A DNA stretch of 64,000 nt from Paracoccaceae bacterium (GTDB lineage: Bacteria > Pseudomonadota > Alphaproteobacteria > Rhodobacterales > Rhodobacteraceae): the NCBI GenBank assembly GCA_006226775.1, contig SBGD01000102.1, positions 22,186 through 86,185 of the forward strand. The letters are read 5' to 3'. The notes beneath the pieces are model-generated. The model searched no databases. It was given only the letters and a program-made list of their open reading frames with translations, and was not told the origin of the DNA. Shown piece after piece: positions 1-64,000 of the stretch. A program made the position numbers and the translations under genes. Every line of letters begins with the position of its first letter. Position 1 is the stretch's first letter.

Positions 1-1
1 G

Positions 2-1408
2 CACTATGTCGGCTCGCTGCCCTGCATGCCCGCGCGGCGCGACCTGCAGACCGGGCGGCTGAACTTCCTGCACCGCAGCTGGGGGCCGCTGGAGCCCTTC
101 GACGTGGCGATGCCCAGGATCCTCAAGGCCGCGGGCGTCTACAGCCACATGGTGACCGACCATTACCACTATCTCGAGACCGGCGGCGCGGGGTATCTCA
201 ACACCTACAGCAGCTTCGAGGCGGTGCGCGGGCAGGAGGGCGATCGCTGGAAGGCCGACCTTGCCCCGCCGCTGGAGGACTGGCGCGAGAAATACCACCC
301 GGCGCAGTTCAGCGCTGTGCCGGGCGACATGCGCTATCACAACATGGTCAACCGCGCCGAGGTGCGCGCGGAGACGGATTTCACCTCGGTCCAGTGTTTC
401 GACCTCGGCTGCGAGTTCCTCGACCGCAACAGCGGCGCCGACAACTGGTTCCTGCAGATCGAGACCTTCGACCCGCATGAGCCGTTTCATGCGCCCGAGC
501 GTCACCGGGAAGGTTTTGCCACCGATTGGAACGGGCCGGTGCGCGACTGGCCGCCCTATGCACGCGTGACCGAGGCGGAGGGCGAGGCCGAGGAGATGCG
601 CGCCAACTACAAGGCGCTGCTGGCCCATTGCGACGAGCAATTGGGCCGCCTGCTCGACAAGATGGACGCGCTGGAGATCTGGGACGACACGATGCTGATT
701 GTCTCGACCGATCATGGCTACCTGACCGGCGAACATGGCTGGTGGGCCAAGAACCGGATGCCCGCCTACCAGGAGATCGCGCATATCCCGCTGTTCATCC
801 ACCATCCCGACCATGCAGACCACGCCGGCACCGCGCGCACCGCGCTGAGCCAGACGCCCGACCTGATGCCGACCCTCCTCGAGGCCTTTGGCTGCGCCAT
901 CCCCGAGACGGTGCGGGGCCGGTCGCTTTTGCCCGCGCTGGCCGATCCCGAAGAGCCGGGGCACGAGGCGGTGATCTTCGGCTATTTCGGCGGCGCGGTG
1001 AATGTCACCGACGGGCGGCACGTCTATTTCCGCTATCCGCCGGACCTGCTGACGCAGGAGCTCTATCAATACACCCTGATGCCCAGCCACATGCTGGTGC
1101 CCTTCGGCAAGGACGAGCTTGCGGGCGCCACGCTGAGCCATGATCTGCCCTTTGCCGTGGGCTACCCGGTGCTGCGCGTGCCGGTCATTCCAAGCTCGGC
1201 CTGGTATCGCTCGCACGGGCCGGCGGTGATGGAGCCCAGCGGTTCGCTGCTCTATGACATCGCCGGGGACCCGGCGCAGGAGAGCCCGCTGGACGACCCG
1301 GCGCAGGAGGCGCGCATGGTGGCGTTGCTGCGCGCCGGGTTGCGCCAGGGCGATGCGCCGTCTGAGGCCTTTGCCCGGCTGGGCCTGTCCGAAACCGAGG
1401 AGGCCTGA
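2..1408 (+). CDS. sulfatase (arylsulfatase/choline-sulfatase-like), 5' end cut by window
   Basis: Sulfatase-family hydrolase that should cleave a sulfate ester (or related phosphonate/phosphate ester). The reading frame is already open at base 2. The maturation motif Cys-Met-Pro-Ala-Arg lies at bases 23-37, before the first in-window ATG (base 26), so the true start is upstream and that ATG is internal. The Cys at 23-25 is the residue normally converted to formylglycine. A second family hallmark, Asp-His-Gly in LIVSTDHGYL, is at about 710-718 and would bind the active-site metal. The visible part is about 468 residues, so only a short N-terminal piece is missing. An ABC ATPase starts 2 bases after the stop, so the pair probably belongs to an uptake and desulfation operon whose other genes lie outside the window. 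The substrate is not determined. Confidence 0.85.
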   Translation, partial: HYVGSLPCMPARRDLQTGRLNFLHRSWGPLEPFDVAMPRILKAAGVYSHMVTDHYHYLETGGAGYLNTYSSFEAVRGQEGDRWKADLAPPLEDWREKYHPAQFSAVPGDMRYHNMVNRAEVRAETDFTSVQCFDLGCEFLDRNSGADNWFLQIETFDPHEPFHAPERHREGFATDWNGPVRDWPPYARVTEAEGEAEEMRANYKALLAHCDEQLGRLLDKMDALEIWDDTMLIVSTDHGYLTGEHGWWAKNRMPAYQEIAHIPLFIHHPDHADHAGTARTALSQTPDLMPTLLEAFGCAIPETVRGRSLLPALADPEEPGHEAVIFGYFGGAVNVTDGRHVYFRYPPDLLTQELYQYTLMPSHMLVPFGKDELAGATLSHDLPFAVGYPVLRVPVIPSSAWYRSHGPAVMEPSGSLLYDIAGDPAQESPLDDPAQEARMVALLRAGLRQGDAPSEAFARLGLSETEEA

Positions 1409-1410
1409 CC

Positions 1411-2460
1411 ATGGCGCGCGTGACCATCCACAACCTTCGCAAGGCCTTCGGCGCGGTCGAGGTGCTGCACGGCTTCGACATCGACATCGCCGATGGCGAG
1501 TTCATCGCGGTGCTGGGTGAAAGCGGCTGCGGCAAATCCACCTTCCTGCGCATCGTCGCGGGTCTGGAGGAGGCGACTTCCGGCGTGATCGAGATCGACG
1601 GGCGCGACGTCACCCACCTGACCCCGAAAGAGCGCGACATCGCCATGGTGTTCCAGACCTACGCGCTTTACCCGCATATGTCGGTGCGCGAGAATATCGA
1701 GTTTCCGCTGGAGGTGCTGGGGCTGACCTGCGAGGCGCGCAAGCAGCGCTCGGACGAGGCGGCGGCGCTTTTGAACCTGGTGCCCTATCTCGACCGCAAG
1801 CCGCGCGATCTCTCTGGCGGGCAGCGCCAGCGGGTGTCCATGGCGCGGGCCATCGTGCGCGAGCCCAAGGTGTTCCTGTTCGACGAGCCGCTGTCGAACC
1901 TCGATGCCAAGCTGCGGGTGCAGATGCGCGGCGAAATCCGGCGGTTGCAGCAGCGCCTGGGCGTGACGGCGATCTATGTCACCCATGACCAGATCGAGGC
2001 GCTGACCATGGCCGACCGGGTGATGCTGCTCAACCAAGGGCGGATCGAGCAGGTCGCCGCTCCGCTCGACCTCTACGACCGCCCGGCGAGCCTGTTTGCC
2101 GCCGCCTTCATCGGCAGCCCGCCGATGAACCTGGTCGAGGCGGAGCCCTTGGGGCCGGGGCGCCTCGCGGCACTTGGCGCCGAGTTCGAGGTGCCGCAGG
2201 GGGTCACGCGGCCGGTGGTGCTGGGCTTTCGGCCCGAACACGTCCGGTTCGAGGCCCCGGGCGCGGGGCAGATCGACGCCACGGTGGACAGCGCCGAGAA
2301 CACCGGCGACAGGCTGATCGTGTCGGCGCTGGCGGCGGGTCAAAGCCTCAACGTCAGCGTCGCCGAACGCCACAGCCTGCGGGTCGGCGATGGCGTGGCG
2401 CTTTCGGTGGCGGCGGAGCACCTGCACCTGTTCGACCGCGAGACCGGCCTGCGGCTCTGA
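1411..2460 (+). CDS. sugar-type ABC transporter ATP-binding protein (UgpC/MalK family)
   Basis: Energises a CUT1-class importer in the inner membrane. The 349-residue product has Walker A GESGCGKST at 36-44, the Q-loop at Gln82, LSGGQ at 134-138, Walker B FLFDEP at 155-160 and the switch His192. An approximately 110-residue C-terminal TOBE/OB-fold regulatory part follows, as in MalK and UgpC. The length is typical of this subfamily. The start is 2 bases after the sulfatase stop, which implies translational coupling. The permeases and binding protein it would serve are not in the window and probably lie to the left. No own promoter is seen. The sulfatase neighbour suggests a sulfated sugar or sugar-like substrate, but this is inference. 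Confidence 0.9.
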   Translation: MARVTIHNLRKAFGAVEVLHGFDIDIADGEFIAVLGESGCGKSTFLRIVAGLEEATSGVIEIDGRDVTHLTPKERDIAMVFQTYALYPHMSVRENIEFPLEVLGLTCEARKQRSDEAAALLNLVPYLDRKPRDLSGGQRQRVSMARAIVREPKVFLFDEPLSNLDAKLRVQMRGEIRRLQQRLGVTAIYVTHDQIEALTMADRVMLLNQGRIEQVAAPLDLYDRPASLFAAAFIGSPPMNLVEAEPLGPGRLAALGAEFEVPQGVTRPVVLGFRPEHVRFEAPGAGQIDATVDSAENTGDRLIVSALAAGQSLNVSVAERHSLRVGDGVALSVAAEHLHLFDRETGLRL

Positions 2461-2542
2461 CCGTCGCGCCGTCAACCAACGGAAATCCCATGGTTTTTCC
2501 GGGGGCCTGAAAAAGGCTCCTGCGCGGTGCATCTTTCGTCCT

Positions 2543-2572
2543 TGCAATTAATCAATCACCTAATTAATTAAT
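2543..2572. promoter_or_regulatory. putative operator upstream of nicEDXF
   Basis: AT-rich patch in a GC-rich gap. It contains TGCAATTAATCAAT (2543-2556) and then the palindrome TAATTAATTA (2561-2570), about 30 bases before nicE. The inverted sequence TGCAATTAATTAAT occurs upstream of the nic transport operon (6765-6778). It is a candidate binding site for the TetR regulator between the two operons. This is inferred from repetition and symmetry only. Confidence 0.45.
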
Positions 2573-2601
2573 CCCTGACAGAAGCAACAGGGGCCAGAAT
2601 C

Positions 2602-3351
2602 ATGAAACCCATCCGGATCGGGCAGATCGTGCCCTCCTCGAACGTCACGATGGAAACCGAAATCCCGGCCTTGCTGCGGGCGCGCGAAAGCGTGGCGCCC
2701 GAGCGGTTCACCTTTCACTCGTCGCGGATGCGGATGAAGAAGGTCACGCGCGAAGAGCTGGCCGCGATGGATGCCGACAGCGACCGCTGCGCGCTGGAAC
2801 TCTCGGACGCGGCGGTCGACGTGATGGGTTACGCCTGTCTCGTGGCGATCATGTCGATGGGGCACGGCTATCACCGCACCTCGCAGGCGCGCCTGCGCGG
2901 TGTCACCGCCGGGAACGGCGCCGACACGCCGGTGGTGACCTCCGCCGGGGCGCTGGTCGAAGGCATCAAGGCGATCGGCGCGAAAAAGGTCGCGGTGGTC
3001 GCGCCCTACATGAAGCCGCTGACCGAGATGGTGGTGGACTACATCCGCAACGAGGGCATCGAGGTGGTGACCTGGCGGGCGCTGGAGATCTCCGACAACC
3101 TTGCCGTGGCAGCGCATGATCCGATGAACCTGCCGGGGATTGTTGCCGGGATGGAAACAGACGGGGTCGATGCGGTGGTGCTTTCGGCCTGTGTGCAGAT
3201 GCCGTCCCTGCCCGCGGTTTCGAGGGTCGAGGCGCAGGTCGGCAAGCCGGTGCTGACCGCCGCCATCGCCACCACCTGGCAGATGCTGAAAGAGCTGGGT
3301 CTCGACACCCGCGTGCCAGGCGGCGGCACGCTCTTGTCGGGCGCGTACTGA
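2602..3351 (+). CDS. nicE: maleate cis-trans isomerase (Asp/Glu racemase superfamily)
   Basis: Converts maleate to fumarate, the last step of the aerobic nicotinate lower pathway, in the cytoplasm. The product has 249 residues, the usual family length. The two active-site cysteines expected in this superfamily are visible as Cys79 (in VMGYACLV) and Cys197 (in VVLSACVQM), together with the N-terminal PSSNVTMETE substrate-binding loop seen in maleate isomerases. It is first in an operon with nicD, nicX and nicF homologues, and that combination is what separates it from arylmalonate decarboxylase or other Asp/Glu racemase-like enzymes. The ATG is preceded by an AT-rich candidate operator. The function assignment is strong from context and motifs but has not been checked by alignment. 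Confidence 0.85.
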   Translation: MKPIRIGQIVPSSNVTMETEIPALLRARESVAPERFTFHSSRMRMKKVTREELAAMDADSDRCALELSDAAVDVMGYACLVAIMSMGHGYHRTSQARLRGVTAGNGADTPVVTSAGALVEGIKAIGAKKVAVVAPYMKPLTEMVVDYIRNEGIEVVTWRALEISDNLAVAAHDPMNLPGIVAGMETDGVDAVVLSACVQMPSLPAVSRVEAQVGKPVLTAAIATTWQMLKELGLDTRVPGGGTLLSGAY

Positions 3352-3361
3352 GGAGGCCGAG

Positions 3362-4138
3362 ATGACCCGAGGGTACAATATCCACGCCAACGGCATCCGC
3401 CACCACCTGATCCATCATCCGGGGCAGGGGCCGCGGCTGCTGATCATTCCCGGCATCACCTCGCCCGCGATCACCTGGGGTTTCGTGGCCGACCGCATGG
3501 CAGAGCGCTTCGACGTCCATGTCCTCGACGTGCGGGGCCGGGGGCTGAGCCAGTCCGGCGATCTGGATTACACGCTCGATGCCATGGCCGCCGATGCCAG
3601 CGCGCTGGCCGAGGCGCTGGACACGCGGCTGGTGCTGGGCCATTCGATGGGCGCGCGCACCGCGATCCGCGCGGCGGCGACCACGCCCGAGGCCTTCAAG
3701 GGGTTGATCCTCGTCGATCCGCCGGTCTCCGGGCCGGGGCGGCGGGCCTATCCGATGGGCTGGCCCTGGTATGGCGAGTCGATCCGCATGGCGCAAAAGG
3801 GCTGCTCCGCCGAGGATATGCGCGCCTTCTGCCCGACCTGGAGCGACGAGCAGCTCGCGCTGCGCGCCGAATGGTTGCACACCTGCCACTGGGGCGCGAT
3901 CCGCACCGCCTATGACGGGTTTCATACCGATGACATCCACGCCGACCTGCCGAAGCTGACCCAGAGGGTGCGGCTGGTCATTGCCGGTGGCGCGCCGGTG
4001 ATCGGCGACGCGGATGCAGCGGAGATCAAGGCGCTGCTGCCGGGTATCGAGACCCGCACCGTCGCGGGCGCCGGGCACATGATCCCCTGGGACGATCTCG
4101 ACGGCTTTCTGGCCGCGGTGATGGATTTCACCGCCTGA
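3362..4138 (+). CDS. nicD: N-formylmaleamate deformylase (alpha/beta hydrolase)
   Basis: Alpha/beta hydrolase expected to remove formate from N-formylmaleamate, giving maleamate. The 258-residue protein has the nucleophile elbow GHSMG with Ser95 and a late catalytic His239 in GAGHMIPW, with no signal peptide. It starts 11 bases after nicE with an AGGAGG-like ribosome site (gaggaggccgag before ATG) and is followed after 36 bases by nicX. Alpha/beta hydrolases are too diverse to name from fold alone. The assignment rests on its place between the maleate isomerase and the dihydroxypyridine dioxygenase, the same enzyme set known from Pseudomonas putida KT2440. Confidence 0.8.
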   Translation: MTRGYNIHANGIRHHLIHHPGQGPRLLIIPGITSPAITWGFVADRMAERFDVHVLDVRGRGLSQSGDLDYTLDAMAADASALAEALDTRLVLGHSMGARTAIRAAATTPEAFKGLILVDPPVSGPGRRAYPMGWPWYGESIRMAQKGCSAEDMRAFCPTWSDEQLALRAEWLHTCHWGAIRTAYDGFHTDDIHADLPKLTQRVRLVIAGGAPVIGDADAAEIKALLPGIETRTVAGAGHMIPWDDLDGFLAAVMDFTA

Positions 4139-4174
4139 GCCGCGGCGACAGGACACCAACAGGAAGGACACCAA

Positions 4175-5206
4175 ATGGACCAAGCGAGTTTCACCGAGAT
4201 CTGCCTGCATCAACTCAAGATGTCGGGCGTGCACGAGGGCGAGAAGCTGGTGGTGCTGACCCAGGGCAACGACCGGCTGGACTATGCCGATGCCTTCATG
4301 GCGGCGGGCCAGCGGCTGGGTGCCAGGATGTACCACATGCGCCTGCCCGCACCCCTGCCCACCGCTGGCTGGGCCGTGGGCCAGACCGGGCTGGCGGCGC
4401 TGCCCGAGGCGGTCGAGGCGCTCAAGGCCTGCGACATGCTGATCGACTGCGTGTTCCTGCTGTTCTCGCCCGAGCAATTCGCCATCCAGGACGCGGGCAC
4501 CCGCATCCTGACCGCGGTCGAGCCGCCGGAACTTCTGGCGCGGATGCTGCCCAGCACCGAGTTGCGCGAGAAGGTCGAGATCGGGGCCGAGTACCTGGCG
4601 AAGGCCAAGGTCATGCGCATCACCTCGCCCCATGGCACCGATGTGACCTACAAGCTGAACACCTATCCCACGGTCGCCGAATATGCCTGCACCGATGAGC
4701 CTGGGCGCTGGGATCACTGGCCCTCGGGCTTTGTCTTCACCGGCGGCGACGACGATGGCGTCGATGGCCGGATCGTGGTGGCGCCGGGCGATATCCTGCT
4801 GCCGCAGAACATGTATGTGCGCGATCCGATCACCTATACCATCGAGAAGGGCTGGATCACCGACATCCGCGGCGGGCTGGATGCCGAGCTGGTCAAATCC
4901 TACATGGCGGCCTTCAACGACACCCGCGGCATGGGGATGAGCCATGTCGGCTGGGGGATGAACCCCGATGCCCATTGGCACGGCATGACCCCGGGCGCCT
5001 TTCCCGGCGGCATGGGGATGGAGCCGCGCAGCTTTTACGGCAACGTGATGTTCTCGACCGGCCCGAACAACGAGTTGGGCGGGCCGAACGACACCGCCTG
5101 CCATCTCGATATCCCGATGCGCGGCTGTTCGCTGTTTCTGGATGACGAGCCGATCGTGATCGACGGCGATCTGGTCGTCAAGGAGATGCAGATGGCGCGC
5201 AACTGA
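4175..5206 (+). CDS. nicX: 2,5-dihydroxypyridine 5,6-dioxygenase (M29-like fold)
   Basis: Non-haem iron(II) dioxygenase that opens 2,5-dihydroxypyridine to N-formylmaleamate. Its fold is shared with M29 aminopeptidases, hence frequent misannotation as leucyl aminopeptidase. The 343-residue protein carries His257 (MSHVGW), His310 and Asp312 (ACHLDIP). The 53- and 2-residue spacings equal those I recall for the iron ligands of P. putida NicX (His265, His318, Asp320), which supports true dioxygenase function. It lies in the nicE-D-X-F operon. A perfect 11-bp hairpin follows its stop codon before nicF, possibly tuning the amount of the downstream gene. Confidence 0.88.
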   Translation: MDQASFTEICLHQLKMSGVHEGEKLVVLTQGNDRLDYADAFMAAGQRLGARMYHMRLPAPLPTAGWAVGQTGLAALPEAVEALKACDMLIDCVFLLFSPEQFAIQDAGTRILTAVEPPELLARMLPSTELREKVEIGAEYLAKAKVMRITSPHGTDVTYKLNTYPTVAEYACTDEPGRWDHWPSGFVFTGGDDDGVDGRIVVAPGDILLPQNMYVRDPITYTIEKGWITDIRGGLDAELVKSYMAAFNDTRGMGMSHVGWGMNPDAHWHGMTPGAFPGGMGMEPRSFYGNVMFSTGPNNELGGPNDTACHLDIPMRGCSLFLDDEPIVIDGDLVVKEMQMARN

Positions 5207-5213
5207 CGCCCAG

Positions 5214-5241
5214 GGCGGCGCGGCAGACCCGCCGCGCCGCC
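5214..5241 (+). terminator. intercistronic hairpin between nicX and nicF
   Basis: Perfect inverted repeat GGCGGCGCGGC (5214-5224) / GCCGCGCCGCC (5231-5241) with a 6-base loop. It is followed by a weak T-rich stretch and then by nicF about 25 bases on. It may act as a partial terminator or an mRNA-stabilising stem rather than a full stop, since nicF has no obvious promoter of its own. Confidence 0.5.
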
Positions 5242-5265
5242 GCTTTCCCAGCTTTGAGGCACAAC

Positions 5266-5901
5266 ATGACACAGCATCAGGTTTACCAGGACGCCGGTTT
5301 CGGCGCCCCCGTTCCGCGCGGCACGCGGCCCGCCGTGGTGGTGGTGGATTTCACCTACGGCTTCACCGACACGCAATATCCCACCGCCGCCGACATGTCG
5401 GCCGAGGTGGCGGCGACGCGCAGGCTCACCGACGCGGCGCGCGCCATGGGCGTGCCGGTGATCTATACCGTCATCGCCTTCCAGCCCTGGGAACGCGAGG
5501 CGCTGCCCTGGCTGAAGAAGGCCCGGGGCATGGCGGCGATGGAAGCGGGCTCGCGGCTGTCCGAAGTCGACAGCGCCACCGGCATCCAGCCCTCCGATCC
5601 GGTGATCGTCAAGCACGGCGCCTCGGGTTTTCACGGCACCAACCTGGCGGGCCTGCTGACCGGGGCGGGGGTGGATACGCTGATCGTGACCGGGGCGACC
5701 ACCTCGGGCTGCGTGCGCGCCACGGCGGTGGATGCGGTGCAATCGGGGTTCAACGTGCTGGTGCCGCGCGATTGCTGCGCCGACCGGGCCGCGGCGCCGC
5801 ATGAGGCCAACCTCTACGACATGGCGCAGAAATACGCCGATGTGACCGACAGCGCCGACATCCTGGACTGGCTTCGGGATCTCGCGCGCGCCGCCGCCTG
5901 A
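5266..5901 (+). CDS. nicF: maleamate amidohydrolase (isochorismatase-like)
   Basis: Cysteine hydrolase of the isochorismatase/nicotinamidase fold, expected to deaminate maleamate to maleate plus ammonia. The 211-residue protein shows the family triad Asp28 (VVVVDFTYG), Lys116 (VIVKHGAS) and Cys149 (TTSGCVRATA). The ATG at 5266 is chosen because a GAGG ribosome site ends 6 bases before it; an in-frame TTG at 5254 lacks one. It completes the nicE-D-X-F set. N-carbamoylsarcosine amidase is the common automatic name for such proteins, but the operon context favours maleamate amidase. A nested inverted repeat follows, shared with the convergent tetR gene. Confidence 0.82.
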   Translation: MTQHQVYQDAGFGAPVPRGTRPAVVVVDFTYGFTDTQYPTAADMSAEVAATRRLTDAARAMGVPVIYTVIAFQPWEREALPWLKKARGMAAMEAGSRLSEVDSATGIQPSDPVIVKHGASGFHGTNLAGLLTGAGVDTLIVTGATTSGCVRATAVDAVQSGFNVLVPRDCCADRAAAPHEANLYDMAQKYADVTDSADILDWLRDLARAAA

Positions 5902-5918
5902 GCGGGGCGCATCGACCT

Positions 5919-5964
5919 GCCGCAAGCCCGGTCGCCGATGCGGCCGGGCTGTGGTGTTTGCGGC
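5919..5964. terminator. bidirectional hairpin between nicF and tetR
   Basis: Nested inverted repeats between the convergent nicF and tetR genes: outer arms GCCGCAA (5919-5925) / TTGCGGC (5958-5964), inner arms AGCCCGG (5925-5931) / CCGGGCT (5944-5950). No long T-tract is present on either side. The position in a 66-base convergent gap suggests termination from both sides. Confidence 0.55.
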
Positions 5965-5967
5965 GCC

Positions 5968-6615
5968 CTAGCCCTTGACCGAGAGGAACCCGCCGACCAC
6001 GAAGGCCACCGTGGTGTCGAGCAGGTCGTCGGTGGCGTTCTGCGACTTGGCCAGTTCGGCCAGCCGGTTGGTATCGGAAAAGGCATAGAGATAGGCCCCG
6101 ACCATGAGCGAGACCTTCTGGAAGATCTGCAACTCGGTGGCCTGCGGCAGGAGCCGGTGAAAGGCCTGGGCATAGGCGCGGGTCGACTCGTCATAGACCT
6201 CGCGGCGCAGGGCATAGGAAAACGCCTCCGGCTCCATGTGCAGCCTTGCGTGCAGGCGCAGGAAGGCGCGGCCCTGCCGGGTGCCCATCAACTGCGCCGA
6301 CGGCTCGAGAAAGGCGCGCGCCAGGTCCTCGACCGTATGGCTGCCCTCGGCACTCAGCGCCGCCAGCCGTTCCAGCCGCTGGCGCGCCACCACCAGGCCG
6401 CGGCGCAGAAAGACCTCGCGGAAGAGGTTCTCCTTGTTCTTGAAGTAATAGGCGGTCATCGCCGGGTTGACGTCGAGCTTGTCGGCCACCTGCCGCAGCG
6501 CGGTGCCGGAATAGCCCTGTTCGGCAAACAGCAGCTCTGCCGCATCCAGCAGCTTGTCCGACAGGTTGGTCTGCCCCTCGGGTCGTCCGACTTTCTTCGG
6601 CCTGCCTCGCGTCAT
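5968..6615 (-). CDS. TetR/AcrR-family transcriptional regulator of the nic locus
   Basis: A 215-residue DNA-binding repressor. The N-terminal TetR helix-turn-helix spans about residues 17-63, with recognition-helix sequence LRQVADKLDVNPAMTAYYFKNKENLF. A variable C-terminal ligand domain follows, and the basic tail MTRGRPKKVGRP is typical of the family. It lies between the catabolic operon (convergent) and the transport/nicC operon (divergent), the usual place for a local regulator. In P. putida the pathway is controlled by NicR (MarR-type) and NicS (TetR-type), so a TetR regulator is plausible. Candidate operators are the AT-rich palindromes at 2543-2572 and 6764-6778. The effector, perhaps 6-hydroxynicotinate, is inference. 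Confidence 0.85.
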   Translation of the reverse strand: MTRGRPKKVGRPEGQTNLSDKLLDAAELLFAEQGYSGTALRQVADKLDVNPAMTAYYFKNKENLFREVFLRRGLVVARQRLERLAALSAEGSHTVEDLARAFLEPSAQLMGTRQGRAFLRLHARLHMEPEAFSYALRREVYDESTRAYAQAFHRLLPQATELQIFQKVSLMVGAYLYAFSDTNRLAELAKSQNATDDLLDTTVAFVVGGFLSVKG

Positions 6616-6763
6616 GTCGCTTCCTTTGTCTCTGTGGCCCCGCGGCGCGCCGGGGCGCCCGCAAACCTGCCCCGGCGAATCACCTTATCCCCGTCCGGGG
6701 GGTGCCCGATCTGATCAAATACTAGCTTGGCAGGTAAAGTTTTCATAGATCTCAACGGGATAA

Positions 6764-6778
6764 AATTAATTAATTGCA
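6764..6778. promoter_or_regulatory. putative operator upstream of nic transport operon
   Basis: The palindrome AATTAATTAATT (6764-6775) runs into TTGCA. Read on the minus strand, 6765-6778 is TGCAATTAATTAAT, differing at one of 14 positions from the site upstream of nicE. It lies in the divergent gap between tetR and the binding-protein gene, so it could serve both autoregulation and control of transport. Confidence 0.45.
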
Positions 6779-6839
6779 TGAATAATAAACGGTGATAATG
6801 TCGCACCCACGGTACACCAAAAACCCAACAGGACCCCTC

Positions 6840-7841
6840 ATGAAACACATGCTTTTCCCCAGCCTCGCCGCCACCGGCCTTTTGTGCCTTGCCGCCCCGG
6901 CCATGGCCATCGACCGGCCCGAGGTCACGCTCCAGGCCGTCGCCGGCAGTCTCGGCGGCGTGCCGATGATGATCATCGAAGGCGAGAACCTCGACGAGAA
7001 ATACGGCTTTGACGGCACCTTCGAGTATCTGCCGCACGAAGGCATCTTTCAGAACTTCCTGATCGGCAATGCCGATATCTCGATGGACAACGACCTGCTC
7101 GGCGTGGCCTTCGCCCGCGAGGAAGGCTTCGACATCACCGCCTTCTACCCGGTCGGCAACCTCTATCTCGGGATCGTCGTGCCGGGCAGTTCCGACGCCG
7201 AGACGCCCGCCGATCTCAAGGGAAAGAAGGTCGGCCACTTCGGCGCCGATTCCGGCACCACCATGTTCATCCGCCTGATCGTCGAGGAAATGTACGGCTT
7301 CGACGTGCTGAAGGAATACGAGATGTCGCAGGTCGGGCCGGGCGCGCTGGTCTCGCTGCTCAAGGAAGGCGAGGTCGAGGCGATCTTCAACTTCGAGAGC
7401 TTCGTCTCCGAGGCCATGGTCGCCACCGAGGGCCGCTACCTGCTGCAGGCCTACAAGGACTATGCCGAGTTCAACAATGGCTTCGCCCCCTGGATCACCA
7501 ACATGGTCGGCCATGGCCCCTGGCTGAAGGAGAACCCGGAGCTGGCCTACGCGGTGCGCGACGCCTATGACGAGGCGGTGGCGATGCTCGACGAGAGCGG
7601 CTACGAGATCCTGCGCAAGCCCTACATCCGCGAGAAGCTGGGCATCACCAGCGACGAGGTGCTGGACGTGGTGATCGCCAATGGCGCCGAGAACAACTAC
7701 TTCACCACCGACTGGTCCGAGGCCAAACGCGCCGCCGCGACCGAGTTCCTCGAGAAGCTGGCCGCCGATGGCGAGGTGCTCAAGAACGTGCCCGAGGGCA
7801 TGATGGTCACGCTCGAAGACCATGTCGGGCCGCGTCCGTAA
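6840..7841 (+). CDS. ABC transporter substrate-binding protein (NMT1/TauA/SsuA class)
   Basis: Periplasmic binding protein that would capture the pathway substrate for import. The chosen start (ATG 6840) gives a clear signal peptide, MKHMLFPSLAATGLLCLAAP followed by AMA and a cleavage site near residue 23; an upstream in-frame ATG at 6792 would spoil it. The mature part of about 310 residues has the class II-like fold of COG0715 proteins (nitrate, sulfonate, taurine and pyrimidine-precursor binders), with the typical LKGKKVGHFGADSGTTMF stretch. It is followed by permease, ATPase, permease and nicC, all on the same strand, so a pyridine carboxylate such as nicotinate or 6-hydroxynicotinate is the likely ligand. 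That ligand is inferred from context. Confidence 0.85.
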   Translation: MKHMLFPSLAATGLLCLAAPAMAIDRPEVTLQAVAGSLGGVPMMIIEGENLDEKYGFDGTFEYLPHEGIFQNFLIGNADISMDNDLLGVAFAREEGFDITAFYPVGNLYLGIVVPGSSDAETPADLKGKKVGHFGADSGTTMFIRLIVEEMYGFDVLKEYEMSQVGPGALVSLLKEGEVEAIFNFESFVSEAMVATEGRYLLQAYKDYAEFNNGFAPWITNMVGHGPWLKENPELAYAVRDAYDEAVAMLDESGYEILRKPYIREKLGITSDEVLDVVIANGAENNYFTTDWSEAKRAAATEFLEKLAADGEVLKNVPEGMMVTLEDHVGPRP

Positions 7842-7862
7842 CTTCCCAGAGCGAGACATCAC

Positions 7863-8606
7863 ATGACACCGCTTCAGAAACAGGGGTGGGCCGGTCTGGC
7901 CCTCCTCCTGCTCATCCCGGCCTGGGTGCTGGCGGCTTCCAACACGACCTTCATCGAACATCCGATGATCGTGGTGCGCGAATTGCCGCCCTTCCTGGCC
8001 AATCCCGAAACCTGGTCGAACATCGGCATCACCCTGGCGCGGGTGGCGGCGGGCCTGGCCCTCGGCGTCGTCGCGGGCTTTGTCGCCGCCTTCGTGATGA
8101 CCCGCTCGCGCTTTCTGGGCGAGGTGCTGGGCTATTACGTCACCGCCGCCCTGCGCACCCCAAGCGCCATCGCCGCGATCCTGGCGCTGGCGATCTTCAA
8201 GGGCAGCGAGACCGGCTATGCGCTGGTGGTGGCCTTCATCACCTTTCCCTACATGGCCGTCGGCCTGCGCGACGGGCTGGCCAATGCCGACCGCGACCTC
8301 GACGAGATGTCGCAGGTCTATCACCTGGGCCTGCTCGCCCAGATCCGCCACGTCTGGGCGCCCTATGTCGCGCCCTTCATCTTTGCTGCGCTGCGCAATG
8401 CCCATGCGCTGGCCTGGAAGGTGATCGTGGTGGCGGAAATCTTCGGCGCCGCCAAGACCGGCTTCGGGGCCAAGTTCGAACACGCCTGGAGCTACATGCT
8501 GATGACCGAGGTTCACCTGTGGCTGCTGGTGTTCATGGTGATCGTGCTTTTCGCCGAATACGGGCTGATCCGCCAGGCCGAGAAATTCGTCTTCCGCTGG
8601 CGCTGA
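7863..8606 (+). CDS. ABC transporter permease (NMT1/TauC class)
   Basis: Inner-membrane permease of 247 residues with about six hydrophobic segments. The EAA-type cytoplasmic loop is recognisable in DEMSQVYHLGLLAQIRHVWAPYVAPFIFAALRNAHALAWKVIVVAEIFGA. It starts 21 bases after the binding-protein gene. It pairs with the second permease at 9432, which carries the same DLDEMAQVYHL motif, so the channel is probably a heterodimer. The DEMxQVYHL loop is unusually similar in the two permeases, consistent with an old duplication within the operon. Confidence 0.88.
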   Translation: MTPLQKQGWAGLALLLLIPAWVLAASNTTFIEHPMIVVRELPPFLANPETWSNIGITLARVAAGLALGVVAGFVAAFVMTRSRFLGEVLGYYVTAALRTPSAIAAILALAIFKGSETGYALVVAFITFPYMAVGLRDGLANADRDLDEMSQVYHLGLLAQIRHVWAPYVAPFIFAALRNAHALAWKVIVVAEIFGAAKTGFGAKFEHAWSYMLMTEVHLWLLVFMVIVLFAEYGLIRQAEKFVFRWR

Positions 8607-8641
8607 GCCGCGCCCGTGACACCCCCACAAAGGACGACCAG

Positions 8642-9439
8642 ATGACCCAGGAAACCAGACCCTCGATCCTCAAATGCGAGGACCTCGGCGTGTCCTACGG
8701 CGCTGTGCCCGCCGTCGGCCGCCTCGACTTCGACATCCGCAAGGGCGAGTTCGTCGCCATCCTCGGGCCCTCGGGCTGCGGCAAATCCTCGATGCTCAAC
8801 GTCATTTCCGGCTTGCGGGCGCCGACCCGTGGCCGGGTCCATGTCAAGGACCAGGAGCTTTTCACCCCGGCCTCGAAACCGCCGCGCCTGGGCTACGTGT
8901 TCCAGTCGCACCGGCTTCTGCCCTGGCGCACCGTGCGCCAGAACCTCGAGATCGCGCTGGCCGCCTCCGAGGTGCCACGCCGCGACTGGGAGGCGCGGAT
9001 CGACGAGATCCTGTCGATCCTGCATATCGCGCAGTTCAAGGACGCCTGGCCGATGCGCCTTTCCGGCGGCCAGCGCCAGCGGGTGTCGATCGCCCGCGCG
9101 CTGCTGGTCGACCCGGCCTATATCCTGATGGACGAGCCGCTCTCGACGCTCGACGAGGTCACTGCACGCTCGCTGCGCCAGGAGCTGACCGGCATCTGCC
9201 AGCGCACCGACGCGACGGTGGTCTTTGTCACCCACTCGATCCGCGAAGCCGTCTACCTGGCCGACCGCATCCTGATCCTGACCCGCGGCCCGGCCGAGAT
9301 CTTCGAGGATTACACCGTCCCGCTGGAGCGCCCCCGCGATTACGACGACGCCCGCATCAGCGAGGTCGAGGCCGATATCGTCCGCCGCGTCCAGGCGCCC
9401 TGGGGGCTGTCGGTCGAAAAGGAGAAAGCCGTTGCCTGA
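8642..9439 (+). CDS. ABC transporter ATP-binding protein (TauB/SsuB class)
   Basis: A 265-residue ATPase without the C-terminal TOBE domain, as usual for taurine/nitrate-type importers. Walker A GPSGCGKSS is at 42-50, signature LSGGQ at 140-144 and Walker B ILMDEP at 161-166, with a His in the switch motif FVTHS. It is preceded by a ribosome site in AAAGGACGACC and lies between the two permease genes in the nic transport operon. Its last bases overlap the proposed TTG start of the next permease. The best-supported role is powering uptake of a hydroxypyridine carboxylate. Confidence 0.9.
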   Translation: MTQETRPSILKCEDLGVSYGAVPAVGRLDFDIRKGEFVAILGPSGCGKSSMLNVISGLRAPTRGRVHVKDQELFTPASKPPRLGYVFQSHRLLPWRTVRQNLEIALAASEVPRRDWEARIDEILSILHIAQFKDAWPMRLSGGQRQRVSIARALLVDPAYILMDEPLSTLDEVTARSLRQELTGICQRTDATVVFVTHSIREAVYLADRILILTRGPAEIFEDYTVPLERPRDYDDARISEVEADIVRRVQAPWGLSVEKEKAVA

Positions 9440-10238
9440 GATGACGCTCAAATCCCCCCCGCTCCCGCGCGGGCTTCTGGCCCGGTCGGTCGACCTCGGC
9501 ACCTCCCGGATTTCCGCCGCGGCGGTAGCGCTGATCTCGATCCTGATCATCTGGCACGCCGGGTCCATCGTCTTCCGGCCGTGGATTCCGACCATCCCCT
9601 CGACCTTTGTCGAGATGGGCTACGACCTGACCAGCCGCGCCTTCTGGGGCGACTTTGCCCTGACCATGGGCCGGGTGCTGGCCGCCTTTGCCGCGGCCTC
9701 CATCGCCGGGGCGGTGATCGGCGTGCTGATCGGGCTGAACGAAAAGGCCGAGGCCTTCTTCCAGCCGCTGCTGGCGCTGGCGCTGGCGGTGCCCGACCCG
9801 GTCTACATCATCTTTGCCATCCTGGCCGTGGGCACCGGCGAGCTGGCCGGCTTCATCGCCCTGACCGTCGCGGTGGCGCCTTTCGTCACCAATATCGTGC
9901 GCTCCAATGTCCATGCCCGCGATACCGACCTCGACGAGATGGCGCAGGTCTATCACCTGCCGCGCGGCGTGCGCCTGGCGGCGGTGCTCTTTCCGCAGCT
10001 GGTGCCCGCCTTCCTGACGGCGATGCGGTTTTCCTTCGCGCTGTCGTGGAAACTGGTCGTCGTGGTCGAGGCGCTGGGCCAGCCCGACGGCATCGGGGCG
10101 GCGATCTTCAACAGCTTCCGCCTGCTCAGGATGCGCGAAGTCGCCGCGACCGCAATCATCTTCATCATCGCCATGCAGCTGCTCGAACGCGGCGTGCTGG
10201 GCCGGGTGGAAAAGAAATTCCTGCGCTGGCGCGACTAG
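9432..10238 (+). CDS. second ABC transporter permease (NMT1/TauC class)
   Basis: A 268-residue membrane permease with about six hydrophobic segments and the loop DLDEMAQVYHLPRGVRLAAVLFPQLVPAFLTAMRFSFALSWKLVVVVEALG. Two starts are possible. TTG at 9432 has AAGGAG ending 7 bases upstream and overlaps the ATPase stop. ATG at 9441 has no ribosome site in the right place, so the TTG start is preferred. It is the partner of the permease at 7863, and nicC follows after 30 bases. A two-permease arrangement is less common in this class, where one permease usually forms a homodimer. Confidence 0.85.
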   Translation: MPEMTLKSPPLPRGLLARSVDLGTSRISAAAVALISILIIWHAGSIVFRPWIPTIPSTFVEMGYDLTSRAFWGDFALTMGRVLAAFAAASIAGAVIGVLIGLNEKAEAFFQPLLALALAVPDPVYIIFAILAVGTGELAGFIALTVAVAPFVTNIVRSNVHARDTDLDEMAQVYHLPRGVRLAAVLFPQLVPAFLTAMRFSFALSWKLVVVVEALGQPDGIGAAIFNSFRLLRMREVAATAIIFIIAMQLLERGVLGRVEKKFLRWRD

Positions 10239-10268
10239 GCCGGGCAGAACGAAAGACGGAGAACGAAC

Positions 10269-11480
10269 ATGAAAATCGCAATCATCGGTGGCGGCATCGG
10301 CGGCACCGCGGCGGCCTATGCGCTGCTGCAAAAGGGCCACCAGGTCGAGATCTTCGAGCAGGCGCCGCAATTCGGCGAGGTGGGCGCGGGCATCCAGATC
10401 ACCCCCAATGCCGTCAAGGCGATCAAGGGGCTGGGGCTTTACGACAGGTTCTTGACCTATGCCTTCTATCCCAAGGCGGTGGTGGGCCGGAACTGGCAGA
10501 CCGCGCAGGAGAACTTCCGCATCGACCTCGGCGCCGAATTCCGCGAGCATTATGACGCGCCCTTCATCCATATCCACCGCGCCGACCTGCTCGACCTTTT
10601 CGTCAAGGAACTGCCGCCCGAGGTCTGCCATTTCAACAAGGCCTGCACCGGCATCACCCAGTCCGGCACAACCGCCGAGGCGACCTTCAGCGACGGCACG
10701 ACGGTCACCGCCGACCTGATCGTCGGCGCCGACGGGCTGCGCTCGGTGGTGCGGCGGACGCTCTTTGGCGACGGCGATCTGCGCTGGACCGGGCATCAAT
10801 GCTACCGCGCGCTGGTGCCCACCGGCGGGGTGGTCGATTACGTCAACCCCGACAGCACCTTCTGGATGGGGCCGAATTCCCATGTCGTGACCTATTACGT
10901 GAAGGGCGGCGACATGGTGAACATCGTCGCGGTCACCGAATCCTCGGAATGGGTGGCCGAAAGCTGGAGCACCAGGGCCTCGAAGGACGAGATGCTGGCG
11001 GATTTCGACGGCTGGCATTCCAGCCTGCAGGATCTGTTTTCCCGCGTCGACGAGGTCTACAACTGGGGCCTGTTCGACCGCGACCCGATGGAGACCTGGA
11101 CCCGCGGCTGCGTCACCCTGCTGGGCGATGCCTGTCACCCGATGCTGCCCTTCCTGTCGCAGGGCGCGGCCATGGCGATCGAGGACGGTTTCGTTTTGGG
11201 CGAGGCGCTGGGGGTCTTCCCCGATGACCTCGACCGCGCGCTGGCGGCCTATGAAAAGGAGCGCCTGCCCCGCACCGCGCGGGTGCAGCTCGAGGCGCGC
11301 GAGCGCGGGAGGACCTATCACCTGCCCACGCCCGAGGAGATGGCAGCGCGCGACGCCGAATACGCCCGGCTGCAGAAGGAGGATCCGCGCAAGACCGGGA
11401 TCAATACCGACTGGGTCTACGACTACGATCCGCGCCAGTTCGCCAAGCGCCATGCCGTGCTGGACGAGATCGCCAGCTAA
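10269..11480 (+). CDS. nicC: FAD-dependent monooxygenase, 6-hydroxynicotinate 3-monooxygenase-like
   Basis: Class A flavoprotein hydroxylase expected to convert 6-hydroxynicotinate to 2,5-dihydroxypyridine with NADH and O2, feeding NicX. The 403-residue protein shows the FAD-binding GGGIGG at 7-12, the DG motif (GADG at 153-156) and the GD motif (LLGDACHP, Gly286-Asp287). The C-terminal TDWVYDYD resembles the end of P. putida NicC. From memory of that enzyme, His211 and Tyr215 correspond to His205 and Tyr209 here, while active-site His47 is replaced by Gln43. The substrate could therefore differ slightly, for example another hydroxypyridine. It is last in the transport operon. A generic salicylate hydroxylase-like name is the alternative. 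Confidence 0.75.
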   Translation: MKIAIIGGGIGGTAAAYALLQKGHQVEIFEQAPQFGEVGAGIQITPNAVKAIKGLGLYDRFLTYAFYPKAVVGRNWQTAQENFRIDLGAEFREHYDAPFIHIHRADLLDLFVKELPPEVCHFNKACTGITQSGTTAEATFSDGTTVTADLIVGADGLRSVVRRTLFGDGDLRWTGHQCYRALVPTGGVVDYVNPDSTFWMGPNSHVVTYYVKGGDMVNIVAVTESSEWVAESWSTRASKDEMLADFDGWHSSLQDLFSRVDEVYNWGLFDRDPMETWTRGCVTLLGDACHPMLPFLSQGAAMAIEDGFVLGEALGVFPDDLDRALAAYEKERLPRTARVQLEARERGRTYHLPTPEEMAARDAEYARLQKEDPRKTGINTDWVYDYDPRQFAKRHAVLDEIAS

Positions 11481-11547
11481 GGGCGGGATGCCATTGGCCT
11501 GATGCGGACTTTGCCGCTGAACCCCAGCGCGGAACAGTGGCGAAGCC

Positions 11548-11687
11548 GCCGCGCATCGTCGTGCCGCCCCCCGGCACGGCGATTTGGCTGATGTCAGCGC
11601 GACGCACTGTGCTTTTGCGGATTTGGCAGATATAAAGCGCGCTGTTCAAACCTGGGATCGCCGTACCGCGGCACGACGATGCGCGGC
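11548..11687. repeat. 140-bp element with 19-bp terminal inverted repeats, copy A
   Basis: The ends are perfect inverted repeats: GCCGCGCATCGTCGTGCCG (11548-11566) and its complement (11669-11687). A second copy of identical length lies in inverted orientation at 62861-63000, with about nine differences by eye over 140 bases. It sits in the convergent gap between nicC and the iclR gene. It encodes no transposase and resembles a MITE or large REP-type unit. On the minus strand the interior reads through as a short conserved peptide frame (CQIRKS, RRADISQIAVPGGGTTMRGG) also present in copy B. Confidence 0.85.
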
Positions 11688-11740
11688 TCGCACCAGATCC
11701 TTCGGATCGACCCGACACAAGACAGGCCGCCCTTTCACCC

Positions 11741-12520
11741 TCAGGCGCAGCCCAGCAGCCGCGAAATCCGCCGGGCGCAGGATTGCACCGCCGTGATCAC
11801 CCCGCTGTCGGGCGTCTCGGGCCGGTCGAAGGCGCGGGTGGCATTGATCGCGCCGACGATCCCGCCCGAGATGTCGCGGATCGGGGCGGCGACCGAGGCC
11901 ATGCCGCGCTCGAAACTGCCCATGTGCACCACCACCTCGCGGGTGCAATCGCCGCGCCATTGCTCGAGCAGCGCCGCCATGTTGCGCGGGGTGCCGCGCG
12001 GCGCGTGGTCGTAATGCTCGTCGCGGTAAAGCGCGATCAGCGACTCCTCGTCCAGATCGGTCAGCAGCACCCGCCCCATGGTGGTGGCCGAGGCCGGCAA
12101 CCGGCTGCCGACATGCACGATGCTGCCCATGCCCATCCGGCTGGCGACCCGCAGCATGTAAAGCACGCTGCGCCCGTCGCGCACGCCCAGGTGAGTCGAC
12201 CAGTCGGTCTCGTCGCGCAGCCGCTCGATCTCGGGCAGGGCAATCTGCACCAGCTCGCGCGAGGCCATGTAGCCATGCCCCAGCCGCAGCACCGCGGGCC
12301 CCAGCGCATAGGTCTGGCGGCGCACGTCATGCAAGAGGAACCCCAGGTGCGCCAGGGTATAGACCGTGCGGAACGCCGCCGACCGGCTGAGGTCAAGCGT
12401 GCGCGCGATCTCGCTCAGCGTGAGCTCGTGATGCTCGGTGGTGAAGATGTCGAGCACCGCGAACCCCCGGATCAAGCCGGGCACCAGGTAACGGTCCTCG
12501 TCCGATTCTGTTTTGCCCAT
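11741..12520 (-). CDS. IclR-family transcriptional regulator
   Basis: A 259-residue regulator with an N-terminal winged helix (about residues 10-70; LTLSEIARTLDLSRSAAFRTVYTLAHLGFL) and a C-terminal IclR effector domain ending in the conserved VGAINATRAFDRPE and VQSCARRIS segments. The ATG at 12520 is chosen; an in-frame TTG three codons earlier also exists. It is divergent from the cupin gene at 12603, so it probably controls the 12.6-18.5 kb operon(s). IclR proteins often govern aromatic-acid catabolism. The gap contains GTAGC and GCTAC arms separated by 17 bases (around 12530-12556), a weak operator candidate. Confidence 0.88.
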   Translation of the reverse strand: MGKTESDEDRYLVPGLIRGFAVLDIFTTEHHELTLSEIARTLDLSRSAAFRTVYTLAHLGFLLHDVRRQTYALGPAVLRLGHGYMASRELVQIALPEIERLRDETDWSTHLGVRDGRSVLYMLRVASRMGMGSIVHVGSRLPASATTMGRVLLTDLDEESLIALYRDEHYDHAPRGTPRNMAALLEQWRGDCTREVVVHMGSFERGMASVAAPIRDISGGIVGAINATRAFDRPETPDSGVITAVQSCARRISRLLGCA

Positions 12521-12602
12521 AAAACGCAAAGTAGCAGGTCAAACATGCACAGGCTACGTACCTTTCATCACATCATGATCGACACGACCAGGAGGACCAG
12601 AC

Positions 12603-13547
12603 ATGAACATGCGCGCAACCGCATCGCCGCTGGCGGCGGAACTCAAGGCCCATACCGGCCGCTTCACCGACAAGGAATTCGACTGGAAGGCCTTTCCGTC
12701 GAACGTCGGCTATGACGAGCTGTCCCGGGCGCAGATGCGCTACATCGGTGCTGGCGGCTCGCCCAAGGTGGGCGATACCTCGACCCTTCCGGCCGACAAT
12801 TTCACCCTGTCGCTGATCTACAAGGAGCCCGGCAAATACGCCGCCTGCCACAGCCACGAGATCGAGGAGAGCTTCCTCGTCATCGACGGGGCGCTGGTCA
12901 TCGGCTGGGAAAAGGACGGCGAGGTGGTCGAAGTCAACCTCGGCCCCAAGGACATGATCCTCAACGCCCGCGAGATCGGCCATGGTTTCCGCGTCGACGG
13001 CGTCGAGCCGGTGATGATGTCGGTCTCGGTCGACGTCGGCAAGCCGCTGCCGCCGGTCTATCACTACCACCCCAAGGAACATGCGCCCGAGCTGGCGCGC
13101 GCCTTCGGGGCCAAGCCCGGCGAGACCATCAAGTTCGACCCCGCGGGCGAACATCCGCTGCAGAAGCTGATGGCGCAGCACGTCATCCGCTATTCCGAGC
13201 AGCCGACCATCTGGGAAGAGGCCGGCTTCACCCGCAAGGTCTATGTCGGCGAGGGCGGCCTGGCGCATGACACCTGCCGCAAGGAGATGTGGGGCGTGCC
13301 GTCGCGCGTCGGCATCAAGGCCTTCACCCGCGATGTCGAAGATGCCTTCCTGGTGCTCGAAGGCTCCCTGACCGTGGGTTGGGAAGAAAACGGCGAGACC
13401 GTCGAGGTCGAGCTCGGGCCGCGCGACCTGGTCAAGACCCCGGCCGGGCGCAAGCACTGGATCCGCAATGACGGCGCCGGTGCCGCCACGGTCTGGCACG
13501 TGATCGGCTCGGCCAAGGACGATGGCGTGACATACGAAGCCGCCTGA
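12603..13547 (+). CDS. bicupin-domain protein of unknown function
   Basis: A 314-residue cytoplasmic protein with two cupin folds. The first (about residues 68-140) keeps the metal site of cupin motif 1 as His83, His85 and Glu89 in AACHSHEIEESFLVIDG, plus His127 in EIGHGF. The second (about 225-305) repeats the architecture, as in EDAFLVLEGSLTVGWEENGE. There the motif 1 histidines are gone (GIKAFTRDVEDAF), so only the N-terminal domain should bind metal. GGAGG lies 8-12 bases before the ATG. The closest known bicupins are ring-cleaving dioxygenases and oxalate decarboxylases, but nothing here identifies a substrate. It is followed by a strong hairpin, so it may be monocistronic. Confidence 0.8.
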   Translation: MNMRATASPLAAELKAHTGRFTDKEFDWKAFPSNVGYDELSRAQMRYIGAGGSPKVGDTSTLPADNFTLSLIYKEPGKYAACHSHEIEESFLVIDGALVIGWEKDGEVVEVNLGPKDMILNAREIGHGFRVDGVEPVMMSVSVDVGKPLPPVYHYHPKEHAPELARAFGAKPGETIKFDPAGEHPLQKLMAQHVIRYSEQPTIWEEAGFTRKVYVGEGGLAHDTCRKEMWGVPSRVGIKAFTRDVEDAFLVLEGSLTVGWEENGETVEVELGPRDLVKTPAGRKHWIRNDGAGAATVWHVIGSAKDDGVTYEAA

Positions 13548-13569
13548 CCCCGGCCTGCACGACCTGACA

Positions 13570-13596
13570 GGATGCGGCCGACGACCGGCCGCATCC
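13570..13596 (+). terminator. hairpin terminator after the cupin gene
   Basis: Perfect 11-bp stem GGATGCGGCCG (13570-13580) / CGGCCGCATCC (13586-13596) with loop ACGAC, 23 bases after the stop codon. No T-run follows, so it could be a Rho-assisted or stability element. Confidence 0.65.
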
Positions 13597-13757
13597 GCGC
13601 TGACGCCGCGCCCCTCTCAAGGGGCCAGCGGCGCGTCGGCCCGGCGGTGATCCGCCCTAATTCCCCTATGTCCCCGAGAAATTGCCCGCCCCGCGTGGTG
13701 CGCCTCGGCCTGCGCGCTATGCGGTGCCTCTGCCCCGGTGAAATTTCGTGAAAGCCC

Positions 13758-13787
13758 TTGACTCACCCCGGTGCTTTTGGCCATATA
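13758..13787 (+). promoter_or_regulatory. putative sigma70-type promoter for the hydrolase/SDR genes
   Basis: TTGACT (13758-13763) and CATATA (13782-13787) are separated by 18 bases. Immediately downstream are TCAATATTGA (13788-13797) and the palindrome GTTCATAAATGAAC (13805-13818), where a repressor could sit on the start site. Confidence 0.4.
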
Positions 13788-13804
13788 TCAATATTGAACG
13801 CAAA

Positions 13805-13818
13805 GTTCATAAATGAAC
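13805..13818. promoter_or_regulatory. palindromic operator candidate
   Basis: GTTCAT-AA-ATGAAC inverted repeat just after the proposed promoter and overlapping the first 28-base tandem repeat. It could bind the IclR regulator at 11741 or another factor. No second full copy was found. Confidence 0.35.
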
Positions 13819-13894
13819 ACACGCCCGATTGGGCGGCCAAATGAACACACGCCCGATTGGGCGGCCAAATGAACACAGGCCCGCCAGGGTGGCC
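13811..13894. repeat. three tandem 28-base repeats
   Basis: Three head-to-tail 28-base units at 13811-13838, 13839-13866 and 13867-13894. The first two are identical and the third differs at a handful of positions. Each unit begins AAATGAACAC and contains GCCC-GATT-GGGC (GCCC-GCCA-GGGT in unit 3), a small hairpin. There are no spacers, so it is not a CRISPR array. Confidence 0.85.
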
Positions 13895-13990
13895 GGTGCC
13901 CCGAAAAGGGCGCGCGCCGCCCCCTGCCGAGGCCGCCGCGCTGACACCGACCGGGCAGGCTCTGCCCGCCAAACATGGATTTCTTTTCGC

Positions 13991-14797
13991 ATGAGCTGGA
14001 CCCCAAGGACTTCGCAGGGCATCGCCTTTCTCGAACGCCCCGGCGCCGGTGCCCCGCTGGTGCTGCTGCATGGCATCGGCTCCAATGCCTCTTCCTTCAC
14101 GCCGCTCCTGGCGCATCTGCCCGACAGCCTGCGGGTGATCGCCTGGAACGCGCCGGGCTATGCCGGCTCCGATCCGCTGGCGCCGGGCTGGCCGCAGGCG
14201 CAGGACTATGCCGCCGCGCTCGGCGGGCTGCTCGACCGGCTCGAGGTCGCGCGCGCGGCGCTGCTCGGCCATTCGCTGGGCGCGCTGATGGCGGCGGCCT
14301 TCGCGGTCGCCCATCCCGCGCGGGTGACGCATCTGACCTTTGCCGCCCCGGCCATCGGCCACGGGGTGACACCGGGGGCCGAGCTCAGCGCCGCCGCGCA
14401 GGCGCGGATCGACGATCTGGAGCGGCTGGGGGCAGCGGCCTTCGCCGCCGCCCGCGCGCCGCGGCTGGTGCATCGCCCCGAGGACAACCCCGAGACCCTG
14501 GTGCTGGTGCAGGCCACCATGGGCCAGGTCACGCTGCCCGGCTATGGCCAGGCGGCGCGGATGCTGGCCTCGGGCCGCTTGCTCGACGATGCCGCAAGGC
14601 TGCGCGTCCCGGCCGATGTGATCGTCGGCGCCGAGGACCGCGTGACCCCGCCCGAGGGCGCCCGCCGCCTTCATGCCGCGCTGCCCGAGGGGCTGCGCGG
14701 GCGCTGCACCGAACTGCCCGACCTCGGCCATGCGCTCTACCAGCAGGACCCGGCGCGCTTCGCCCGCGCGCTTAACCTCGCGCCCGGTGCGGCCTGA
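13991..14797 (+). CDS. alpha/beta hydrolase
   Basis: A 268-residue hydrolase with an HGIGSNASSF oxyanion region (about 27-36), nucleophile elbow GHSLG (Ser95), acid region ADVIVGAEDRVTPPEG and a late His in LGHALYQQDP. It has no signal peptide. The ATG at 13991 is chosen because translation from upstream in-frame ATGs would run through the tandem repeats and yield a low-complexity Arg-rich leader. It is followed after 26 bases by an SDR gene. Family relatives include enol-lactonases such as PcaD (3-oxoadipate enol-lactone hydrolase), and the size fits, but no other beta-ketoadipate genes are present. The specific reaction is unknown. Confidence 0.8.
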   Translation: MSWTPRTSQGIAFLERPGAGAPLVLLHGIGSNASSFTPLLAHLPDSLRVIAWNAPGYAGSDPLAPGWPQAQDYAAALGGLLDRLEVARAALLGHSLGALMAAAFAVAHPARVTHLTFAAPAIGHGVTPGAELSAAAQARIDDLERLGAAAFAAARAPRLVHRPEDNPETLVLVQATMGQVTLPGYGQAARMLASGRLLDDAARLRVPADVIVGAEDRVTPPEGARRLHAALPEGLRGRCTELPDLGHALYQQDPARFARALNLAPGAA

Positions 14798-14823
14798 ACC
14801 AGACCCAAGTCACGGAGAGACAA

Positions 14824-15615
14824 GTGATACGCTACGATTATGACAAATCCGTCGCGGTGGTGACCGGGGGCTCTTCGGGCATCGGCCTGGCCACGGTGCG
14901 GCTCTTGCTGGAAAACGGCGCGCGGGTGGCCTTCTGCGCCCGCAACGCGGCGCGGCTGAACGACGTGGCGGCGCTGCTGCGGCGCGACTTCGGCGCCGAC
15001 CGGGTGCTGACGGGGGCCTTTTCGGTGCTCGACAAGGCGGCGGTGACCGCCTTCGCCGAGCAGGTGCGCGACACCTTCGGGCGCTGCGACCTGCTGGTGA
15101 ACAACGCGGGCCAGGGCCGGATCTCGACCTTCGAGACCACCACGGACGACGACTGGCGCGCGGAATTCGAGCTCAAGCTGTTTTCCCAGGTGCTGCCGGT
15201 GCGGGCCTTCCTGCCCATGCTGCGCGAGGCGCAGGGCGCGGTCGTCGCGGTCAACTCGCTGCTGGCCTACCAGCCCGAGCCGCACATGGTCTGCACCTCC
15301 GCGGCGCGCGCCGGGGTGCAGAACCTGCTGAAATCGCTCTCGGTCGAACTGGCGCCCGATGTGCGGGTGAACGCGGTGCTGCTGGGGCTGATCGGCTCGG
15401 GGCAATGGACCCGCCGCTTCGCCGAGCGCGAGGACCAGTCGGTCAGCCGCGCCGAATGGTACGCCGCATTGGCCGAGAAGAAGGGCATCCCGCTGGCCCG
15501 CCTGGGCGAGGCCGAGGACGCCGCCCATGCCATCGCCTTCCTCGGCTCGCGCGCGGCCAGCTACGTCACCGGCGCCCAGCTCGAGGTATCGGGCGGCCTG
15601 TCCCGCCACATCTGA
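14824..15615 (+). CDS. SDR-fold protein with altered catalytic residues
   Basis: A 263-residue short-chain dehydrogenase/reductase fold protein starting with GTG, with a GAGA ribosome site just upstream. The NAD(P)-binding TGGSSGIG is at 14-21 and NNAG at 93-96. The catalytic Ser is Ser145, but the position 13 residues later, normally Tyr, is Thr158, and the Lys position is Arg162 (in HMVCTSAARAGVQ). Such a protein may not carry out classical carbonyl reduction. It may belong to a divergent SDR subgroup or act as a dehydratase or binding protein. It is probably co-transcribed with the hydrolase. I recall similar TSAARAG-bearing SDRs in other proteobacteria, but have not verified this. Confidence 0.8.
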   Translation: MIRYDYDKSVAVVTGGSSGIGLATVRLLLENGARVAFCARNAARLNDVAALLRRDFGADRVLTGAFSVLDKAAVTAFAEQVRDTFGRCDLLVNNAGQGRISTFETTTDDDWRAEFELKLFSQVLPVRAFLPMLREAQGAVVAVNSLLAYQPEPHMVCTSAARAGVQNLLKSLSVELAPDVRVNAVLLGLIGSGQWTRRFAEREDQSVSRAEWYAALAEKKGIPLARLGEAEDAAHAIAFLGSRAASYVTGAQLEVSGGLSRHI

Positions 15616-15619
15616 GCCC

Positions 15620-15671
15620 GGCCATTGGGTCCAGCCACTGAGTCCGGCCAGTGAGTCCTTCCAGTGAACCC
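15620..15671. repeat. four imperfect 13-base tandem repeats
   Basis: Units at 15620-15632, 15633-15645, 15646-15658 and 15659-15671 resemble GGCCAGTGAGTCC, with 2-4 changes each. A truncated fifth GGCCATCC follows. The array begins in the first bases after the SDR stop codon. It has a minisatellite-like structure with no known function. Confidence 0.7.
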
Positions 15672-15789
15672 GGCCATCCGAAATCGCGCATCCGCGCCCC
15701 GCATCAGGGAGACCGACCATGACGATCCGGCCCATCACGGCACAATCGCCAGGCGGTTTTCCTTGCCTGTCAAGGCACTACCGGCTCGT

Positions 15790-15805
15790 GTTTTGCCGGT
15801 AAAAC
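15790..15805. promoter_or_regulatory. palindromic operator candidate upstream of ABC operon
   Basis: GTTTTGCCGGTAAAAC, a 16-base near-perfect palindrome (one symmetric pair mismatched), 67 bases before the binding-protein ATG. The arrangement resembles a LacI/GntR-type site. No matching regulator is assigned. Confidence 0.4.
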
Positions 15806-15872
15806 GTTAAATTGTACCCTTGCGCTGCATCTTTACCTTCGGCGCATCACAGCGACATCAGGGAGCCACCAC

Positions 15873-16886
15873 ATGATCACATCCAGCCTCACCCGCCGGT
15901 CCTTTCTGGGCACGTCTGCCGCCAGCTTCGCGGTTCTGTCCGCCGGCGGCCCGGCGATGGCCCAGGGCAATACCTTCCGCTTCATCACCCCGTTCAGCTT
16001 CTCGCTGTCCTTTGCCGCGGTGCTTTACGGCGATGCGGCGGGCTACTACGCCGATGAAGGGCTGGACATGGAGATCCAGTCCGGCAAGGGCGCGGCCATG
16101 GCGGCCCAGATGGTGCTGGCCGACCAGATGGATTCGGGCCGCACCGGCGGCACCAACTACATCCTGTCGCGGGTCAACAGCGGCGCGCCGCTGATCTCGA
16201 TCGCCACCATCGCGCAGCTCTCGCCGTTCTTCATCATTTCCTCCTCCGACAGCCCGGTCAATACCGTGGCCGACCTCGAGGGCCGCACCGTCGGCATGGC
16301 CTCGCTCGGCGGGTCGATGGAGGGCACGCTGGATCTCTTGATGCTCAGCGGCGGTCTGTCGCCCGATACGGTCAACAAGGTCAAGGTGGCCGATACCGCG
16401 GCGTCCTTCGCACTGATCGAGGCGGGCCGGGCCGGGGCCTTCATCGGCAATACCTCGTCGATGATCAAGGCCAAGTCGGCGCGCGACACCGTGGTCGCCA
16501 TCCCGATGGACGACAGCATGCCGGGTCAGGTCTATGTCGGCCGTCCCGACGATGTCGCGGCCAACCCCGACAAGTATGCCGCCTTCCTGAAAGCCACCCA
16601 CAAGGCGGCGCTGGACATCACCCGGGCCGAGGATCTCGAGCCGATCCTCAACGCCATCGGCTCCAGGCACAAGGTCAACGGGCTGGACGACATGGAGGTC
16701 GCCAAGCTCGACCTGGCCACCAATGCCGAGAACTGGGTCGCCAAGGGCGAAGAGAACCTGCTGCGCAACATCCCCGAGGTCTGGGCCAATGCGATCGACC
16801 TGCTCGACAGCGCCGGCATGATCGACTCCAAGCCCGATGCGACCACGCTCTACACCAACGGGCCGCTGGAAAGGGCGCTTGCGTGA
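15873..16886 (+). CDS. ABC transporter substrate-binding protein (NMT1/TauA class), Tat-exported
   Basis: A 337-residue periplasmic binding protein. The N-terminus carries a twin-arginine motif (TRRSFLG at 7-13), a hydrophobic stretch and an AMA-Q cleavage site near residue 30, so Tat export is likely. The mature domain is of the COG0715 type (taurine, nitrate, thiamine-precursor binders), as in GYYADEGLDMEIQSGKG. It is first of three genes joined by TGATG overlaps (binding protein, ATPase, permease), the standard importer order. The ligand is unknown. The nearby hydrolase, SDR and cupin genes suggest an organic acid or aromatic compound, and the TauE-like gene downstream might hint at a sulfonate; both are weak inferences. 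Confidence 0.85.
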   Translation: MITSSLTRRSFLGTSAASFAVLSAGGPAMAQGNTFRFITPFSFSLSFAAVLYGDAAGYYADEGLDMEIQSGKGAAMAAQMVLADQMDSGRTGGTNYILSRVNSGAPLISIATIAQLSPFFIISSSDSPVNTVADLEGRTVGMASLGGSMEGTLDLLMLSGGLSPDTVNKVKVADTAASFALIEAGRAGAFIGNTSSMIKAKSARDTVVAIPMDDSMPGQVYVGRPDDVAANPDKYAAFLKATHKAALDITRAEDLEPILNAIGSRHKVNGLDDMEVAKLDLATNAENWVAKGEENLLRNIPEVWANAIDLLDSAGMIDSKPDATTLYTNGPLERALA

Positions 16887-17689
16887 TGCCGTTCGACAGC
16901 AACGCCATGGAGAAGGAGGTCAGCGTTTCCGGGCTGACCAAGATCTTCGGGGACGGCGATACCGCCGTCACCGCCATCGCCAATGCCGACCTGGCGCTGG
17001 TGCCCGGCGAATTCGTCTCGCTGCTGGGGCCTTCGGGCTGCGGCAAGACCACGCTGCTGCGGATCATCGCCGGGCTCGAGGCGCCCACCGAGGGCGCGGT
17101 CGAGGTGCGCGGGCAAAGCATCTGGAACGGCAAGACCCGCTCCACCGCCGCCACCCGCCCGGTGTCGATGATGTTCCAGGAGCCGCGGCTCTTTCCCTGG
17201 TTCAGCGTGCTCGACAACGTGGCCCTGCCGCTGCGCGTGGCCAGGGTCGACGCCAAAACGCGGCGTGAACGCGCCGCGAGGATCTGCGAGACCGTGGGGC
17301 TGAAGGACTTCCTGCACCACCGGCCCACGGCGCTGTCCGGCGGGATGCGCCAGCGCGCCTCGCTGGCGCGCGCGCTGGTCACCGACCCGCAGGTGCTGCT
17401 GCTCGACGAGCCCTTCGGCGCATTGGACGCCATGACCCGCGATTCGCTGAATTTGGAGCTGATGCAGGTCTGTGCGCGGGCCAAGGTGACCACCATGCTG
17501 GTGACGCACTCGATCTCCGAGGCGGCCTTCCTGTCGGACCGGGTGGTGGTGCTGGCGCCGCGCCCGGCGCGGATCACCGACATCATCGAGATGCCGTTCG
17601 ACCGCCCGCGCGATCTCGACCTGCAACAATCGACGCAGTTCCAGTCCATGGTGGGCCGGCTGCGGCGGGCATTGAGCGAGGGCGCGTGA
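16886..17689 (+). CDS. ABC transporter ATP-binding protein (TauB/SsuB class)
   Basis: A 267-residue ATPase with Walker A GPSGCGKTT at 48-56, signature LSGGM at 150-154 (Met replaces the usual Gln, common in this subfamily) and Walker B LLLDEP at 171-176. ATG 16886 overlaps the previous stop by one base (TGATG); a GTG one codon earlier is the alternative start. It powers the importer formed with the genes at 15873 and 17689. No C-terminal regulatory domain is present. Confidence 0.9.
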   Translation: MPFDSNAMEKEVSVSGLTKIFGDGDTAVTAIANADLALVPGEFVSLLGPSGCGKTTLLRIIAGLEAPTEGAVEVRGQSIWNGKTRSTAATRPVSMMFQEPRLFPWFSVLDNVALPLRVARVDAKTRRERAARICETVGLKDFLHHRPTALSGGMRQRASLARALVTDPQVLLLDEPFGALDAMTRDSLNLELMQVCARAKVTTMLVTHSISEAAFLSDRVVVLAPRPARITDIIEMPFDRPRDLDLQQSTQFQSMVGRLRRALSEGA

Positions 17690-18459
17690 TGCACAAGAAC
17701 ACCCTGCGAACCATCCTGCCGATCATTTCGGTCACCTCCTTCCTGGCGCTCTGGACGATCTATGTCCACACCGCCGAGGTCTCGGCCTTCGTGCTGCCGC
17801 CGCCCGATGCCATCGTCGTGGCGCTCTTCGAGATGGTGCAGACCCGCGAGCTCTGGGATCATGCGCTGGTGACGGTGATCGAGGCGGTCTCGGGCTTCCT
17901 GATCGCGGTGACGCTGGGGGTCAGCCTCGGGTTCATCATGGCGCGGGTGCCGCCGGTGGAATGGGCGGCCAAGCCCTTCATCGTGCTGATGCAGCTGATC
18001 CCCAAGATCGCGCTGGCGCCGCTGTTCATCCTGTGGTTCGGCTTCGGGCTGGAATCGAAGATCTTCATCGCCGCGGCGCTGGCCTTCTTCCCGGTCTTCT
18101 CGAACGCGCTGCAGGCCTTCAAGTCGATCGAGCCCGGCGACAAGGATGTCTTCACCATGTTGCAGGCCAACCCGGTGCAGCGCTTCTTCCTGCTCGACCT
18201 GCCCAACGCCCTGCCGGTGGTGCTGACCGGGGCCGAGGTCGCGGTGGTGCTGGCGATGATCGGCGCCATCGTCGGCGAGTTCATCGGCGGCAACGAAGGC
18301 CTGGGCTATCTCGCGGTGGCACATCTGCAGAACCTCGCGGTGCCCGAACTCTTCGGCGTGATCGTCATCCTGGCGATGGTGGGGCTGGTGCTCTACACGC
18401 TGATCGGCCGGCTGCGCACCTGGTTCTCGCCCTGGCACGTCTCGACCGGCGTGGCCTGA
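17689..18459 (+). CDS. ABC transporter permease (TauC/SsuC class)
   Basis: A 256-residue inner-membrane permease with about six hydrophobic segments and the EAA loop FKSIEPGDKDVFTMLQANPVQRFFLLDLPNALPVVLTGAEVAVVLAMIGAIVGEF. ATG 17689 overlaps the ATPase stop by one base (TGATG), indicating coupled translation. As the only permease of this operon it should form a homodimer, unlike the two-permease system at 7.9-10.2 kb. A GC-rich hairpin follows the stop codon. Confidence 0.9.
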   Translation: MHKNTLRTILPIISVTSFLALWTIYVHTAEVSAFVLPPPDAIVVALFEMVQTRELWDHALVTVIEAVSGFLIAVTLGVSLGFIMARVPPVEWAAKPFIVLMQLIPKIALAPLFILWFGFGLESKIFIAAALAFFPVFSNALQAFKSIEPGDKDVFTMLQANPVQRFFLLDLPNALPVVLTGAEVAVVLAMIGAIVGEFIGGNEGLGYLAVAHLQNLAVPELFGVIVILAMVGLVLYTLIGRLRTWFSPWHVSTGVA

Positions 18460-18481
18460 GCCGGACCGCCCGAAACACGAC

Positions 18482-18513
18482 AGGCCGCGGCGGGGGAAAA
18501 CCCGGCGCGGCCT
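18482..18513 (+). terminator. terminator-like hairpin after the ABC operon
   Basis: Arms AGGCCGCG (18482-18489) and CGCGGCCT (18506-18513), with inner GGG/CCC pairing around GGAAAA, followed by TTTG. It lies 23 bases after the permease stop codon. Confidence 0.6.
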
Positions 18514-18691
18514 TTGCCATTCCGCCCACCGCCGGGATCGCATTGCACCCGGGCGGGCATTCATCCTAGAGTCGCGCGGCATGACGGACCGCACCGAACC
18601 GGGCATCGGCGGCAGGGGCCGCCGGCCGGGCAAGGTCGCCCTCGCAGCACTCGAAACTCCAAGGCGCAAGGCGCGAAACGGCGGCCGGATC

Positions 18692-19438
18692 ATGGGAACT
18701 CTCGGATTATTTCTGTTCGCGGCGCTGATCGTCGGCGCCTCGAAGGGCGGGCTGTCGACCGCGGCGGCGCTGGCGGTGCCGATCCTGTCGATCTGGATGG
18801 ACCCGCTGATCGCCGCCGGGGTGCTGCTGCCGGTGTTCCTGGTCAGCGACGTGGTCGGCGTCTGGCTCTATCGCCACGAATTCTCGCGCGCCAACGTGCT
18901 CTTGCTGATCCCCGCCGGGCTGGCGGGCGTCATCCTCGCCACCTTCCTCGCGCCGCATGTCTCCTCGGTGCACCTGGCACTGGCGACCGGGCTGGTCGGG
19001 TTGTTCTATTGCGGCCAGGCCTGGCTGAAGCAATTGCGCGGCCGCAATGCCGCGGTGCCGTTCCGGCCGGGGCCGGGCATCTTCTGGGGTGTGCTCACCG
19101 GCATCACCAGCTTCATCTCGCATACCGGCGCGCCGCCGTTCCAGAGCTTCGTGCTGCCGCAGCGCCTGCCGAAGATGCAATATGCCGGCACCAACACGCT
19201 GGTCTTCGCGGCGATCAACCTGTTCAAGCTGCCGGCCTATGCCGCGGTGGGCCTGTTTGCCGATGTCGACGTGCCCCTGCTGCTGGCGATGGCCTTGGTG
19301 GCGACCCTGGGCGCGGTGCTGGGCCGGCGGCTGGCGCAATGGATGCCCGAGGCGGTCTTCACCCTGGTGATCCAGATCCTGCTGTTTGTCGTCTCGCTCT
19401 ACCTGGTCGGCAATTCCCTGACCCGGATGCTGGCCTGA
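18692..19438 (+). CDS. TauE/SafE-family sulfite exporter-like membrane protein
   Basis: A 248-residue integral membrane protein with about seven to eight hydrophobic segments and the TauE/SafE (DUF81) features VGASKGGLSTAAAL near the N-terminus and GVLTGITSFISHTGAPPFQSFVLP in the second half. It probably exports a small anion such as sulfite or a carboxylated or sulfonated metabolite. The ATG at 18692 puts the first membrane helix right at the N-terminus; an in-frame ATG at 18581 would add a charged 37-residue leader. It lies after a hairpin, so it may have its own promoter. Its link to the ABC importer upstream is positional only. Confidence 0.82.
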   Translation: MGTLGLFLFAALIVGASKGGLSTAAALAVPILSIWMDPLIAAGVLLPVFLVSDVVGVWLYRHEFSRANVLLLIPAGLAGVILATFLAPHVSSVHLALATGLVGLFYCGQAWLKQLRGRNAAVPFRPGPGIFWGVLTGITSFISHTGAPPFQSFVLPQRLPKMQYAGTNTLVFAAINLFKLPAYAAVGLFADVDVPLLLAMALVATLGAVLGRRLAQWMPEAVFTLVIQILLFVVSLYLVGNSLTRMLA

Positions 19439-19453
19439 CGCCCCCCGGCTTTC

Positions 19454-19467
19454 TGCAACCGGTTGCA
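19454..19467. promoter_or_regulatory. LacI-type operator upstream of the lacI-family gene
   Basis: Perfect palindrome TGCAACCGGTTGCA, 69 bases before the regulator ATG. The same 14-base core occurs inside a 20-base palindrome between the divergent iol operons (24044-24063). This suggests the regulator represses its own gene and the iol genes. Confidence 0.75.
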
Positions 19468-19535
19468 CGTTTTTCGTTTTGACCGGCGCCGAAAGCGGCT
19501 AAGCCGGGGCGACAGGAATTGACGGGCCGATCGAC

Positions 19536-20537
19536 ATGGCAGTGACGTTGAAAGAGGTTGCCCTGCGCGCGGGCGTATCGCGCTCGGCAGTGTCGCGGAC
19601 CTTTACCGAGGGCGCCTCGGTCTCGCCCGAGATGCGGCGCAAGGTGGAAAAGGCGGCGCGCGAACTGGGCTACAGCCCCAATGCCCTGGCCTCGAGCCTG
19701 ACCACCGGGCGCACCAAGCTGGTCGGGCTGGTGTCGAACAACTTCCGCAACCCGATCTTCCTCGAGGTCTTCGACCTGTTTACCCGCGGGCTTCAGGACC
19801 GCGGCCTGCGGCCCTTGCTGCTGAACCTGTCGGCGGGGCCGGATGCCGAAAGCTCGGTGCGGATGCTGCGGCAATATTCGGTGGATGGCGTCGTCGTCGC
19901 CTCCTCGACCCTGCCGCCGGAGTTCTCCCGGGCCTTCCGCGATGCCGGGGTGCCGGTGGTCCATGCCTTCGGCCGCGCCTCTGCCGCGCCCGAGGTGCAT
20001 GTGGTGGGCATCGACAATGCCGCCAGCGGCAGGCTGGCCGCGCAGACGCTGCTGGCGCGCGGCTACCGCCGGATCGCCTTCATGGGCGGGCCGGAGAGCG
20101 CCACCACGACGCAGGACCGCTTTGCCGGGTTCATGCAGGAGCTTGCGGCGCATCCGGAGGTCACGGTCAGCCATTCCTTCGCCCGGGCCTATTCCTTCGA
20201 CGCCGGACGGGACGAGATGACGCGGCTGTTGCAGGACAGCCCGGCGGAGGCCTATTTCTGCGGCGACGACATCCTGTCCATCGGCGCGCTCTCGGCGCTT
20301 CAGGACGGCGGCTTTGCCTGTCCCGGCGACATCGGCATCCTCGGGCTGAACGACATGGAGATGGCGCGGTGGAACAACATCGACCTGACGACGCTGCACC
20401 AGCCGATCGACCGGATCGTGGCCTCGGCCATCGACCTGATGGTGGCGACTTTGGACGACCGCGACCGCGCGCCGGAGGCGCGGGTGTTTTCCTGCACGGT
20501 GGTGGAGCGCGGGACGTTGCGGCCGGTGGCGGGGTAG
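19536..20537 (+). CDS. LacI-family regulator, proposed repressor of the inositol genes
   Basis: A 333-residue LacI/GalR repressor. The helix-turn-helix and hinge occupy residues 1-60 (TLKEVALRAGVSRSAVSRTF, ARELGYSPNALASSL), followed by a periplasmic-binding-protein-like effector domain. The CG-centred palindrome TGCAACCGGTTGCA lies upstream of its own start and between the divergent iol promoters, so autoregulation and control of inositol catabolism are likely. The inducer is unknown; an inositol or a pathway intermediate would fit. It is separated from the iol genes by a 165-bp repeat and a terminator-like stem, and it runs convergently to the first dehydrogenase gene. Alphaproteobacterial iol loci are often controlled by RpiR-type IolR, so a LacI regulator is notable. 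Confidence 0.85.
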   Translation: MAVTLKEVALRAGVSRSAVSRTFTEGASVSPEMRRKVEKAARELGYSPNALASSLTTGRTKLVGLVSNNFRNPIFLEVFDLFTRGLQDRGLRPLLLNLSAGPDAESSVRMLRQYSVDGVVVASSTLPPEFSRAFRDAGVPVVHAFGRASAAPEVHVVGIDNAASGRLAAQTLLARGYRRIAFMGGPESATTTQDRFAGFMQELAAHPEVTVSHSFARAYSFDAGRDEMTRLLQDSPAEAYFCGDDILSIGALSALQDGGFACPGDIGILGLNDMEMARWNNIDLTTLHQPIDRIVASAIDLMVATLDDRDRAPEARVFSCTVVERGTLRPVAG

Positions 20538-20597
20538 CGATTGGCCTTTTGCGGACACCCGTCGCGCCATCCCGGCCCGGAATCAAGGGCGTAGCCC

Positions 20598-20762
20598 GCC
20601 GGGCCAGCGTCATGCCAAAGGCATGCCTGCGGCATGACCCGCCCCCCGGGCTGCCGCTCCGGTGACGTCAGCGCATCGTTCCGAGGTCATCCGGAGCTGG
20701 CCGGGATAAAGCGCGCAGAAACACCGTTGCAGCGGCATCCCGCGGGCAGCCGCTGGCCCGGC
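20598..20762. repeat. 165-bp palindromic repeat, copy 1 (left of iol cluster)
   Basis: Bounded by GCCGGGCCAGCG (20598-20609) and its complement CGCTGGCCCGGC (20751-20762). An internal hairpin has arms GTCATGCC (20609-20616) and GGCATGAC (20631-20638). A directly oriented copy of the same length lies at 28759-28923 (about 12 differences by eye). No coding capacity was recognised; it resembles a large REP/ERIC-type unit. Confidence 0.85.
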
Positions 20763-20816
20763 TCATGTTGCCTGGGGGCGCGTCGGCGATGCGCGGCGGC
20801 TTCGCCTTGATTCCGC

Positions 20817-20849
20817 GCCAGGTGCGAAGCGGTTGACTTCGCACCTGGC
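20817..20849 (-). terminator. hairpin after the Gfo/Idh dehydrogenase gene
   Basis: Perfect 13-bp stem GCCAGGTGCGAAG (20817-20829) / CTTCGCACCTGGC (20837-20849), loop of 7, ending 5 bases beyond the stop codon of the minus-strand gene. No T-run is seen on the minus strand. Confidence 0.65.
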
Positions 20850-20854
20850 CGAAG

Positions 20855-21988
20855 TCACCGAAACATCGGCGGTCGCGCATCCACCCAGGCGCCCTTGTCG
20901 CGCGCCGAGGCCACTGCCTGGTGCACCGCCGCCATCGAGCGCACGCCGGCCTCGGCATCCGGCAGCCCGTCGCGGGTCTCGCCGGCAATCGCATCGGCCA
21001 GGTCGCAATAGATATTGGCCACCGCCAGCGGAAACCCTTCGGGATGGGCAATCGCCACGCGGCTGAGGCGCTTGGCGTCCTCGTGCAGCCCGGCCTCGCC
21101 CTTCTCGATGATCTGCGTGCGCCCGCCGACCGGGGTGTAAAGCAACTGGTTCGGCTGTTCCGACATCCAGCGCAAGCCCCCGGTTTCGCCGAAGATCTGG
21201 ATGTCGAAGCCATGCTGCCGCCCGATCGCCACCGAAGAGGTCCAGAGCCGCCCCACGGTGCCGCCCGACATGCGGAAGTTGACCATGGCGTCGTCTTCCA
21301 GCTCGCGGCTGGCAATGGTCGAGGCGAAATCCGCCGAGAGCGTCTCGACCTCGTCATCGCAGACGAAACTCGCCATGTGCAGCGCGTGGATGCCGCAATC
21401 GGCGAATTGCCCCGAGACACCGGCCATCTTCGGATCGTACCGCCAGCGCACCCGCGGGTTGTCGGCATCCGTCGCGTCGCCGTGATGACCGTGGGAGAAA
21501 TTCGTCACCACCAGCCGCACCTTGCCAAGCTCGCCCGCGCGCACCATGGCGCGGGCCTGGCGCACCATCGGATAGGCGGAATAGCAGTAGTTGACCGCGC
21601 AATGCTTGCCCGAGGCGCGGGCGGTGCGCACGATCTCTTCGCCTTCCTCGACGGTCATGGTCATCGGCTTTTCGCAAAGCACGTTGAAGCCCGCCTCGAG
21701 AAAGGCCTTGGTGATCTCGAAATGCGTGGCATTGGGCGTGGCCACGGTGACCAGGTCGATCCGGTCCTCGCGGTCCTTCTCGCCCATCAGCATCTCTTTC
21801 CAGTCGCCATAGGCGCGGTCGGCGGCAATGCCCAGCCGCTGCGCATAGGCGCGGCCTTCCTCGGGGCGGTGATCCAGCGCGCCCGCGGTGAATTCAAAGC
21901 GCCCGTCGGCCAGTGCGCCCAAACGGTGTGCCGGGCCGATCTGGCTGCCTTCGCCGCCGCCGATCATGCCCCATTTCAGTTTCGCCAT
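20855..21988 (-). CDS. Gfo/Idh/MocA-family oxidoreductase (inositol locus)
   Basis: A 377-residue NAD(P)-dependent dehydrogenase. The N-terminal Rossmann fold begins KWGMIGGGEGSQIGPAHR, with a GGGEGS-type nucleotide loop. The family signature CEKP occurs in GFNVLCEKPMTMT, followed by the alpha/beta substrate domain with the conserved DCGIHALHMASFV (His near the active site). The ATG at 21988 is supported by the preceding stop of iolE 12 bases away; longer in-frame extensions run into iolE sequence. It is third in a minus-strand operon (22913 gene, iolE, this gene). Inositol or scyllo-inositol/inosose interconversion is plausible, but substrate specificity in this family cannot be read from sequence by eye. 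Confidence 0.82.
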   Translation of the reverse strand: MAKLKWGMIGGGEGSQIGPAHRLGALADGRFEFTAGALDHRPEEGRAYAQRLGIAADRAYGDWKEMLMGEKDREDRIDLVTVATPNATHFEITKAFLEAGFNVLCEKPMTMTVEEGEEIVRTARASGKHCAVNYCYSAYPMVRQARAMVRAGELGKVRLVVTNFSHGHHGDATDADNPRVRWRYDPKMAGVSGQFADCGIHALHMASFVCDDEVETLSADFASTIASRELEDDAMVNFRMSGGTVGRLWTSSVAIGRQHGFDIQIFGETGGLRWMSEQPNQLLYTPVGGRTQIIEKGEAGLHEDAKRLSRVAIAHPEGFPLAVANIYCDLADAIAGETRDGLPDAEAGVRSMAAVHQAVASARDKGAWVDARPPMFR

Positions 21989-21999
21989 GTGTGTGCCCC

Positions 22000-22893
22000 T
22001 TACTTGAAGCCGATGGATTCGAGGTATTCGCGGTTTGCCCGGGCATCGCCCAGCGTATCGGGATCGAGCGTCGGATCGCAATCCTGCTCGACGGTACACC
22101 AGCCCTGGAACCCTGCGTCCAGCAGCACCTTGCGGACGGCGGGGAAATCCACGTCGCCTTCGCCGAGGTTGCAGAAGATGCCCTGGCCGCAGGCGTCGTA
22201 AAAGCCGGTGCGGTTCTCGATAGCCGCCGCCTTGACCTTGGGGTCGATGTCCTTGAAATGCATGTAGGAAATCCGATCCATGTGGCGCTTCATGAAACCC
22301 ACCGGATCGAAACCGGCATAGGAGTGATGGCCGGTGTCGAAACAGATTTTCAGGATCTTGTCGTCGACCTCGTCCAGCAGCCGCTCCAGTTCCGGCTCGA
22401 AGTCCAGGAAACCGCCGGCGTGCGCGTGGATGCCCACGGTCAGCCCGTATTCCTCGGCCCCGATGCGCGCGCTTTCGGCGATGCGGTCGCGGTAGGCCGC
22501 CCATTCGGTGCGGTCCATCTGCTCGGCCTCATCGGCGCGGCCCGCGGTGGGCGCGCGGCGCGGCGAGATCGAATCGATCAGCACCAGGTGCTGCGCGCCA
22601 TGGGCCTTCAGCGCCCTGGCGGTGCGATGCGTCGCGTCCAGCACGTCGTCCCAGGCCTCCGGGTCGTGATAGGGGCGAAAGACCACGCCGCCGATCAACT
22701 CCAGCCCGTTCTCGTCCAGCCCTTCGCCCAGCACCGCCGGGTCCTCGGGCATGAAGCCCACGGGGCCAAGCTCGATGCCCTTGTACCCGGCTTCGGCGCA
22801 TTGCTTGAGCACATGCTGCCAGGTCGGGTTGCGCGGGTCGCTGGCGAATTCCACGCCCCATGAACAGGGCGCATTGCCGATTCTGATTGTCAT
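22000..22893 (-). CDS. iolE: myo-inosose-2 dehydratase (xylose-isomerase-like TIM barrel)
   Basis: Dehydrates 2-keto-myo-inositol (scyllo-inosose) to 3D-trihydroxycyclohexane-1,2-dione, the second step of inositol catabolism. The 297-residue product starts with the diagnostic IRIGNAPCSWGVEF. It contains metal-ligand type sequences such as CFDTGHHSYAGFDP and YMHFKDID, and GWCTVEQDCDPT near the end. The length matches IolE. It lies between two Gfo/Idh/MocA dehydrogenase genes and opposite iolDCBJ, completing the pathway core. Regulation is probably through the palindrome at 24044-24063. Confidence 0.88.
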   Translation of the reverse strand: MTIRIGNAPCSWGVEFASDPRNPTWQHVLKQCAEAGYKGIELGPVGFMPEDPAVLGEGLDENGLELIGGVVFRPYHDPEAWDDVLDATHRTARALKAHGAQHLVLIDSISPRRAPTAGRADEAEQMDRTEWAAYRDRIAESARIGAEEYGLTVGIHAHAGGFLDFEPELERLLDEVDDKILKICFDTGHHSYAGFDPVGFMKRHMDRISYMHFKDIDPKVKAAAIENRTGFYDACGQGIFCNLGEGDVDFPAVRKVLLDAGFQGWCTVEQDCDPTLDPDTLGDARANREYLESIGFK

Positions 22894-22912
22894 TTTCTGT
22901 CCTTTCGGAAAC

Positions 22913-24016
22913 TCAATAGTCGTCGATAGTGACCCAGGCCTCGGCCTTGGCCGAGGCCAGCGTGGCGGCGATCACGCGGTTGACCTCATGCCCGTCGCGG
23001 AAGCTGGGCCAGAGGGCTTTGCCCGCGGCGATGGCCGTCAGGAAATCCTTGGCCTCGATGATGATCTGGTCCTGGTAGCCGGTGCCATGGCCCGGCCCCT
23101 GGCAGAAGGGTTCATAGTCGGGATGCGCCGGGCCGGTGAGGATCTTGGTGAACCCCCGCGTCGCCTCCGGCCCCTCCATCCGGTAGAGCCAGAGCGCGTT
23201 CTGATCCTCCTGGTCGAAACGGATCGCGCCTTTTGTGCCCGAGATCTCATAGGCATAGCCCATCTTCCGACCCGTCGCCACGCGGGAGAAATACATCTGC
23301 CCCATGGCGCCACCCTCAAAGCGGCACATGATCTGGGCGTGGTCGTCATTGGTGACCGCGCCGCCGGGGCGGGTGGCATGCACCGTCTCATGGGTGCCGA
23401 TCAGCCGCGCGATCGGCCCGATCAGCGCCAGTGCGCCATTGATCATGTGCGGCGCGAGATCGCCCAGGGTGCCATTGGCCATGCCGGTCGTGCGCCAGGT
23501 GGCGGGGGCCTGCGGGTCGGCCAGGAAATCCTCGGTATGTTCGCCGCGGAACCAGGTGACCTCGCCGATTTCGCCCGCGGCGATCAACTGGCGCGCGAAC
23601 TGGCTGGCCGGGGTGCGGATGTAGTTGAAGCCGACCATGTTGACCGCGCCCGCGGCTTCCGCCGCCGCCACCATCGCCGCGCTGTCCTCGAGCGAGGCAC
23701 CCAGCGGTTTTTCGCAGAACACCGGCTTGCCCAGCGTGAAGGCGGCTTCGGCTATCTCGCGGTGGGTCTCCTGCGGGGTGGCGATGACAATGGCCTCGAC
23801 GCGCGGGTCCTTCACCAGCACCCGCCAGTCATCGGTCGCCCGGGCAAAACCATAGGCGGCGCGGTAGCGCTCGGCGCTTTGCGGCGTGGTGGCGCAGACC
23901 ATCTCGAGCCGCGGTTTCAGCGCGGTGTCAAAGACCGCGCCCACCGACGACATGGCCACCGCATGCGCCTTGCCCATGTAGCCGCCGCCCAGGATGCCAA
24001 TTCCGATCTCGCCCAT
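22913..24016 (-). CDS. Gfo/Idh/MocA-family inositol dehydrogenase candidate
   Basis: A 367-residue NAD-dependent dehydrogenase. The Rossmann loop GILGGGYMGKAH (about 7-18) and the signature EKP in GKPVFCEKPLGAS are visible, followed by WRTTGMANGTLGDLAPHMIN with the Asp/His pair typical of the active site. It is the first gene of the minus-strand operon, directly next to the divergent operator, which is the usual place for the inositol 2-dehydrogenase (IolG/Idh). With two such enzymes in the locus, one probably oxidises myo-inositol and the other an isomer or derivative; which is which is not resolved. It could also be a scyllo-inositol or levoglucosan-type dehydrogenase. Confidence 0.8.
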   Translation of the reverse strand: MGEIGIGILGGGYMGKAHAVAMSSVGAVFDTALKPRLEMVCATTPQSAERYRAAYGFARATDDWRVLVKDPRVEAIVIATPQETHREIAEAAFTLGKPVFCEKPLGASLEDSAAMVAAAEAAGAVNMVGFNYIRTPASQFARQLIAAGEIGEVTWFRGEHTEDFLADPQAPATWRTTGMANGTLGDLAPHMINGALALIGPIARLIGTHETVHATRPGGAVTNDDHAQIMCRFEGGAMGQMYFSRVATGRKMGYAYEISGTKGAIRFDQEDQNALWLYRMEGPEATRGFTKILTGPAHPDYEPFCQGPGHGTGYQDQIIIEAKDFLTAIAAGKALWPSFRDGHEVNRVIAATLASAKAEAWVTIDDY

Positions 24017-24043
24017 GACCGCCCTCGCTTTTTTCAATTCAGG

Positions 24044-24063
24044 TTTTGCAACCGGTTGCAAAA
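24044..24063. promoter_or_regulatory. LacI-type operator between divergent iol operons
   Basis: Perfect 20-base palindrome TTTTGCAACCGGTTGCAAAA in the 123-base gap between the dehydrogenase gene and iolD. Its core is identical to the site upstream of the LacI gene. On the plus strand TTGCAA (24056-24061) and TAGACA (24079-24084) are 17 bases apart, so the operator would cover the -35 region of the iolD promoter. Confidence 0.8.
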
Positions 24064-24139
24064 CGTGTATCGTGAGTCTAGACATCCCGCAAGCGACATT
24101 TCGTCGGCGCTCGGTTTTTCCCAGGGGGGCATCGCTCAA

Positions 24140-26008
24140 ATGACTATGACGGACGGCACCATCCGGCTGACCACGGCCCAGGCCATCATCCGCTGGCTGG
24201 CCAACCAGTATATCGAGATCGAGGGCCGCGAGATGCGGGTCTGCGGTGGCGGCTTCGGCATCTTCGGCCATGGCAACGTGACCTGCCTGGGCGAGGCGCT
24301 CCATGGCGTGCAGGACGCGCTGCCGCTCTATCGCGGCCAGAACGAGACCTCCATGGGATTCGCCGCCGCCGGCTATGCCAAGGCCTGGCTGCGCCAGCGC
24401 TTCATGTTCTGCACGGCAAGCGCCGGGCCGGGCACCGCCAACCTGCTGACCGCCGCCGGGCTGGCCCATGCCAACCGCCTGCCGATGCTGATGCTCTGCG
24501 GCGATACCTTCATCACCCGCCTGCCCGATCCGGTGTTGCAGCAGATGGAGAATTACAACGATCCGACCTTCGGCGTGAACGATGCCTTCAAGCCGGTCAG
24601 CCGCTTCTGGGACCGCATCTGCCATCCGGCGCAGGTGTTGCAATCGCTGCCCGCCGCGCTGGCGACGATGCTGGACCCGGCCGATTGCGGCCCGGCCTTC
24701 ATCGGGCTGCCGCAGGACGTGCAGGGCTGGACCTATGACTACCCCGAGGCGTTCTTTGCCAAAAAGGTGCATCGCATCCGCCGCCAGGCGCCCGATCAGG
24801 CCGAGATCGCCGATGCCGTCGCCGCTTTGAAAGCCGCCGCGCGCCCGATGATCATCGCCGGGGGCGGGGTGCAATATTCGCGCGCCGTCGCCGAACTGAC
24901 CGCCTTTGCCGAGGCGCATCAGATCCCGGTGGTCGAGACCATCGCGGGCCGCGCCAACATGGTGGCGACGCATGACCTCAATATCGGCCCCATCGGCGTG
25001 ACCGGCTCGGACAGCGCCAACACGATTGCCGAGAGGGCCGACGTGATCCTCGCCGTCGGCACGCGGTTGCAGGATTTCACCACCGGGTCGTGGACGGCCT
25101 TCGCCAAGGACGCGCAGATCATCGGCGTCAATGCCGCGCGGCATGACGCGGCCAAGCACATGTCGCTGACGGTGGTGGGGGATGCGAAGCTGGCGCTGAC
25201 CGCGCTTGGTGAAGCGCTGGACTACAAAGCGCCGGAGGCCTGGGTGAGCATGGCCCGCGAAGAGCGCGGCAAATGGGATGCTTACGTCGCCGAGAACGTC
25301 AAGCCCGGCAACCGCCCCAACTCCTACGCCCAGGCCATCGGCGTGGTGAACGCGCTTTGCGACCCGCGCGACCGCGTCGTCGCGGCGGCGGGCGGGCTTC
25401 CGGCGGAGGTCACCGCCAACTGGCGCACGCTCGAGACCGGCACGGTGGACGTGGAATTCGGCTTTTCCTGCATGGGCTACGAGATCGCCGGCGCCTGGGG
25501 CGCGCGCATCGCGCAGATGGAGCGAGAGCCGGAGCAGGACACCATCACCTTCTGCGGCGACGGATCCTACATGATGCTGAACTCGGACCTTTATTCATCG
25601 GTGCTCAGCCGGAAAAAGCTGATCGTCCTGCTGCTCGATAACGGCGGTTTCGCCGTCATCAACAAGCTGCAGAACAACACCGGCAACGAGAGCTTCAACA
25701 ACCTGCTGGCCGACTGCCCGACCATCCCCGAGCCCTTCGGCGTCGATTTCGTCGCCCATGCGGCCTCGATGGGGGCGCAGGCGGAAAAGGTCGCCAACCC
25801 GGCGGAACTGGGCGAAGCCTTCCGGCGCGCCAAGGCGTCCGACAAGTCCTATGTCATCGTCATGGACGTCGACGCCTACGAGGGCTGGACCACTGAAGGC
25901 CACGCCTGGTGGGAGGTCGGCACACCGCATGTCACCGAGAGCGACCGGGTGCGCGCGGCGCATGAGGACTGGGAAGCGACCCGCGACCGCCAGCGGAGGG
26001 GCGTGTGA
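24140..26008 (+). CDS. iolD: 3D-(3,5/4)-trihydroxycyclohexane-1,2-dione acylhydrolase
   Basis: Thiamine-diphosphate enzyme that hydrolytically opens the inositol ring to 5-deoxy-glucuronate. The 622-residue length fits IolD. The conserved ThDP-activating Glu is Glu69 (YRGQNETSMGFAAAGYA), and the ThDP/Mg motif GDGSYMMLN starts at residue 473, ending in a ...LLLDNGGF stretch. The ATG at 24140 has a G-rich ribosome site (GGGGGGC) 9 bases upstream; in-frame sequence further left overlaps the divergent gene and the operator and is not coding. It is first of iolD-C-B-J, and its stop overlaps the iolC start by one base (TGATG). Confidence 0.92.
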   Translation: MTMTDGTIRLTTAQAIIRWLANQYIEIEGREMRVCGGGFGIFGHGNVTCLGEALHGVQDALPLYRGQNETSMGFAAAGYAKAWLRQRFMFCTASAGPGTANLLTAAGLAHANRLPMLMLCGDTFITRLPDPVLQQMENYNDPTFGVNDAFKPVSRFWDRICHPAQVLQSLPAALATMLDPADCGPAFIGLPQDVQGWTYDYPEAFFAKKVHRIRRQAPDQAEIADAVAALKAAARPMIIAGGGVQYSRAVAELTAFAEAHQIPVVETIAGRANMVATHDLNIGPIGVTGSDSANTIAERADVILAVGTRLQDFTTGSWTAFAKDAQIIGVNAARHDAAKHMSLTVVGDAKLALTALGEALDYKAPEAWVSMAREERGKWDAYVAENVKPGNRPNSYAQAIGVVNALCDPRDRVVAAAGGLPAEVTANWRTLETGTVDVEFGFSCMGYEIAGAWGARIAQMEREPEQDTITFCGDGSYMMLNSDLYSSVLSRKKLIVLLLDNGGFAVINKLQNNTGNESFNNLLADCPTIPEPFGVDFVAHAASMGAQAEKVANPAELGEAFRRAKASDKSYVIVMDVDAYEGWTTEGHAWWEVGTPHVTESDRVRAAHEDWEATRDRQRRGV

Positions 26009-26988
26009 TGAGCGCGCTGATCGACGGTATCCGCAAGGGCAATTTCGCGGTCTTCGGACGCGCGGGGATGGACATGTTCGCCGATCCGCCGGGCACCCGC
26101 GCCGACGAGGCCGAGACCTTCCGCGCCGACCTGGGTGGATCCTCGGCCAATATCTGCGCCGGGCTCTGCAAGCTGGGGATGCGCGCGGCGCTGGTGACCT
26201 CGGTATCGGACGACAACGTGGGGCGGTTCTGTACCAACCGGCTGCGCCACTACGGGGTCGATACGCAATACATCAAGGTGCTGGGCGGCGAATACCGCAT
26301 CTCGCTGGCGGTCTATGAAAGCTGCATCGAGGATTTCCAGCTCACCATCTACCGCAACAACGCGGTGGATTTCCAGGTAACGGAAGACGACGTCGACCGG
26401 GTGGATTACGCCAGCTTCGGCGCCTTGATCACCGCCGGAACGGTCTTTGCCGCCGAGCCTTCGCGCACCTCGACCTTTCGCGCCTTCGAAAACGCGCGCA
26501 AGGCCGGGCTGCCGGTGATCTTCGACATCGACTACCGGCCCTATAGCTGGCCCTCGCCGCAGGTCGCCTCGGAGGTGCTGACCCGCGCGGGCGAAGAAAG
26601 CGACATGATCGTCGGCAATGACGAGGAATTCGGCTTCATGGCCGGCGGCATCGACAAGGGCCTCGACAAGGCCCGCGAACTGGCCGCCCGGGGCAAGCTG
26701 GTGATCTACAAGATGGGTCACGAGGGTGCCCTGACCCTCGCGGGGGGCGAGGAGATCCGCACCGGCATCTACCCGGTCACCGCCGTCAAGCCCAATGGCG
26801 CGGGCGACAGTTTCATGGCCGGCCTGCTGGCCGCCATCGCCGAAGGCCGCCCCTTGAAGGACGCCGTGCTGCGCGGCTCTGCCTGCGCCTCCATCGTGGT
26901 CAGCCAGCCCGGCTGCGCCCCCGCCATGCCCACCACGCCCGAGCTTGACGCCTTCCTGGCCGAGCGCTCCGGCCCCACCGACGTCTGA
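26008..26988 (+). CDS. iolC: 5-dehydro-2-deoxygluconokinase
   Basis: PfkB-family kinase that phosphorylates 2-deoxy-5-keto-gluconate (from IolB). The 326-residue product has the substrate-binding GGSSANIC segment and the C-terminal PfkB signature VKPNGAGDSFMAGLLAA, with catalytic base Asp267 in GAGD. It is a single-domain form, not fused to the DUF2090 aldolase-like domain found in some proteobacterial IolC proteins; a separate iolJ aldolase follows. ATG 26008 overlaps the iolD stop by one base. Confidence 0.9.
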   Translation: MSALIDGIRKGNFAVFGRAGMDMFADPPGTRADEAETFRADLGGSSANICAGLCKLGMRAALVTSVSDDNVGRFCTNRLRHYGVDTQYIKVLGGEYRISLAVYESCIEDFQLTIYRNNAVDFQVTEDDVDRVDYASFGALITAGTVFAAEPSRTSTFRAFENARKAGLPVIFDIDYRPYSWPSPQVASEVLTRAGEESDMIVGNDEEFGFMAGGIDKGLDKARELAARGKLVIYKMGHEGALTLAGGEEIRTGIYPVTAVKPNGAGDSFMAGLLAAIAEGRPLKDAVLRGSACASIVVSQPGCAPAMPTTPELDAFLAERSGPTDV

Positions 26989-27000
26989 AAGGACCCCGAG

Positions 27001-27855
27001 ATGCATATCGCGCCGCATGACAACCAGAACAAACCCATCGTGGACGTGGACCACGACCTTGTACCGCTGAATTACTTCAATATCGTTACCCTGAAAAAGG
27101 GCGAGACATTCGACTATGCCGTGCCCGGCTACGAGACCTGCGTCGTGCCCGCCACCGGCACCGTTGACGTGGATGTCGAGGGCGCGGGCTTTGCCAAGCT
27201 GGGCAACCGCGGCGTGGATGTCTGGGATGGCGAGCCCGAGGGGGTCTATGTGCCCTCCGGTGCGAAAACCCGGCTGACCTGCATCAGCGAGACCGCGGAG
27301 GTCTTCATCGCCGGCGCGAAATACGACAAGGTGCTCGAGCCTTTCGAGGTGCGCGAAGCCGAGCTGGACCTGGTGCAATACGGCTCGGACGACACCAAGA
27401 CCCACCGCAAGATCAAGCACATCCTCGGCGCCGCCCAGCACGACAAGGTGGGCCGGTTGCTGGTCAGCGAGCTTTTCACCGTGGGGGCAGGGGGCTGGTC
27501 GGGCTTTCCGAGCCACAAGCACGACACCGACCGCTGGGAAGACGGCGAGATGATCGAATCGCGCCACGACGAGACCTACAACTTCCGCTTCCGGCCCAAC
27601 AAGGGCTCGGGCCTGCAGATGCTGCAACGCGAAGACAACGCGCCGGGCGACGCCTATCACATCATGGACCGCTCGACGATCCTGATCGACAAGGGCTATC
27701 ACCCCTGCTGCGCCCTGCCGGGCTACGAGATGTATTATTTCACCATCCTCGGCGGGCTCTCGCAGCGCTCGCTGAAACAGTATTTCCAGCCGACCCATGC
27801 CGAGCAATTGCACACCATTCCCGGCATCATGGACATGGTGGCCAAGTTCAAATGA
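27001..27855 (+). CDS. iolB: 5-deoxy-glucuronate isomerase
   Basis: A 284-residue IolB-family protein with two cupin-like domains that isomerises 5-deoxy-glucuronate to 2-deoxy-5-keto-gluconate. Family-typical stretches include SGFPSHKHD (metal-binding His residues), EETYNFRF-like DETYNFRFRP, and a C-terminal YHPCCALPGYEMYYFTILGG, all hallmarks of KduI/IolB-type isomerases. It lies 12 bases after iolC with an AGGA-type ribosome site, and its stop overlaps the iolJ start (ATGA). Confidence 0.92.
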   Translation: MHIAPHDNQNKPIVDVDHDLVPLNYFNIVTLKKGETFDYAVPGYETCVVPATGTVDVDVEGAGFAKLGNRGVDVWDGEPEGVYVPSGAKTRLTCISETAEVFIAGAKYDKVLEPFEVREAELDLVQYGSDDTKTHRKIKHILGAAQHDKVGRLLVSELFTVGAGGWSGFPSHKHDTDRWEDGEMIESRHDETYNFRFRPNKGSGLQMLQREDNAPGDAYHIMDRSTILIDKGYHPCCALPGYEMYYFTILGGLSQRSLKQYFQPTHAEQLHTIPGIMDMVAKFK

Positions 27856-28691
27856 CCCTGGTGACGCTGAAGGACGTCCTGCAACCGGCGCTGAACGGCG
27901 GCTATGCGGTGGCCGGGCTGGTAACGCTGGGCTGGGAGGACATGCGCGCCTTCGTGGCCGCAGCCGAGGCCGAGAATTGCCCGGTGATCCTGCAGGCCGG
28001 GCCGGGGTGCCGCGCGCATACGCCGCTGCCGGTGCTGGGGGCGATGTTCCGGAGCTTGGCGATGGGGGCCTCGGTGCCGGTGGTGGCGCATCTCGATCAT
28101 GGCTACACGGTCGAGGAGTGCCGGGAGGCGATCGACTGCGGGTTTTCTTCGGTGATGTTCGACGGCTCGCGCAAGCCCCTGGCGCAGAACATTGCCGAGA
28201 CCGCGGCGATTGCCGAGATGGCCCATGCGGCGGGGGTGTCCTGCGAGGGCGAGATCGGCTTTGTCGGCTATTCCGGCGGTGAGACCTCCGCCGGGACCGA
28301 CCCGGCAGAGGCGGCGCAGTTCGCCCGCGAAACCGGGGTGGATGCCATGGCGGTCTCGGTCGGCAACGTGCATCTGCAACAGGAAAGCGGCGCGGGGCTG
28401 GACGAGGCGCGCATCCGCGCCATCGAGGCCGTGACCGACGTGCCACTGGTGATCCACGGCGGATCGGGCGTGCCGCAGGCGCAGCGGACGCGGCTGGCGC
28501 GTGGGTCGGCGATCTGCAAGTTCAACATCGGCACCGAGTTGCGCATGGCCTTCGGAGCGGCGCTGCGCGCGGCGGTGACGCGCGATCCGGAGCGCTTCGA
28601 CCGGGTGGAGATCCTGTCGGAGACCCATGATCCGATGGTCGCCGCCACCCGCCAGGTGTTGCGGGCGTTCAAGGCGGCACCGCCGGGGTGA
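27852..28691 (+). CDS. iolJ: class II aldolase, 6-phospho-5-dehydro-2-deoxygluconate aldolase
   Basis: A 279-residue zinc-dependent class II fructose-bisphosphate-aldolase-family protein. His80-Leu-Asp82-His83 (VVAHLDHGYT) supplies the catalytic Asp and a zinc ligand. CEGEIGFVGY, SVGNVHL and VIHGGSGVP give the remaining metal and phosphate-binding parts. In the iol operon it should split the phosphorylated 2-deoxy-5-keto-gluconate into dihydroxyacetone phosphate and malonate semialdehyde. It overlaps iolB by 4 bases (ATGA). The next enzyme, iolA (methylmalonate-semialdehyde dehydrogenase), is not in the window. A 165-bp repeat follows. Confidence 0.85.
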   Translation: MTLVTLKDVLQPALNGGYAVAGLVTLGWEDMRAFVAAAEAENCPVILQAGPGCRAHTPLPVLGAMFRSLAMGASVPVVAHLDHGYTVEECREAIDCGFSSVMFDGSRKPLAQNIAETAAIAEMAHAAGVSCEGEIGFVGYSGGETSAGTDPAEAAQFARETGVDAMAVSVGNVHLQQESGAGLDEARIRAIEAVTDVPLVIHGGSGVPQAQRTRLARGSAICKFNIGTELRMAFGAALRAAVTRDPERFDRVEILSETHDPMVAATRQVLRAFKAAPPG

Positions 28692-28758
28692 GAGGTCGGG
28701 TCTGGCCTCTTGCAGTCATCCGATTGAGCCTTTCCGGCCCGGAATCAAGCCGAAGGCG

Positions 28759-28923
28759 CCGGGCCAGCGTCATGCCAAAGGCATGCCTCCGGCATGACCC
28801 GCCCCCCGGGCTGCCGCTCCGGTGACGTCAGCGCATCGCTTGGAGGTCATCCGGACCTGGCCGAGATAAACTGCGCAGAAGAACCGTGGCAGCGGCATCC
28901 CGCGGGCCGCCGCTGGCCCGGCT
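28759..28923. repeat. 165-bp palindromic repeat, copy 2 (right of iol cluster)
   Basis: Same ends (GCCGGGCCAGCG 28759-28770, CGCTGGCCCGGC 28912-28923), same length and same orientation as copy 1, about 8.2 kb away. Homology extends a little left of the terminal repeat (CGGCCCGGAATCAAG, 28736-28750). It lies between the convergent iolJ and phytanoyl-CoA-dioxygenase-like genes, in a gap that holds nothing else recognisable. Confidence 0.85.
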
Positions 28924-28973
28924 CAGGGCGTGCGTTTTCGCAAGGTCCGCCCCGGACTGTTGTTCACCGCCGA

Positions 28974-30161
28974 TCAATGCGACCGCTTGCGCCCGTCCTG
29001 CTCGGCGATGGCCTGCGTCAGTCGCGCCAGGTCCCAGCCCTCGGCCAGCGCCTGGCGCAGCACGTCCTGCTGGCTGGGCGGCGCCATGCCCGAGAGCGGC
29101 GAGTCGATGTCGAGGTTGGCGGGGAAGGGATAGCCCTCTGCCGTCGCCGCCACCACGTTGTCACCCTCGCGCGCCGAAAGCCTCCCCGCCGCCAGCAGCG
29201 CTTTCAGATCCTCATAGGCGGCCAGGGTGATCCGGCTGCGGTCGACGATCTCGATCGAGCGGCCATAGGCCGAGCCGATCTGCATCAGGTTGGCGAAACG
29301 CTGGATGTCGGCGGTGGTATTGTCGCCCGCGGCATGAAAGGTCGCCGGGTTGAAGAACAGCATGTCGCCCTTGGCCAGCGGCAATTGCACGCAAGCCTCC
29401 TCGAAGAACGCGCGGAACTGCGGCAGCAGCACGGCGATATAGCCCGGCAGGTAGCTCTGCGAATAGGGCAGGAGCTTGGTCGGCCCGCTCGCCAGCGGCA
29501 TGTCGCTATGGGCCACGGCGCCTTGCAGGGTCAGCGCGGCCGAGAGCGCGTGTTGCGAGGCGGGATAGCCCTTGAGCGTCTCGACGTCCTGGAACCCCAT
29601 GTGGTAATCGCGATGTGCCACCTGCGCCTTGCCGCCGGGGCGCACGACATTGGCCTGAAAGGTGATCTGGTAGCCCGAGCCCAGCCAGCTTTCGCTGACC
29701 CTGCGGGTCAATTCATTGGCATTATAGCGCACATAGACCTCGGGCGCCTGCATGCAGAGCTTTTCATGCGCGTTCCACACCCGGCTGTTGGCGCCGGCGG
29801 CGGCGAAATGGTCGCCCTTGCCGGTGGAGCCGACCTCTTCCTCGCGGATGATCGCGTTCAACTGCTCGGTCACGGCATCCACCAAGGCCGGGTCGTCATA
29901 GCCCTTGCGGATCGCGATGATGCCGGGGCCCGACAGGAAGGCGCGGTTCCACTCGGCCATCACCAGGCGCGCCTGCGCCGGGTCGGCCATGGCGCGGCGC
30001 ATGGCGTCGCCGTCGTAGAGCGGGATCTTGTTGGCGATCTCGCTGGCATGGGGGTAATCCGCGGCCAGGGTCTCTTGCGCCACATGGCGCTTGAAGGCCT
30101 CAAGGTCGCAGGCACGGTCGTCAAGCCATACCGCGGGCTGGCCGGTCTGTTGGTCGAGCAT
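28974..30161 (-). CDS. phytanoyl-CoA dioxygenase (PhyH)-family protein
   Basis: A 395-residue Fe(II)/2-oxoglutarate-dependent dioxygenase of the PhyH superfamily. The iron-binding facial triad is visible as His183-x-Asp185 (VAHRDYHMGF) and His276 (PATFHAAGDN), and a distal Arg for 2-oxoglutarate is likely Arg288 (IQRFANLM). Members hydroxylate diverse small molecules, from phytanoyl-CoA to ectoine and halogenated metabolites, so the substrate cannot be named. It is divergent from a LacI-type regulator 94 bases away, which suggests control by a sugar-like inducer. No partner enzyme is adjacent, so it may form a two-gene unit with the regulator. Confidence 0.82.
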   Translation of the reverse strand: MLDQQTGQPAVWLDDRACDLEAFKRHVAQETLAADYPHASEIANKIPLYDGDAMRRAMADPAQARLVMAEWNRAFLSGPGIIAIRKGYDDPALVDAVTEQLNAIIREEEVGSTGKGDHFAAAGANSRVWNAHEKLCMQAPEVYVRYNANELTRRVSESWLGSGYQITFQANVVRPGGKAQVAHRDYHMGFQDVETLKGYPASQHALSAALTLQGAVAHSDMPLASGPTKLLPYSQSYLPGYIAVLLPQFRAFFEEACVQLPLAKGDMLFFNPATFHAAGDNTTADIQRFANLMQIGSAYGRSIEIVDRSRITLAAYEDLKALLAAGRLSAREGDNVVAATAEGYPFPANLDIDSPLSGMAPPSQQDVLRQALAEGWDLARLTQAIAEQDGRKRSH

Positions 30162-30255
30162 CTCTCATCCTCGCGAATTGATGTGTTCGAGAGTCAGATT
30201 AGGCTCGACTCCGCGCCCGGTCGCCGGTCAAATCCATCAAAAAGACATCAGGCCC

Positions 30256-31287
30256 ATGGCACATCGCTTCTCGATCAAGGAAATCGCCCACCAGGCCGGG
30301 CTCAGCACCGCCACGGTCGACCGGGTGGTCCACAACCGCCCCGGCGTGCGCCGCCAGACGGTGAACCGCGTTCATGCCGCGATCCGCGAGCTGGAAGCCC
30401 AGGAGGCGCAGCTGGCGATGTCCGGGCGCAAGCTGATGATCGACCTGGTGGTCGAGGCGCCGCAGGCCTTCCTCGACGAACTGCAAGTGGCGCTGCGCCA
30501 CGAGTTGCCGCTGATCCAGACGGCGATCTTCCGCGCCCGCAGCGACCTGCGCGCGCGTTTTCCGATTGCGGCGATCGTCGCGGCGCTCGAGCGGGCGGCG
30601 CGGCTGAAAAGCGACGGGGTGATCCTGATGGCGCCCGATGCGGCGGCGATCCGGGCGGTGGTGGCGCGGCTGGTGGCGCAGGGCATTCCGGTGGTGACGC
30701 TGGCCACCGACATGCCGGGGTCGGCGCGGACCGGCTATGCCGGGCTCGACAATCCGCTGACCGGGCAGACCGCCGCCTGGCTGATGCGCCAGTGGCTGGC
30801 CGACCCGGCGCCGCACCTGGTCGTCACCCTGCGCAACGAGGCCTTTCGCGGCGAGGTCGAGCGCGAGGAGGGATTCCGCGCCGGGGTGGCGCGGCATTGG
30901 GCGGGGGCCGACCTGACCCTGCTGGTGCAGGGCAAGCAGGGCGCGGATTTCGCCGCCCGCGTGGCCGAGGTGTCGCGCGCGCGGCCGCCTGCCGGGCTTT
31001 ATTCCATCGGCGGCGGCAACCGCGCGCTGGTGCGGGCCTTCGGGCGGCTGGGGCTGCCGCGCCCGGTGATGATCGGCCATGACCTCGACCCGGAGAACCG
31101 GGCGCTGCTGGCGGATGGCGCGCTGGAGGCGGTGCTCTATCACGAGTTGACCGACGACATCCGCCAGGCCTTGCAGGTGTTCCTGTCGGTGCACAGCCAG
31201 GGCGCGGTGCCGATGCCCAAGGACGGCACGCCGCTGCGGGTGATGCTGCCGCCGATGCTGGCCGGGTCGGGGCCGGGCGAGGGATGA
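30256..31287 (+). CDS. LacI-family transcriptional regulator
   Basis: A 343-residue LacI/GalR regulator with an N-terminal helix-turn-helix (FSIKEIAHQAGLSTATVDRVVHNRPGVRRQTVNRVHAAIREL, residues 5-46) and a sugar-binding-protein-like effector domain. The TATVDRVVHNRPGV variant of the recognition region is typical of a rhizobial/rhodobacterial subgroup. The ATG at 30256 is used; upstream in-frame codons run into the divergent gene. It faces the PhyH-family gene and probably regulates it. It converges with the PfkB kinase of the neighbouring operon, which has its own ROK regulator. Confidence 0.87.
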   Translation: MAHRFSIKEIAHQAGLSTATVDRVVHNRPGVRRQTVNRVHAAIRELEAQEAQLAMSGRKLMIDLVVEAPQAFLDELQVALRHELPLIQTAIFRARSDLRARFPIAAIVAALERAARLKSDGVILMAPDAAAIRAVVARLVAQGIPVVTLATDMPGSARTGYAGLDNPLTGQTAAWLMRQWLADPAPHLVVTLRNEAFRGEVEREEGFRAGVARHWAGADLTLLVQGKQGADFAARVAEVSRARPPAGLYSIGGGNRALVRAFGRLGLPRPVMIGHDLDPENRALLADGALEAVLYHELTDDIRQALQVFLSVHSQGAVPMPKDGTPLRVMLPPMLAGSGPGEG

Positions 31288-31335
31288 GCCCCCGCAATAC
31301 CCGCCAGCGGTGTAATCGGATTTATGTTAAGTATG

Positions 31336-32211
31336 TCAGGACTGCTGACCCAGTTCCGGCGCGCGGTGGAACCCGCCGCGTTGCGCGATGGCCTGCGCGC
31401 CCCGGGCGTTTCCGGCGCGCAGGCAGGCGCGCAGGTCGGCCCCGGAGAGCCAGGCGCTGAGGAACCCGGCGTTGAAGGCATCGCCCGCGCCGGTGGTGTC
31501 GACCACCGTGACCCGCTCGGCCGGGGCGTGGATCTCGCCCTGGTCGCTCAGCGCCGTCGCCCCCGCGGCGCCCTGCTTGATCGCGGTCAGCGGAAAGCGC
31601 GCGCGCGGCACGCCGATTTCCTCGAGATGCCGCACCTCGGCCGCGTTGGGCAGGAAGACATCGACCTCGGCCAGCACCTCGGCGATCCCGGCGGCGGCCA
31701 GCCCGTCGTCCCAGCTGCAATCGAGCGAGAGCGTCGCCCCGGCGGCGCGCGCCAGCGCGATGATCTCGGGCCGCTCGATCAGCGTCGCCAACTCGCCGAC
31801 ATGCACATGCGCCACCCCGAGCGCGGTGAGGTCGGCGACCTCGAGCCTGGGAAAGGCCGGGCCGCTGCGCCGGGTGACAAAGGCGCGGTCCTCGGCCCCG
31901 GCCAGCGCCACCGTCACCTGCGGATCGCTGCCCGGCGCCAGCGTCCGGCAGAGCCGCAGGTCGATGCCGACCTGGCCCAGGTCGTCGGACAGAAGCGCGC
32001 CGAACGGCCCCGGCGGCAGCATCGCGGCGAGTGCGGAGCCATGGCCCAGCGCCGCCAGATGCGCCGCGGTGATGAAGGCGCCGCCGCCGGCATGAACGCC
32101 GAAGCCCCCGGCATAGACCTCGGTGCCCAGCGTCGGCATCCGCGGCAGATCGGTAAAGATCAGGTCGCAGTAAAGCCGCCCGACGCTGAGGATCACGGGG
32201 CGGCCCGTCAC
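31336..32211 (-). CDS. PfkB-family carbohydrate kinase
   Basis: A 291-residue ribokinase-type sugar kinase, last gene of the minus-strand ABC/lyase operon. The GTG start at 32211 overlaps the ATPase stop (GTGA). N-terminal substrate-binding glycines appear in VHAGGGAFITAAHLAALG, and the C-terminal signature DTTGAGDAFNAGFLSAWL contains the catalytic Asp244. The family includes ribokinase, fructokinase, adenosine kinase and 2-keto-3-deoxygluconate kinase; the Gly-rich loop and length do not distinguish them. In this operon it most likely phosphorylates the sugar moiety released from the imported compound. Confidence 0.85.
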   Translation of the reverse strand: MTGRPVILSVGRLYCDLIFTDLPRMPTLGTEVYAGGFGVHAGGGAFITAAHLAALGHGSALAAMLPPGPFGALLSDDLGQVGIDLRLCRTLAPGSDPQVTVALAGAEDRAFVTRRSGPAFPRLEVADLTALGVAHVHVGELATLIERPEIIALARAAGATLSLDCSWDDGLAAAGIAEVLAEVDVFLPNAAEVRHLEEIGVPRARFPLTAIKQGAAGATALSDQGEIHAPAERVTVVDTTGAGDAFNAGFLSAWLSGADLRACLRAGNARGAQAIAQRGGFHRAPELGQQS

Positions 32212-33266
32212 CGCAGCGCCTCGCCGGTCGCGGCATCGAAGACGTGGATATTCTCCGGCGCGGCGCCGAGGTGGACCACCTCGCCGACCTCGGGCGGGGT
32301 GCGCCCGTCGGCCTTGGCGATCACGTCGCCATTGGCGGTCTCGACATAGATCAGCGTCTCGTGGCCCAGCGGTTCGCGCAAGTTTACCGCGCCCTCGATC
32401 ACCGCGGTGTCATGCCCGGTGTGCAGATCCTCGGGGCGGATGCCGAGGATGATGTCGCGCCCCTCGGGCAGCGCGCGGCCCAGATCCAGCGTCCCGCCGG
32501 TCGAGAGCGCCACCCCGCCGCCGGGCCGGGCCACGCCGGGGATCATGTTCATCGCCGGCGCGCCGATGAACCGCGCGACGAAGGTATTGGCGGGCTGGTG
32601 ATAGACCTCTGCGGGCGTGCCGACCTGCTGGATATGGCCGTCCTTCATGATGACGATGCGGTCGGCCATGGTCATCGCTTCCACCTGGTCATGGGTGACA
32701 AAGACGATGGTCGAGCCGACCCGCTGGTGCAGCTTCTTGATCTCGAGCCGCATCTGGGTGCGCAATTGCGCATCGAGGTTCGACAGGGGCTCGTCGAACA
32801 GGAAGACCGCCGGATCGCGCACCATGGCGCGGCCGATGGCGACGCGCTGGCGTTGCCCGCCCGACAGCTGGCTGGGCTTGCGGTCGAGGTAGGCGGTCAT
32901 GCCGAGCAGCTCCGCCACGCTCTCGATCCGCTTGTGTTTCTCGGCCTTCGGCGCCTTGGAACTGCGCAGCCCGAAGCCGATGTTCTTGCGCACGGTCATA
33001 TGCGGATAGATGGCGTAGTTCTGGAACACCATGGCGATGTCGCGGTCCTTGGGTTCGAGGTTGTTGACCACCCGCCCGGCGATCTCGATGGTGCCGGAGG
33101 TGACCTCTTCCAGCCCGGCGATCAGCCGCAGGGTGGTGGATTTGCCGCAGCCCGAGGGCCCGACGAAAACGACGAATTCACCGTCCTCGACCGCAAGGCT
33201 GATGCTGTGCAGCACCTCGGTCTTGTCGTAGCTCTTCACGAGGTCGCGCAGGACGAGATTGGCCAA
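32208..33266 (-). CDS. sugar ABC transporter ATP-binding protein (UgpC/MalK family)
   Basis: A 352-residue CUT1 ATPase with Walker A GPSGCGKST at 36-44, Q-loop Gln82, LSGGQ at 134-138, Walker B FLFDEP and a C-terminal TOBE region. It lies in the same operon as two CUT1 permeases and a binding protein but is separated from them by the lyase gene, which is unusual for such an operon. It overlaps the kinase gene by 4 bases and starts 3 bases after the lyase stop. Confidence 0.92.
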   Translation of the reverse strand: MANLVLRDLVKSYDKTEVLHSISLAVEDGEFVVFVGPSGCGKSTTLRLIAGLEEVTSGTIEIAGRVVNNLEPKDRDIAMVFQNYAIYPHMTVRKNIGFGLRSSKAPKAEKHKRIESVAELLGMTAYLDRKPSQLSGGQRQRVAIGRAMVRDPAVFLFDEPLSNLDAQLRTQMRLEIKKLHQRVGSTIVFVTHDQVEAMTMADRIVIMKDGHIQQVGTPAEVYHQPANTFVARFIGAPAMNMIPGVARPGGGVALSTGGTLDLGRALPEGRDIILGIRPEDLHTGHDTAVIEGAVNLREPLGHETLIYVETANGDVIAKADGRTPPEVGEVVHLGAAPENIHVFDAATGEALR

Positions 33267-33269
33267 GGC

Positions 33270-34754
33270 TCAGGTCTCCTGAAGCGTGGCGAAGGCGGCG
33301 GCGCGGGTGGCCGCGGCCTCGGCAATGCGGGTGGTCCGGCGGGCCTGCCGGGTGGCAAGATCGTCGGCGGTGATGCGGTAGAGCGCAAAGGTGGAAGCCA
33401 GCGCCTCGGGCGCCGGGCCGCCGGGGCGGGTGCGGCAGGCGACGAAGGTCTCGGGCGCGGTGGCCTTGGCGAAGGCGGGTTCGGTCAGCGTGGTCGCGCG
33501 CCCGGTCTCGGCGCGGAAGGCCTCGGCAAAGGCGGCGTGGCCCTGCCCCAGCGCCCGCCCCTCGCGGATCACCGCGGCGGCGGTGCGCGCGGCGATCTCA
33601 TGCGCCTGGCGGAAGCTGAGGCCCTCGTCGCGCACCAGCGTGTCGGCCAGTTCGGTGATGGTGATGCAGGCGGCCTCGGTGGTCCGGCGCACCCGCTCGG
33701 CATTGATCGAGCACGCCGGCAGCAAGGCCGTGAGCAGCGCCAGCACCCGCCCGCCGCTGTCGAAGGCGGCATAGCCGGCCTGCTGCACCTCGCCCTCGCT
33801 GTCGTTCATGTCGGTGAACGGCGTGTTGTGCATGGTGTTGACGATCGTGTCACAGCGCCCGACGGTGACGCTGGACAGGTGCCGCAGGTGCTCGATCGGC
33901 ACCGGGTTGCGCTTCTGCGGCATGATCGAGGAGACCTGGACGAGGCTGTTGGGCACGTAGAGCTGGCCGACCTCGAAGGCGGCCCAGAATTGCAGGTCCT
34001 GGATCAGACGGCCGAGATGCAGGAACACCAGTTTCACCGCGGAATAAAGCCCGGTGACGTAATCCACCGCCGCGATGCAGCCATAGGAGTTGAGCAAAGG
34101 CCCCTCGAACCCCAGCAGATCGGCCACAAGCCCCCGGTCGATGGGAAAGCCCGAGGTGGTGATCGCCGCCGCGCCCATCGGGCAATGGCCCAGCGCCTCG
34201 ATGGCGGCATCCAGCCGCTCGGCATCACGCAACAGCACCTCGATCACCGCGCCGAGGTAATGCCCGAAGGTCGAGGGCTGCGCCGGCTGGCCATGGGTAT
34301 AGGCGACGATCAGGGTGGTCTTCTCGGCCTCGGCCTTGGCGATCAGCGCGCGGGCGAGATCGAGGATCTGGCCCTGCATCTGCTCGGCCCTCTCGCGCAG
34401 CGCCATCTTGAACAGCGTATGATCCATGTCATTGCGCGAGCGCGCGGTATGCAGCGCGCCGCCGAGGTCTCCGAGCCGGGCCCGCAATTCGGCCTCGACG
34501 AGAAAGAAGTAATCCTCGTGCTCGCCGGTATAGGTCAGGGCCTCGATATCGACCTCGGCGTCGATCTCGCGCAGGGCGGTCGCGATCCGCCCCGCATCCC
34601 GCGGCCCCAGGATGCCGGTCTCTGCCAGCATCACCAGATGTGCGCGGTTGATCGCACCCATGTGCGCCGCGTAGTGCCGCTTGACCCCCTCGAAGAGCGG
34701 CGCCAGCACGGTGTTGCGGTAGGTCGGATCGGGGAATTTGGAGGTATCGCTCAT
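33270..34754 (-). CDS. argininosuccinate lyase-like enzyme of the fumarase/aspartase superfamily
   Basis: A 494-residue lyase. Superfamily motifs are clear: HTARSRND at 102-109, the general acid/base region THGQPAQPSTFGHYL (about 153-167) and the signature SSIMPQKRNP at 275-284, with the catalytic Ser at 275 or 276. Such enzymes cleave a C-N (or C-O, C-S) bond and release fumarate. Housekeeping argininosuccinate lyase lies with arg genes; this one is inside a sugar ABC operon (TGATG/ATGA overlaps with the permease) and next to a kinase, so a catabolic substrate is more likely. The argininosuccinate-lyase-like EDDS lyase of Chelativorans is a precedent for recruitment to other substrates. The true substrate is unknown. 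Confidence 0.8.
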   Translation of the reverse strand: MSDTSKFPDPTYRNTVLAPLFEGVKRHYAAHMGAINRAHLVMLAETGILGPRDAGRIATALREIDAEVDIEALTYTGEHEDYFFLVEAELRARLGDLGGALHTARSRNDMDHTLFKMALRERAEQMQGQILDLARALIAKAEAEKTTLIVAYTHGQPAQPSTFGHYLGAVIEVLLRDAERLDAAIEALGHCPMGAAAITTSGFPIDRGLVADLLGFEGPLLNSYGCIAAVDYVTGLYSAVKLVFLHLGRLIQDLQFWAAFEVGQLYVPNSLVQVSSIMPQKRNPVPIEHLRHLSSVTVGRCDTIVNTMHNTPFTDMNDSEGEVQQAGYAAFDSGGRVLALLTALLPACSINAERVRRTTEAACITITELADTLVRDEGLSFRQAHEIAARTAAAVIREGRALGQGHAAFAEAFRAETGRATTLTEPAFAKATAPETFVACRTRPGGPAPEALASTFALYRITADDLATRQARRTTRIAEAAATRAAAFATLQET

Positions 34755-35635
34755 CCCTTCAACCCCGCCATGACAACCCCGCGGATGATGAACCGCTGGA
34801 AAATGAGAAAGACGATCAGCGTCGGAATGGTCGAGATCGCCGCCCCTGTCATGATCAACTCCCAGGCCACGTCGGCCTCGTCGCCGAAGGAGGACAGGCC
34901 CACCGGCAATGTATACATCTCGACCGAATTGGTGACGATCAGCGGCCAGATGAAGGCGGTCCAGTTGCCGAGAAAGACGAAGATCGCGAGCGCCGCCAGC
35001 GCGGGCCGCACCAGCGGCATGGCGACGGTCCACCAGATCTGCAACTCGTTGAGCCCGTCGATCCGCGCGGCCTCGATGAAATCGTCCGGCACGGTCTCGA
35101 AGAACTGTTTCATCAGGAAAGTGCCGAAGGCGGTCATCAACCCCGGAAACATGATGCCCCAGTAGGTGTCGAGCCAACCGAATTGCTGGCTCATCAGGTA
35201 CCAGGGGATCACCAGCATCTCGGTCGGGATCATCAGCGTCGAGAGGATGGCGATGAAGACGATGTAGCGGCCCGGAAAGCGGAACTTGCAGAGCGTGTAG
35301 CCCACCAGGCTGTCGAAGAGCACGCTGGAAATCGTGGTGATCACCGCGATCACGATGGAATTGAGAAACCACCAGTAGAAGCGCCCGTCTTCCAGCACAT
35401 AGGTGTAGTTCTCGAGGGTCGGCTCTTCGGGAATGAAGTTGAGGTTGTAGACCTCATGCGGCCATTTCAGCGAGGTCGAGATCATGAAGGCAATCGGCAT
35501 CACCATCAGCACGCCGCCCGCGAAAAGCAGCAGGAAGCGCAGGATCTGCCCCATGTTGCGCGGTGGCTTGCCGGGACCGTCGCGCAAAAGCGCCTCGGAG
35601 CTGGGCTTGATCGCGATTTCGTCGGTGACGGCCAT
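34751..35635 (-). CDS. sugar ABC transporter permease (MalG/UgpE type)
   Basis: A 294-residue CUT1 inner-membrane permease with about six hydrophobic segments. The EAA loop FIEAARIDGLNELQIWWTVAMPLVRPALAALAIFVFL contains the conserved EAAxIDG. The C-terminal RFIIRGVVMAGLKG is the standard MalG-type ending. It overlaps the first permease gene by one base (TGATG) and the lyase gene by four (ATGA), so all are translated from one mRNA. Confidence 0.92.
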   Translation of the reverse strand: MAVTDEIAIKPSSEALLRDGPGKPPRNMGQILRFLLLFAGGVLMVMPIAFMISTSLKWPHEVYNLNFIPEEPTLENYTYVLEDGRFYWWFLNSIVIAVITTISSVLFDSLVGYTLCKFRFPGRYIVFIAILSTLMIPTEMLVIPWYLMSQQFGWLDTYWGIMFPGLMTAFGTFLMKQFFETVPDDFIEAARIDGLNELQIWWTVAMPLVRPALAALAIFVFLGNWTAFIWPLIVTNSVEMYTLPVGLSSFGDEADVAWELIMTGAAISTIPTLIVFLIFQRFIIRGVVMAGLKG

Positions 35636-36528
35636 CAGCGGTCCCTCAGGATGCGCAATTGCAAGAGGCTCACCACCAGCAGCACCAGAAACAGCACCAC
35701 GGTCTGCGCCGCCGCATAGCCCATGTCGAAGGAGTTGAAGGCGGTCTGGTAGATCATCAGCACCAAGGGCTTGGTCGAGTTCAGCGGCCCGCCGGGGTTC
35801 TGCGTCGTCATGTTGTAGACATGGTCGAAGATGCGCAAAAAGCCGATGGAGGAAAACACCACGATGAAGACGATGGTGGGCTTGAGAAGCGGCAGGGTGA
35901 TCTCCCAGAGCACGGTCCAGGTCGAGACACCGTCGATCCGCGCCGCCTCGTAATAGCTTTTCGGGATCGCGCGCAGCCCGGCCATGAAGATGATGATCTG
36001 AAAGCCCAACCCCGCCCAGACCGCCGGCGCCAGGATCGCGGGCAAGGCATTGGTGGTGGAGTTCAGGAAGTTGATCTGCGGGATGCCCAGCGAGGCGAGG
36101 AAGTTGTTGAAAAGCCCGATCGGCACCGGCTGGTAGAACCAGCGCCAGACCCAGGCCATGGCCACGGCAGAGGTCATGAAAGGCAGGAAATAGAGCATCC
36201 GCAGGAAGCCATGCAGGAACCGCGTCTTGTCGAGGTGATAGGCCACCACGAAGGAGATCACGAGGCTGACCGGCGTGCCCAGCAGCAGGTAGACGAAGGT
36301 ATTGCGGAAGACCTTCCAGAATACCGGATCGGCGAAGAGTTTCTGGTAATTGTCGAGGCCCGTCCAGGTGCGCGCGCCCAGCAGGTTCCAGTCCTGGAAG
36401 CTGATCAATATGGCATTGCCGGTGGGATAGAAGCGGATCACGCCGTAAAACAGCACCGGGATGGCCAGAAAGGCCCAGGCCCAGGCGATCTGTTTCTGGC
36501 GGATGGTGAGATCGCGGTAGAGCTTCAT
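35635..36528 (-). CDS. sugar ABC transporter permease (MalF/UgpA type)
   Basis: A 297-residue CUT1 permease with about six hydrophobic segments and the EAA loop YYEAARIDGVSTWTVLWEITLPLLKPTIVFIVVFSSIGF. It forms a heterodimer with the following permease. It starts 53 bases downstream of the binding-protein gene, after an intercistronic hairpin that probably keeps its expression below that of the binding protein. Confidence 0.92.
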   Translation of the reverse strand: MKLYRDLTIRQKQIAWAWAFLAIPVLFYGVIRFYPTGNAILISFQDWNLLGARTWTGLDNYQKLFADPVFWKVFRNTFVYLLLGTPVSLVISFVVAYHLDKTRFLHGFLRMLYFLPFMTSAVAMAWVWRWFYQPVPIGLFNNFLASLGIPQINFLNSTTNALPAILAPAVWAGLGFQIIIFMAGLRAIPKSYYEAARIDGVSTWTVLWEITLPLLKPTIVFIVVFSSIGFLRIFDHVYNMTTQNPGGPLNSTKPLVLMIYQTAFNSFDMGYAAAQTVVLFLVLLVVSLLQLRILRDR

Positions 36529-36549
36529 CGGTCCCCCCGGCGCTGAATT

Positions 36550-36573
36550 GCCCCGGCCACATCGGGCCGGGGC
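36550..36573 (-). terminator. hairpin between binding-protein and permease genes
   Basis: Perfect 9-bp stem GCCCCGGCC (36550-36558) / GGCCGGGGC (36565-36573), loop of 6. This is the typical position of a stabilising or partial-termination stem after a periplasmic binding-protein gene. Confidence 0.55.
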
Positions 36574-36581
36574 GCGTCGCC

Positions 36582-37841
36582 TTACTTGGTGTAGTATGCG
36601 TCGAGCAGCTTCTGCTCGGCCTCGGCGGCCTGGGCGAGGCTGTCGGCGGCGGACATGCCTTGCAGCTGCATCCGCTCGACCATCTCCACCATCAGCTGAC
36701 GCTGGCCGCTTTCATCGGCGAACTTGGTGGTATGGGCATATTCCAGCCCGCGGATGAACGGGCCGAAGACCGGATCGTTGGCGTTCTTCTCGGTCATGCC
36801 GACCGAGGGTTTCGCGGGCAGCTCGCCCACCACGTCGAGCCAGATCTGCATCGCCTCGTCCGAGGTCACGTAGTCCATGAACTTCACCGCGGCGTCGTAT
36901 TTCTCGCCCTCGGCTTTCGTCGTGATCGCGTTCACCCAGTAGGAGGAGTAATTCGACCGCTCGCCCTCGGCATTGGCCGGAAGCTCGGTCACCCCCCATT
37001 TCAGCCCGCGGATATCGGCCAGCGCGCCGATGCGGAACGACCCGTCGATATGCATCCCGGCGCGGCCCGCCTTGAAGGCGGCCTGCGGCTCGTCCATGAA
37101 GCCGATGGCGGTGACCGGCTCGTCGCCCATGAACATGTTGGTGTAGAATTCCAGCGCTTTCAGCCCGGCCTCGGTATTGTAGTTCACGGTCTTGTAGTCG
37201 TCGAGGTAAGGCTCGCCGCCCATCTGCCGCACCAGCCCCTCGCGCCACCAATGGTGATCCTGCGCGGTCATGCCCGCGGTCATGCCGACCTGGGTGATAT
37301 TGCCCGCGCCGTCGCGCTTGGTCATGGCGGCGGCGGCGCTCATCAGCTCGTCCAGCGTGGTCGGGGGCGCGACCCCGGCCTCTTCCATGAGGCGTTCGTT
37401 GTAGAACAGCGCCAGAGAGCGGACGGCCGTGGGCAGCGCCCAGTATTGGTCGCCCTCCTTCATCGCCTGGACCATCGGGAAGAACTCTTCGTCGATCCGG
37501 TCGGCGGGAAAGACATCCGCCGGCAGCGGCTGGATCAGCTCGGCCTCGACGTAGTCGTTGAGCCAGCCGTAGAACAATTGCACCACGTCCGGCCCCTCGC
37601 CCGCCGGAATCGCCGCGGCGACCTTGGTGCGGTAATCGGCATAGGGGAAATGCGTCATCTTGACGGTGATGTCGGGGTTGGCGGCCTCGAACCCCTCGAT
37701 CAGCTGCTCCATCGCGGTGACGCGGGCGTCGAAGAAATACTGCCAGTATTCGATCTCGACCGCATTCGCCACCGATCCCGCAAGCGCGGCAACACTGGTG
37801 GCCGACGCAAGGGCCAGCGCCCTCAGTCTCTTGATTTTCAT
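36582..37841 (-). CDS. sugar ABC transporter extracellular substrate-binding protein
   Basis: A 419-residue CUT1 (family 1) solute-binding protein with a signal peptide (MKIKRLRALALASATSVAAL..., cleavage after AGSVANA, about residue 27). The mature part has the usual lobes, with IEYWQYFFD at the N-terminus, FYNERLMEEAGVAPPTTLDELMSAAAAMT and FMDYVTSDEAMQIWLD. It is first in the operon of two permeases, lyase, ATPase and PfkB kinase. Its promoter region lies in the divergent gap with the ROK regulator. The nature of the ligand is inferred only from the downstream enzymes (lyase releasing fumarate, kinase) and the divergent deacetylase. Confidence 0.9.
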   Translation of the reverse strand: MKIKRLRALALASATSVAALAGSVANAVEIEYWQYFFDARVTAMEQLIEGFEAANPDITVKMTHFPYADYRTKVAAAIPAGEGPDVVQLFYGWLNDYVEAELIQPLPADVFPADRIDEEFFPMVQAMKEGDQYWALPTAVRSLALFYNERLMEEAGVAPPTTLDELMSAAAAMTKRDGAGNITQVGMTAGMTAQDHHWWREGLVRQMGGEPYLDDYKTVNYNTEAGLKALEFYTNMFMGDEPVTAIGFMDEPQAAFKAGRAGMHIDGSFRIGALADIRGLKWGVTELPANAEGERSNYSSYWVNAITTKAEGEKYDAAVKFMDYVTSDEAMQIWLDVVGELPAKPSVGMTEKNANDPVFGPFIRGLEYAHTTKFADESGQRQLMVEMVERMQLQGMSAADSLAQAAEAEQKLLDAYYTK

Positions 37842-37908
37842 GGTTTTCCTCCCCGGTTGGTTCCCCGGCCCGCGCGGCTGCGATGCGGCGGGTCCGCGTG
37901 TGACTGCA

Positions 37909-37935
37909 ATTAACTCAACTGTATTGAGCTTTAAT
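37909..37935. promoter_or_regulatory. operator and promoter candidate for ROK-controlled divergon
   Basis: Inverted repeat CTCAA (37914-37918) / TTGAG (37924-37928) embedded in a wider ATTAA...TTTAAT symmetry, in the 126-base gap between the ABC operon and the ROK gene. On the minus strand TTGACA (37940-37935) is a good -35 element whose spacer would be covered by the palindrome. It is a likely ROK-binding site. Confidence 0.5.
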
Positions 37936-37967
37936 GTCAAGTGCGCTACCTCCGAAGGATGATGTCG

Positions 37968-39140
37968 ATGACCGAAACCTTTGTCGGCGCCAATGCCCTG
38001 CGCGCGCGCAGCCACAACCGCCAGGTGGTGCTGGGCCATATCCGCAGGGCCGGGCAGACCGGGCGGGCCGAGATTGCCCGCGCCTCGGGGCTGTCGATCC
38101 AGGCGGTGTCGAACATCATTGCCGACCTGCTCACCGACGGGCTGATCGTCGAACAGGGCCGCCGCGCCTCGGCGCGCGGCCAGCCGCCGGTGCAATATGC
38201 GTTGCACCCCTCGGGCGGTTTCGCGCTGGGGGTCGAGGTGCGGCCCGATGCGGTCTTTGCCGCGGTGCTCGATCTCTGCGGCACGCGGCTTGGCGCCGAG
38301 CGCGCACCGCTGCCCGCCACCGACCGCGCCAGCATCACCCGCGCGGTGGTCGGGCTTTGCGCGCGGGTTCTCGCGGCGTCGAAGACGCCGAAGGCCCGCG
38401 TGCTGGGCGCCGGCGTGGTGATGCCCGGGCCCTTCGGGCGCACCGGCATCCTCGGCCACGGGTCGGACCTCGACAGCTGGGACGACACCGCGCCCGACGC
38501 CTGGTTTTCCCGCGCGCTCGACCTGCCGGTGGTGGTCGAGAACGACGCCAATGCCGCCGCCATGGCCGAACGCATCGCCGGGGTGGCGCAGGGGCTGGAC
38601 ACCTATGCCTTTCTCTACTTCGGCTCGGGGCTCGGCCTCGGCTCGGTCCACAAGGGGCGGCTGATCGCGGGTGCCCAGGGCAATGCCGGCGAGATCGGCC
38701 ATATCCCGGTGCCCGCCGCAGGCCGCACCGTGGCGCTGGAAAGCCTGGTCAGCCGCCTGTCGGTGCAGCGCGCGCTGCAGGCCGCGGGCATCGAGGTCTC
38801 CAGCGGGGACGAGATCACCCGGCTTTACGAGGCCCGCAACCCGGTGCTGCTGGCCTGGCTCGATGCCGCGACCGAGCCCTTGTCGGCGGCGGTGACCATT
38901 GTCGAGAACCTGCTTGATCCGCAATGCGTGATCCTCGGCGGCGCCATGCCCGATGCGCTCCTCGATCACCTGCTGGGTTCGGTGCGCCTCTCGCCGCGTT
39001 CGGTGGCCGAGCGCGCGGGGCGGAGCCATCCGCGCCTGCTGCGCGGCGCCTCGGGGCGGATGACGGCGACGCTGGGCGCCGCGGCGCTGGTGCTCAACCA
39101 GGCCTTCACCCCGCAGATCGCGGTCCAGAGCCAGGAGTGA
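37968..39140 (+). CDS. ROK-family transcriptional regulator (NagC/Mlc/XylR-like)
   Basis: A 390-residue protein with an N-terminal winged helix (about 15-65; GRAEIARASGLSIQAVSNIIADLLTDGLIVEQG) and a C-terminal ROK sugar-kinase-like domain (DPxxxG-type LGAGVVMPGPFG, ENDANAAAMAE, GNAGEIGHIPV). The cysteine zinc motif CxCGxxGC of canonical ROK proteins is missing after GEIGH, which here runs straight into PVPAAGRTVALES. Lack of the zinc finger argues against sugar kinase activity. ATG 37968 has AAGGA 8 bases upstream; ATGs at 37959 and 37962 and a GTG at 37941 are alternatives. It probably represses the divergent ABC/lyase operon in response to a sugar ligand and is co-transcribed with the deacetylase gene. 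Confidence 0.82.
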   Translation: MTETFVGANALRARSHNRQVVLGHIRRAGQTGRAEIARASGLSIQAVSNIIADLLTDGLIVEQGRRASARGQPPVQYALHPSGGFALGVEVRPDAVFAAVLDLCGTRLGAERAPLPATDRASITRAVVGLCARVLAASKTPKARVLGAGVVMPGPFGRTGILGHGSDLDSWDDTAPDAWFSRALDLPVVVENDANAAAMAERIAGVAQGLDTYAFLYFGSGLGLGSVHKGRLIAGAQGNAGEIGHIPVPAAGRTVALESLVSRLSVQRALQAAGIEVSSGDEITRLYEARNPVLLAWLDAATEPLSAAVTIVENLLDPQCVILGGAMPDALLDHLLGSVRLSPRSVAERAGRSHPRLLRGASGRMTATLGAAALVLNQAFTPQIAVQSQE

Positions 39141-39142
39141 CC

Positions 39143-41506
39143 ATGCCGACACCCGAACAGTCCCGCATCATGGAGGACCGCGCCCGCCCGCGGCTGCTGG
39201 AGCTTTGGTGGGCGCTGCGCCCGCTGACCTCGGTGATCCGCTTCATGCAGTCCGGCGCGCATCCCGATGACGAGCATTCCGGCATGCTGGCGGCGCTGGG
39301 GTTCCGCGACGGGCTGAACCTCTCCTACGCCTGTTCGACCCGTGGCGAGGGCGGCCAGAACGACATCGGCACCGAGGCGGGCGCCGATCTGGGCGCGCTG
39401 CGCACGCGCGAGATGGAGCGGGCCTGCGACATTCTGGGGATGCGCATGTACTGGCATTCCGAGAGCCCGGACGATCCGATCCATGATTTCGGTTTCTCAA
39501 AGAGCGGGGTCGAGACGCTGGGCCATTGGGGGCATCAGCGCACCCTGGCGCGCTTTGTCGAGATCGTGCGCACCGAACGGCCCGATATCCTCTGCCCCAC
39601 CTTCCTCGACGTGCCGGGCCAGCACGGCCATCACCGCGCCATGACCCAGGCCGCGCATGAGGTCATGGCGGCCGCCGCCGATCCCGCGTATCCCTCGAAC
39701 CTGCCGCCCTGGCAGGTGGCCAAGCTCTACCTGCCCGCCATCTCCGGCGCGGGGCAGGCCTATGACGACGATCTGCCGCCGCCACCCGCGACGCTGAGGG
39801 TCGAGGGCGCGGGGCGCGATCCGGTCAGCGGCTGGACCTGGGACCGCATCGGCCAGCAATCGCGCGCCTTTCATCGCACGCAAGGCATGGGGCGCTGGGT
39901 CGGGTCGGGCGAGTCCGAGGGCTGGCCGCTGCACCTGGCCGAAAGCCATGTGCCGGGGCCGGATGTGGCGCTTTCCTCCGGGCTGCCGGCAACGCTGGGC
40001 GATCTGGCGGACCTGCCCGAGGCGGTGCCGGTTGCCGATGATCTGCGCGCGGCGCAACGCGGTATCGACGAAGCGCTCGCCGCCTTTCCCGCCGACCCCC
40101 GCGTTGCAAGGGCGGCACTGCAGGCGCTGGCGGCAGTGCGCAAGGCCCGGGCGGAATGTCCCGAGGCGGCGCGCGATCAACTGCTGCACCGGCTCGACGC
40201 CAAGGCGGTGCAGCTCGGACATGTCATCCGCCTCGCCCTGGGCATCGAGGCCTGCGCCCGGACAGAAGAGACCTTCCTGACCCCCGGCCAGTCCACCGCT
40301 CTCATCGTCGAGACCCACACCGGCGATGCCGAGGCCATCCACGTGGATTTCGACCTGCCCGAGGGCTGGCGGGTGACCGGCGACAGCCTCGCCATTGCCG
40401 CCGACGCAGGCGCCAGCGATCCTTACCGCAGCACATACGACCCCGCGGCACCCGAAGCCCCGGCGCTCTGCCTGACCTTCGAGGCCCATGGCACAAGCGT
40501 CGAGACCCGCCTGCCCTTCGATCCCGAGCCGGTGATCCTGCCCGCCCGCAGCGCGCAGGTGACGCCGCAAAGGGCGCTGATCAACCTCGCGGGCCAGCGG
40601 CGGAGCCTCGACATCGCCATCCGCGATATCCATCCCGAAGGTGCGCGGGCCGACCTCGCCCCGCCCCCGGGCTGGCGGATCGCGCGGGAAGCGGCAAGCG
40701 CCCGGCTTACCCTGCCCGATACTGCCGAGGCGGGGCTTCATGTCCTGCCGCTGCGCCTTGACGGGCACCCGGCGTCCAGCCTCACCCGCATCACCCATCC
40801 CCATGTCGCGCCCACCGCGCGGGCGCATCCGGCGGAGGTGCAGGTGCGGGTGCTCGATGTGACGGTGCCGCATGTCCGTGTCGGCTATGTCGGCGCAGGC
40901 AACGACCGGGTCGATCACTGGCTCTCGGCCCTTGGCGCCGATGTCACCGCGCTCTCCGATGCCGACCTGCAGGACGAAGCCGCGCTGGCCGAATACGGCG
41001 CCATCGTCATCGGCATCTTCGCCATGCGCTTCCGCCCCGGGCTGACCGAGGCCATGCCCCGCCTGCACCGCTGGACCGAGGCGGGCGGCACGCTGGTCAC
41101 GCTCTATCACCGGCCCTGGGACAATTGGGATGCCGCGCGCATCCCGCCGCGGCGGCTGGAGATCGGCCAGCCCTCGCTGCGCTGGCGCGTCACCGACGAG
41201 ACCGCCGAGGTACGCCACTTGGTCGAACATCCGATCCTGCAAACCCCCAACCGGATCACGCCCGAGGACTGGACGGGCTGGGTCAAGGAACGCGGGCTCT
41301 ATTTCGCCAAAAGCTGGGACGAGAGCTACACCCCGCTGCTGGAAATGGCCGACCCGGGCGAAGCGCCCCTGCAAGGCGCGCTGCTGGTGGCAGAGATCGG
41401 CGAGGGGCGGCATGTGCATTGCGCGCTGATCCTGCATCACCAGATGGAGCACCTGGTGCCCGGCGCCTTTCGCCTGATGGCCAACCTGATCGCGCCGCGG
41501 GGGTGA
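39143..41506 (+). CDS. large PIG-L/LmbE-family deacetylase with C-terminal extension
   Basis: A 787-residue protein. The N-terminal 250 residues form a PIG-L/LmbE zinc-dependent N-deacetylase, with the motif AHPDDEH (His40, Asp42, Asp43, His45) and the HGHH cluster (His161-His164) supplying the zinc ligands and base. Family members remove N-acetyl groups from amino sugars (GlcNAc-PI, mycothiol and bacillithiol intermediates). The rest is not typical: a middle part (about 370-570) of beta-rich sequence and a C-terminal part (about 580-787; VRVGYVGAGNDRVDHWLSALGADVTALSDADL) that looks like a ThuA/class I glutamine-amidotransferase-like fold. No signal peptide is visible. It starts 2 bases after the ROK gene. 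In context it should deacetylate the substrate imported by the divergent ABC system. Confidence 0.8.
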   Translation: MPTPEQSRIMEDRARPRLLELWWALRPLTSVIRFMQSGAHPDDEHSGMLAALGFRDGLNLSYACSTRGEGGQNDIGTEAGADLGALRTREMERACDILGMRMYWHSESPDDPIHDFGFSKSGVETLGHWGHQRTLARFVEIVRTERPDILCPTFLDVPGQHGHHRAMTQAAHEVMAAAADPAYPSNLPPWQVAKLYLPAISGAGQAYDDDLPPPPATLRVEGAGRDPVSGWTWDRIGQQSRAFHRTQGMGRWVGSGESEGWPLHLAESHVPGPDVALSSGLPATLGDLADLPEAVPVADDLRAAQRGIDEALAAFPADPRVARAALQALAAVRKARAECPEAARDQLLHRLDAKAVQLGHVIRLALGIEACARTEETFLTPGQSTALIVETHTGDAEAIHVDFDLPEGWRVTGDSLAIAADAGASDPYRSTYDPAAPEAPALCLTFEAHGTSVETRLPFDPEPVILPARSAQVTPQRALINLAGQRRSLDIAIRDIHPEGARADLAPPPGWRIAREAASARLTLPDTAEAGLHVLPLRLDGHPASSLTRITHPHVAPTARAHPAEVQVRVLDVTVPHVRVGYVGAGNDRVDHWLSALGADVTALSDADLQDEAALAEYGAIVIGIFAMRFRPGLTEAMPRLHRWTEAGGTLVTLYHRPWDNWDAARIPPRRLEIGQPSLRWRVTDETAEVRHLVEHPILQTPNRITPEDWTGWVKERGLYFAKSWDESYTPLLEMADPGEAPLQGALLVAEIGEGRHVHCALILHHQMEHLVPGAFRLMANLIAPRG

Positions 41507-41512
41507 CGCCGC

Positions 41513-42205
41513 TCAGGTGGCGGGGCCCTCCTCGGTCAGGATCACGTCGAGCGGGATGTCATGCGGCTGGGGATAGATCGTCGCCAGCCGGGCCGCGGCA
41601 AAGCCCACCCCGATGGCAAAGGGCCGCGGTTTCAGCGCCGCCAGCGTGCGGTCGAAATAGCCGCCGCCATAGCCCAGCCGATAGCCGTCGGCGCACCAGC
41701 CGACCAGCGGCGCAAGGGTGATCTCGGGGGTGACCTCCGGCGCCTCCGGGGGCGGCACGGGAATGTTCCAGTCGCCGCGCACCATTCTGGTCTCGGGCGT
41801 CCAGCGGCGGAAAGTCAGCGGCGCGGCCTTGGTCTCGACCAAGGGCAGCGCCACCAGCACGCCGGCGGCATGCAGATCGGCCATCAGCGGGCGCAGGTCG
41901 GGCTCGCCCTTGATCGGCCAATAGGCGGAGAACACCATGCCGCGCGCGCCGTCGAAGCCCTTGTGCAAGAGGTCGCGCAGGTGCCGCGAGAGCGCCTCGC
42001 CCACGCCCCGGCGCGCCTCGACCGAGAGTGCCGCGCGCTCGGCGCGCAGGCGCTTGCGCTCGGCCTTGCGCCAGCGGGCGACGTCGCGGGCCTGGGCCGG
42101 ATCGACCGCCAGCGGGTCGAAGTAGTCCGGCGCGATCTCGGCGGCGTAGCAGGGGGGCGAGGAAAAGCCGCTCTGGCAGCGGAAACTGTCGGAATCGTCG
42201 CTCAT
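41513..42205 (-). CDS. 5-formyltetrahydrofolate cyclo-ligase
   Basis: A 230-residue enzyme that converts 5-formyl-THF to 5,10-methenyl-THF using ATP. The C-terminal signature GYRLGYGGGYFDRTLA is clear, with WRKAERKRLRAERAAL near the start of the family domain. It has an N-terminal extension of about 40 residues compared with compact homologues. It overlaps the nitronate monooxygenase stop by four bases (ATGA), making it the last gene of the minus-strand NO-related operon, although it is a housekeeping folate enzyme. It is separated by only 6 bases from the convergent deacetylase gene. Confidence 0.88.
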   Translation of the reverse strand: MSDDSDSFRCQSGFSSPPCYAAEIAPDYFDPLAVDPAQARDVARWRKAERKRLRAERAALSVEARRGVGEALSRHLRDLLHKGFDGARGMVFSAYWPIKGEPDLRPLMADLHAAGVLVALPLVETKAAPLTFRRWTPETRMVRGDWNIPVPPPEAPEVTPEITLAPLVGWCADGYRLGYGGGYFDRTLAALKPRPFAIGVGFAAARLATIYPQPHDIPLDVILTEEGPAT

Positions 42206-43263
42206 GGGGTCTCCACCGGGGGGTTGTGAGAGGTCAGGCGCGCTTCGGCCCCGGCCACCATTTCCGCAAGGCGCCGGGCCGCGGGGACGATATCGCGGAT
42301 CGCGCCGACGCCCTGACCGGCATAAAGCGCCATGGCCTCGAGATCGCCGGTGGTGGTGCGCAGCGGCGAATCGGTGCTGAAGCGCAGGCGGGGCTGGTCG
42401 CCGTCCCAGGCGATGGCCTCGCGCGGGAGCGCGTCGGGGTCATGCCCGAGGTAGCGCCCGTCCAGCCCGCGGGTCACGCTATTGGCGATCACCCGCACCG
42501 CCGCGCCCCTGGGCCAGTTCAGCACGAAGGCATCGGTCAGCACGGTATCGGCGCCGCCGGCCTCGGTCAGGCGGGTCTTGTGATAGGGATGGGCAAAGGC
42601 CTCGTCGGTGGCAAGGAAAGCAGTGCCGCAATGCACGCCGCTGGCGCCGAGTGTCAGCGCCGCGGCCAGCCCCGCGCCATCGGTGATGCCGCCCGAGGCG
42701 ACCACCGGCAGGGCGGTCTTCGCCAGGATCGCCGCGGTCAGCGCCGCCATCGGGCTGCGGCCATGGACATGGCCCCCCGCCTCGACGCCCTGGGCGATGA
42801 GGACATCGGCCCCGGCGGCCTCGGCGGCGCGCGCCGCGTCAAGCGTGCCGACCTGGTGCAGCACCAGGCAGCCTGCGTCCTTCACCCGCGCCACCGCCTC
42901 GGGCACCACGTCCCAGAAGAAGGCGAAGGCCGGAACGCCAAGCGCCAGGCAGCGGGTGATCTGGGCGTCGAGCAGGGCGGGATCGGTGGCGGCGGGGATC
43001 AGGTTGACGGCAAAGGGGTGGTCGGTGGCGGCTTGCAGCGCCGTCACCTCGGCCTCGATCAGGTCGGGGTCTTCCCGCACCATGCCGAGCATGCCGTAGC
43101 CCCCGGCATTGGCCACCGCCGCCGCCAGTTCCCAGCGCGACACGCCGCCCATGCCGGCCAGCAAGACCGGCACCGCGCAGCCCAGCAGATCGCAGAGCGG
43201 CCTGTGCAGGACCGACGCGCCTGCGGTCATCTCGGGCATCTTCTCAGGCATCTCCTCAGGCAT
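42202..43263 (-). CDS. nitronate monooxygenase (2-nitropropane dioxygenase family)
   Basis: FMN-dependent enzyme that oxidises alkyl nitronates such as propionate-3-nitronate, releasing nitrite. The 353-residue protein is a TIM barrel with VPVLLAGMGGVSRWELAAAVANAGGYGMLG near the N-terminus and the family motif AQGVEAGGHVHGRS (His165 as the likely catalytic base). The start at 43263 gives an odd repetitive leader, MPEE-MPEK-MPEM; internal Met codons at 43251, 43239 and 43230 are possible alternatives. It overlaps the DUF488 gene by 8 bases and lies in an operon with truncated haemoglobin and a YtfE-like protein, consistent with reactive nitrogen chemistry. Confidence 0.82.
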   Translation of the reverse strand: MPEEMPEKMPEMTAGASVLHRPLCDLLGCAVPVLLAGMGGVSRWELAAAVANAGGYGMLGMVREDPDLIEAEVTALQAATDHPFAVNLIPAATDPALLDAQITRCLALGVPAFAFFWDVVPEAVARVKDAGCLVLHQVGTLDAARAAEAAGADVLIAQGVEAGGHVHGRSPMAALTAAILAKTALPVVASGGITDGAGLAAALTLGASGVHCGTAFLATDEAFAHPYHKTRLTEAGGADTVLTDAFVLNWPRGAAVRVIANSVTRGLDGRYLGHDPDALPREAIAWDGDQPRLRFSTDSPLRTTTGDLEAMALYAGQGVGAIRDIVPAARRLAEMVAGAEARLTSHNPPVETP

Positions 43264-43657
43264 TTTCCGTCTTCACCAGCGCGCTGAGCCGGTCGCGCAG
43301 CACCACGGCATTGTTGTGCTCTTCATCCTTCGAGGCATAAAGCAGCGTCACCATGCCGTCCTGCGCGTAACCGGCAATCTCGCGCAGGAAATCGTCCTGT
43401 TCGGCCAGTTCCTTTTCGTAGAGCTCGCGGAAATTCTCCCATTTGCCGGGGTTTTCGTGGAACCATTCGCGCAGGTCGTCGCTGGGCGCGATTTCCTTGA
43501 GCCAGCACGACAGGCGCGCGCGCTCTTTCGAGACGCCGCGCGGCCAGAGCCGGTCGACAAGGATGCGCGTGCCGTCCGAGACACGGGCGGCGCGGTAGAT
43601 CCGCTTGATTCGGATGCGCTCGGCGGGATCGTCGGGCACGGCGGGACGCGGCGGCAT
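43256..43657 (-). CDS. DUF488-family protein
   Basis: A 133-residue cytoplasmic protein of the DUF488/YeaO type: RIKRIYRAARVSDGTRILVDRLWPRGVSKERA, then WFHENPGKWENFRELYEKEL and MVTLLYASKDEEHNNAVVLRDRL, all conserved family stretches. The function is not established; related proteins are often linked to haem, NO or stress genes. The ATG at 43657 overlaps the YtfE-like stop by one base (TGATG), and its 3' end overlaps the nitronate monooxygenase start. Genomic context suggests a role in the nitrosative stress operon. Confidence 0.82.
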   Translation of the reverse strand: MPPRPAVPDDPAERIRIKRIYRAARVSDGTRILVDRLWPRGVSKERARLSCWLKEIAPSDDLREWFHENPGKWENFRELYEKELAEQDDFLREIAGYAQDGMVTLLYASKDEEHNNAVVLRDRLSALVKTENA

Positions 43658-44145
43658 CAGGCCGCACCCGGCCGGGGCGGCTCGAACTGCGGAAAGAGCA
43701 CGTCGTTTTCCAGCCGCATGTGCTCTTCGAGGTCGGCGGCGAATTCGGTCAGCCCGGCATAAAGCTCGGCCCAGGTGCGGCAGGCGCGTTCGGGCAGCAC
43801 CATGTCGCCGGTGCGGCGCCTGATCTCGGCCAGATCCCTGTCGTGGTCGTCGTGATCGGCGCGCATCACCGCGATCGGGGTCTCGATGCCCGGACCGCCG
43901 CCCTTGCGGATGGCGGGAAAGAGGATCAGCTCTTCCTTCTTCATGTGGACTTCCATCTCGCCGATCATCCGCCGCAAGAGGTCCGACAGGCCCACCGGCG
44001 CATCCTCGTCGCCGAAATGCACGGTCTCGACCTGTTCGGCCATCGCCGCCAGCTTCGGCAATTGCTCGCGGTGGCGGGCGTGATAGCGGGTCTCGATGTA
44101 GCGGGTGAATTCGGTCGGGTCGTCGACTGGCACGGCCTGGGTCAT
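43657..44145 (-). CDS. hemerythrin-domain di-iron protein, YtfE/RIC-like without N-terminal domain
   Basis: A 162-residue four-helix hemerythrin-like protein. Candidate iron ligands are His22, His67, Glu71, His98, His142 and Glu146. The spacings (45, 4, 27, 44, 4) match those I recall for E. coli YtfE/RIC (His84, His129, Glu133, His160, His204, Glu208). The ScdA_N domain that precedes this region in YtfE is absent, so the protein is a stand-alone di-iron domain. YtfE-type proteins act in repair of NO-damaged iron-sulfur centres or NO reduction. It is translationally coupled to truncated haemoglobin upstream and DUF488 downstream by TGATG overlaps. Confidence 0.85.
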   Translation of the reverse strand: MTQAVPVDDPTEFTRYIETRYHARHREQLPKLAAMAEQVETVHFGDEDAPVGLSDLLRRMIGEMEVHMKKEELILFPAIRKGGGPGIETPIAVMRADHDDHDRDLAEIRRRTGDMVLPERACRTWAELYAGLTEFAADLEEHMRLENDVLFPQFEPPRPGAA

Positions 44146-44606
44146 CAGAGCCTCCTTTGATCGCCAAGAAAGGGCACGGCATCGGGCGCGCTCTGCGCCT
44201 CGATCACCGCGATGTTGAGCGAGCGAGCAATGCGCTCGGCGCGCTCGATCACATGGGCGGCGCCTTCGGGCGGGCAGACCTCCTGCGCGGTGGCGCGAAA
44301 CAGCATCAGCCAGCGCGCGAAATGGCTTTCGTCGACCGGCAGGCTGCGGTGCTTGGGCACCGGCGCGCCGTGATAGCGCCCGGTCATCAGCGCCACCGAG
44401 GACCAGAACTCCACCATCCGCTCGAGGTGCGGCCCCCAGTCGGAAATCCGCGCGTCGAAGATCGGCCCCAGCACCGGATCGACCCGGATCTTGTCATAGA
44501 ACCGATGCACCAGATCTGTCAGGATCTGCTCATCCAGCCCGGTTGCCGCCATCAGCTGGGCAGTCATCTCGGGGCGGGCGGACGAAACCTTGAGTTGCGC
44601 GGACAA
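44145..44606 (-). CDS. group III truncated haemoglobin
   Basis: A 153-residue haem protein of the trHb3 (P) class. Family residues include Tyr37 (DLVHRFYDKIR, B10 region), PHLERMVEFWSSVALMTGRYHGAPVPKH with proximal His86, and DESHFARWL with Trp99. Group III globins are associated with NO and peroxide tolerance or haem chaperoning in microaerobic bacteria. The start is TTG at 44606, supported by a strong GGAGG 6 bases upstream; an ATG at 44567 would remove conserved-looking N-terminal residues and has no such site. It is first of the operon and divergent from nsrR, so NsrR control is likely. Confidence 0.88.
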   Translation of the reverse strand: MSAQLKVSSARPEMTAQLMAATGLDEQILTDLVHRFYDKIRVDPVLGPIFDARISDWGPHLERMVEFWSSVALMTGRYHGAPVPKHRSLPVDESHFARWLMLFRATAQEVCPPEGAAHVIERAERIARSLNIAVIEAQSAPDAVPFLGDQRRL

Positions 44607-44612
44607 GGGCCA

Positions 44613-44617
44613 CCTCC
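44613..44617 (-). promoter_or_regulatory. ribosome binding site deciding the TTG start of the trHb gene
   Basis: GGAGG on the minus strand, with 6 bases to the TTG codon at 44606-44604. It is the best Shine-Dalgarno match near the gene and selects TTG over the later ATG at 44567. Confidence 0.6.
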
Positions 44618-44695
44618 AATTGCTTTGGGCTTGATTTCAACTCTACATCTGTTAATAGGTATTGTAAATGCCGATTAGACAGAGGTCGAGATTCC

Positions 44696-45112
44696 ATGCG
44701 TCTGACGTCCTTCACCGACTATGGTCTGCGGATGCTGATGCGGATGGCAAGCGCGCCCGACCGGGCCTTTTCCACCGCCGAGCTGGCCGAGGAATTCGAG
44801 CTGTCGCGCCACCATCTCACCAAGATCATGCAGCACCTCGCCCGCGGCGGCATCGTCGAGACCCGGCGCGGCGGCGGCGGCGGCGCGGTCTTGCTTCAGC
44901 CGCCCGACAGCGTAAGGTTGGGCGATGTGATACGCCATCTCGAGCAGGGCCAGGCGCTGGTGGAGTGTTTCGGCGCCGATGGCGGGGATTGCACCATCGA
45001 CGGGCGCTGCCGGCTCAAGGCGCGGCTGCGCAGCGCCGAGGCGCGGTTTCTCGAGGATCTGAACGGCGCCACCCTGGCGGATATCGCCCTGCCCGCGCAG
45101 GCAGCGGCATGA
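44696..45112 (+). CDS. nsrR: Rrf2-family NO-sensing regulator NsrR
   Basis: A 138-residue iron-sulfur transcription factor. The winged helix spans about 5-60 (MRLTSFTDYGLRMLMRMA, TAELAEEFELSRHHLTKIMQHLARGGIV). The three cluster cysteines are Cys91, Cys99 and Cys105 (ECFGADGGDC, DGRC), and Asp8, a proposed fourth ligand in Streptomyces NsrR, is also present. Cysteine number and the N-terminal LTSFTDYG favour NsrR over IscR or RirA. It heads an operon with ccoNOQP, starting 19 bases before ccoN, and is divergent from NO-defence genes. The 89-base gap is AT-rich and contains a partly symmetric ATCTGTTAATAGGTAT, which may include its site. Confidence 0.82.
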   Translation: MRLTSFTDYGLRMLMRMASAPDRAFSTAELAEEFELSRHHLTKIMQHLARGGIVETRRGGGGGAVLLQPPDSVRLGDVIRHLEQGQALVECFGADGGDCTIDGRCRLKARLRSAEARFLEDLNGATLADIALPAQAAA

Positions 45113-45131
45113 CACGGAAAGGCAAGGCGGC

Positions 45132-46757
45132 ATGACCGGCACATTGACACTTCGCGAACGCCAGGTGGCGCTGGCCCTGGCGGTGCTGCTGGCGGTGCTG
45201 GGGCTGGTGATGGCCGGCGCCGCCCGCCAGGGGGTGATGGCGCTGCACGGGGTGATGGCGATCGCGCTGGGGCTGGGGCTGGCCTTCCGCATCGGCGGCA
45301 CGCTGGACGACCCGGCGCCGCCGCGCGACCGGCTGACCCGCTACGACGACGGGCCCACCCGCTTCGGCATCATCATGACGCTGATCTGGGCGATCATCGG
45401 CATGGGCGTGGGCGTCTGGGTCGCCGCCCTGCTCTATTGGCCCGAGGCGACGCCCTTGGTGCCCTGGACCAGCTTTGGCCGGCTGCGCCCGGTGCATACC
45501 ACCGGCATCATCTTCGGCTTCGGCGGCAATGCGCTGATCGCCACCTCGTTTCACGTGCTGCAACGCACCTCGCGGGCGCGGCTGGCGGATTCGCTCAGCC
45601 CCTGGATCGTGCTTCTGGGCTTCAACCTGTTCTGCGCCTGGGCGGTGACCGGCTACCTCCTGGGCTCGACCCAGTCGAAGGAATATGCCGAGGCCGAATG
45701 GTATGCCGATCTCTGGCTGGTGGTGATCTGGGTGCTCTATTTCGTGCTCTACATCCGCACCCTCGCCCGGCGGATCGAGCCGCATATCTATGTCGCCAAC
45801 TGGTACTACATGGCCTTCATCCTGGTGGTGGCGATGCTGCATATCGTCAACAACCTCGCCATGCCGGTGCGCTGGAGCGCGCCCGAGAGCTTCCCCATCT
45901 GGGCCGGGGTGCAGGACGCCATGGTGCAATGGTGGTACGGCCATAACGCGGTCGCCTTCTTCCTGACCGCGGGTTTCCTGGGCATGCTCTACTACTTCCT
46001 GCCGGTGCGTTCGGGGCGGCCGATCTGGTCTTACCGGCTGTCGATTGTCAGCTTCTGGGGCATCGTCTTCTTCTATATCTGGGTCGGCTCGCACCACCTG
46101 CATTACACCGCCCTGCCCTTCTGGGCGCAGACCCTGGGGATGACCTTCTCGGTCATGCTGCTGGTGCCAAGTTGGGCCTCGGCGGGCAATGCCATCGCCA
46201 CGCTGAACGGCGCCTGGCACAAGGTGCGCGACGATGCCACGCTGCGCTTCATGTTCGTCGCGGCGGTGTTCTATGGGCTCTCGACCTTCGAGGGCTCGTT
46301 CCTGGCGATCCGCCCGGTCAACTCGCTGTCGCATTACACCGACTGGACGGTGGGCCACGTGCATTCCGGCACGCTCGGCTGGGTGGCGATGATCGTCTTC
46401 GGGGCGATCTATACCCTGGTGCCGCAATTGTCGGGACGCGAGCACATGGTCTCGCCCCGTGCCGTCGAATGGCACTTCTGGCTCGCCGTGACCGGGACGC
46501 TGGTCTACGTGGTCGCCCTGTGGAACGCCGGCATCACCCAGGGGCTGATGTGGCGCGCCTATGACGAGAATGGCGCGCTGTCCTACAGCTTCCTCGAATC
46601 GGTGCAGGCCATGGCGCCCTATTACCTGCTGCGCACCATCGGCGGCGCGCTGTTCCTGACCGGGGCGGTGATCTGTGCCTGGAACTGCCGCGCCACGATG
46701 CGCGCGGCGCAGGGCGAGGCGACCGACCGCCCCCTTGCCGTGCAACCGGCGGAGTGA
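45132..46757 (+). CDS. ccoN: cbb3-type cytochrome c oxidase subunit I
   Basis: Catalytic subunit of the high-affinity proton-pumping cbb3 oxidase, with about 12-14 membrane helices in 541 residues. Haem b/b3 and CuB ligands are visible: His122 (LRPVHTTGIIFGFGGN), His271 (WWYGHNAV), His321-His322 (SHHLHYTALP) with the nearby Tyr315 that is cross-linked in this family, and His409/His411 (VGHVHSG). The usual GPHHLHYTALPDW appears as GSHHLHYTALPFW. It follows nsrR directly, so transcription would be linked to NO sensing. The N-terminal helix region is divergent from typical CcoN. Confidence 0.9.
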   Translation: MTGTLTLRERQVALALAVLLAVLGLVMAGAARQGVMALHGVMAIALGLGLAFRIGGTLDDPAPPRDRLTRYDDGPTRFGIIMTLIWAIIGMGVGVWVAALLYWPEATPLVPWTSFGRLRPVHTTGIIFGFGGNALIATSFHVLQRTSRARLADSLSPWIVLLGFNLFCAWAVTGYLLGSTQSKEYAEAEWYADLWLVVIWVLYFVLYIRTLARRIEPHIYVANWYYMAFILVVAMLHIVNNLAMPVRWSAPESFPIWAGVQDAMVQWWYGHNAVAFFLTAGFLGMLYYFLPVRSGRPIWSYRLSIVSFWGIVFFYIWVGSHHLHYTALPFWAQTLGMTFSVMLLVPSWASAGNAIATLNGAWHKVRDDATLRFMFVAAVFYGLSTFEGSFLAIRPVNSLSHYTDWTVGHVHSGTLGWVAMIVFGAIYTLVPQLSGREHMVSPRAVEWHFWLAVTGTLVYVVALWNAGITQGLMWRAYDENGALSYSFLESVQAMAPYYLLRTIGGALFLTGAVICAWNCRATMRAAQGEATDRPLAVQPAE

Positions 46758-46761
46758 GCCC

Positions 46762-47493
46762 ATGCTGAGACTGCATTACAACCTCGAGAAAATCTCCATG
46801 GGGATGGTGGCGGCGATCATCGTCGTCGCCTCGATCGGCGGCATCGTCGAGATCGCGCCGCTGTTCACCATCGACGAGACCGTCGAGATCCCCGACGACC
46901 TGCGCCCGCATACGCCGCTGGAACTGGCGGGGCGCGAGATCTACATCCGCGAAGGCTGTTACGCCTGTCACAGCCAGATGGTGCGCAGCCTGGCCGACGA
47001 GCTGGACCGCTACGGCCCCTATTCGCTGGCCGCGGAAAGCGCCTATGACCACCCGATGCTCTGGGGCTCGAAGCGCACCGGGCCGGATCTGGCGCGGCTG
47101 GGCGGCAAGTATTCCGACGATTGGCACGTGGCACACCTGATCGACCCGCGCGCGGTGGTGCCGGCCTCGATCATGCCGGCCTATCCCTGGCTGACCGGCT
47201 CGCTCGACACCTCGCTCTTGCAGGACTCGCTGGCGGTGCTGGCGCGGTTGGGCGTGCCCTATGACGACGAGATGATCGCGGCCGCGCTGGCCGATGCCGC
47301 GGCCCAGAGCCGCCCCGAGAGCGACGGCGCCGAGGATCTGCGCGCGCGCTACGGCGAGGACGTGCCGGTCAGCGCCTTCGACGGCAACCCCTCGCACCTG
47401 AGCGAGATGGACGCGCTGGTCGCCTACCTGCAATCGCTGGGGCGGCTGACCAATGCCGCCTACGAGGGCCTGGCAGAGGAGGACGGATCATGA
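46762..47493 (+). CDS. ccoO: cbb3-type cytochrome c oxidase subunit II (mono-haem cytochrome c)
   Basis: A 243-residue membrane-anchored cytochrome c. One N-terminal helix (about 12-35) is followed by a periplasmic domain with the haem site CYACH (66-70) in EGCYACHSQM, and conserved RYGPYSLAAESAYDHPMLWGSKRTGPDLARLGGKYSDDWHVAHL; Met in SIMPAYPWL is the likely sixth ligand. It passes electrons from CcoP to CcoN. The ATG at 46762 follows a GGAG site. Its stop overlaps the ccoQ start. Confidence 0.92.
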   Translation: MLRLHYNLEKISMGMVAAIIVVASIGGIVEIAPLFTIDETVEIPDDLRPHTPLELAGREIYIREGCYACHSQMVRSLADELDRYGPYSLAAESAYDHPMLWGSKRTGPDLARLGGKYSDDWHVAHLIDPRAVVPASIMPAYPWLTGSLDTSLLQDSLAVLARLGVPYDDEMIAAALADAAAQSRPESDGAEDLRARYGEDVPVSAFDGNPSHLSEMDALVAYLQSLGRLTNAAYEGLAEEDGS

Positions 47494-47651
47494 GCCACGA
47501 TCTGCTGGTGTACCTGTCGAAAACCGTCGGGCTGGTCTGGCTGATGGGGTTCTTCGTGATCGTGGTGATCCGCGCCTACAGCCCCAAGCGCAAGGCCGCG
47601 CATGACCGCGCCGCGCGGTCGATCCTGGGCGAGGAGTCCGACGATGCCTGA
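47490..47651 (+). CDS. ccoQ: cbb3-type oxidase small subunit CcoQ
   Basis: A 53-residue single-helix membrane protein, MSHDLLVYLSKTVGLVWLMG followed by FFVIVVIRAYSPKRKAAHDRAA, of the length and composition usual for CcoQ/FixQ, which stabilises the oxidase complex. The ATG overlaps the ccoO stop by four bases (ATGA), and its last 8 bases overlap ccoP. It is short enough to be missed by automatic gene calling. Confidence 0.88.
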   Translation: MSHDLLVYLSKTVGLVWLMGFFVIVVIRAYSPKRKAAHDRAARSILGEESDDA

Positions 47652-48549
47652 GACCACCGATCCCAAGCAGCTGCCCGGCGCCGATCCGCATACCGGCAAC
47701 CGGCTGATCGACCCGGTCTCGGGCTATGACACCACCGGCCACGACTGGGGCGGAATCACCGAGCTGAACACCGCCTTTCCGAAGATCGTGATCTGGGCGC
47801 TGGTGCTGAGTTTCGGCTATTCGGTGATCGCCTGGATCCTGCTGCCGGCCTGGCCCTATGGCGGCGATTACACCCGCGGGCTTCTCAAACGCGACCAGCA
47901 GGTGCAGGCCGCCGAGGGTTTTCGCGATCTCGAGGCCGGGCGGCAGGACTGGATGACCCGCTTTGCCAGCGAGGACCCGGCCGAGTTGCAGGCCGATGCG
48001 GCGCTGATGCAGACCGCCCTGCCCGCCGCGCGGCGGCTGTTCGACGACAATTGCGCCGCCTGCCACGGTGCCGGGGGCACCGGCGGGCCGGGTTTCCCGG
48101 TGCTTGCCGATGAAACATGGCTCTGGAGCAGCGCGCCCGAGACGCTGGTCGAGATCCTGCGCTACGGCATCAATTCCGACCATCCCGACACCTTCTACGG
48201 CGAGATGCCCGCCTTCGACTGGATGGAGCGTTCCGAGCGCGCGGCGCTGAGCACCTTCGTCGTCGCCCTGCAGGACGGCAGCGCCGATTTCGACAGTGAC
48301 GCAGGCGCGCTGTTTACCGAGAACTGCGCTTCGTGTCACGGCGATGACGGCGCCGGGGGCCTCGAGGTCGGCGCGCCCGCGCTGACCGATGCGGCGGTGA
48401 TCTACGGCCAGGACCACGCCACCGTCATGGAGACCCTGCGCCATGGAAGGGCCGGCGTCATGCCCTCCTGGGAGGGCCGGTTGTCGGACGCCGAGATCAC
48501 GCTGCTGGCGCTTTACGTGGCGCAATTGTCCGAGGCGGCGCAGCCATGA
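47644..48549 (+). CDS. ccoP: cbb3-type cytochrome c oxidase subunit III (di-haem cytochrome c)
   Basis: A 301-residue membrane-anchored di-haem cytochrome c. The helix is at about 46-70 (KIVIWALVLSFGYSVIAWILLPAWPY), then two haem-binding motifs, CAACH (137-141) and CASCH (228-232). TGHDWGGITELNTAFPKI at the N-terminus is the usual CcoP entry (commonly HxWDGIxELNNPLPRWW). It delivers electrons to CcoO. It overlaps ccoQ by 8 bases, and its stop overlaps a small membrane-protein gene (ATGA). Confidence 0.92.
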   Translation: MPETTDPKQLPGADPHTGNRLIDPVSGYDTTGHDWGGITELNTAFPKIVIWALVLSFGYSVIAWILLPAWPYGGDYTRGLLKRDQQVQAAEGFRDLEAGRQDWMTRFASEDPAELQADAALMQTALPAARRLFDDNCAACHGAGGTGGPGFPVLADETWLWSSAPETLVEILRYGINSDHPDTFYGEMPAFDWMERSERAALSTFVVALQDGSADFDSDAGALFTENCASCHGDDGAGGLEVGAPALTDAAVIYGQDHATVMETLRHGRAGVMPSWEGRLSDAEITLLALYVAQLSEAAQP

Positions 48550-48704
48550 GCCCGCGTGCCCAGAAACACCTGGCGATTGCCGCAGCCCTCACCGCGGTGG
48601 CGGTGCTGGTCGGGGCCAATGCCAGGCTGCTGGTGGCGGCCTTCGGCTCGCAACCGGCGTGCACCCTGGCCGCGGGTGCGGCCCCGGCCAAACGCGCCTG
48701 CTGA
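48546..48704 (+). CDS. small single-helix membrane protein in the cbb3 operon
   Basis: A 52-residue ORF whose ATG overlaps the ccoP stop (ATGA). It has one hydrophobic segment (HLAIAAALTAVAVLVGANARLLVAAF, about 8-33) and two cysteines in the tail (Cys39 and the last residue, Cys52). I do not recognise a family. Position and overlap suggest a real gene, perhaps an oxidase assembly or accessory peptide. The cysteines could bind copper or haem, but this is speculation. Confidence 0.6.
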   Translation: MSPRAQKHLAIAAALTAVAVLVGANARLLVAAFGSQPACTLAAGAAPAKRAC

Positions 48705-48717
48705 TAGGAGACCGGCG

Positions 48718-49515
48718 ATGCTCGAACCTCTCCCCACCTTGCGCAAACCCGCCCGCCCGGCCCCGGCCCATGCGCGGGGCCTGCCCGCCAGCGCGGCGCT
48801 GGACTGGCTGCGGCTGGGCTGGCGAGACCTGCGCCGGGCGCCCGGCTCGAGCCTCGCCTACGGGCTGTTGCTGGCGCTGATCTCCTACGCGGTGCTCTGG
48901 GCGCTGCATGCCAGCCAGTTGCTCTATCTGGCGCTGCCGGCGGTGGCGGGGTTCCTGATCGTCGGGCCCTTCCTGGCCATCGGGCTTTACGAGAAAAGCC
49001 ACCAGCTTGACGAGGGCAGCCAGATCTCGCTGGCCGGGATGCTGGCGTTCCGTCCGGCGTCTGGCGGGCAACTGGCCTATGCCGGGCTCTTGCTCGGGCT
49101 TCTGATCCTGTTCTGGCTGAGGGCGGCGGACCTGCTTTACGCGCTGTTTTTCGGCCTCAAACCCTTTCCGGGGGCGGCGGAGGCATTGGCAGATGCGTTC
49201 ACCACCGCCCGCGGAGCGGCGCTGATCGCGACGGGCGCGCTGGTGGGCGGGCTGTTCGCAGCCTTCGCCTTCGCGATCAGCGTCTTTTCCATCCCCATGC
49301 TGGTGTCGCGGCGCACCGATGCGCTGACCGCCCTGGGTGTGAGCTTTGCCATGACGGTGCAGAATCTGCGGGTGATGCTGGCCTGGGGCGCGGTCGTCAC
49401 CGCCGGGCTGGCGCTGTCGGCGCTGACCGGCCTTCTGGGCCTGATCGTCGTCTTTCCGGTGCTGGGCCATGGCACCTGGCACGCCTGGCGGGCGATCGAC
49501 AAGGGCGGCGCATGA
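48718..49515 (+). CDS. DUF2189-family integral membrane protein
   Basis: A 265-residue protein with about six membrane segments and the DUF2189 pattern AALDWLRLGWRDLRRAPGSSLAYGLLLA and PFLAIGLYEKSHQLDEG. The function is unknown; such proteins are frequent next to respiratory or cytochrome genes in Rhodobacteraceae, to my knowledge. The ATG at 48718 has a TAGGAG ribosome site. It is in the cbb3 operon between the small membrane protein and ccoS, whose ATG overlaps its stop (ATGA). Confidence 0.85.
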   Translation: MLEPLPTLRKPARPAPAHARGLPASAALDWLRLGWRDLRRAPGSSLAYGLLLALISYAVLWALHASQLLYLALPAVAGFLIVGPFLAIGLYEKSHQLDEGSQISLAGMLAFRPASGGQLAYAGLLLGLLILFWLRAADLLYALFFGLKPFPGAAEALADAFTTARGAALIATGALVGGLFAAFAFAISVFSIPMLVSRRTDALTALGVSFAMTVQNLRVMLAWGAVVTAGLALSALTGLLGLIVVFPVLGHGTWHAWRAIDKGGA

Positions 49516-49724
49516 GCCTGCTGATCCTGATTCCGCTGTCGATCGGGCTTGGCCTGATCGGGCTTGGCGCCTTTTTCTGGGCGCTGCGCCACAACCAGTT
49601 CGACGACCCCGAAGGCGCCGCATGGCGCATCATTCCCACCCAAAACCCCCCTGACACGGAAGGACAGACCGATGAGCACCTGGCTCCCGACACTCAAGAC
49701 CGCAACCCCGGAAGAGGGCTATGA
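49512..49724 (+). CDS. ccoS: cbb3-type cytochrome oxidase assembly protein CcoS
   Basis: A 70-residue small membrane protein. The N-terminal helix LLILIPLSIGLGLIGLGAFFWALR is followed by the family-typical HNQFDDPEGAAWRII. CcoS is needed for insertion of redox cofactors into cbb3 oxidase. The usual companions ccoG, ccoH and ccoI are absent here, so they may be supplied from a second cco locus elsewhere. The 3' 53 bases overlap the next small gene in another frame. Confidence 0.88.
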   Translation: MSLLILIPLSIGLGLIGLGAFFWALRHNQFDDPEGAAWRIIPTQNPPDTEGQTDEHLAPDTQDRNPGRGL

Positions 49725-49905
49725 CCTTGCCGTCAAGCTGGCGCGGGTGGCGGTGAAACTGACCCAGCCCGATGCCGAGGTGCGCGACCGGCTGCGACCC
49801 GTATACGCCGAGGATTCCGACGCGCTGATCGCCGTGAGCCAGGTGGTCGCGACGCATTTCGCCACCGTGGCCGCGGCCAACGGCTATTGGAAGGACCAGG
49901 GCTGA
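49672..49905 (+). CDS. small hypothetical protein at the end of the cbb3 operon
   Basis: A 77-residue predicted soluble protein (STWLPTLKTATPEEGYDLAVKLARVAVKLTQPDAEVRDRL ...). It starts at an ATG with a GGAAGGAC ribosome site 9-10 bases upstream and overlaps the end of ccoS by 53 bases. No domain is recognised. The balanced amino-acid composition and good ribosome site support coding; an in-frame ATG at 49564 is less likely because it lies inside ccoS. It is followed by a perfect hairpin that ends the operon. Confidence 0.65.
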   Translation: MSTWLPTLKTATPEEGYDLAVKLARVAVKLTQPDAEVRDRLRPVYAEDSDALIAVSQVVATHFATVAAANGYWKDQG

Positions 49906-49913
49906 GCCCTATG

Positions 49914-49938
49914 CGCGGCGGGGCGCGCCCCCGCCGCG
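49914..49938. terminator. bidirectional hairpin between cbb3 operon and polyamine-type ABC operon
   Basis: Perfect 10-bp stem CGCGGCGGGG (49914-49923) / CCCCGCCGCG (49929-49938), loop CGCGC, filling the 34-base gap between convergent genes. Confidence 0.6.
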
Positions 49939-49939
49939 A

Positions 49940-50788
49940 TTACCGGCGCTGAAAGAGGATCACCACCAGCGCCAGGAGCGACGAGCCCAGCATCAGCAAG
50001 AGCGACACGGCGTTGAGCAGCGGCGTCGAGCCTTCCTTGAGCCGGTCGAACATGGCGATGGTCAGCGGCGCGTCCGAGCCGACCAGCATCAGCGTGGTGT
50101 TGAAGTTCTCGAAACTCATCAGGAAAGCCACCACCAGCGCGCCCACCATGGCCGGCATCAGGAACGGAATGGTGATGGTGCGCACCGCCACCAATCGCGT
50201 CGCCCCGAGGTTCAGCGCCGCCTCCTCCAGCGTGCGGTCGAACTTCTGCAGCCGCGCCGAGATCACCAGCGTGGCGATGGTGGTGATGAAGGAAAACTGC
50301 CCGAGGATCACCAGCAAAAGCCCCGGCCGCAGCGCCTGGATGTCGATCCGGGCGGCGTCCCAGATGCCGTTGGCCAGCGTCGAGGAAAACACCAGGATCG
50401 AGATGCCCAGCACGATGCCCGGAATGACCAGCGGCAGCAGCATCAGCACGTAGAGCACGCCCTTCAAGCGAAACTCGTAGCGGTTGAAGAGGAAGGCATT
50501 GGTGGTGCCGACGCTCACCGACAGCGCCGCGACGCAGGTGGCGACGAAGGCCGAGGTGCCCACCGCGCGCAGGATGCCGCGTTCATGGAAGACGCCGACC
50601 TGCGGGCGGTCCTCGCCGAAGAACCAGTTCCAGGTGAAGCCCTCCCAGGGCAGCGAGGGGAACTGGCTGTCGTTGAAGGCAAAGACCGCCACCACCGTCA
50701 GCGGCAGGGCAAGGTAGAGAAAGAACAGCAGGACATAGCCGCCGTAGATCAGGCGGAAGCTGCGCGACGTGGGAATGGTGGGGATCAT
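49940..50788 (-). CDS. polyamine-type ABC transporter permease (PotC-like)
   Basis: A 282-residue inner-membrane permease of the spermidine/putrescine class, with about six hydrophobic segments and the EAA-type loop RTLEEAALNLGATRLVAVRTITIPFLMPAMVGALVVAFLMSFENFNTT. SFENFNTT and the cytoplasmic LGAT pattern are typical of PotC/PotI. It is last in a four-gene importer operon (binding protein, ATPase, PotB-like, PotC-like). Given the adjacent glutamate-amine ligase and dehydrogenases, the substrate is probably an amine, polyamine or amino alcohol. Confidence 0.9.
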   Translation of the reverse strand: MIPTIPTSRSFRLIYGGYVLLFFLYLALPLTVVAVFAFNDSQFPSLPWEGFTWNWFFGEDRPQVGVFHERGILRAVGTSAFVATCVAALSVSVGTTNAFLFNRYEFRLKGVLYVLMLLPLVIPGIVLGISILVFSSTLANGIWDAARIDIQALRPGLLLVILGQFSFITTIATLVISARLQKFDRTLEEAALNLGATRLVAVRTITIPFLMPAMVGALVVAFLMSFENFNTTLMLVGSDAPLTIAMFDRLKEGSTPLLNAVSLLLMLGSSLLALVVILFQRR

Positions 50789-50792
50789 GGCA

Positions 50793-51650
50793 TCATCCCA
50801 TGGTTTCCTGAAGCGTCCGCCCGGTCAGGCGCAACATGCCCCAGACGATCACCGAGGACAGCACCAGCAGCATGAAACCGAAAGCCGCGCCCAATTCCCA
50901 ATTCGACCGCACGATGAACTGGTTGTAGATCATCTCGGTGAACCACAGGCTGTCCTTGCCGCCCAGCATGGTCGGCGTCAGGTAATTGCCCAGCGACAGC
51001 ATGAAGACCACGATGCAGCCCGAGACGATGCCGGGCATGGCGTGGGGAATGATGATCTCGCGCAGCACCGAAAGCCCATTGCCGCCGAGGTCGTAACCGG
51101 CTTCGATCACGCTGTCGTCGAGGCTTTCCAGGGTGGTGACCAGCGGCACCACCATGAAGAGCATCGAGGTATAGACCAGCCCGACCATCATTGCCGCGTC
51201 GTTATAGAGCATCTCGACCGGCTGATCCGCCAGCCCGACCCATTGCAAGAGGTTCGACACGATGCCGGTCTCGCGCAGCAGGATCATCCAGCCGAAGGTG
51301 CGCACCAGTTCCGAGACGTAGAACGGGATCAGGCAGAGCAGGAAAAGCACCTGCTGCAGCCGCCCCTTGGCCATCTTGGCGATGTAGTACGCGACCGGAA
51401 AGGCGATCAGCAGGGTGATCCCCGTCGCCAGCACCGACATCACCGCGGTACGCCAGAAGGTGCGCAGGTAGAGCGGTTCGGTCAGCGCCTTCTCGTATTG
51501 CATCAGGCTGGGTTCATAGACCCCGAAGCTGATGCGTTCGCGCAGCGACAGGATCGCCATGTCGATATGCGGGATGACGATCAGCAGCCCCAGCCAGAGG
51601 ACAAGCGGCGTCAGCAGCAGGACAAAGCCGATCCGGGCATGGGCGCGCAT
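50793..51650 (-). CDS. polyamine-type ABC transporter permease (PotB-like)
   Basis: A 285-residue permease with about six hydrophobic segments and the loop VIEAGYDLGGNGLSVLREIIIPHAMPGIVSGCIVVFMLSLGNYLTPTMLGG. GNYLTPTMLGG is a PotB/PotH hallmark. The ATG at 51650 overlaps the ATPase stop by one base (TGATG); an in-frame TTG at 51671 is the alternative. It partners the PotC-like permease 4 bases downstream. Confidence 0.9.
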   Translation of the reverse strand: MRAHARIGFVLLLTPLVLWLGLLIVIPHIDMAILSLRERISFGVYEPSLMQYEKALTEPLYLRTFWRTAVMSVLATGITLLIAFPVAYYIAKMAKGRLQQVLFLLCLIPFYVSELVRTFGWMILLRETGIVSNLLQWVGLADQPVEMLYNDAAMMVGLVYTSMLFMVVPLVTTLESLDDSVIEAGYDLGGNGLSVLREIIIPHAMPGIVSGCIVVFMLSLGNYLTPTMLGGKDSLWFTEMIYNQFIVRSNWELGAAFGFMLLVLSSVIVWGMLRLTGRTLQETMG

Positions 51651-52741
51651 CAGGCGGCCCTCTTGAAGCAACTGGCCTGCGCCGCGCCCCAGCCGATGTG
51701 GATGGGGTCGCCGCGTCTGAGCGACGCAAATTCGCCCGATTGCGGCAGGGTGACTTCCAGCGTCTCGCCCGCGTCATCCTCGACCAGCACGCGCGAGGCG
51801 GCACCGTTGAACAGGATGCTGGCCACCCTGCCCTGCAACCGGTTGTCGAAGGCCGAGAGCGCCTCGGCGCTGCCGGCCAGGCGGATCGCTTCGGGGCGGA
51901 CAAAAATCTCGGCATTGTCGCCTGCCGCAAGGGTGCCGGTGGCGGTGGCGCGCATTTCCAGCCCGGTCTCGGTGCGCATCTGCAGGGCCTCGCCCTCGAT
52001 CCGTTCGATCCGGCCTTTCCAGCGGTTCGCCTCGCCGATGAACCCGGCGACGAAGGGCGTCTCGGGGCGGTAATAGAGGTCGCGGCCCGTGCCCACCTGC
52101 TCGAACCGCCCGGCGTTCATCACCGCGATCTGGTCGGACATCACCAGCGCCTCGGACTGGTCGTGGGTGATATAGACGAAGGTGGTGTCGAAAGCGGCCT
52201 GCAGCGCCTTCAACTCGACCTTCATGTGCTCGCGCAGCTTGAGATCCAGCGCGCCCAGCGGCTCGTCGAGCAGAAGCACATCCGGCTCCAGCACCATGCA
52301 GCGGGCGATGGCGACGCGCTGTTTCTGGCCGCCGGAAAGCTCATCGACCTTGCGCGCGCCGATGCCCGGCAACCCGATGCGGTCGAGCGCCTCGTCGACC
52401 TTGCGGGCAATCTGCTCCTTCGGCATCTTCCGGCGGCGCAGCCCGTAGCCGATGTTCTCGGCAATGGTCATCATCGGAAACAGCGCGAGGTGCTGGAACA
52501 CCATGTTCACCGGGCGCTTGTTGGGCGGGGTGTCGAGCACCGATTTGCCCTTGATCCGGATCTCGCCCGAGGTCGGATCGAGAAACCCCGCGATCATCCG
52601 CATGATCGTCGTCTTGCCACAGCCCGAGGGGCCGAGGATGGAAAAGAAACTGCCCGGCGGCACCGAAAACGACACGTTGTCGACGGCCACGGTGGTGCCG
52701 AACCGTTTCACCAGGTCGGTACTGTCGAGATCGGGGGTCAT
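51650..52741 (-). CDS. polyamine-type ABC transporter ATP-binding protein (PotA-like)
   Basis: A 363-residue ATPase with Walker A GPSGCGKTT at 37-45, signature LSGGQKQRVAIARC, Walker B LLLDEPLGALD and a C-terminal TOBE domain (IFVRPEAIRLAGS). GALDLKLREHMKVELK is typical of the PotA group. It begins after a 12-bp perfect hairpin that separates it from the binding-protein gene, which probably lowers its expression relative to that gene. Confidence 0.92.
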   Translation of the reverse strand: MTPDLDSTDLVKRFGTTVAVDNVSFSVPPGSFFSILGPSGCGKTTIMRMIAGFLDPTSGEIRIKGKSVLDTPPNKRPVNMVFQHLALFPMMTIAENIGYGLRRRKMPKEQIARKVDEALDRIGLPGIGARKVDELSGGQKQRVAIARCMVLEPDVLLLDEPLGALDLKLREHMKVELKALQAAFDTTFVYITHDQSEALVMSDQIAVMNAGRFEQVGTGRDLYYRPETPFVAGFIGEANRWKGRIERIEGEALQMRTETGLEMRATATGTLAAGDNAEIFVRPEAIRLAGSAEALSAFDNRLQGRVASILFNGAASRVLVEDDAGETLEVTLPQSGEFASLRRGDPIHIGWGAAQASCFKRAA

Positions 52742-52758
52742 GCGGGGGTCCTTGATGT

Positions 52759-52786
52759 GGCGGCACCCGGGGGTCCGGGTGCCGCC
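52759..52786 (-). terminator. strong hairpin between binding protein and ATPase genes
   Basis: Perfect 12-bp stem GGCGGCACCCGG (52759-52770) / CCGGGTGCCGCC (52775-52786), loop GGGT. It is the likely transcript-stabilising or partial-termination element after the binding-protein gene. Confidence 0.65.
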
Positions 52787-52807
52787 GGTTTCAGATCATG
52801 TGTCGGA

Positions 52808-53869
52808 TCAGTTGGCGGCCTGAACGCGGTCGAGCACCTCGCCCTCGATCGACTCCAGACCGGCGGGGACCGGCGGATACCACTTGATGTTGTCGATGGC
52901 TTCCTGCGGGAAGCTGGCCTGGTACTTGGCCTTCAGCGCATCCTCGGCATATTCATCCGCCCCCGCCGAGGCGGTGAAATTGCCCGCCGCGGCGGTGATC
53001 TTCGCCGCAATCTCCGGCTGCATCACGAAGTTGATCCAGTCATAGGCGGCCTCGTCCGCCTGGCCCTTGGCGGGCAGCACGAAGGTGTCGATCCAGCCCA
53101 GCGCGCCCGAGGCCGGGGCGACGAAGGTGATGTCGGGATTGTCCTCGTTCAGCTTCCAGCCGCCGGTGTCCCAGGCCATCGAGGCCACCACCTCGCCCGA
53201 GCGGACGAGGTTCATCAACTCGTCGCCGCCGCTCCAATAGGTCTTCACGTTGGGCTTGCACTCGGTGAGCTTGGCCTCGACCTTCTCCATGATCGCCTTG
53301 TATTCGGCCTCGTCACCATAGGCGGCAAAGGGATCCTCGCCCATGGCAAAGGCAAAGCCGATCAGCGTCGGGCGTTTCAGGCGATACGACACCTTGCCCG
53401 CCACCGCCGGATCGCAAAGGTCGGTGTAGTCCTTGACCACATCGCCGGCCTCGGCGGTGTTCATCACCAGCCCGGAGGTGCCCCAGATATGCGGCACGCC
53501 ATAGACCGCGCCGTCGACGGTGGTATTGCCCATCGTCGCCTCGAGCATCGAGGGGATGAACAGCGACTGGTCGACCCTGGACATGTCCATCGGCTTGTAG
53601 ATGCCGAATTCGCGCTGCGGGCCCATGATCCGGTCCTGGCTGGGCTGGGCCAGGTCGAAGCCGCCGCCGCCGGTGGCGCGCAGCTTGGCGATCATTTCCT
53701 CGTTGTTGGACAGCGTCACCTCGACGCTGTGGCCGGTCTGTTCCTCGAACATCTGCACCACGTCGTCGGGGGCATAGCCGCCCCAGGTCAGCAGCCGCAG
53801 GGTCTCGGCCGGGGCCATCGTGGCCAGCCCGGCGATCAGGGTGGTGGAAAGAAGAAGGGTTCTTGTCAT
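52808..53869 (-). CDS. polyamine-type ABC transporter substrate-binding protein (PotD-like)
   Basis: A 353-residue periplasmic binding protein with a signal peptide (MTRTLLLSTTLIAGLATMAPA, cleavage before ETLRLLTWGGYAPDD). LRLLTWGGY, GFDLAQPSQDRI and the C-terminal FPQEAIDNIKWYPP are typical of the PotD/spermidine-putrescine group. Two close ATGs exist (53875 and 53869); the second has GAGG at a better distance (8 bases). It is first in the importer operon; downstream lies the hairpin at 52759-52786. Ligand: an amine or amino alcohol by context. Confidence 0.88.
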   Translation of the reverse strand: MTRTLLLSTTLIAGLATMAPAETLRLLTWGGYAPDDVVQMFEEQTGHSVEVTLSNNEEMIAKLRATGGGGFDLAQPSQDRIMGPQREFGIYKPMDMSRVDQSLFIPSMLEATMGNTTVDGAVYGVPHIWGTSGLVMNTAEAGDVVKDYTDLCDPAVAGKVSYRLKRPTLIGFAFAMGEDPFAAYGDEAEYKAIMEKVEAKLTECKPNVKTYWSGGDELMNLVRSGEVVASMAWDTGGWKLNEDNPDITFVAPASGALGWIDTFVLPAKGQADEAAYDWINFVMQPEIAAKITAAAGNFTASAGADEYAEDALKAKYQASFPQEAIDNIKWYPPVPAGLESIEGEVLDRVQAAN

Positions 53870-53899
53870 GGTCATGTCCTCTGTCGGGGTCTTGGTTGG

Positions 53900-53919
53900 G
53901 CCCCGGAGGTCTCCGGGGC
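53900..53919 (-). terminator. hairpin in the gap before the binding-protein gene
   Basis: Perfect 8-bp stem GCCCCGGA (53900-53907) / TCCGGGGC (53912-53919), loop GGTC, about 30 bases upstream of the PotD-like start. It may be part of the 5' untranslated region or a second terminator for the alcohol dehydrogenase operon. Confidence 0.4.
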
Positions 53920-53984
53920 GGGATGCGGGCCTTATGGGCCTCTTTGGTGTCAGTTGCGTGAAACCGCTTCGGTTTCGGCGCGCT

Positions 53985-54010
53985 GCGCCCGACGATATTC
54001 CGCCGGGCGC
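53985..54010 (-). terminator. hairpin after the alcohol dehydrogenase gene
   Basis: Stem GCGCCCG (53985-53991) / CGGGCGC (54004-54010), ending 5 bases beyond the stop codon at 54016. It likely separates the GS/ALDH/ADH operon from the importer operon, or reduces read-through. Confidence 0.5.
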
Positions 54011-54015
54011 GGGGA

Positions 54016-55161
54016 TTACAGGGCCGCCTCGAACAGCGCCGTGAGATTGGCCTCGGTCAGCGTGACCGGGTTGCCGCCGCAGGAGGGGTCTTTTATCGCC
54101 CCCCTGACCAGCTCGGGGATCGCCGCCCCGGTCACGCCGAGATCGGAGAGCTTGCGCGGAATGTCGAGGCTGTCGTTGAGACCCTGCACGAAAGCGCGGA
54201 AGCCGTCAAAGCCCCCGTCGATCTTCAGGTAGGCCGCGGCGCTGTCGAACCGGTCGCGGATCGCCTCGGCGTTGAAATCCAGCACCGCGGGCATGCAGAC
54301 CGCGTTGGTGGTGCCGTGATGGGTGTTGAAGAGCGCGCCGATGGGATGGCTCATGGCATGGATCGCGCCGAGGCCCTTCTGGAAGGCGGTGGCGCCCATC
54401 ATCGCGGCGCTCATCATCTGGGCGCGGGCCTCGAGGTCATCGGGCGTGGCAAAGGCGCGCGGCAGGTTCTCCTTGACCAGCCGCATGCCTTCCAGCGCGA
54501 TGCCCTGGGACATCGGGTGGTAATGCGGGCTGCTGAAGGCCTCGACGCAATGGGCAAAGGCATCGAGGCCGGTGCCGGCGGTGATGAAACGCGGCATGCC
54601 GACGGTCAGCTCGGGGTCGCAGATGACGACCGAGGGCAGCACCTTGGGGTGAAAGATGATCTTCTTCTCATGGGTCTCGGAATTGGTGATGACCGATGCG
54701 CGCCCCACTTCCGAGCCGGTGCCGGCGGTGGTCGGCACGGCGATGATCGGCGCGATGGCCTCGGCATCGGCGCGGGTCCACCAGTCGCCGATATCCTCGA
54801 AATCCCACAAGGGCCGGGTCTGGCCCGCCATGAAGGCGACCATCTTGCCCAGATCCAGGCCGGAGCCGCCGCCAAAGGCGATCACCCCGTCATGGCCGCC
54901 GTCGCGAAAGGCTTTCACCCCGGCGGCGAGGTTCATCTCGTTGGGGTTGGGATCGACCTCGGCGAAAAGCGCGCGGCCCAGCCCGGCCTGGTCGAGCAGG
55001 TCGAGGGTCTGCGTGGTGATCGGCAGGCCTGCCAGCCCGCGGTCGGTGACCAGCAGCGGGCGGGTGATGCCGACCTGCGCGCAGGCGCCGGGCAGTTCCT
55101 GTATGCGGCCCGCGCCGAACTTGATGGCGGTGGGATAGGACCAGTTACCGGTGAGGCTCAT
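54016..55161 (-). CDS. iron-containing (group III) alcohol dehydrogenase
   Basis: A 381-residue NAD(P)-dependent metal alcohol dehydrogenase. The NAD-binding GGGSGLDLGK and PTTAGTGSEVGRASV segments and the metal-site pattern (AGTGLDAFAHCVEAF, then GLGAIHAMSHPIGALFNTHHGTTNAVCMP) supply Asp/His ligands. It starts within the aldehyde dehydrogenase stop (ATGA). With the aldehyde dehydrogenase and the glutamate-amine ligase it can oxidise a primary alcohol to the acid, as proposed for gamma-glutamylated amino alcohols such as ethanolamine or alaninol derivatives. It could also act on a free alcohol. Confidence 0.88.
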   Translation of the reverse strand: MSLTGNWSYPTAIKFGAGRIQELPGACAQVGITRPLLVTDRGLAGLPITTQTLDLLDQAGLGRALFAEVDPNPNEMNLAAGVKAFRDGGHDGVIAFGGGSGLDLGKMVAFMAGQTRPLWDFEDIGDWWTRADAEAIAPIIAVPTTAGTGSEVGRASVITNSETHEKKIIFHPKVLPSVVICDPELTVGMPRFITAGTGLDAFAHCVEAFSSPHYHPMSQGIALEGMRLVKENLPRAFATPDDLEARAQMMSAAMMGATAFQKGLGAIHAMSHPIGALFNTHHGTTNAVCMPAVLDFNAEAIRDRFDSAAAYLKIDGGFDGFRAFVQGLNDSLDIPRKLSDLGVTGAAIPELVRGAIKDPSCGGNPVTLTEANLTALFEAAL

Positions 55162-56540
55162 TTCGTCACCTTCTTGAGATGGTAGGATTTCGGACGGGTC
55201 AGGTTGTGATAGCCGATCTCCGACAGCCCCCCGCCCCGCCCGGTCTGCTTGCAGCCGGTCCAGCACAGGCCGGGGTCGAGGTAATCGGCGCGGTTGAGAA
55301 ACACCGTGCCGGTCTCGATCCGGTCGCCGATGGCCTCGGCGCGGGCCACGTCCTGCGTCCAGAGCGAGGCGGTGAGGCCGAAGGCGCTGTCGTTCATCAG
55401 TTCGACCGCCTCGTCGTCGCCCGTGACCTTCATGATGCCCACCACCGGGCCGAAGCTCTCGTCGCGCATCACGCGCATCTCGTGGGTCACATCGGTGAGG
55501 ATCTGCGGCGTCAGGTAGGCGGCGCCGTCATCCTCGGGGAAGGTCTCGACATGGGCGGTGGCGCCGGCCTCGACGGCCTCGGCGATCTGGGCGCGGACCT
55601 CCTCGGCAAAGCGGACATGGGCCATCGGGCCGAGGGTGGTCTCGGCGTCGAGCGGATTGCCCAGCTTGTAGCCGCGCACCAGCGCGACCGCCTTCTCGAC
55701 GAAGGCGTCATAGAGCGATGCGTGGACGTAAATCCGCTCGATGCCGCAGCAGCACTGGCCGGAGTTGTACATCGCCGCGTCGATCAGCGTGGCGACCGCG
55801 GCCTCGAGGTCGGCGTCCTCCATCACGTAGCCGGGATCCTTGCCGCCCAGCTCAAGCCCGATGCCGGTGAAGGTGCCCGCCGCGGCGCGCTCCATCGCGC
55901 GGCCGCCGCCGACCGAGCCGGTGAAGTTCACGAAATCGAAAGCATTGCCGGCGATAAGCTCGGAAGTGGTGTCGTGATCGAGAAAGACGTTCTGGAAGAC
56001 CTCCTCGGGCACCCCGGCCTCATGGAAGGCGCGCGCCATGCGCTCGCCCACCAGCAGGGTCTGGGTGGCGTGTTTGAGCATCACGGTATTGCCGGCGATC
56101 AGCGCCGGCGCCACGGTATTGATCGCGGTCATGTAGGGGTAGTTCCAGGGCGCGACCACCAGCACCAGGCCCAGCGGCACCCGCTTGATCCGGCGGCGGA
56201 AGGTGGCATCCTCGCCGACCTCGATCGGCGCCAGCGCGCGTTCGGCGATCTCGGCCATATACGTGGCGCGTTCGGTGAAGCCGCCGAATTCGCCGCCGAA
56301 CCGCACCGGGCGGCCCATCATGTGCGCCAGTTCCGGCACGATTTCGTCGTTCATCTCGCCGACGCGGGCGACGCCGGCCAGCACCAGGCGGATGCGCTCT
56401 TCAAGCGGGCGCGCGGCCCAGGCGGATTGCGCGGCCTTGCCGCGGGCGGCGGTGTCGCGGGCCGCCTGCGGCGTCAGCACGCGGCGTTCGGCGAAGGTGC
56501 TGCCGTCGATCGGCGAGACGCATTTCAATGTCTTGGTCAT
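55158..56540 (-). CDS. NAD(P)-dependent aldehyde dehydrogenase
   Basis: A 460-residue ALDH-superfamily enzyme. The catalytic Glu lies in GIGLELGGKDPGYVMEDADL and the catalytic Cys in MYNSGQCCCGIERIYVH; the oxyanion Asn is in VVAPWNYPYMTAINTV. The tail CKQTGRGGGLSEIGYHNLTRPKSYHLKK is family-typical. The ATG at 56540 is used, because further upstream codons overlap the preceding intergenic region. In the operon with a GS-like ligase and Fe-ADH it would oxidise an aldehyde, probably a gamma-glutamyl-amino aldehyde, to the acid. Confidence 0.9.
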   Translation of the reverse strand: MTKTLKCVSPIDGSTFAERRVLTPQAARDTAARGKAAQSAWAARPLEERIRLVLAGVARVGEMNDEIVPELAHMMGRPVRFGGEFGGFTERATYMAEIAERALAPIEVGEDATFRRRIKRVPLGLVLVVAPWNYPYMTAINTVAPALIAGNTVMLKHATQTLLVGERMARAFHEAGVPEEVFQNVFLDHDTTSELIAGNAFDFVNFTGSVGGGRAMERAAAGTFTGIGLELGGKDPGYVMEDADLEAAVATLIDAAMYNSGQCCCGIERIYVHASLYDAFVEKAVALVRGYKLGNPLDAETTLGPMAHVRFAEEVRAQIAEAVEAGATAHVETFPEDDGAAYLTPQILTDVTHEMRVMRDESFGPVVGIMKVTGDDEAVELMNDSAFGLTASLWTQDVARAEAIGDRIETGTVFLNRADYLDPGLCWTGCKQTGRGGGLSEIGYHNLTRPKSYHLKKVTK

Positions 56541-56574
56541 GGTGTCCTCTGTTGATGCGACCTCTGATGCGGCC

Positions 56575-57930
56575 TCAGGCCATCTCGAAACCGCGGGCGA
56601 TCTCGTAATCGGTGACGGCGCGGTTGAAATCGTCGATCTCGACCTCCGCCGCGCGGGCATAATGGGCGACGACATCCGCGCCCAGGGCTTCGCGCAGCAT
56701 GTCCGAGGCCAAGAGCGCCTCGCGCGCGTCGCGCAGGGTCAGGGGCAGATGCGCGGCCTCGGTGGCATAGGCGTCGCCGGTGAAGGCGGGTTCCAGCTCC
56801 AGCCCCTCCTCGATGCCCTTGAGCCCGGCGGCCAGCATCGCGGCCATGGCGGTATAGGGGTTGAGGTCGGAGCCGCCGACACGGCATTCCATGCGCACCG
56901 CCCGGGTCCCCTCGCCGCAGAGCCGGAAGCCCGCGGTGCGGTTGTCGACCGACCAGATGATCCGCGTGGGCGCGAAGCTGCCGACCTGAAAGCGCTTGTA
57001 GCTGTTGATGTAGGGCGCGAGGAAGACCATGTAATCGCTGGCATATTTCAAAAGGCCGGCGGTATAGCTCTTCATCAGCGCCGACATGCCGAGGGCGTCG
57101 TCGGGATCAAAGAAGGCGGGCGTCTCGCCCTGCCAGAGCGACTGGTGGACGTGGCTGGACGAGCCGACCTTGTCGGGCGCCAGTTTCGGCAGGAAGCTGG
57201 CGGCATGGCCCTGCTGGTGGGCAATCTCCTTGATCGCGTGCTTGGCGATCGAATGATAATCGGCGGTGTCCAGCGCGGCGGCATAGCGGATATTGAGCTC
57301 TTCCTGCCCGGTCTCGGCCTCGCCCTTGGTGCATTCGATCGGCAGGCCCGCGGCGTAGAGGTGATTGCGCACCGGGCGCATCACGTGTTCCTCGCGGGTG
57401 GTCATCTGGATGTTGTAATCCTCGTTGTACCCCGAGAGCGGCTCGAGGTCGCGGAACCCGGCGCGGCGGATCTCGTCATAGCTTCTGGCGAAGAGGAAGA
57501 ATTCCAGCTCGGTGGCCATCATCGGGGTGAAGCCCATGGCCTCGGCCCTTGCCACCTGACGCTTCAGCATGGCGCGCGGCGAATGGGGCACATCGGCATG
57601 GGTGTGATGGTCGAGCACGTCGCAGAGCACCAGCACCGTGCCCTCGAGCCAGGGCACCGGGCGCAGGGTGGCCAGGTCGGGCTTCATCACGTAGTCGCCA
57701 TAGCCGCGCTGCCAGGAGGTCGAGGCATAGCCGTCGGGCGTGGCCATCGTCAGGTCGGTGGCCAGCAGGTAGTTGCAGCAATGGGTCTCTTGCCAGGCGC
57801 TGTCGATGAAATGCCCGGCGTGGAACCGCTTGCCCATCAGGCGGCCCTGCATGTCGACGAAGCAGGCCAGAACGGTATCGATCTCGCCGGCTGCGAATTT
57901 ACTCTTCAGGTCTTCAAAGGTCATGGACAT
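56575..57930 (-). CDS. glutamine synthetase-like gamma-glutamyl-amine ligase
   Basis: A 451-residue GS-superfamily enzyme. The active-site segments are GSSSHVHQSLW, the metal/glutamate region MMATELEFFLFARS (the usual ELEFFLF), NSYKRFQVGSFAPTRIIWSVDNRTAGFRL and MECRVGGSDLNPYTAMAAML (catalytic ECRVGGADxNPY-type). It lacks the adenylylation-site region typical of GlnA, and the divergent C-terminus groups it with amine-specific ligases (PuuA gamma-glutamylputrescine synthetase; IpuC for isopropylamine or alaninol). It heads the ALDH/ADH operon next to a Pot-type importer, which supports amine activation. The exact amine is unknown. Confidence 0.85.
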   Translation of the reverse strand: MSMTFEDLKSKFAAGEIDTVLACFVDMQGRLMGKRFHAGHFIDSAWQETHCCNYLLATDLTMATPDGYASTSWQRGYGDYVMKPDLATLRPVPWLEGTVLVLCDVLDHHTHADVPHSPRAMLKRQVARAEAMGFTPMMATELEFFLFARSYDEIRRAGFRDLEPLSGYNEDYNIQMTTREEHVMRPVRNHLYAAGLPIECTKGEAETGQEELNIRYAAALDTADYHSIAKHAIKEIAHQQGHAASFLPKLAPDKVGSSSHVHQSLWQGETPAFFDPDDALGMSALMKSYTAGLLKYASDYMVFLAPYINSYKRFQVGSFAPTRIIWSVDNRTAGFRLCGEGTRAVRMECRVGGSDLNPYTAMAAMLAAGLKGIEEGLELEPAFTGDAYATEAAHLPLTLRDAREALLASDMLREALGADVVAHYARAAEVEIDDFNRAVTDYEIARGFEMA

Positions 57931-57955
57931 ACCGGTTCACTCCGGGAGAGTCGCA

Positions 57956-58014
57956 GCCCCGGGCTTGCCCCGGGGCCTCTTGGGTGACGTGAGGTCCCGG
58001 GTCAGGCCCGGGAC
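57956..58014. repeat. REP-like pair of GC-rich palindromes between GS and TRAP genes
   Basis: Two hairpins 18 bases apart: GCCCCGGG (57956-57963) / CCCGGGGC (57969-57976) and GTCCCGGG (57994-58001) / CCCGGGAC (58007-58014). CCCGGG-centred palindromes of this type are common intergenic units in alphaproteobacteria, to my knowledge. The pair lies between the TRAP binding-protein gene stop and the GS-like gene start and may terminate the TRAP transcript. Confidence 0.6.
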
Positions 58015-58033
58015 AGCGATGCGCCTTCGCGGC

Positions 58034-59071
58034 TCAGGTGTAGCGATAGGGCCGGCCGGCCTTGCGCATGTCGGCATTGTAGCGCTTGAAGATCTCGACC
58101 ACCTTGGCCTTGGTCTCGGATTCCGCCGCGATCTCTTCCCAGAATTTCTGGGCCGCGGTTTCCACCTGGTCCCATTCCGCATCGGGGATCGAGGTCAGCT
58201 TCATCTTCTCGCCATTGACCCGCAGGCTGGCCTCGCCGCCCCAGTACCACCACTGGCGATAGTAGTGCGACTGTTCCATGCAGGTGGCCAGCATCAGCTT
58301 GAGATCCTCGGGCAGTTCCTCCCAGCGGCCCATGTTGGCAAAGAAATGCCCGATCCAGGCGCCGGAGATATTGTTGGTGAGGAAGTAGTTGGTCACATCC
58401 GCCCAGCCGACGGTGTAATCCTCGGTGATGCCCGACCAGGCGATGCCGTCCAGTTCGCCGGTCTGCACCGCGACCTCGATATCCTCCCAGGGCAGGGTCA
58501 CCGGGACCACGCCGAACTGCGACAGGAAGCGCCCGGCGGTGGGGAAGGTGAAGATCCGCTTGCCTTCGAGATCGGCGAGGCTGTTGATCGGGTCCTTGGT
58601 GGCGAAATGGCAAGGGTCCCAGGCGCCGGCCGAGATATGCTTGACGCCGACCTTGGCATATTCCTCGGCCCAGATCTCGTTCAGCCCGTACTGGTTGAAC
58701 AGCACCGGCACGTCGAGCGAGTAGCGCGAGGCGAAGGGGAAGTAGCCGCCGAACACCGTGACCTCGGTGGGCGAGGCCATGGAATCGTCATCCGACTGCA
58801 CCGCGTCGATGGTGCCGCGCTGCATGGCGCGGAACAGCTCACCTGTGGGCACCAGCTGGTCGGCATAGAACAGCTCGATCTGCATGCGGTCGCCGGCGAT
58901 GGCGTTGAAGCGGTCGATGGCGGGTTTGACCACGTGCTCGGCCAGCGCCGCGCCGGCATAGGTCTGCATCCGCCAGGTGATGGTGGATTGTGCCAGCGCC
59001 GGCGTGGCCAGCGGAGCGGCGGCGATGCCGGCCCCGGCGGTTGTCAGGAACTTTCTGCGTGAGGTTGTCAT
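58034..59071 (-). CDS. TRAP transporter substrate-binding protein (DctP family)
   Basis: A 345-residue periplasmic binding protein with a twin-arginine signal (TTSRRKFLTTAGAGIAAAPL...) and cleavage near PALAQ-S, so Tat export is likely. The mature DctP fold shows ITWRMQTYAGAALAEHVVKP and the family-conserved GKRIFTFPTAGRFLSQFGVVPVTLPWEDIEVAVQTGELDGIAWSGITED. Tat-exported DctP proteins often bind keto acids or amino-acid-like compounds as dimers. It is encoded downstream of the two membrane-subunit genes on the same strand; the amide hydrolase and RpiR genes are adjacent. The ligand is unknown. Confidence 0.9.
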   Translation of the reverse strand: MTTSRRKFLTTAGAGIAAAPLATPALAQSTITWRMQTYAGAALAEHVVKPAIDRFNAIAGDRMQIELFYADQLVPTGELFRAMQRGTIDAVQSDDDSMASPTEVTVFGGYFPFASRYSLDVPVLFNQYGLNEIWAEEYAKVGVKHISAGAWDPCHFATKDPINSLADLEGKRIFTFPTAGRFLSQFGVVPVTLPWEDIEVAVQTGELDGIAWSGITEDYTVGWADVTNYFLTNNISGAWIGHFFANMGRWEELPEDLKLMLATCMEQSHYYRQWWYWGGEASLRVNGEKMKLTSIPDAEWDQVETAAQKFWEEIAAESETKAKVVEIFKRYNADMRKAGRPYRYT

Positions 59072-59119
59072 GTCGTCTCTCCTTGTTGAAGGTGCGGCCC
59101 GTTTGCCGGGCTTCTGGGA

Positions 59120-60442
59120 TTATTGCCCGTAAACCAGCGCCGGCAGCCAGAGCGCGATCTGCGGGAAGATCATCACCAGCGTCAGCGCCCCCACCATCAC
59201 CAGCGCGAAGGGGATGATGGAGCGATAGATGTCGCGCAGCCCGATCTCGGGCGGCGCCATGGCGCGCATCAGGAACAGGTTATAGCCAAACGGCGGCGTC
59301 ATGTAAGCGATCTGGGTGGTGATGGTGTAAAGCACCCCGTACCAGATCAGATCGAACCCCAGCGCATCCACCAGCGGCACATAGAGCGGGGCGACGATCA
59401 CCAGCATGGCGGTGTCGTCGAGGAAGGTGCCCATCAGGATGAAGCTGAGTTGCATCAGCACCAGGATCATCCAGGGGCTGAGCCCCAGCCGCTCGGTGAA
59501 CAGCGCCTCGATGGCGCGCACCGCGCCCAGCCCGTCGAAGATCGCGCCAAAGCCCAGTGCGGCCAGGATGATCCACATGAACATGCAGGAGATCGCGAGC
59601 GTCTGGCGCACCGAGGTCTCGAAAACCTCGCGCGTCATGCGCCGCTTGATCACCGCGGCCATGAAGGCCGCCATGGCGCCGATGGCCGAGCTTTCCACCA
59701 GCGAGGTCCAGCCCTTGACGAAGGGCACCATCATCACGACGAAGATCACCAGCGGCAGGATGCCGGCGCGCAACAGGCGCAGCTTTTCGGCGCGGCTGAC
59801 ATTGCGCTCGTCCTCGGGCAGCGGCGGCCCAAGGTGCGGCTGCAAGCGGCAGCGGATGTAGATGTAGATGATGAAGAGCGTCGCCATCAGAAGCCCCGGC
59901 ATCACGCCGGCCAGCCACAATTGCCCCACCGGCTGCCGCGCGATCATCGCATAGAGCACCAGCACCACCGAGGGCGGCACCAGGATGCCGAGGCTGGATC
60001 CGGCCTGGATCACCCCCGTCACCATGATCTTGTCATAGCCCCGCCTGAGCAGTTCCGGCAGCGCGATGGTGGCGCCGATGGCCATGCCCGCGACGCTCAG
60101 CCCGTTCATCGCCGAGATCAGCACCATCAGCCCGATGGTGCCGATCGCCAGCCCGCCGCGCACCGGCCCCATCCAGACGTGGAACATCCTGTAGAGGTCG
60201 TCGGCAATGCGGCTCTCGGACAGCACGTAGCCCATGAAGATGAACATCGGCAGGGTCAGCAGCGGATACCATTTCATCAGCTTCATGGCGGCGGAAAACG
60301 GCACGTCGACGCCCCCCGTCCCCCAGAGCAGCAGCCCCGCCGCGGCACCGATGAACCCGATGGCGCCGAACACCCGCTGGCCGGTCAGCAGCATCAGCAT
60401 CATGCCCGAGAACATCAGCAGGGCGATCATCTCGTGCGACAT
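59120..60442 (-). CDS. TRAP transporter large permease (DctM family)
   Basis: A 440-residue membrane protein with about twelve hydrophobic segments, the ion-coupled channel of a TRAP importer. Conserved DctM pieces are GLSVAGMAIGATIALPELLRRGYDKIMVTGVIQAGSSLGILVPPSVVLVLYAMIA and FGFDLIWYGVLYTITTQIAYMTPPFGYNLF. The ATG at 60442 overlaps the small-subunit stop by one base (TGATG). The DctP gene follows 48 bases later, behind a small hairpin (59097-59111). Confidence 0.92.
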   Translation of the reverse strand: MSHEMIALLMFSGMMLMLLTGQRVFGAIGFIGAAAGLLLWGTGGVDVPFSAAMKLMKWYPLLTLPMFIFMGYVLSESRIADDLYRMFHVWMGPVRGGLAIGTIGLMVLISAMNGLSVAGMAIGATIALPELLRRGYDKIMVTGVIQAGSSLGILVPPSVVLVLYAMIARQPVGQLWLAGVMPGLLMATLFIIYIYIRCRLQPHLGPPLPEDERNVSRAEKLRLLRAGILPLVIFVVMMVPFVKGWTSLVESSAIGAMAAFMAAVIKRRMTREVFETSVRQTLAISCMFMWIILAALGFGAIFDGLGAVRAIEALFTERLGLSPWMILVLMQLSFILMGTFLDDTAMLVIVAPLYVPLVDALGFDLIWYGVLYTITTQIAYMTPPFGYNLFLMRAMAPPEIGLRDIYRSIIPFALVMVGALTLVMIFPQIALWLPALVYGQ

Positions 60443-61038
60443 CAGATCTCCACCCCGCGAATGCGGCCGATATCGCGGCAAAGCTCTGCCAGGCATTGCA
60501 AGAGCATCAGGAAGATGCCGAAGGCCAGCACCAGCTTGACCGGCCAGAGAAACGGCCGCCAGGCGGTGGAGGAGCGTTCGAGAAAGCCCAGCTTCTCGCC
60601 CGCCGCGTCGAAGCCGCCGGTCAGGAGCGCGCCGAACAGCTCGCGGAAATACTCCAGCGGCGCCATGCCGAAATAGCCCAGCGCATAGGCCAGAGAGCCC
60701 AGCGCGCCGTAAAGCAGCACGCCGAGATAGAACATCAGGAAGAAGACGGTGAAGGCATCCATCCAGGCCTTGGCCCTTGGCGACCAGCCGCCGTAGAACA
60801 GATCCATCCGCACGTTCGAGCCGAGCTGGATCGAATAGGGCCCGCCGAGGATGTAGTAGCCCACCATGACGAATTGCGCCGTCTCCAGCGTCCAGAGCGC
60901 GGGCAGGAAGGCCACCTTCGAGACCGACGACCAGAGCAGCACGCCGATCAGCACGAAGATAAGGTACATGGCGATCCGCCCGATGAAACGGTTCATCGCG
61001 TCGACGGCATGGACAAAGGCGGTGACGGCCCTAGGCAT
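60442..61038 (-). CDS. TRAP transporter small permease (DctQ family)
   Basis: A 198-residue membrane protein with four hydrophobic segments, the DctQ-type small subunit. GRIAMYLIFVLIGVLLWSSV opens the first helix, and GGPYSIQLGSNVRMDLFYGGWSPRAKAWMDAF matches the family's conserved HVRVDLF-type loop. It overlaps the amide hydrolase gene by 8 bases and the DctM gene by one. Confidence 0.9.
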   Translation of the reverse strand: MPRAVTAFVHAVDAMNRFIGRIAMYLIFVLIGVLLWSSVSKVAFLPALWTLETAQFVMVGYYILGGPYSIQLGSNVRMDLFYGGWSPRAKAWMDAFTVFFLMFYLGVLLYGALGSLAYALGYFGMAPLEYFRELFGALLTGGFDAAGEKLGFLERSSTAWRPFLWPVKLVLAFGIFLMLLQCLAELCRDIGRIRGVEI

Positions 61039-61792
61039 CGCTCACCTCCACCGGCACCAAAGCCAGCGCCGGGCGCAGCATGGCCAGCACGTCGCCGGCG
61101 ATGGTCTCGACCTCGGCGGGGCTGGTCAGCAGGTCGTTGCGGATCTCGAGCATCACGTTGGGCAACCCGCGGCGCAGGGCGTAGAGTTTCAGCGAATGGG
61201 TGACGCCATCCTCGGGGCCGTAGGGCTTGTTGCGCTCGACCCGCCTTGTGTCGGGCGCATGGGCCAGCATGGCGTCGGCCAGCCGGCTGTCGGCATCGTG
61301 CAGCACGCCGATCTCGGTGGTGCGGGGCGCGCCGAAATAGACCGGGGTAAAGCTGTGCACGGTGACGACGGCACGGGGCCGGGCCTCGAGCAGCGCCTCG
61401 ACGGTGGCGCAGAACGGGCGGTAGATGGTGTCGATCCGCTCGGCACGCGCTTGGGCGTCGAGGGCGGCATTGCCGGGGATTTCCACCAGTTCCGAGCGCG
61501 CGGGCATCGCCGTTTCGGCCTCGGGCGGGCGGTTGAGGTCATAGACCAGCCGCGACACGCCCCCCGCCACCAAGGGCGCATCCAGCGCCTCTGACAGCAC
61601 CTCGGCCAAGGCCAGCGCGCCGGGGTCCCAGGCGGCATGACTCTCGCGCCACTCGGGGCGCAGCCCGAGGTCGCCGTAGCGGTCGGGAATATGCGGTGAC
61701 GCATGTTCGCAAAGCAAAAGCGCGCCGCCCCTGCCCCCGGAATGTGTCACGCGGACCGCCGCCCCGCGGTCAGTGTGCTGGCCTTGCGACAT
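61031..61792 (-). CDS. N-formylglutamate amidohydrolase-family protein
   Basis: A 253-residue zinc hydrolase of the FGase (HutG-II/DUF) family. Conserved segments are LLCEHASPHIPDRYGDLGL, SHAAWDPGALALAEVLSEAL, SRLVYDLNRPPEAETAMP and VVTVHSFTPVYFG. The canonical reaction is N-formyl-L-glutamate to glutamate and formate, but no hut gene is near. Its place at the head of the TRAP operon, and close to a gamma-glutamyl-amine ligase cluster, allows that it hydrolyses another N-acyl or glutamyl amide. That is inference only. It is divergent from an RpiR regulator 150 bases away. Confidence 0.85.
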   Translation of the reverse strand: MSQGQHTDRGAAVRVTHSGGRGGALLLCEHASPHIPDRYGDLGLRPEWRESHAAWDPGALALAEVLSEALDAPLVAGGVSRLVYDLNRPPEAETAMPARSELVEIPGNAALDAQARAERIDTIYRPFCATVEALLEARPRAVVTVHSFTPVYFGAPRTTEIGVLHDADSRLADAMLAHAPDTRRVERNKPYGPEDGVTHSLKLYALRRGLPNVMLEIRNDLLTSPAEVETIAGDVLAMLRPALALVPVEVSDA

Positions 61793-61810
61793 TCACGCCT
61801 CCCCCTTTAT

Positions 61811-61823
61811 GAAAAAATCTTTC
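61811..61823. promoter_or_regulatory. RpiR-type operator candidate
   Basis: GAAA (61811-61814) and TTTC (61820-61823) around AAATC, in the divergent gap between the amide hydrolase/TRAP operon and the rpiR gene. RpiR/MurR-family sites often have GAAA/TTTC arms with a short spacer, so this is a plausible binding site. Confidence 0.45.
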
Positions 61824-61942
61824 CACAGTGGCCCGGGTTGTGTCAATATCTCTTCACGAAGGGCGCGGAAGATTCAAGCGCCGGGCGTGTTGGCCCCGGC
61901 AACTCGCGCCTGAGGCCGCGTCCGACAGCCAAGGAGACCCCC

Positions 61943-62821
61943 GTGACCCAGCCCCCTGCGACCGTGCGGGAAGCGATCCGGCAGCATTACAGCGAGCTTA
62001 CGCAATCCGAGCGCAAGTTCGCCAACCTGCTGCTCGAGGATTACCCCGCCGCCGGGCTGGCCTCGATCACCATCGTCGCCGAACAGGCCGGGGTGTCGAC
62101 GCCGACCATCGCGCGGATGGTGCAGAAGCTGGGCTTCAAGGGCTTTCCGCAGTTCCACCGCGCGCTCTTGAAGGAATTGCAGGCCAAGGTCTCGGGCCCC
62201 ACCGAGCGGCGCGCCAACTGGGCCACCGAGGCGCCCGACTCGCACCTGCTCAACCGCTTTGCCAAGGCGGTGACCCAGAACCTGCAGACCACCTTCTCCA
62301 ACGTGCCAAGCGAGGCGTTCGATGCCGCGGCGCATCTGCTGGCCGATACCGACCGGCCCTTGTTCATCGTCGGCGGCAGGATCACCCATGCGCTGGCCGA
62401 TTATGCCTTCACCCACCTTCAGGCGGTGCGGCCCGGGGTGATCCACCTGACGTCATCCTCGGCGACCTGGCCGCATTACCTTTTGGACATGGGGCCGGGC
62501 GACACGCTGCTGATGTTCGACATAAGGCGCTACGAATCCAACCTGTTGCGGCTGGCGGAACTGGCGCGCGACCGCGGTGTCGAGGTGGTGCTGCTGACCG
62601 ATCAATGGTCCAGCCCGGTGGCCGAGATCGCCACCCACAGCTTCAACTGCTGGGTCGAGATCCCCTCGGCCTGGGATTCCAACGTCTCGACGCTGATGCT
62701 GCTGGAAGCGCTGATTGCTGCGGTGCAGGAAGAGGCCTGGCCGGAGACCCGCGAACGCTACGAGCGGCTCGACCGGCTGTTCGAGCTGACGCGGCTGTTT
62801 CGCAGGCCCGGGGGGCATTAG
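61943..62821 (+). CDS. MurR/RpiR-family transcriptional regulator
   Basis: A 292-residue regulator with an N-terminal RpiR helix-turn-helix (about 18-80; LTQSERKFANLLLEDYP, GLASITIVAEQAGVSTPTIARMVQKLGFKGFPQFHRAL) and a C-terminal SIS sugar-phosphate-binding domain (about 125-260; FIVGGRITHALADYAFTHL, VVLLTDQWSSP). It starts at GTG 61943 with AAGGAGA 5 bases upstream. It probably controls the divergent TRAP/amide hydrolase operon. The downstream gap carries copy B of the 140-bp repeat. Confidence 0.88.
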   Translation: MTQPPATVREAIRQHYSELTQSERKFANLLLEDYPAAGLASITIVAEQAGVSTPTIARMVQKLGFKGFPQFHRALLKELQAKVSGPTERRANWATEAPDSHLLNRFAKAVTQNLQTTFSNVPSEAFDAAAHLLADTDRPLFIVGGRITHALADYAFTHLQAVRPGVIHLTSSSATWPHYLLDMGPGDTLLMFDIRRYESNLLRLAELARDRGVEVVLLTDQWSSPVAEIATHSFNCWVEIPSAWDSNVSTLMLLEALIAAVQEEAWPETRERYERLDRLFELTRLFRRPGGH

Positions 62822-62860
62822 GGGGGGCCGGCTTGAAGCGGGCGTCGCCTCAAAGTGCAA

Positions 62861-63000
62861 GCCGCGCATCGTCGTGCCGCGGTACGGCGATCCAACGTTC
62901 GGCCAGCGCGCTTTATGTCTGCCAAATCCGCAAAAGCTCGGTGCGTCGCGCGGACATCAGCCAAATCGCCGTGCCGGGGGGCGGCACGACGATGCGCGGC
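62861..63000. repeat. 140-bp element with 19-bp terminal inverted repeats, copy B
   Basis: Same length and same 19-bp perfect terminal repeats (62861-62879 and 62982-63000) as copy A at 11548-11687, but inverted relative to it. It lies between the convergent rpiR and kynureninase genes. On the plus strand it reads through in an open frame giving a peptide close to that of copy A (CQIRKS, RRADISQIAVPGGGTTMRGG). Confidence 0.85.
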
Positions 63001-63055
63001 GGCTTCGCCGCTGTTTCGCGCCCTGGTGCCTGGCTCGAACCTTTGCCCCCGCCCC

Positions 63056-64000
63056 TCAGGTCACCTTGGCGCGGGTCTGGAACCGCGTTTCCTTCCAGGT
63101 CTCGCGCCTCAGGATGTCTTCCAGCACATCGACCGCCCTGCGGATATCCTCCTCGCCGATGAACAGCGGGGTGATGCCGAAGCGCATGGTGTCGGGCGCG
63201 CGGAAATCGCCGACCACGCCGCTGGCGATCAGCGCCTGCATGCAGGCATAGCCCTGCGCGAAGCGAAAGGCGATGTGGCTGCCGCGCTGGCCCGGGTCGC
63301 GCGGGCTGGCCAGGGTGACGCCGGGACAGCGCGCCTCGACCTCGCGGATGAACAGCTCGGCCAGGTCCACCGCGCGGGCGTGCAGATCGCCCATCTCGAC
63401 CCCGTCCCAGATGTCGAGCGCGCTTTCCAGCAGGGCGAAGGCGGCAATCGACGGCGTGCCGATGCGCATCCGGGTGATGCTGCCCGGCACCGGCCGGTAG
63501 GAAGTGTCGAAATCGAAGGGGCTTTCATGGCCGTACCAGCCGGTCAGGATCGGCTCGACCGTCTCCAGCAGCCGCGGCGCGACGTGCAGGAAGGCCGGGC
63601 CGCCGGGACCGGCATTGAGGTACTTGTAGGTGCAGCCGACCGCGAAATCGGTGTCGCATCCGCCGACGTCGACCGGGATCGCCCCGGCGGAATGCGCCAG
63701 GTCCCAGACGACGACCGCGCCCAGCCGGTGCGCACGCTCGATGATCGCGCGCATGTCGTGGCGGCGCGAGGTGCGGTAGTCGACCTCGGTGACCATGACC
63801 ACCGCGACCTCCTCGGTGATCGCCTCGAGCAGGTCCTCGGGGTCGGGAATGCGCAGCTCGTGGCCCGCCTCCTTGAGCTTCATCAGCCCCTCGACCATGT
63901 AGAGATCGGTCGGGAAGTTGCCGTTGTCCGACAGGATCACCCGCCGGTCGGGCACCAGCGCCAGCCCTGCCGCCACCGCCTGGAACACCTTGATCGACAG
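63056..64000 (-). CDS. kynU: kynureninase, N-terminal part cut by window
   Basis: PLP-dependent enzyme that cleaves kynurenine to anthranilate and alanine. The visible 314 codons run from inside the N-terminal region (LSIKVFQAVAAGLALVPDRR, a continuation of the DSTSVN-type entry) to the stop. The PLP-binding Lys is in FAVGCTYKYLNAGPGGPAFLHV, and WDLAHSAGAIPVDVGG supplies the PLP-ring-binding Asp/His region. The frame stays open to the window edge, so the start codon lies to the right of base 64000; an apparent internal GTG at 63988 is not the start. Context (a TRAP-importer cluster to its left) does not prove a link. Confidence 0.88.
   Translation of the reverse strand: MSIKVFQAVAAGLALVPDRRVILSDNGNFPTDLYMVEGLMKLKEAGHELRIPDPEDLLEAITEEVAVVMVTEVDYRTSRRHDMRAIIERAHRLGAVVVWDLAHSAGAIPVDVGGCDTDFAVGCTYKYLNAGPGGPAFLHVAPRLLETVEPILTGWYGHESPFDFDTSYRPVPGSITRMRIGTPSIAAFALLESALDIWDGVEMGDLHARAVDLAELFIREVEARCPGVTLASPRDPGQRGSHIAFRFAQGYACMQALIASGVVGDFRAPDTMRFGITPLFIGEEDIRRAVDVLEDILRRETWKETRFQTRAKVT

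What the first reader, a model, noticed from the sequence alone, without database searches (positions are those of the whole stretch)
31336..41506. Unassigned catabolic system: sugar ABC importer, argininosuccinate-lyase-like enzyme, PfkB kinase, ROK regulator and large PIG-L deacetylase
Seen: one tightly overlapping minus-strand operon (binding protein, two permeases, ASL-like lyase, ATPase, PfkB kinase) opposite a ROK regulator and a 787-residue PIG-L/LmbE protein. Known: PIG-L enzymes remove N-acetyl groups from amino sugars, and ASL-superfamily enzymes release fumarate by eliminating an amine (or, in relatives, another leaving group). Inference: the imported compound may carry an N-acetylated sugar joined to a succinyl/malyl-type group. 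After deacetylation, the lyase would release fumarate and the kinase would phosphorylate the sugar. A malyl- or aspartyl-linked aminosugar (compare bacillithiol intermediates) is one candidate. I know of no described pathway with this gene set. The lyase sitting between permease and ATPase genes argues that it is central.
Basis: partly seen in the sequence, partly recalled or inferred. Interest (0 to 1): 0.72.

Follow-up and report, generated by a model that had tools for sequence, protein, structure and literature searches.

The report
Predicted bacillithiol salvage gene cluster
A block of eight genes, whose core is kept together in more than a hundred related bacteria, likely imports bacillithiol (an antioxidant thiol of other bacteria) or its glucosamine-malate core and is predicted to break it down to glucosamine and fumarate, with a relative of argininosuccinate lyase doing the cut that a sugar-cleaving enzyme would normally do.

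Summary
In detail: a minus-strand operon (binding protein, two permeases, ASL-like lyase, ATPase, PfkB kinase) lies opposite a ROK regulator and a 787-aa PIG-L protein. The lyase is not the housekeeping argH, which is a second gene here and in 10 of 10 relatives tested. PIG-L adjoins the lyase in 114 of 120 distinct loci (5 of the 6 misses are cut by a contig end). Operons that run on past the kinase slot gain a glucosamine-6-phosphate-deaminase-like protein of two unrelated types (13 and 5 of 120), mostly behind two unrelated kinases; three gain a thiol-dioxygenase-like protein. Plasmids of Deinococcus, a bacillithiol-making lineage, carry the same system with an extra MshB/Mca-like PIG-L. 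The lyase keeps its fumarate-side residues but has a different leaving-group side. I read it as predicted salvage of bacillithiol or its glucosaminyl-malate core: PIG-L cuts the amide, the lyase expels glucosamine from the malyl group as fumarate forms, the kinase feeds glucosamine-6-phosphate onward. A glucosamine conjugate is well supported; bacillithiol itself is an inference (about 0.5).

The parts
31336..32211 (-). PfkB-family sugar kinase, predicted glucosamine 6-kinase
   Evidence: PF00294 111 bits; no NCBIfam equivalog cut-off reached; followed by a NagB-II-like protein in 13 of 120 distinct loci
32208..33266 (-). ABC importer ATPase (UgpC/MalK type)
   Evidence: NF008653 488.5 bits, over its cut-off of 432
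33270..34754 (-). ASL-superfamily lyase, predicted fumarate-releasing lyase for a glucosaminyl-malate
   Evidence: PF00206 + PF14698; apart from housekeeping argH in the tree; fold nearest EDDS lyase, then ASL
34751..35635 (-). ABC importer permease 2
   Evidence: PF00528
35635..36528 (-). ABC importer permease 1
   Evidence: PF00528
36582..37841 (-). sugar-type solute-binding protein
   Evidence: PF13416/PF01547; best-scoring solved relative is GacH, an acarbose/maltose-binding protein
37842..37967 (.). 126-base divergent region between binding-protein and ROK genes, expected to hold promoters and operator
   Evidence: gene coordinates; no site was tested
37968..39140 (+). ROK-family protein with N-terminal winged helix, predicted regulator
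   Evidence: PF00480 + PF13412; NagC and Mlc models 76 and 66 bits, under cut-off
39143..41506 (+). 787-aa PIG-L (LmbE-like) protein with beta domains and a C-terminal ThuA/GATase-like domain; predicted to cut the N-acyl-glucosamine amide

Best explanation
The eight genes at 31336-41506 are predicted to form one import-and-breakdown pathway for a glucosaminyl-malate compound, most likely bacillithiol (cysteinyl-glucosaminyl-malate), N-methyl-bacillithiol, an S-conjugate, or their glucosaminyl-malate core. (1) The ABC importer would bring the compound in. (2) The PIG-L enzyme would hydrolyse the amide on the glucosamine nitrogen, giving cysteine (or acetate, if the compound is the N-acetyl form) and glucosaminyl-malate. 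(3) The ASL-like lyase would take a proton from the malyl CH2 and expel the sugar's anomeric oxygen, giving fumarate and glucosamine, so that no glycosidase is needed. (4) The PfkB kinase would make glucosamine-6-phosphate, and a deaminase (in the operon in some relatives) would turn it into fructose-6-phosphate and ammonia. (5) Cysteine would be exported (EamA) or oxidised (thiol dioxygenase) in relatives that carry these genes. The ROK protein would be the sugar-responsive repressor. Shown by calls: gene families, conserved linkage, a lyase distinct from argH, deaminase-like and thiol-dioxygenase-like genes in some relatives' operons, and no BshC gene found in the 16 locus-bearing genomes tested. 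Inferred: every reaction, every substrate, and the order of steps.
Confidence: 0.5

Rival explanations
1. The compound is a sugar-aspartate (Heyns or Amadori product, for example N-(1,2-dicarboxyethyl)glucosamine); the lyase is a C-N lyase like EDDS lyase and releases fumarate plus glucosamine directly, and PIG-L removes a further acyl group.
For: EDDS lyase is the nearest fold. A 33%-identical ASL-like gene on Cereibacter sphaeroides plasmid pB lies with genes annotated fructoselysine 6-kinase, asparaginase and SIS protein, an Amadori-type set. Loci without PIG-L would need no further gene.
Against: PIG-L is near the lyase in 114 of 120 loci. EDDS lyase's D290, one of six residues close to its substrate (PMC12363623, passages), is an invariant V285 here. 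The Cereibacter protein lacks the NPVxxEHxR and HNxPFxDxND signatures of this family and Deinococcus.
Confidence: 0.18
2. The lyase is an S-(2-succino) lyase: it removes fumarate from a succinated sugar thiol, and PIG-L then frees the thiol, as part of repair or sulfur salvage.
For: [quoted passage not shown] The best match of one of the two thiol-dioxygenase-like proteins tested is mercaptosuccinate dioxygenase (the other's is 3-mercaptopropionate dioxygenase).
Against: It leaves the sugar kinase and the deaminases without a role unless another enzyme frees the sugar. No acetyltransferase was recognised among the named genes of the operon chains (eight chains hold a gene I did not name there). 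2SL sequences were not at hand for comparison.
Confidence: 0.1
3. An ordinary amino-sugar importer and catabolic operon (chitobiose or peptidoglycan type) in which PIG-L deacetylates an N-acetylglucosamine oligosaccharide; the lyase serves a side reaction.
For: Chitobiose deacetylases are among the nearest PIG-L folds and the best sequence matches to the PIG-L profile in the PDB; the ROK regulator resembles NagC, under cut-off; a 40%-identical PIG-L in L092 lies without the lyase, near NagB-II-like and MurQ-like genes.
Against: Of 14 loci fetched through PIG-L, 13 hold the lyase, while kinase, deaminase, PIG-L type and importer type vary around the pair. No glycosidase was recognised among the named genes of the operon chains.
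Confidence: 0.1
4. The lyase is argininosuccinate lyase for arginine synthesis or salvage.
For: It scores 291.7 bits on TIGR00838, just over the cut-off of 279.5.
Against: A housekeeping argH of 585-612 bits exists beside it in the window's genome and in 10 of 10 others; separate groups in the tree; the ASL loop YxKDxQEDK is replaced.
Confidence: 0.02

Closest known systems
Bacillithiol-conjugate amidase Bca and mycothiol-conjugate amidase Mca / deacetylases BshB and MshB (LmbE-like, PIG-L)
   Different: 787 aa with added beta and ThuA/GATase-like domains; sequence scores on Mca, MshB and BshB2 models are low (22-27 bits); sits in a catabolic import operon, and BshC was not found in 16 hosts
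EDDS lyase of Chelativorans (C-N lyase, ASL superfamily)
   Same: nearest fold, 27% identity; R112, N113 and N288 have counterparts R107, N108 and N283
   Different: D290 becomes V285, Q159 becomes H154; the operon holds sugar genes
S-(2-succino) lyase 2SL
   Same: lyase class I enzyme serving catabolism, in clusters with an ABC importer and a deacetylase (PMC9706529, text parts 1-3 of 6)
   Different: sugar kinase here, and deaminase in some relatives; no acetyltransferase recognised; sequences could not be compared
Fructose-asparagine / fructoselysine utilisation (Fra, Frl; recalled)
   Same: importer, PfkB kinase and SIS protein; on Cereibacter plasmid pB such a set has an ASL-like gene
   Different: no PIG-L listed there; that ASL-like protein lacks two of this family's signatures

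Membership tests
Housekeeping argininosuccinate lyase (ArgH) | only or main argH of the genome, inside the argH clade | tested here: not met
   second argH of 600 bits in the genome, 10 of 10 other genomes alike, separate groups 99/99
ASL/fumarase superfamily | SSxMPxKxNP loop, RSRND and THxQxAQP motifs with catalytic Ser and His | tested here: met
   S275, S276, M278, P279, K281, N283, P284, R105-D109, T153, H154 invariant in 35 rows and shared with argH; catalytic roles recalled
ASL/fumarase superfamily | releases fumarate (or a like product) | not testable with these tools
   needs an assay
LmbE-like (PIG-L) hydrolases | HxDD + H metal motif | tested here: met
   H40-P41-D42-D43 and H161/H163/H164 invariant in 40 rows; PF02585 over cut-off
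BshB / Mca / MshB subfamilies | NCBIfam equivalog cut-off | tested here: not met
   Mca 27.0, MshB 26.4, BshB2 22.4 bits, all far under cut-off
BshB (substrate recognition) | Arg53 and Arg109 contact N-acetylglucosaminyl-malate | tested here: inconclusive
   R87 can stand for Arg53; Q160 stands at Arg109, by eye only (residues from PMC4101496)
CUT1 sugar ABC importer | MalK/UgpC-type ATPase, two permeases, family 1 binding protein | tested here: met
   UgpC model 488.5 bits over 432; PF00528 twice; PF13416/PF01547
2SL S-(2-succino) lyase | acts on N-acetyl-S-(2-succino)cysteine; lies in a yxe locus | tested here: inconclusive
Bacillithiol breakdown pathway (proposed) | substrate is bacillithiol or glucosaminyl-malate | not testable with these tools
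   supported only by gene content and folds

The most novel reading that the evidence does not exclude
This is the first catabolic pathway for bacillithiol: Alphaproteobacteria, and Deinococcus plasmids, import the thiol (or its glucosaminyl-malate core), and a new ASL-superfamily enzyme breaks a sugar-malate glycosidic bond by beta-elimination, releasing fumarate and free glucosamine without a glycosidase.
Probability: 0.45. Interest if true: 0.85.

Novelty: new variant of a known kind. Interest (0 to 1): 0.7.

Why it matters
[quoted passage not shown] The titles and abstract openings listed (12 of 14 papers; 10 of 13; 8 of 8; 2 of 2) name no pathway that uses bacillithiol as food; only openly licensed papers were searched. 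If true, a dedicated salvage route exists in 60 of 393 sampled genera of one family, linking thiol-making and thiol-eating bacteria. It would also add a new reaction, with a sugar as leaving group, to the argininosuccinate lyase superfamily. Many copies are labelled argH, argininosuccinate lyase, in public records, which can mislead reconstructions of arginine synthesis. It is directly testable with two purified enzymes and one synthetic substrate.

Tried and rejected
Housekeeping argH: rejected. A role for the neighbouring LacI regulator and PhyH protein: rejected, no tblastn match to either in any of 80 loci at E 1e-10. Mycothiol as substrate was considered (inositol genes lie next door in the window) but gives the lyase no substrate. 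GlcNAc-asparagine was considered: elimination at the aspartyl alpha-carbon would not free the sugar. Fold matches shown for the PIG-L model cover mainly residues 30-272 and 480-787; the part between is barely tested. BshC was sought in 16 genomes only, and not in the Deinococcus strains. NagB-I and the thiol dioxygenase were not sought in the window's own genome. The first literature search and the first EDDS search found no paper; one search listed 15 of 28 papers, none on the lyase that I was after, which I then opened by DOI. In one search nine loci were skipped by a script fault; they were included in the repeat on which the counts rest. The NagB-II control matched 14 of 14 control genomes (none over cut-off; GlmS is related), so that model is weak evidence. 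A 120-locus count treats loci as one if a 390-residue stretch of the lyase is identical (13 of 133 dropped).

Papers: PMC9706529 abstract, passages and text parts 1-3 of 6; PMC6282198, PMC5270733, PMC7954711 and PMC12363623 passages; PMC4101496 passages and section 2.6; others only as search listings. Recalled, from no call: the exact structure of bacillithiol (cysteinyl amide, alpha-glycoside of L-malate), the roles of individual ASL residues, EamA proteins exporting cysteine, and the Fra/Frl pathway details.
Full report
OBSERVATION. The window (67% G+C) lies in a genome of 4.58 Mb; the nearest named loci are alphaproteobacteria such as Tropicimonas. Minus-strand genes overlap by 1-4 bases or are 3 bases apart, apart from a 53-base gap before the binding-protein gene; the ROK and PIG-L genes run the other way from a 126-base divergent region.

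THE LYASE IS NOT ARGH. The genome has a second gene that scores 600.5 bits on the argH model; this one scores 291.7 (cut-off 279.5). Ten further locus-bearing genomes all show the same pair, 585-612 against 247-306 bits. In a tree of 35 rows (30 different), 21 locus lyases and 11 argH are split by a 99/99 branch (the 3 other rows have long branches and uncertain places).

LINKAGE. A scan of one genome for each of 84,980 species gave 497 relatives, of which the best 80 were kept. In 75 of the 80, PIG-L lies in the same place; the other five are cut by a contig end. Of 41 relatives, 10 have PIG-L and the same 10 have the lyase. In 394 genomes of the family (393 genera), 60 have the lyase. Sparser samples had PIG-L in 5 of 398 genomes of the phylum and 10 of 385 of the class. 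I fetched 14 loci because of a PIG-L match, of which 13 hold the lyase, and 40 of the 60. Over all 134 loci, 133 have the lyase and 120 are distinct; near the lyase lie PIG-L in 114, ROK in 100, PfkB in 84 and EamA in 73. Most of these loci were chosen by the lyase, so its own presence is no finding. The only uncut exception for PIG-L is G771, which has no PF02585 match at all. Among plasmids, 21 of 21 records with PIG-L over at least 80% of its length hold the lyase (59% identity or more), and 21 of 27 records with the lyase at 52% or more hold PIG-L. LacI and PhyH, the window's next genes on one side, have no match in any of the 80 loci.

WHAT JOINS THE OPERON ELSEWHERE. On the same strand behind the ATPase, 81 of 120 chains have PfkB; 13 of these also carry an SIS protein, 11 directly behind PfkB and 2 behind the thiol protein. 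Four such SIS proteins were tested: the best NCBIfam match is glucosamine-6-phosphate deaminase NagB-II (173-256 bits, under the cut-off of 430). Nine chains have a ROK protein in the kinase slot; one of these (L128) carries a helix-turn-helix domain and is a regulator, and of the other eight the four tested have the ROK domain alone. Four of the nine are followed by a NagB protein, and one chain has NagB with no kinase: 5 of 5 match PF01182, one passes the curated nagB cut-off, four do not. On a plasmid of Paroceanicella the gene is annotated nagB, and in Roseomonas a ROK protein and an SIS protein follow the ATPase. Two unrelated kinases and two unrelated deaminases in the same slots make glucosamine-6-phosphate the likely product (inference). 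Eight other chains carry a single unrelated or unnamed extra gene each. In 3 of 120 loci a 172-178-aa protein without a Pfam match follows PfkB; the two tested are nearest mercaptosuccinate dioxygenase (E 1.7e-8) and 3-mercaptopropionate dioxygenase (E 9.1e-8), with cysteine dioxygenases behind. Eight loci, with GSTs 93-100% identical to each other's reference and so close kin, have a GST behind the ATPase; the one tested is best matched by a glutathione-dependent disulfide oxidoreductase model, under cut-off. Thirteen have a small VOC protein nearby, mostly just before the lyase, whose role I cannot explain.

DEINOCOCCUS. Two tblastn searches of plasmids showed the pair on Deinococcus plasmids. 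D. wulumuqiensis, D. ficus and D. actinosclerus have ROK, lyase, large PIG-L, binding protein, two permeases, a second PIG-L of 276-281 aa and a carbohydrate kinase in one row; D. deserti lacks the large PIG-L; D. psychrotolerans and D. aetherius show only lyase and importer there, with a large PIG-L on another plasmid in D. psychrotolerans. For D. wulumuqiensis the binding protein is 45% and the permeases 45% and 55% identical to the window's. The small PIG-L matches MshB (145-161 bits) and Mca (106-124 bits) in 4 of 4 tested; the large one of D. wulumuqiensis is best matched by BshB1 (58 bits); all stay under cut-off. Bacillithiol synthesis is described for the Deinococcus-Thermus lineage (PMC6282198, passages); I did not test it in these strains. 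The six Deinococcus lyases are 33-36% identical to the window's, hardly more than argH is (32%), but all share the signatures EDxFF, YTHxQPAQP, MPQKRNPVxxEHxR and HNxPFxDxND, which argH, the Haladaptatus and the Cereibacter proteins lack in whole or part.

READING. LmbE-like enzymes reviewed in 2014 cut N-acetyl or N-acyl groups from glucosamine cores (PMC4101496). If PIG-L holds the glucosamine nitrogen, the group the lyase acts on must sit elsewhere on the sugar; a malyl group on the anomeric oxygen, as in bacillithiol (structure recalled; the BshB entry 6p2t is named N-acetyl-alpha-D-glucosaminyl L-malate deacetylase 1), is the one known natural arrangement I can name that would give fumarate and glucosamine. 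Cysteine, amide, glucosamine and malate then each have a matching gene: thiol dioxygenase or exporter in some relatives, PIG-L, kinase plus deaminase, lyase. BshC was found in 0 of 16 hosts, so salvage from other organisms is meant; the marine Polaribacter MED152 makes N-methyl-bacillithiol at about 1,150 pmol per mg dry weight (PMC6282198).

AGAINST. Loci without PIG-L exist (G771, and 7 of 13 named plasmid loci opened), which fits import of bare glucosaminyl-malate but equally fits rival 1. The thiol gene is rare, the deaminases occur in 18 of 120 loci, and the NagB-II assignment is weak by score. BshB's Arg109 is not seen in PIG-L by eye alignment. Nothing biochemical has been done.

Noticed in passing
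window 24146-28691 (+), with 20855-24016 (-): An inositol catabolism set lies next door: IolD passes its curated cut-off (791.5 over 715 bits) and so does IolC (309.5 over 300); IolB-like, aldolase and inositol/levoglucosan dehydrogenase-like genes lie with it, under cut-off.
   Followed up: partly
window 28974-30161 (-): PhyH-family dioxygenase beside a LacI regulator (30256-31287); no match to either in any of 80 related loci, so probably a separate module.
   Followed up: partly
L183 (Cereibacter sphaeroides 2.4.1 plasmid pB): Another ASL-like gene annotated argH lies with genes annotated fructoselysine 6-kinase, asparaginase, amino-acid importer and SIS protein: an apparent Amadori-product operon with its own unexplained lyase.
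   Followed up: partly
L009, L012, L048 and others, between permease 2 and the lyase: A small VOC protein of about 150 aa (Glyoxalase Pfam match and weak FosA-like match in L048), role unknown; near the lyase in 13 of 120 distinct loci.
   Followed up: partly
L092 8516-10741: A 40%-identical PIG-L without the lyase, near NagB-II-like, MurQ-like and MltA-like genes and an apparent peptide importer (the last three named by my reading of the sequence).
   Followed up: no
L088, L091: Lyase plus PIG-L beside what reads like an oligopeptide-type importer instead of the sugar-type one; no family search was run on it.
   Followed up: no
L182 (Haladaptatus plasmid): An ASL-like gene lies beside genes annotated exo-alpha-sialidase, MFS transporter and mandelate racemase family in an archaeon; another unassigned lyase context.
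   Followed up: no
window 45165-46757 (+): CcoN of a cbb3-type cytochrome oxidase, over its cut-off (597.8 over 583.15 bits).
   Followed up: no
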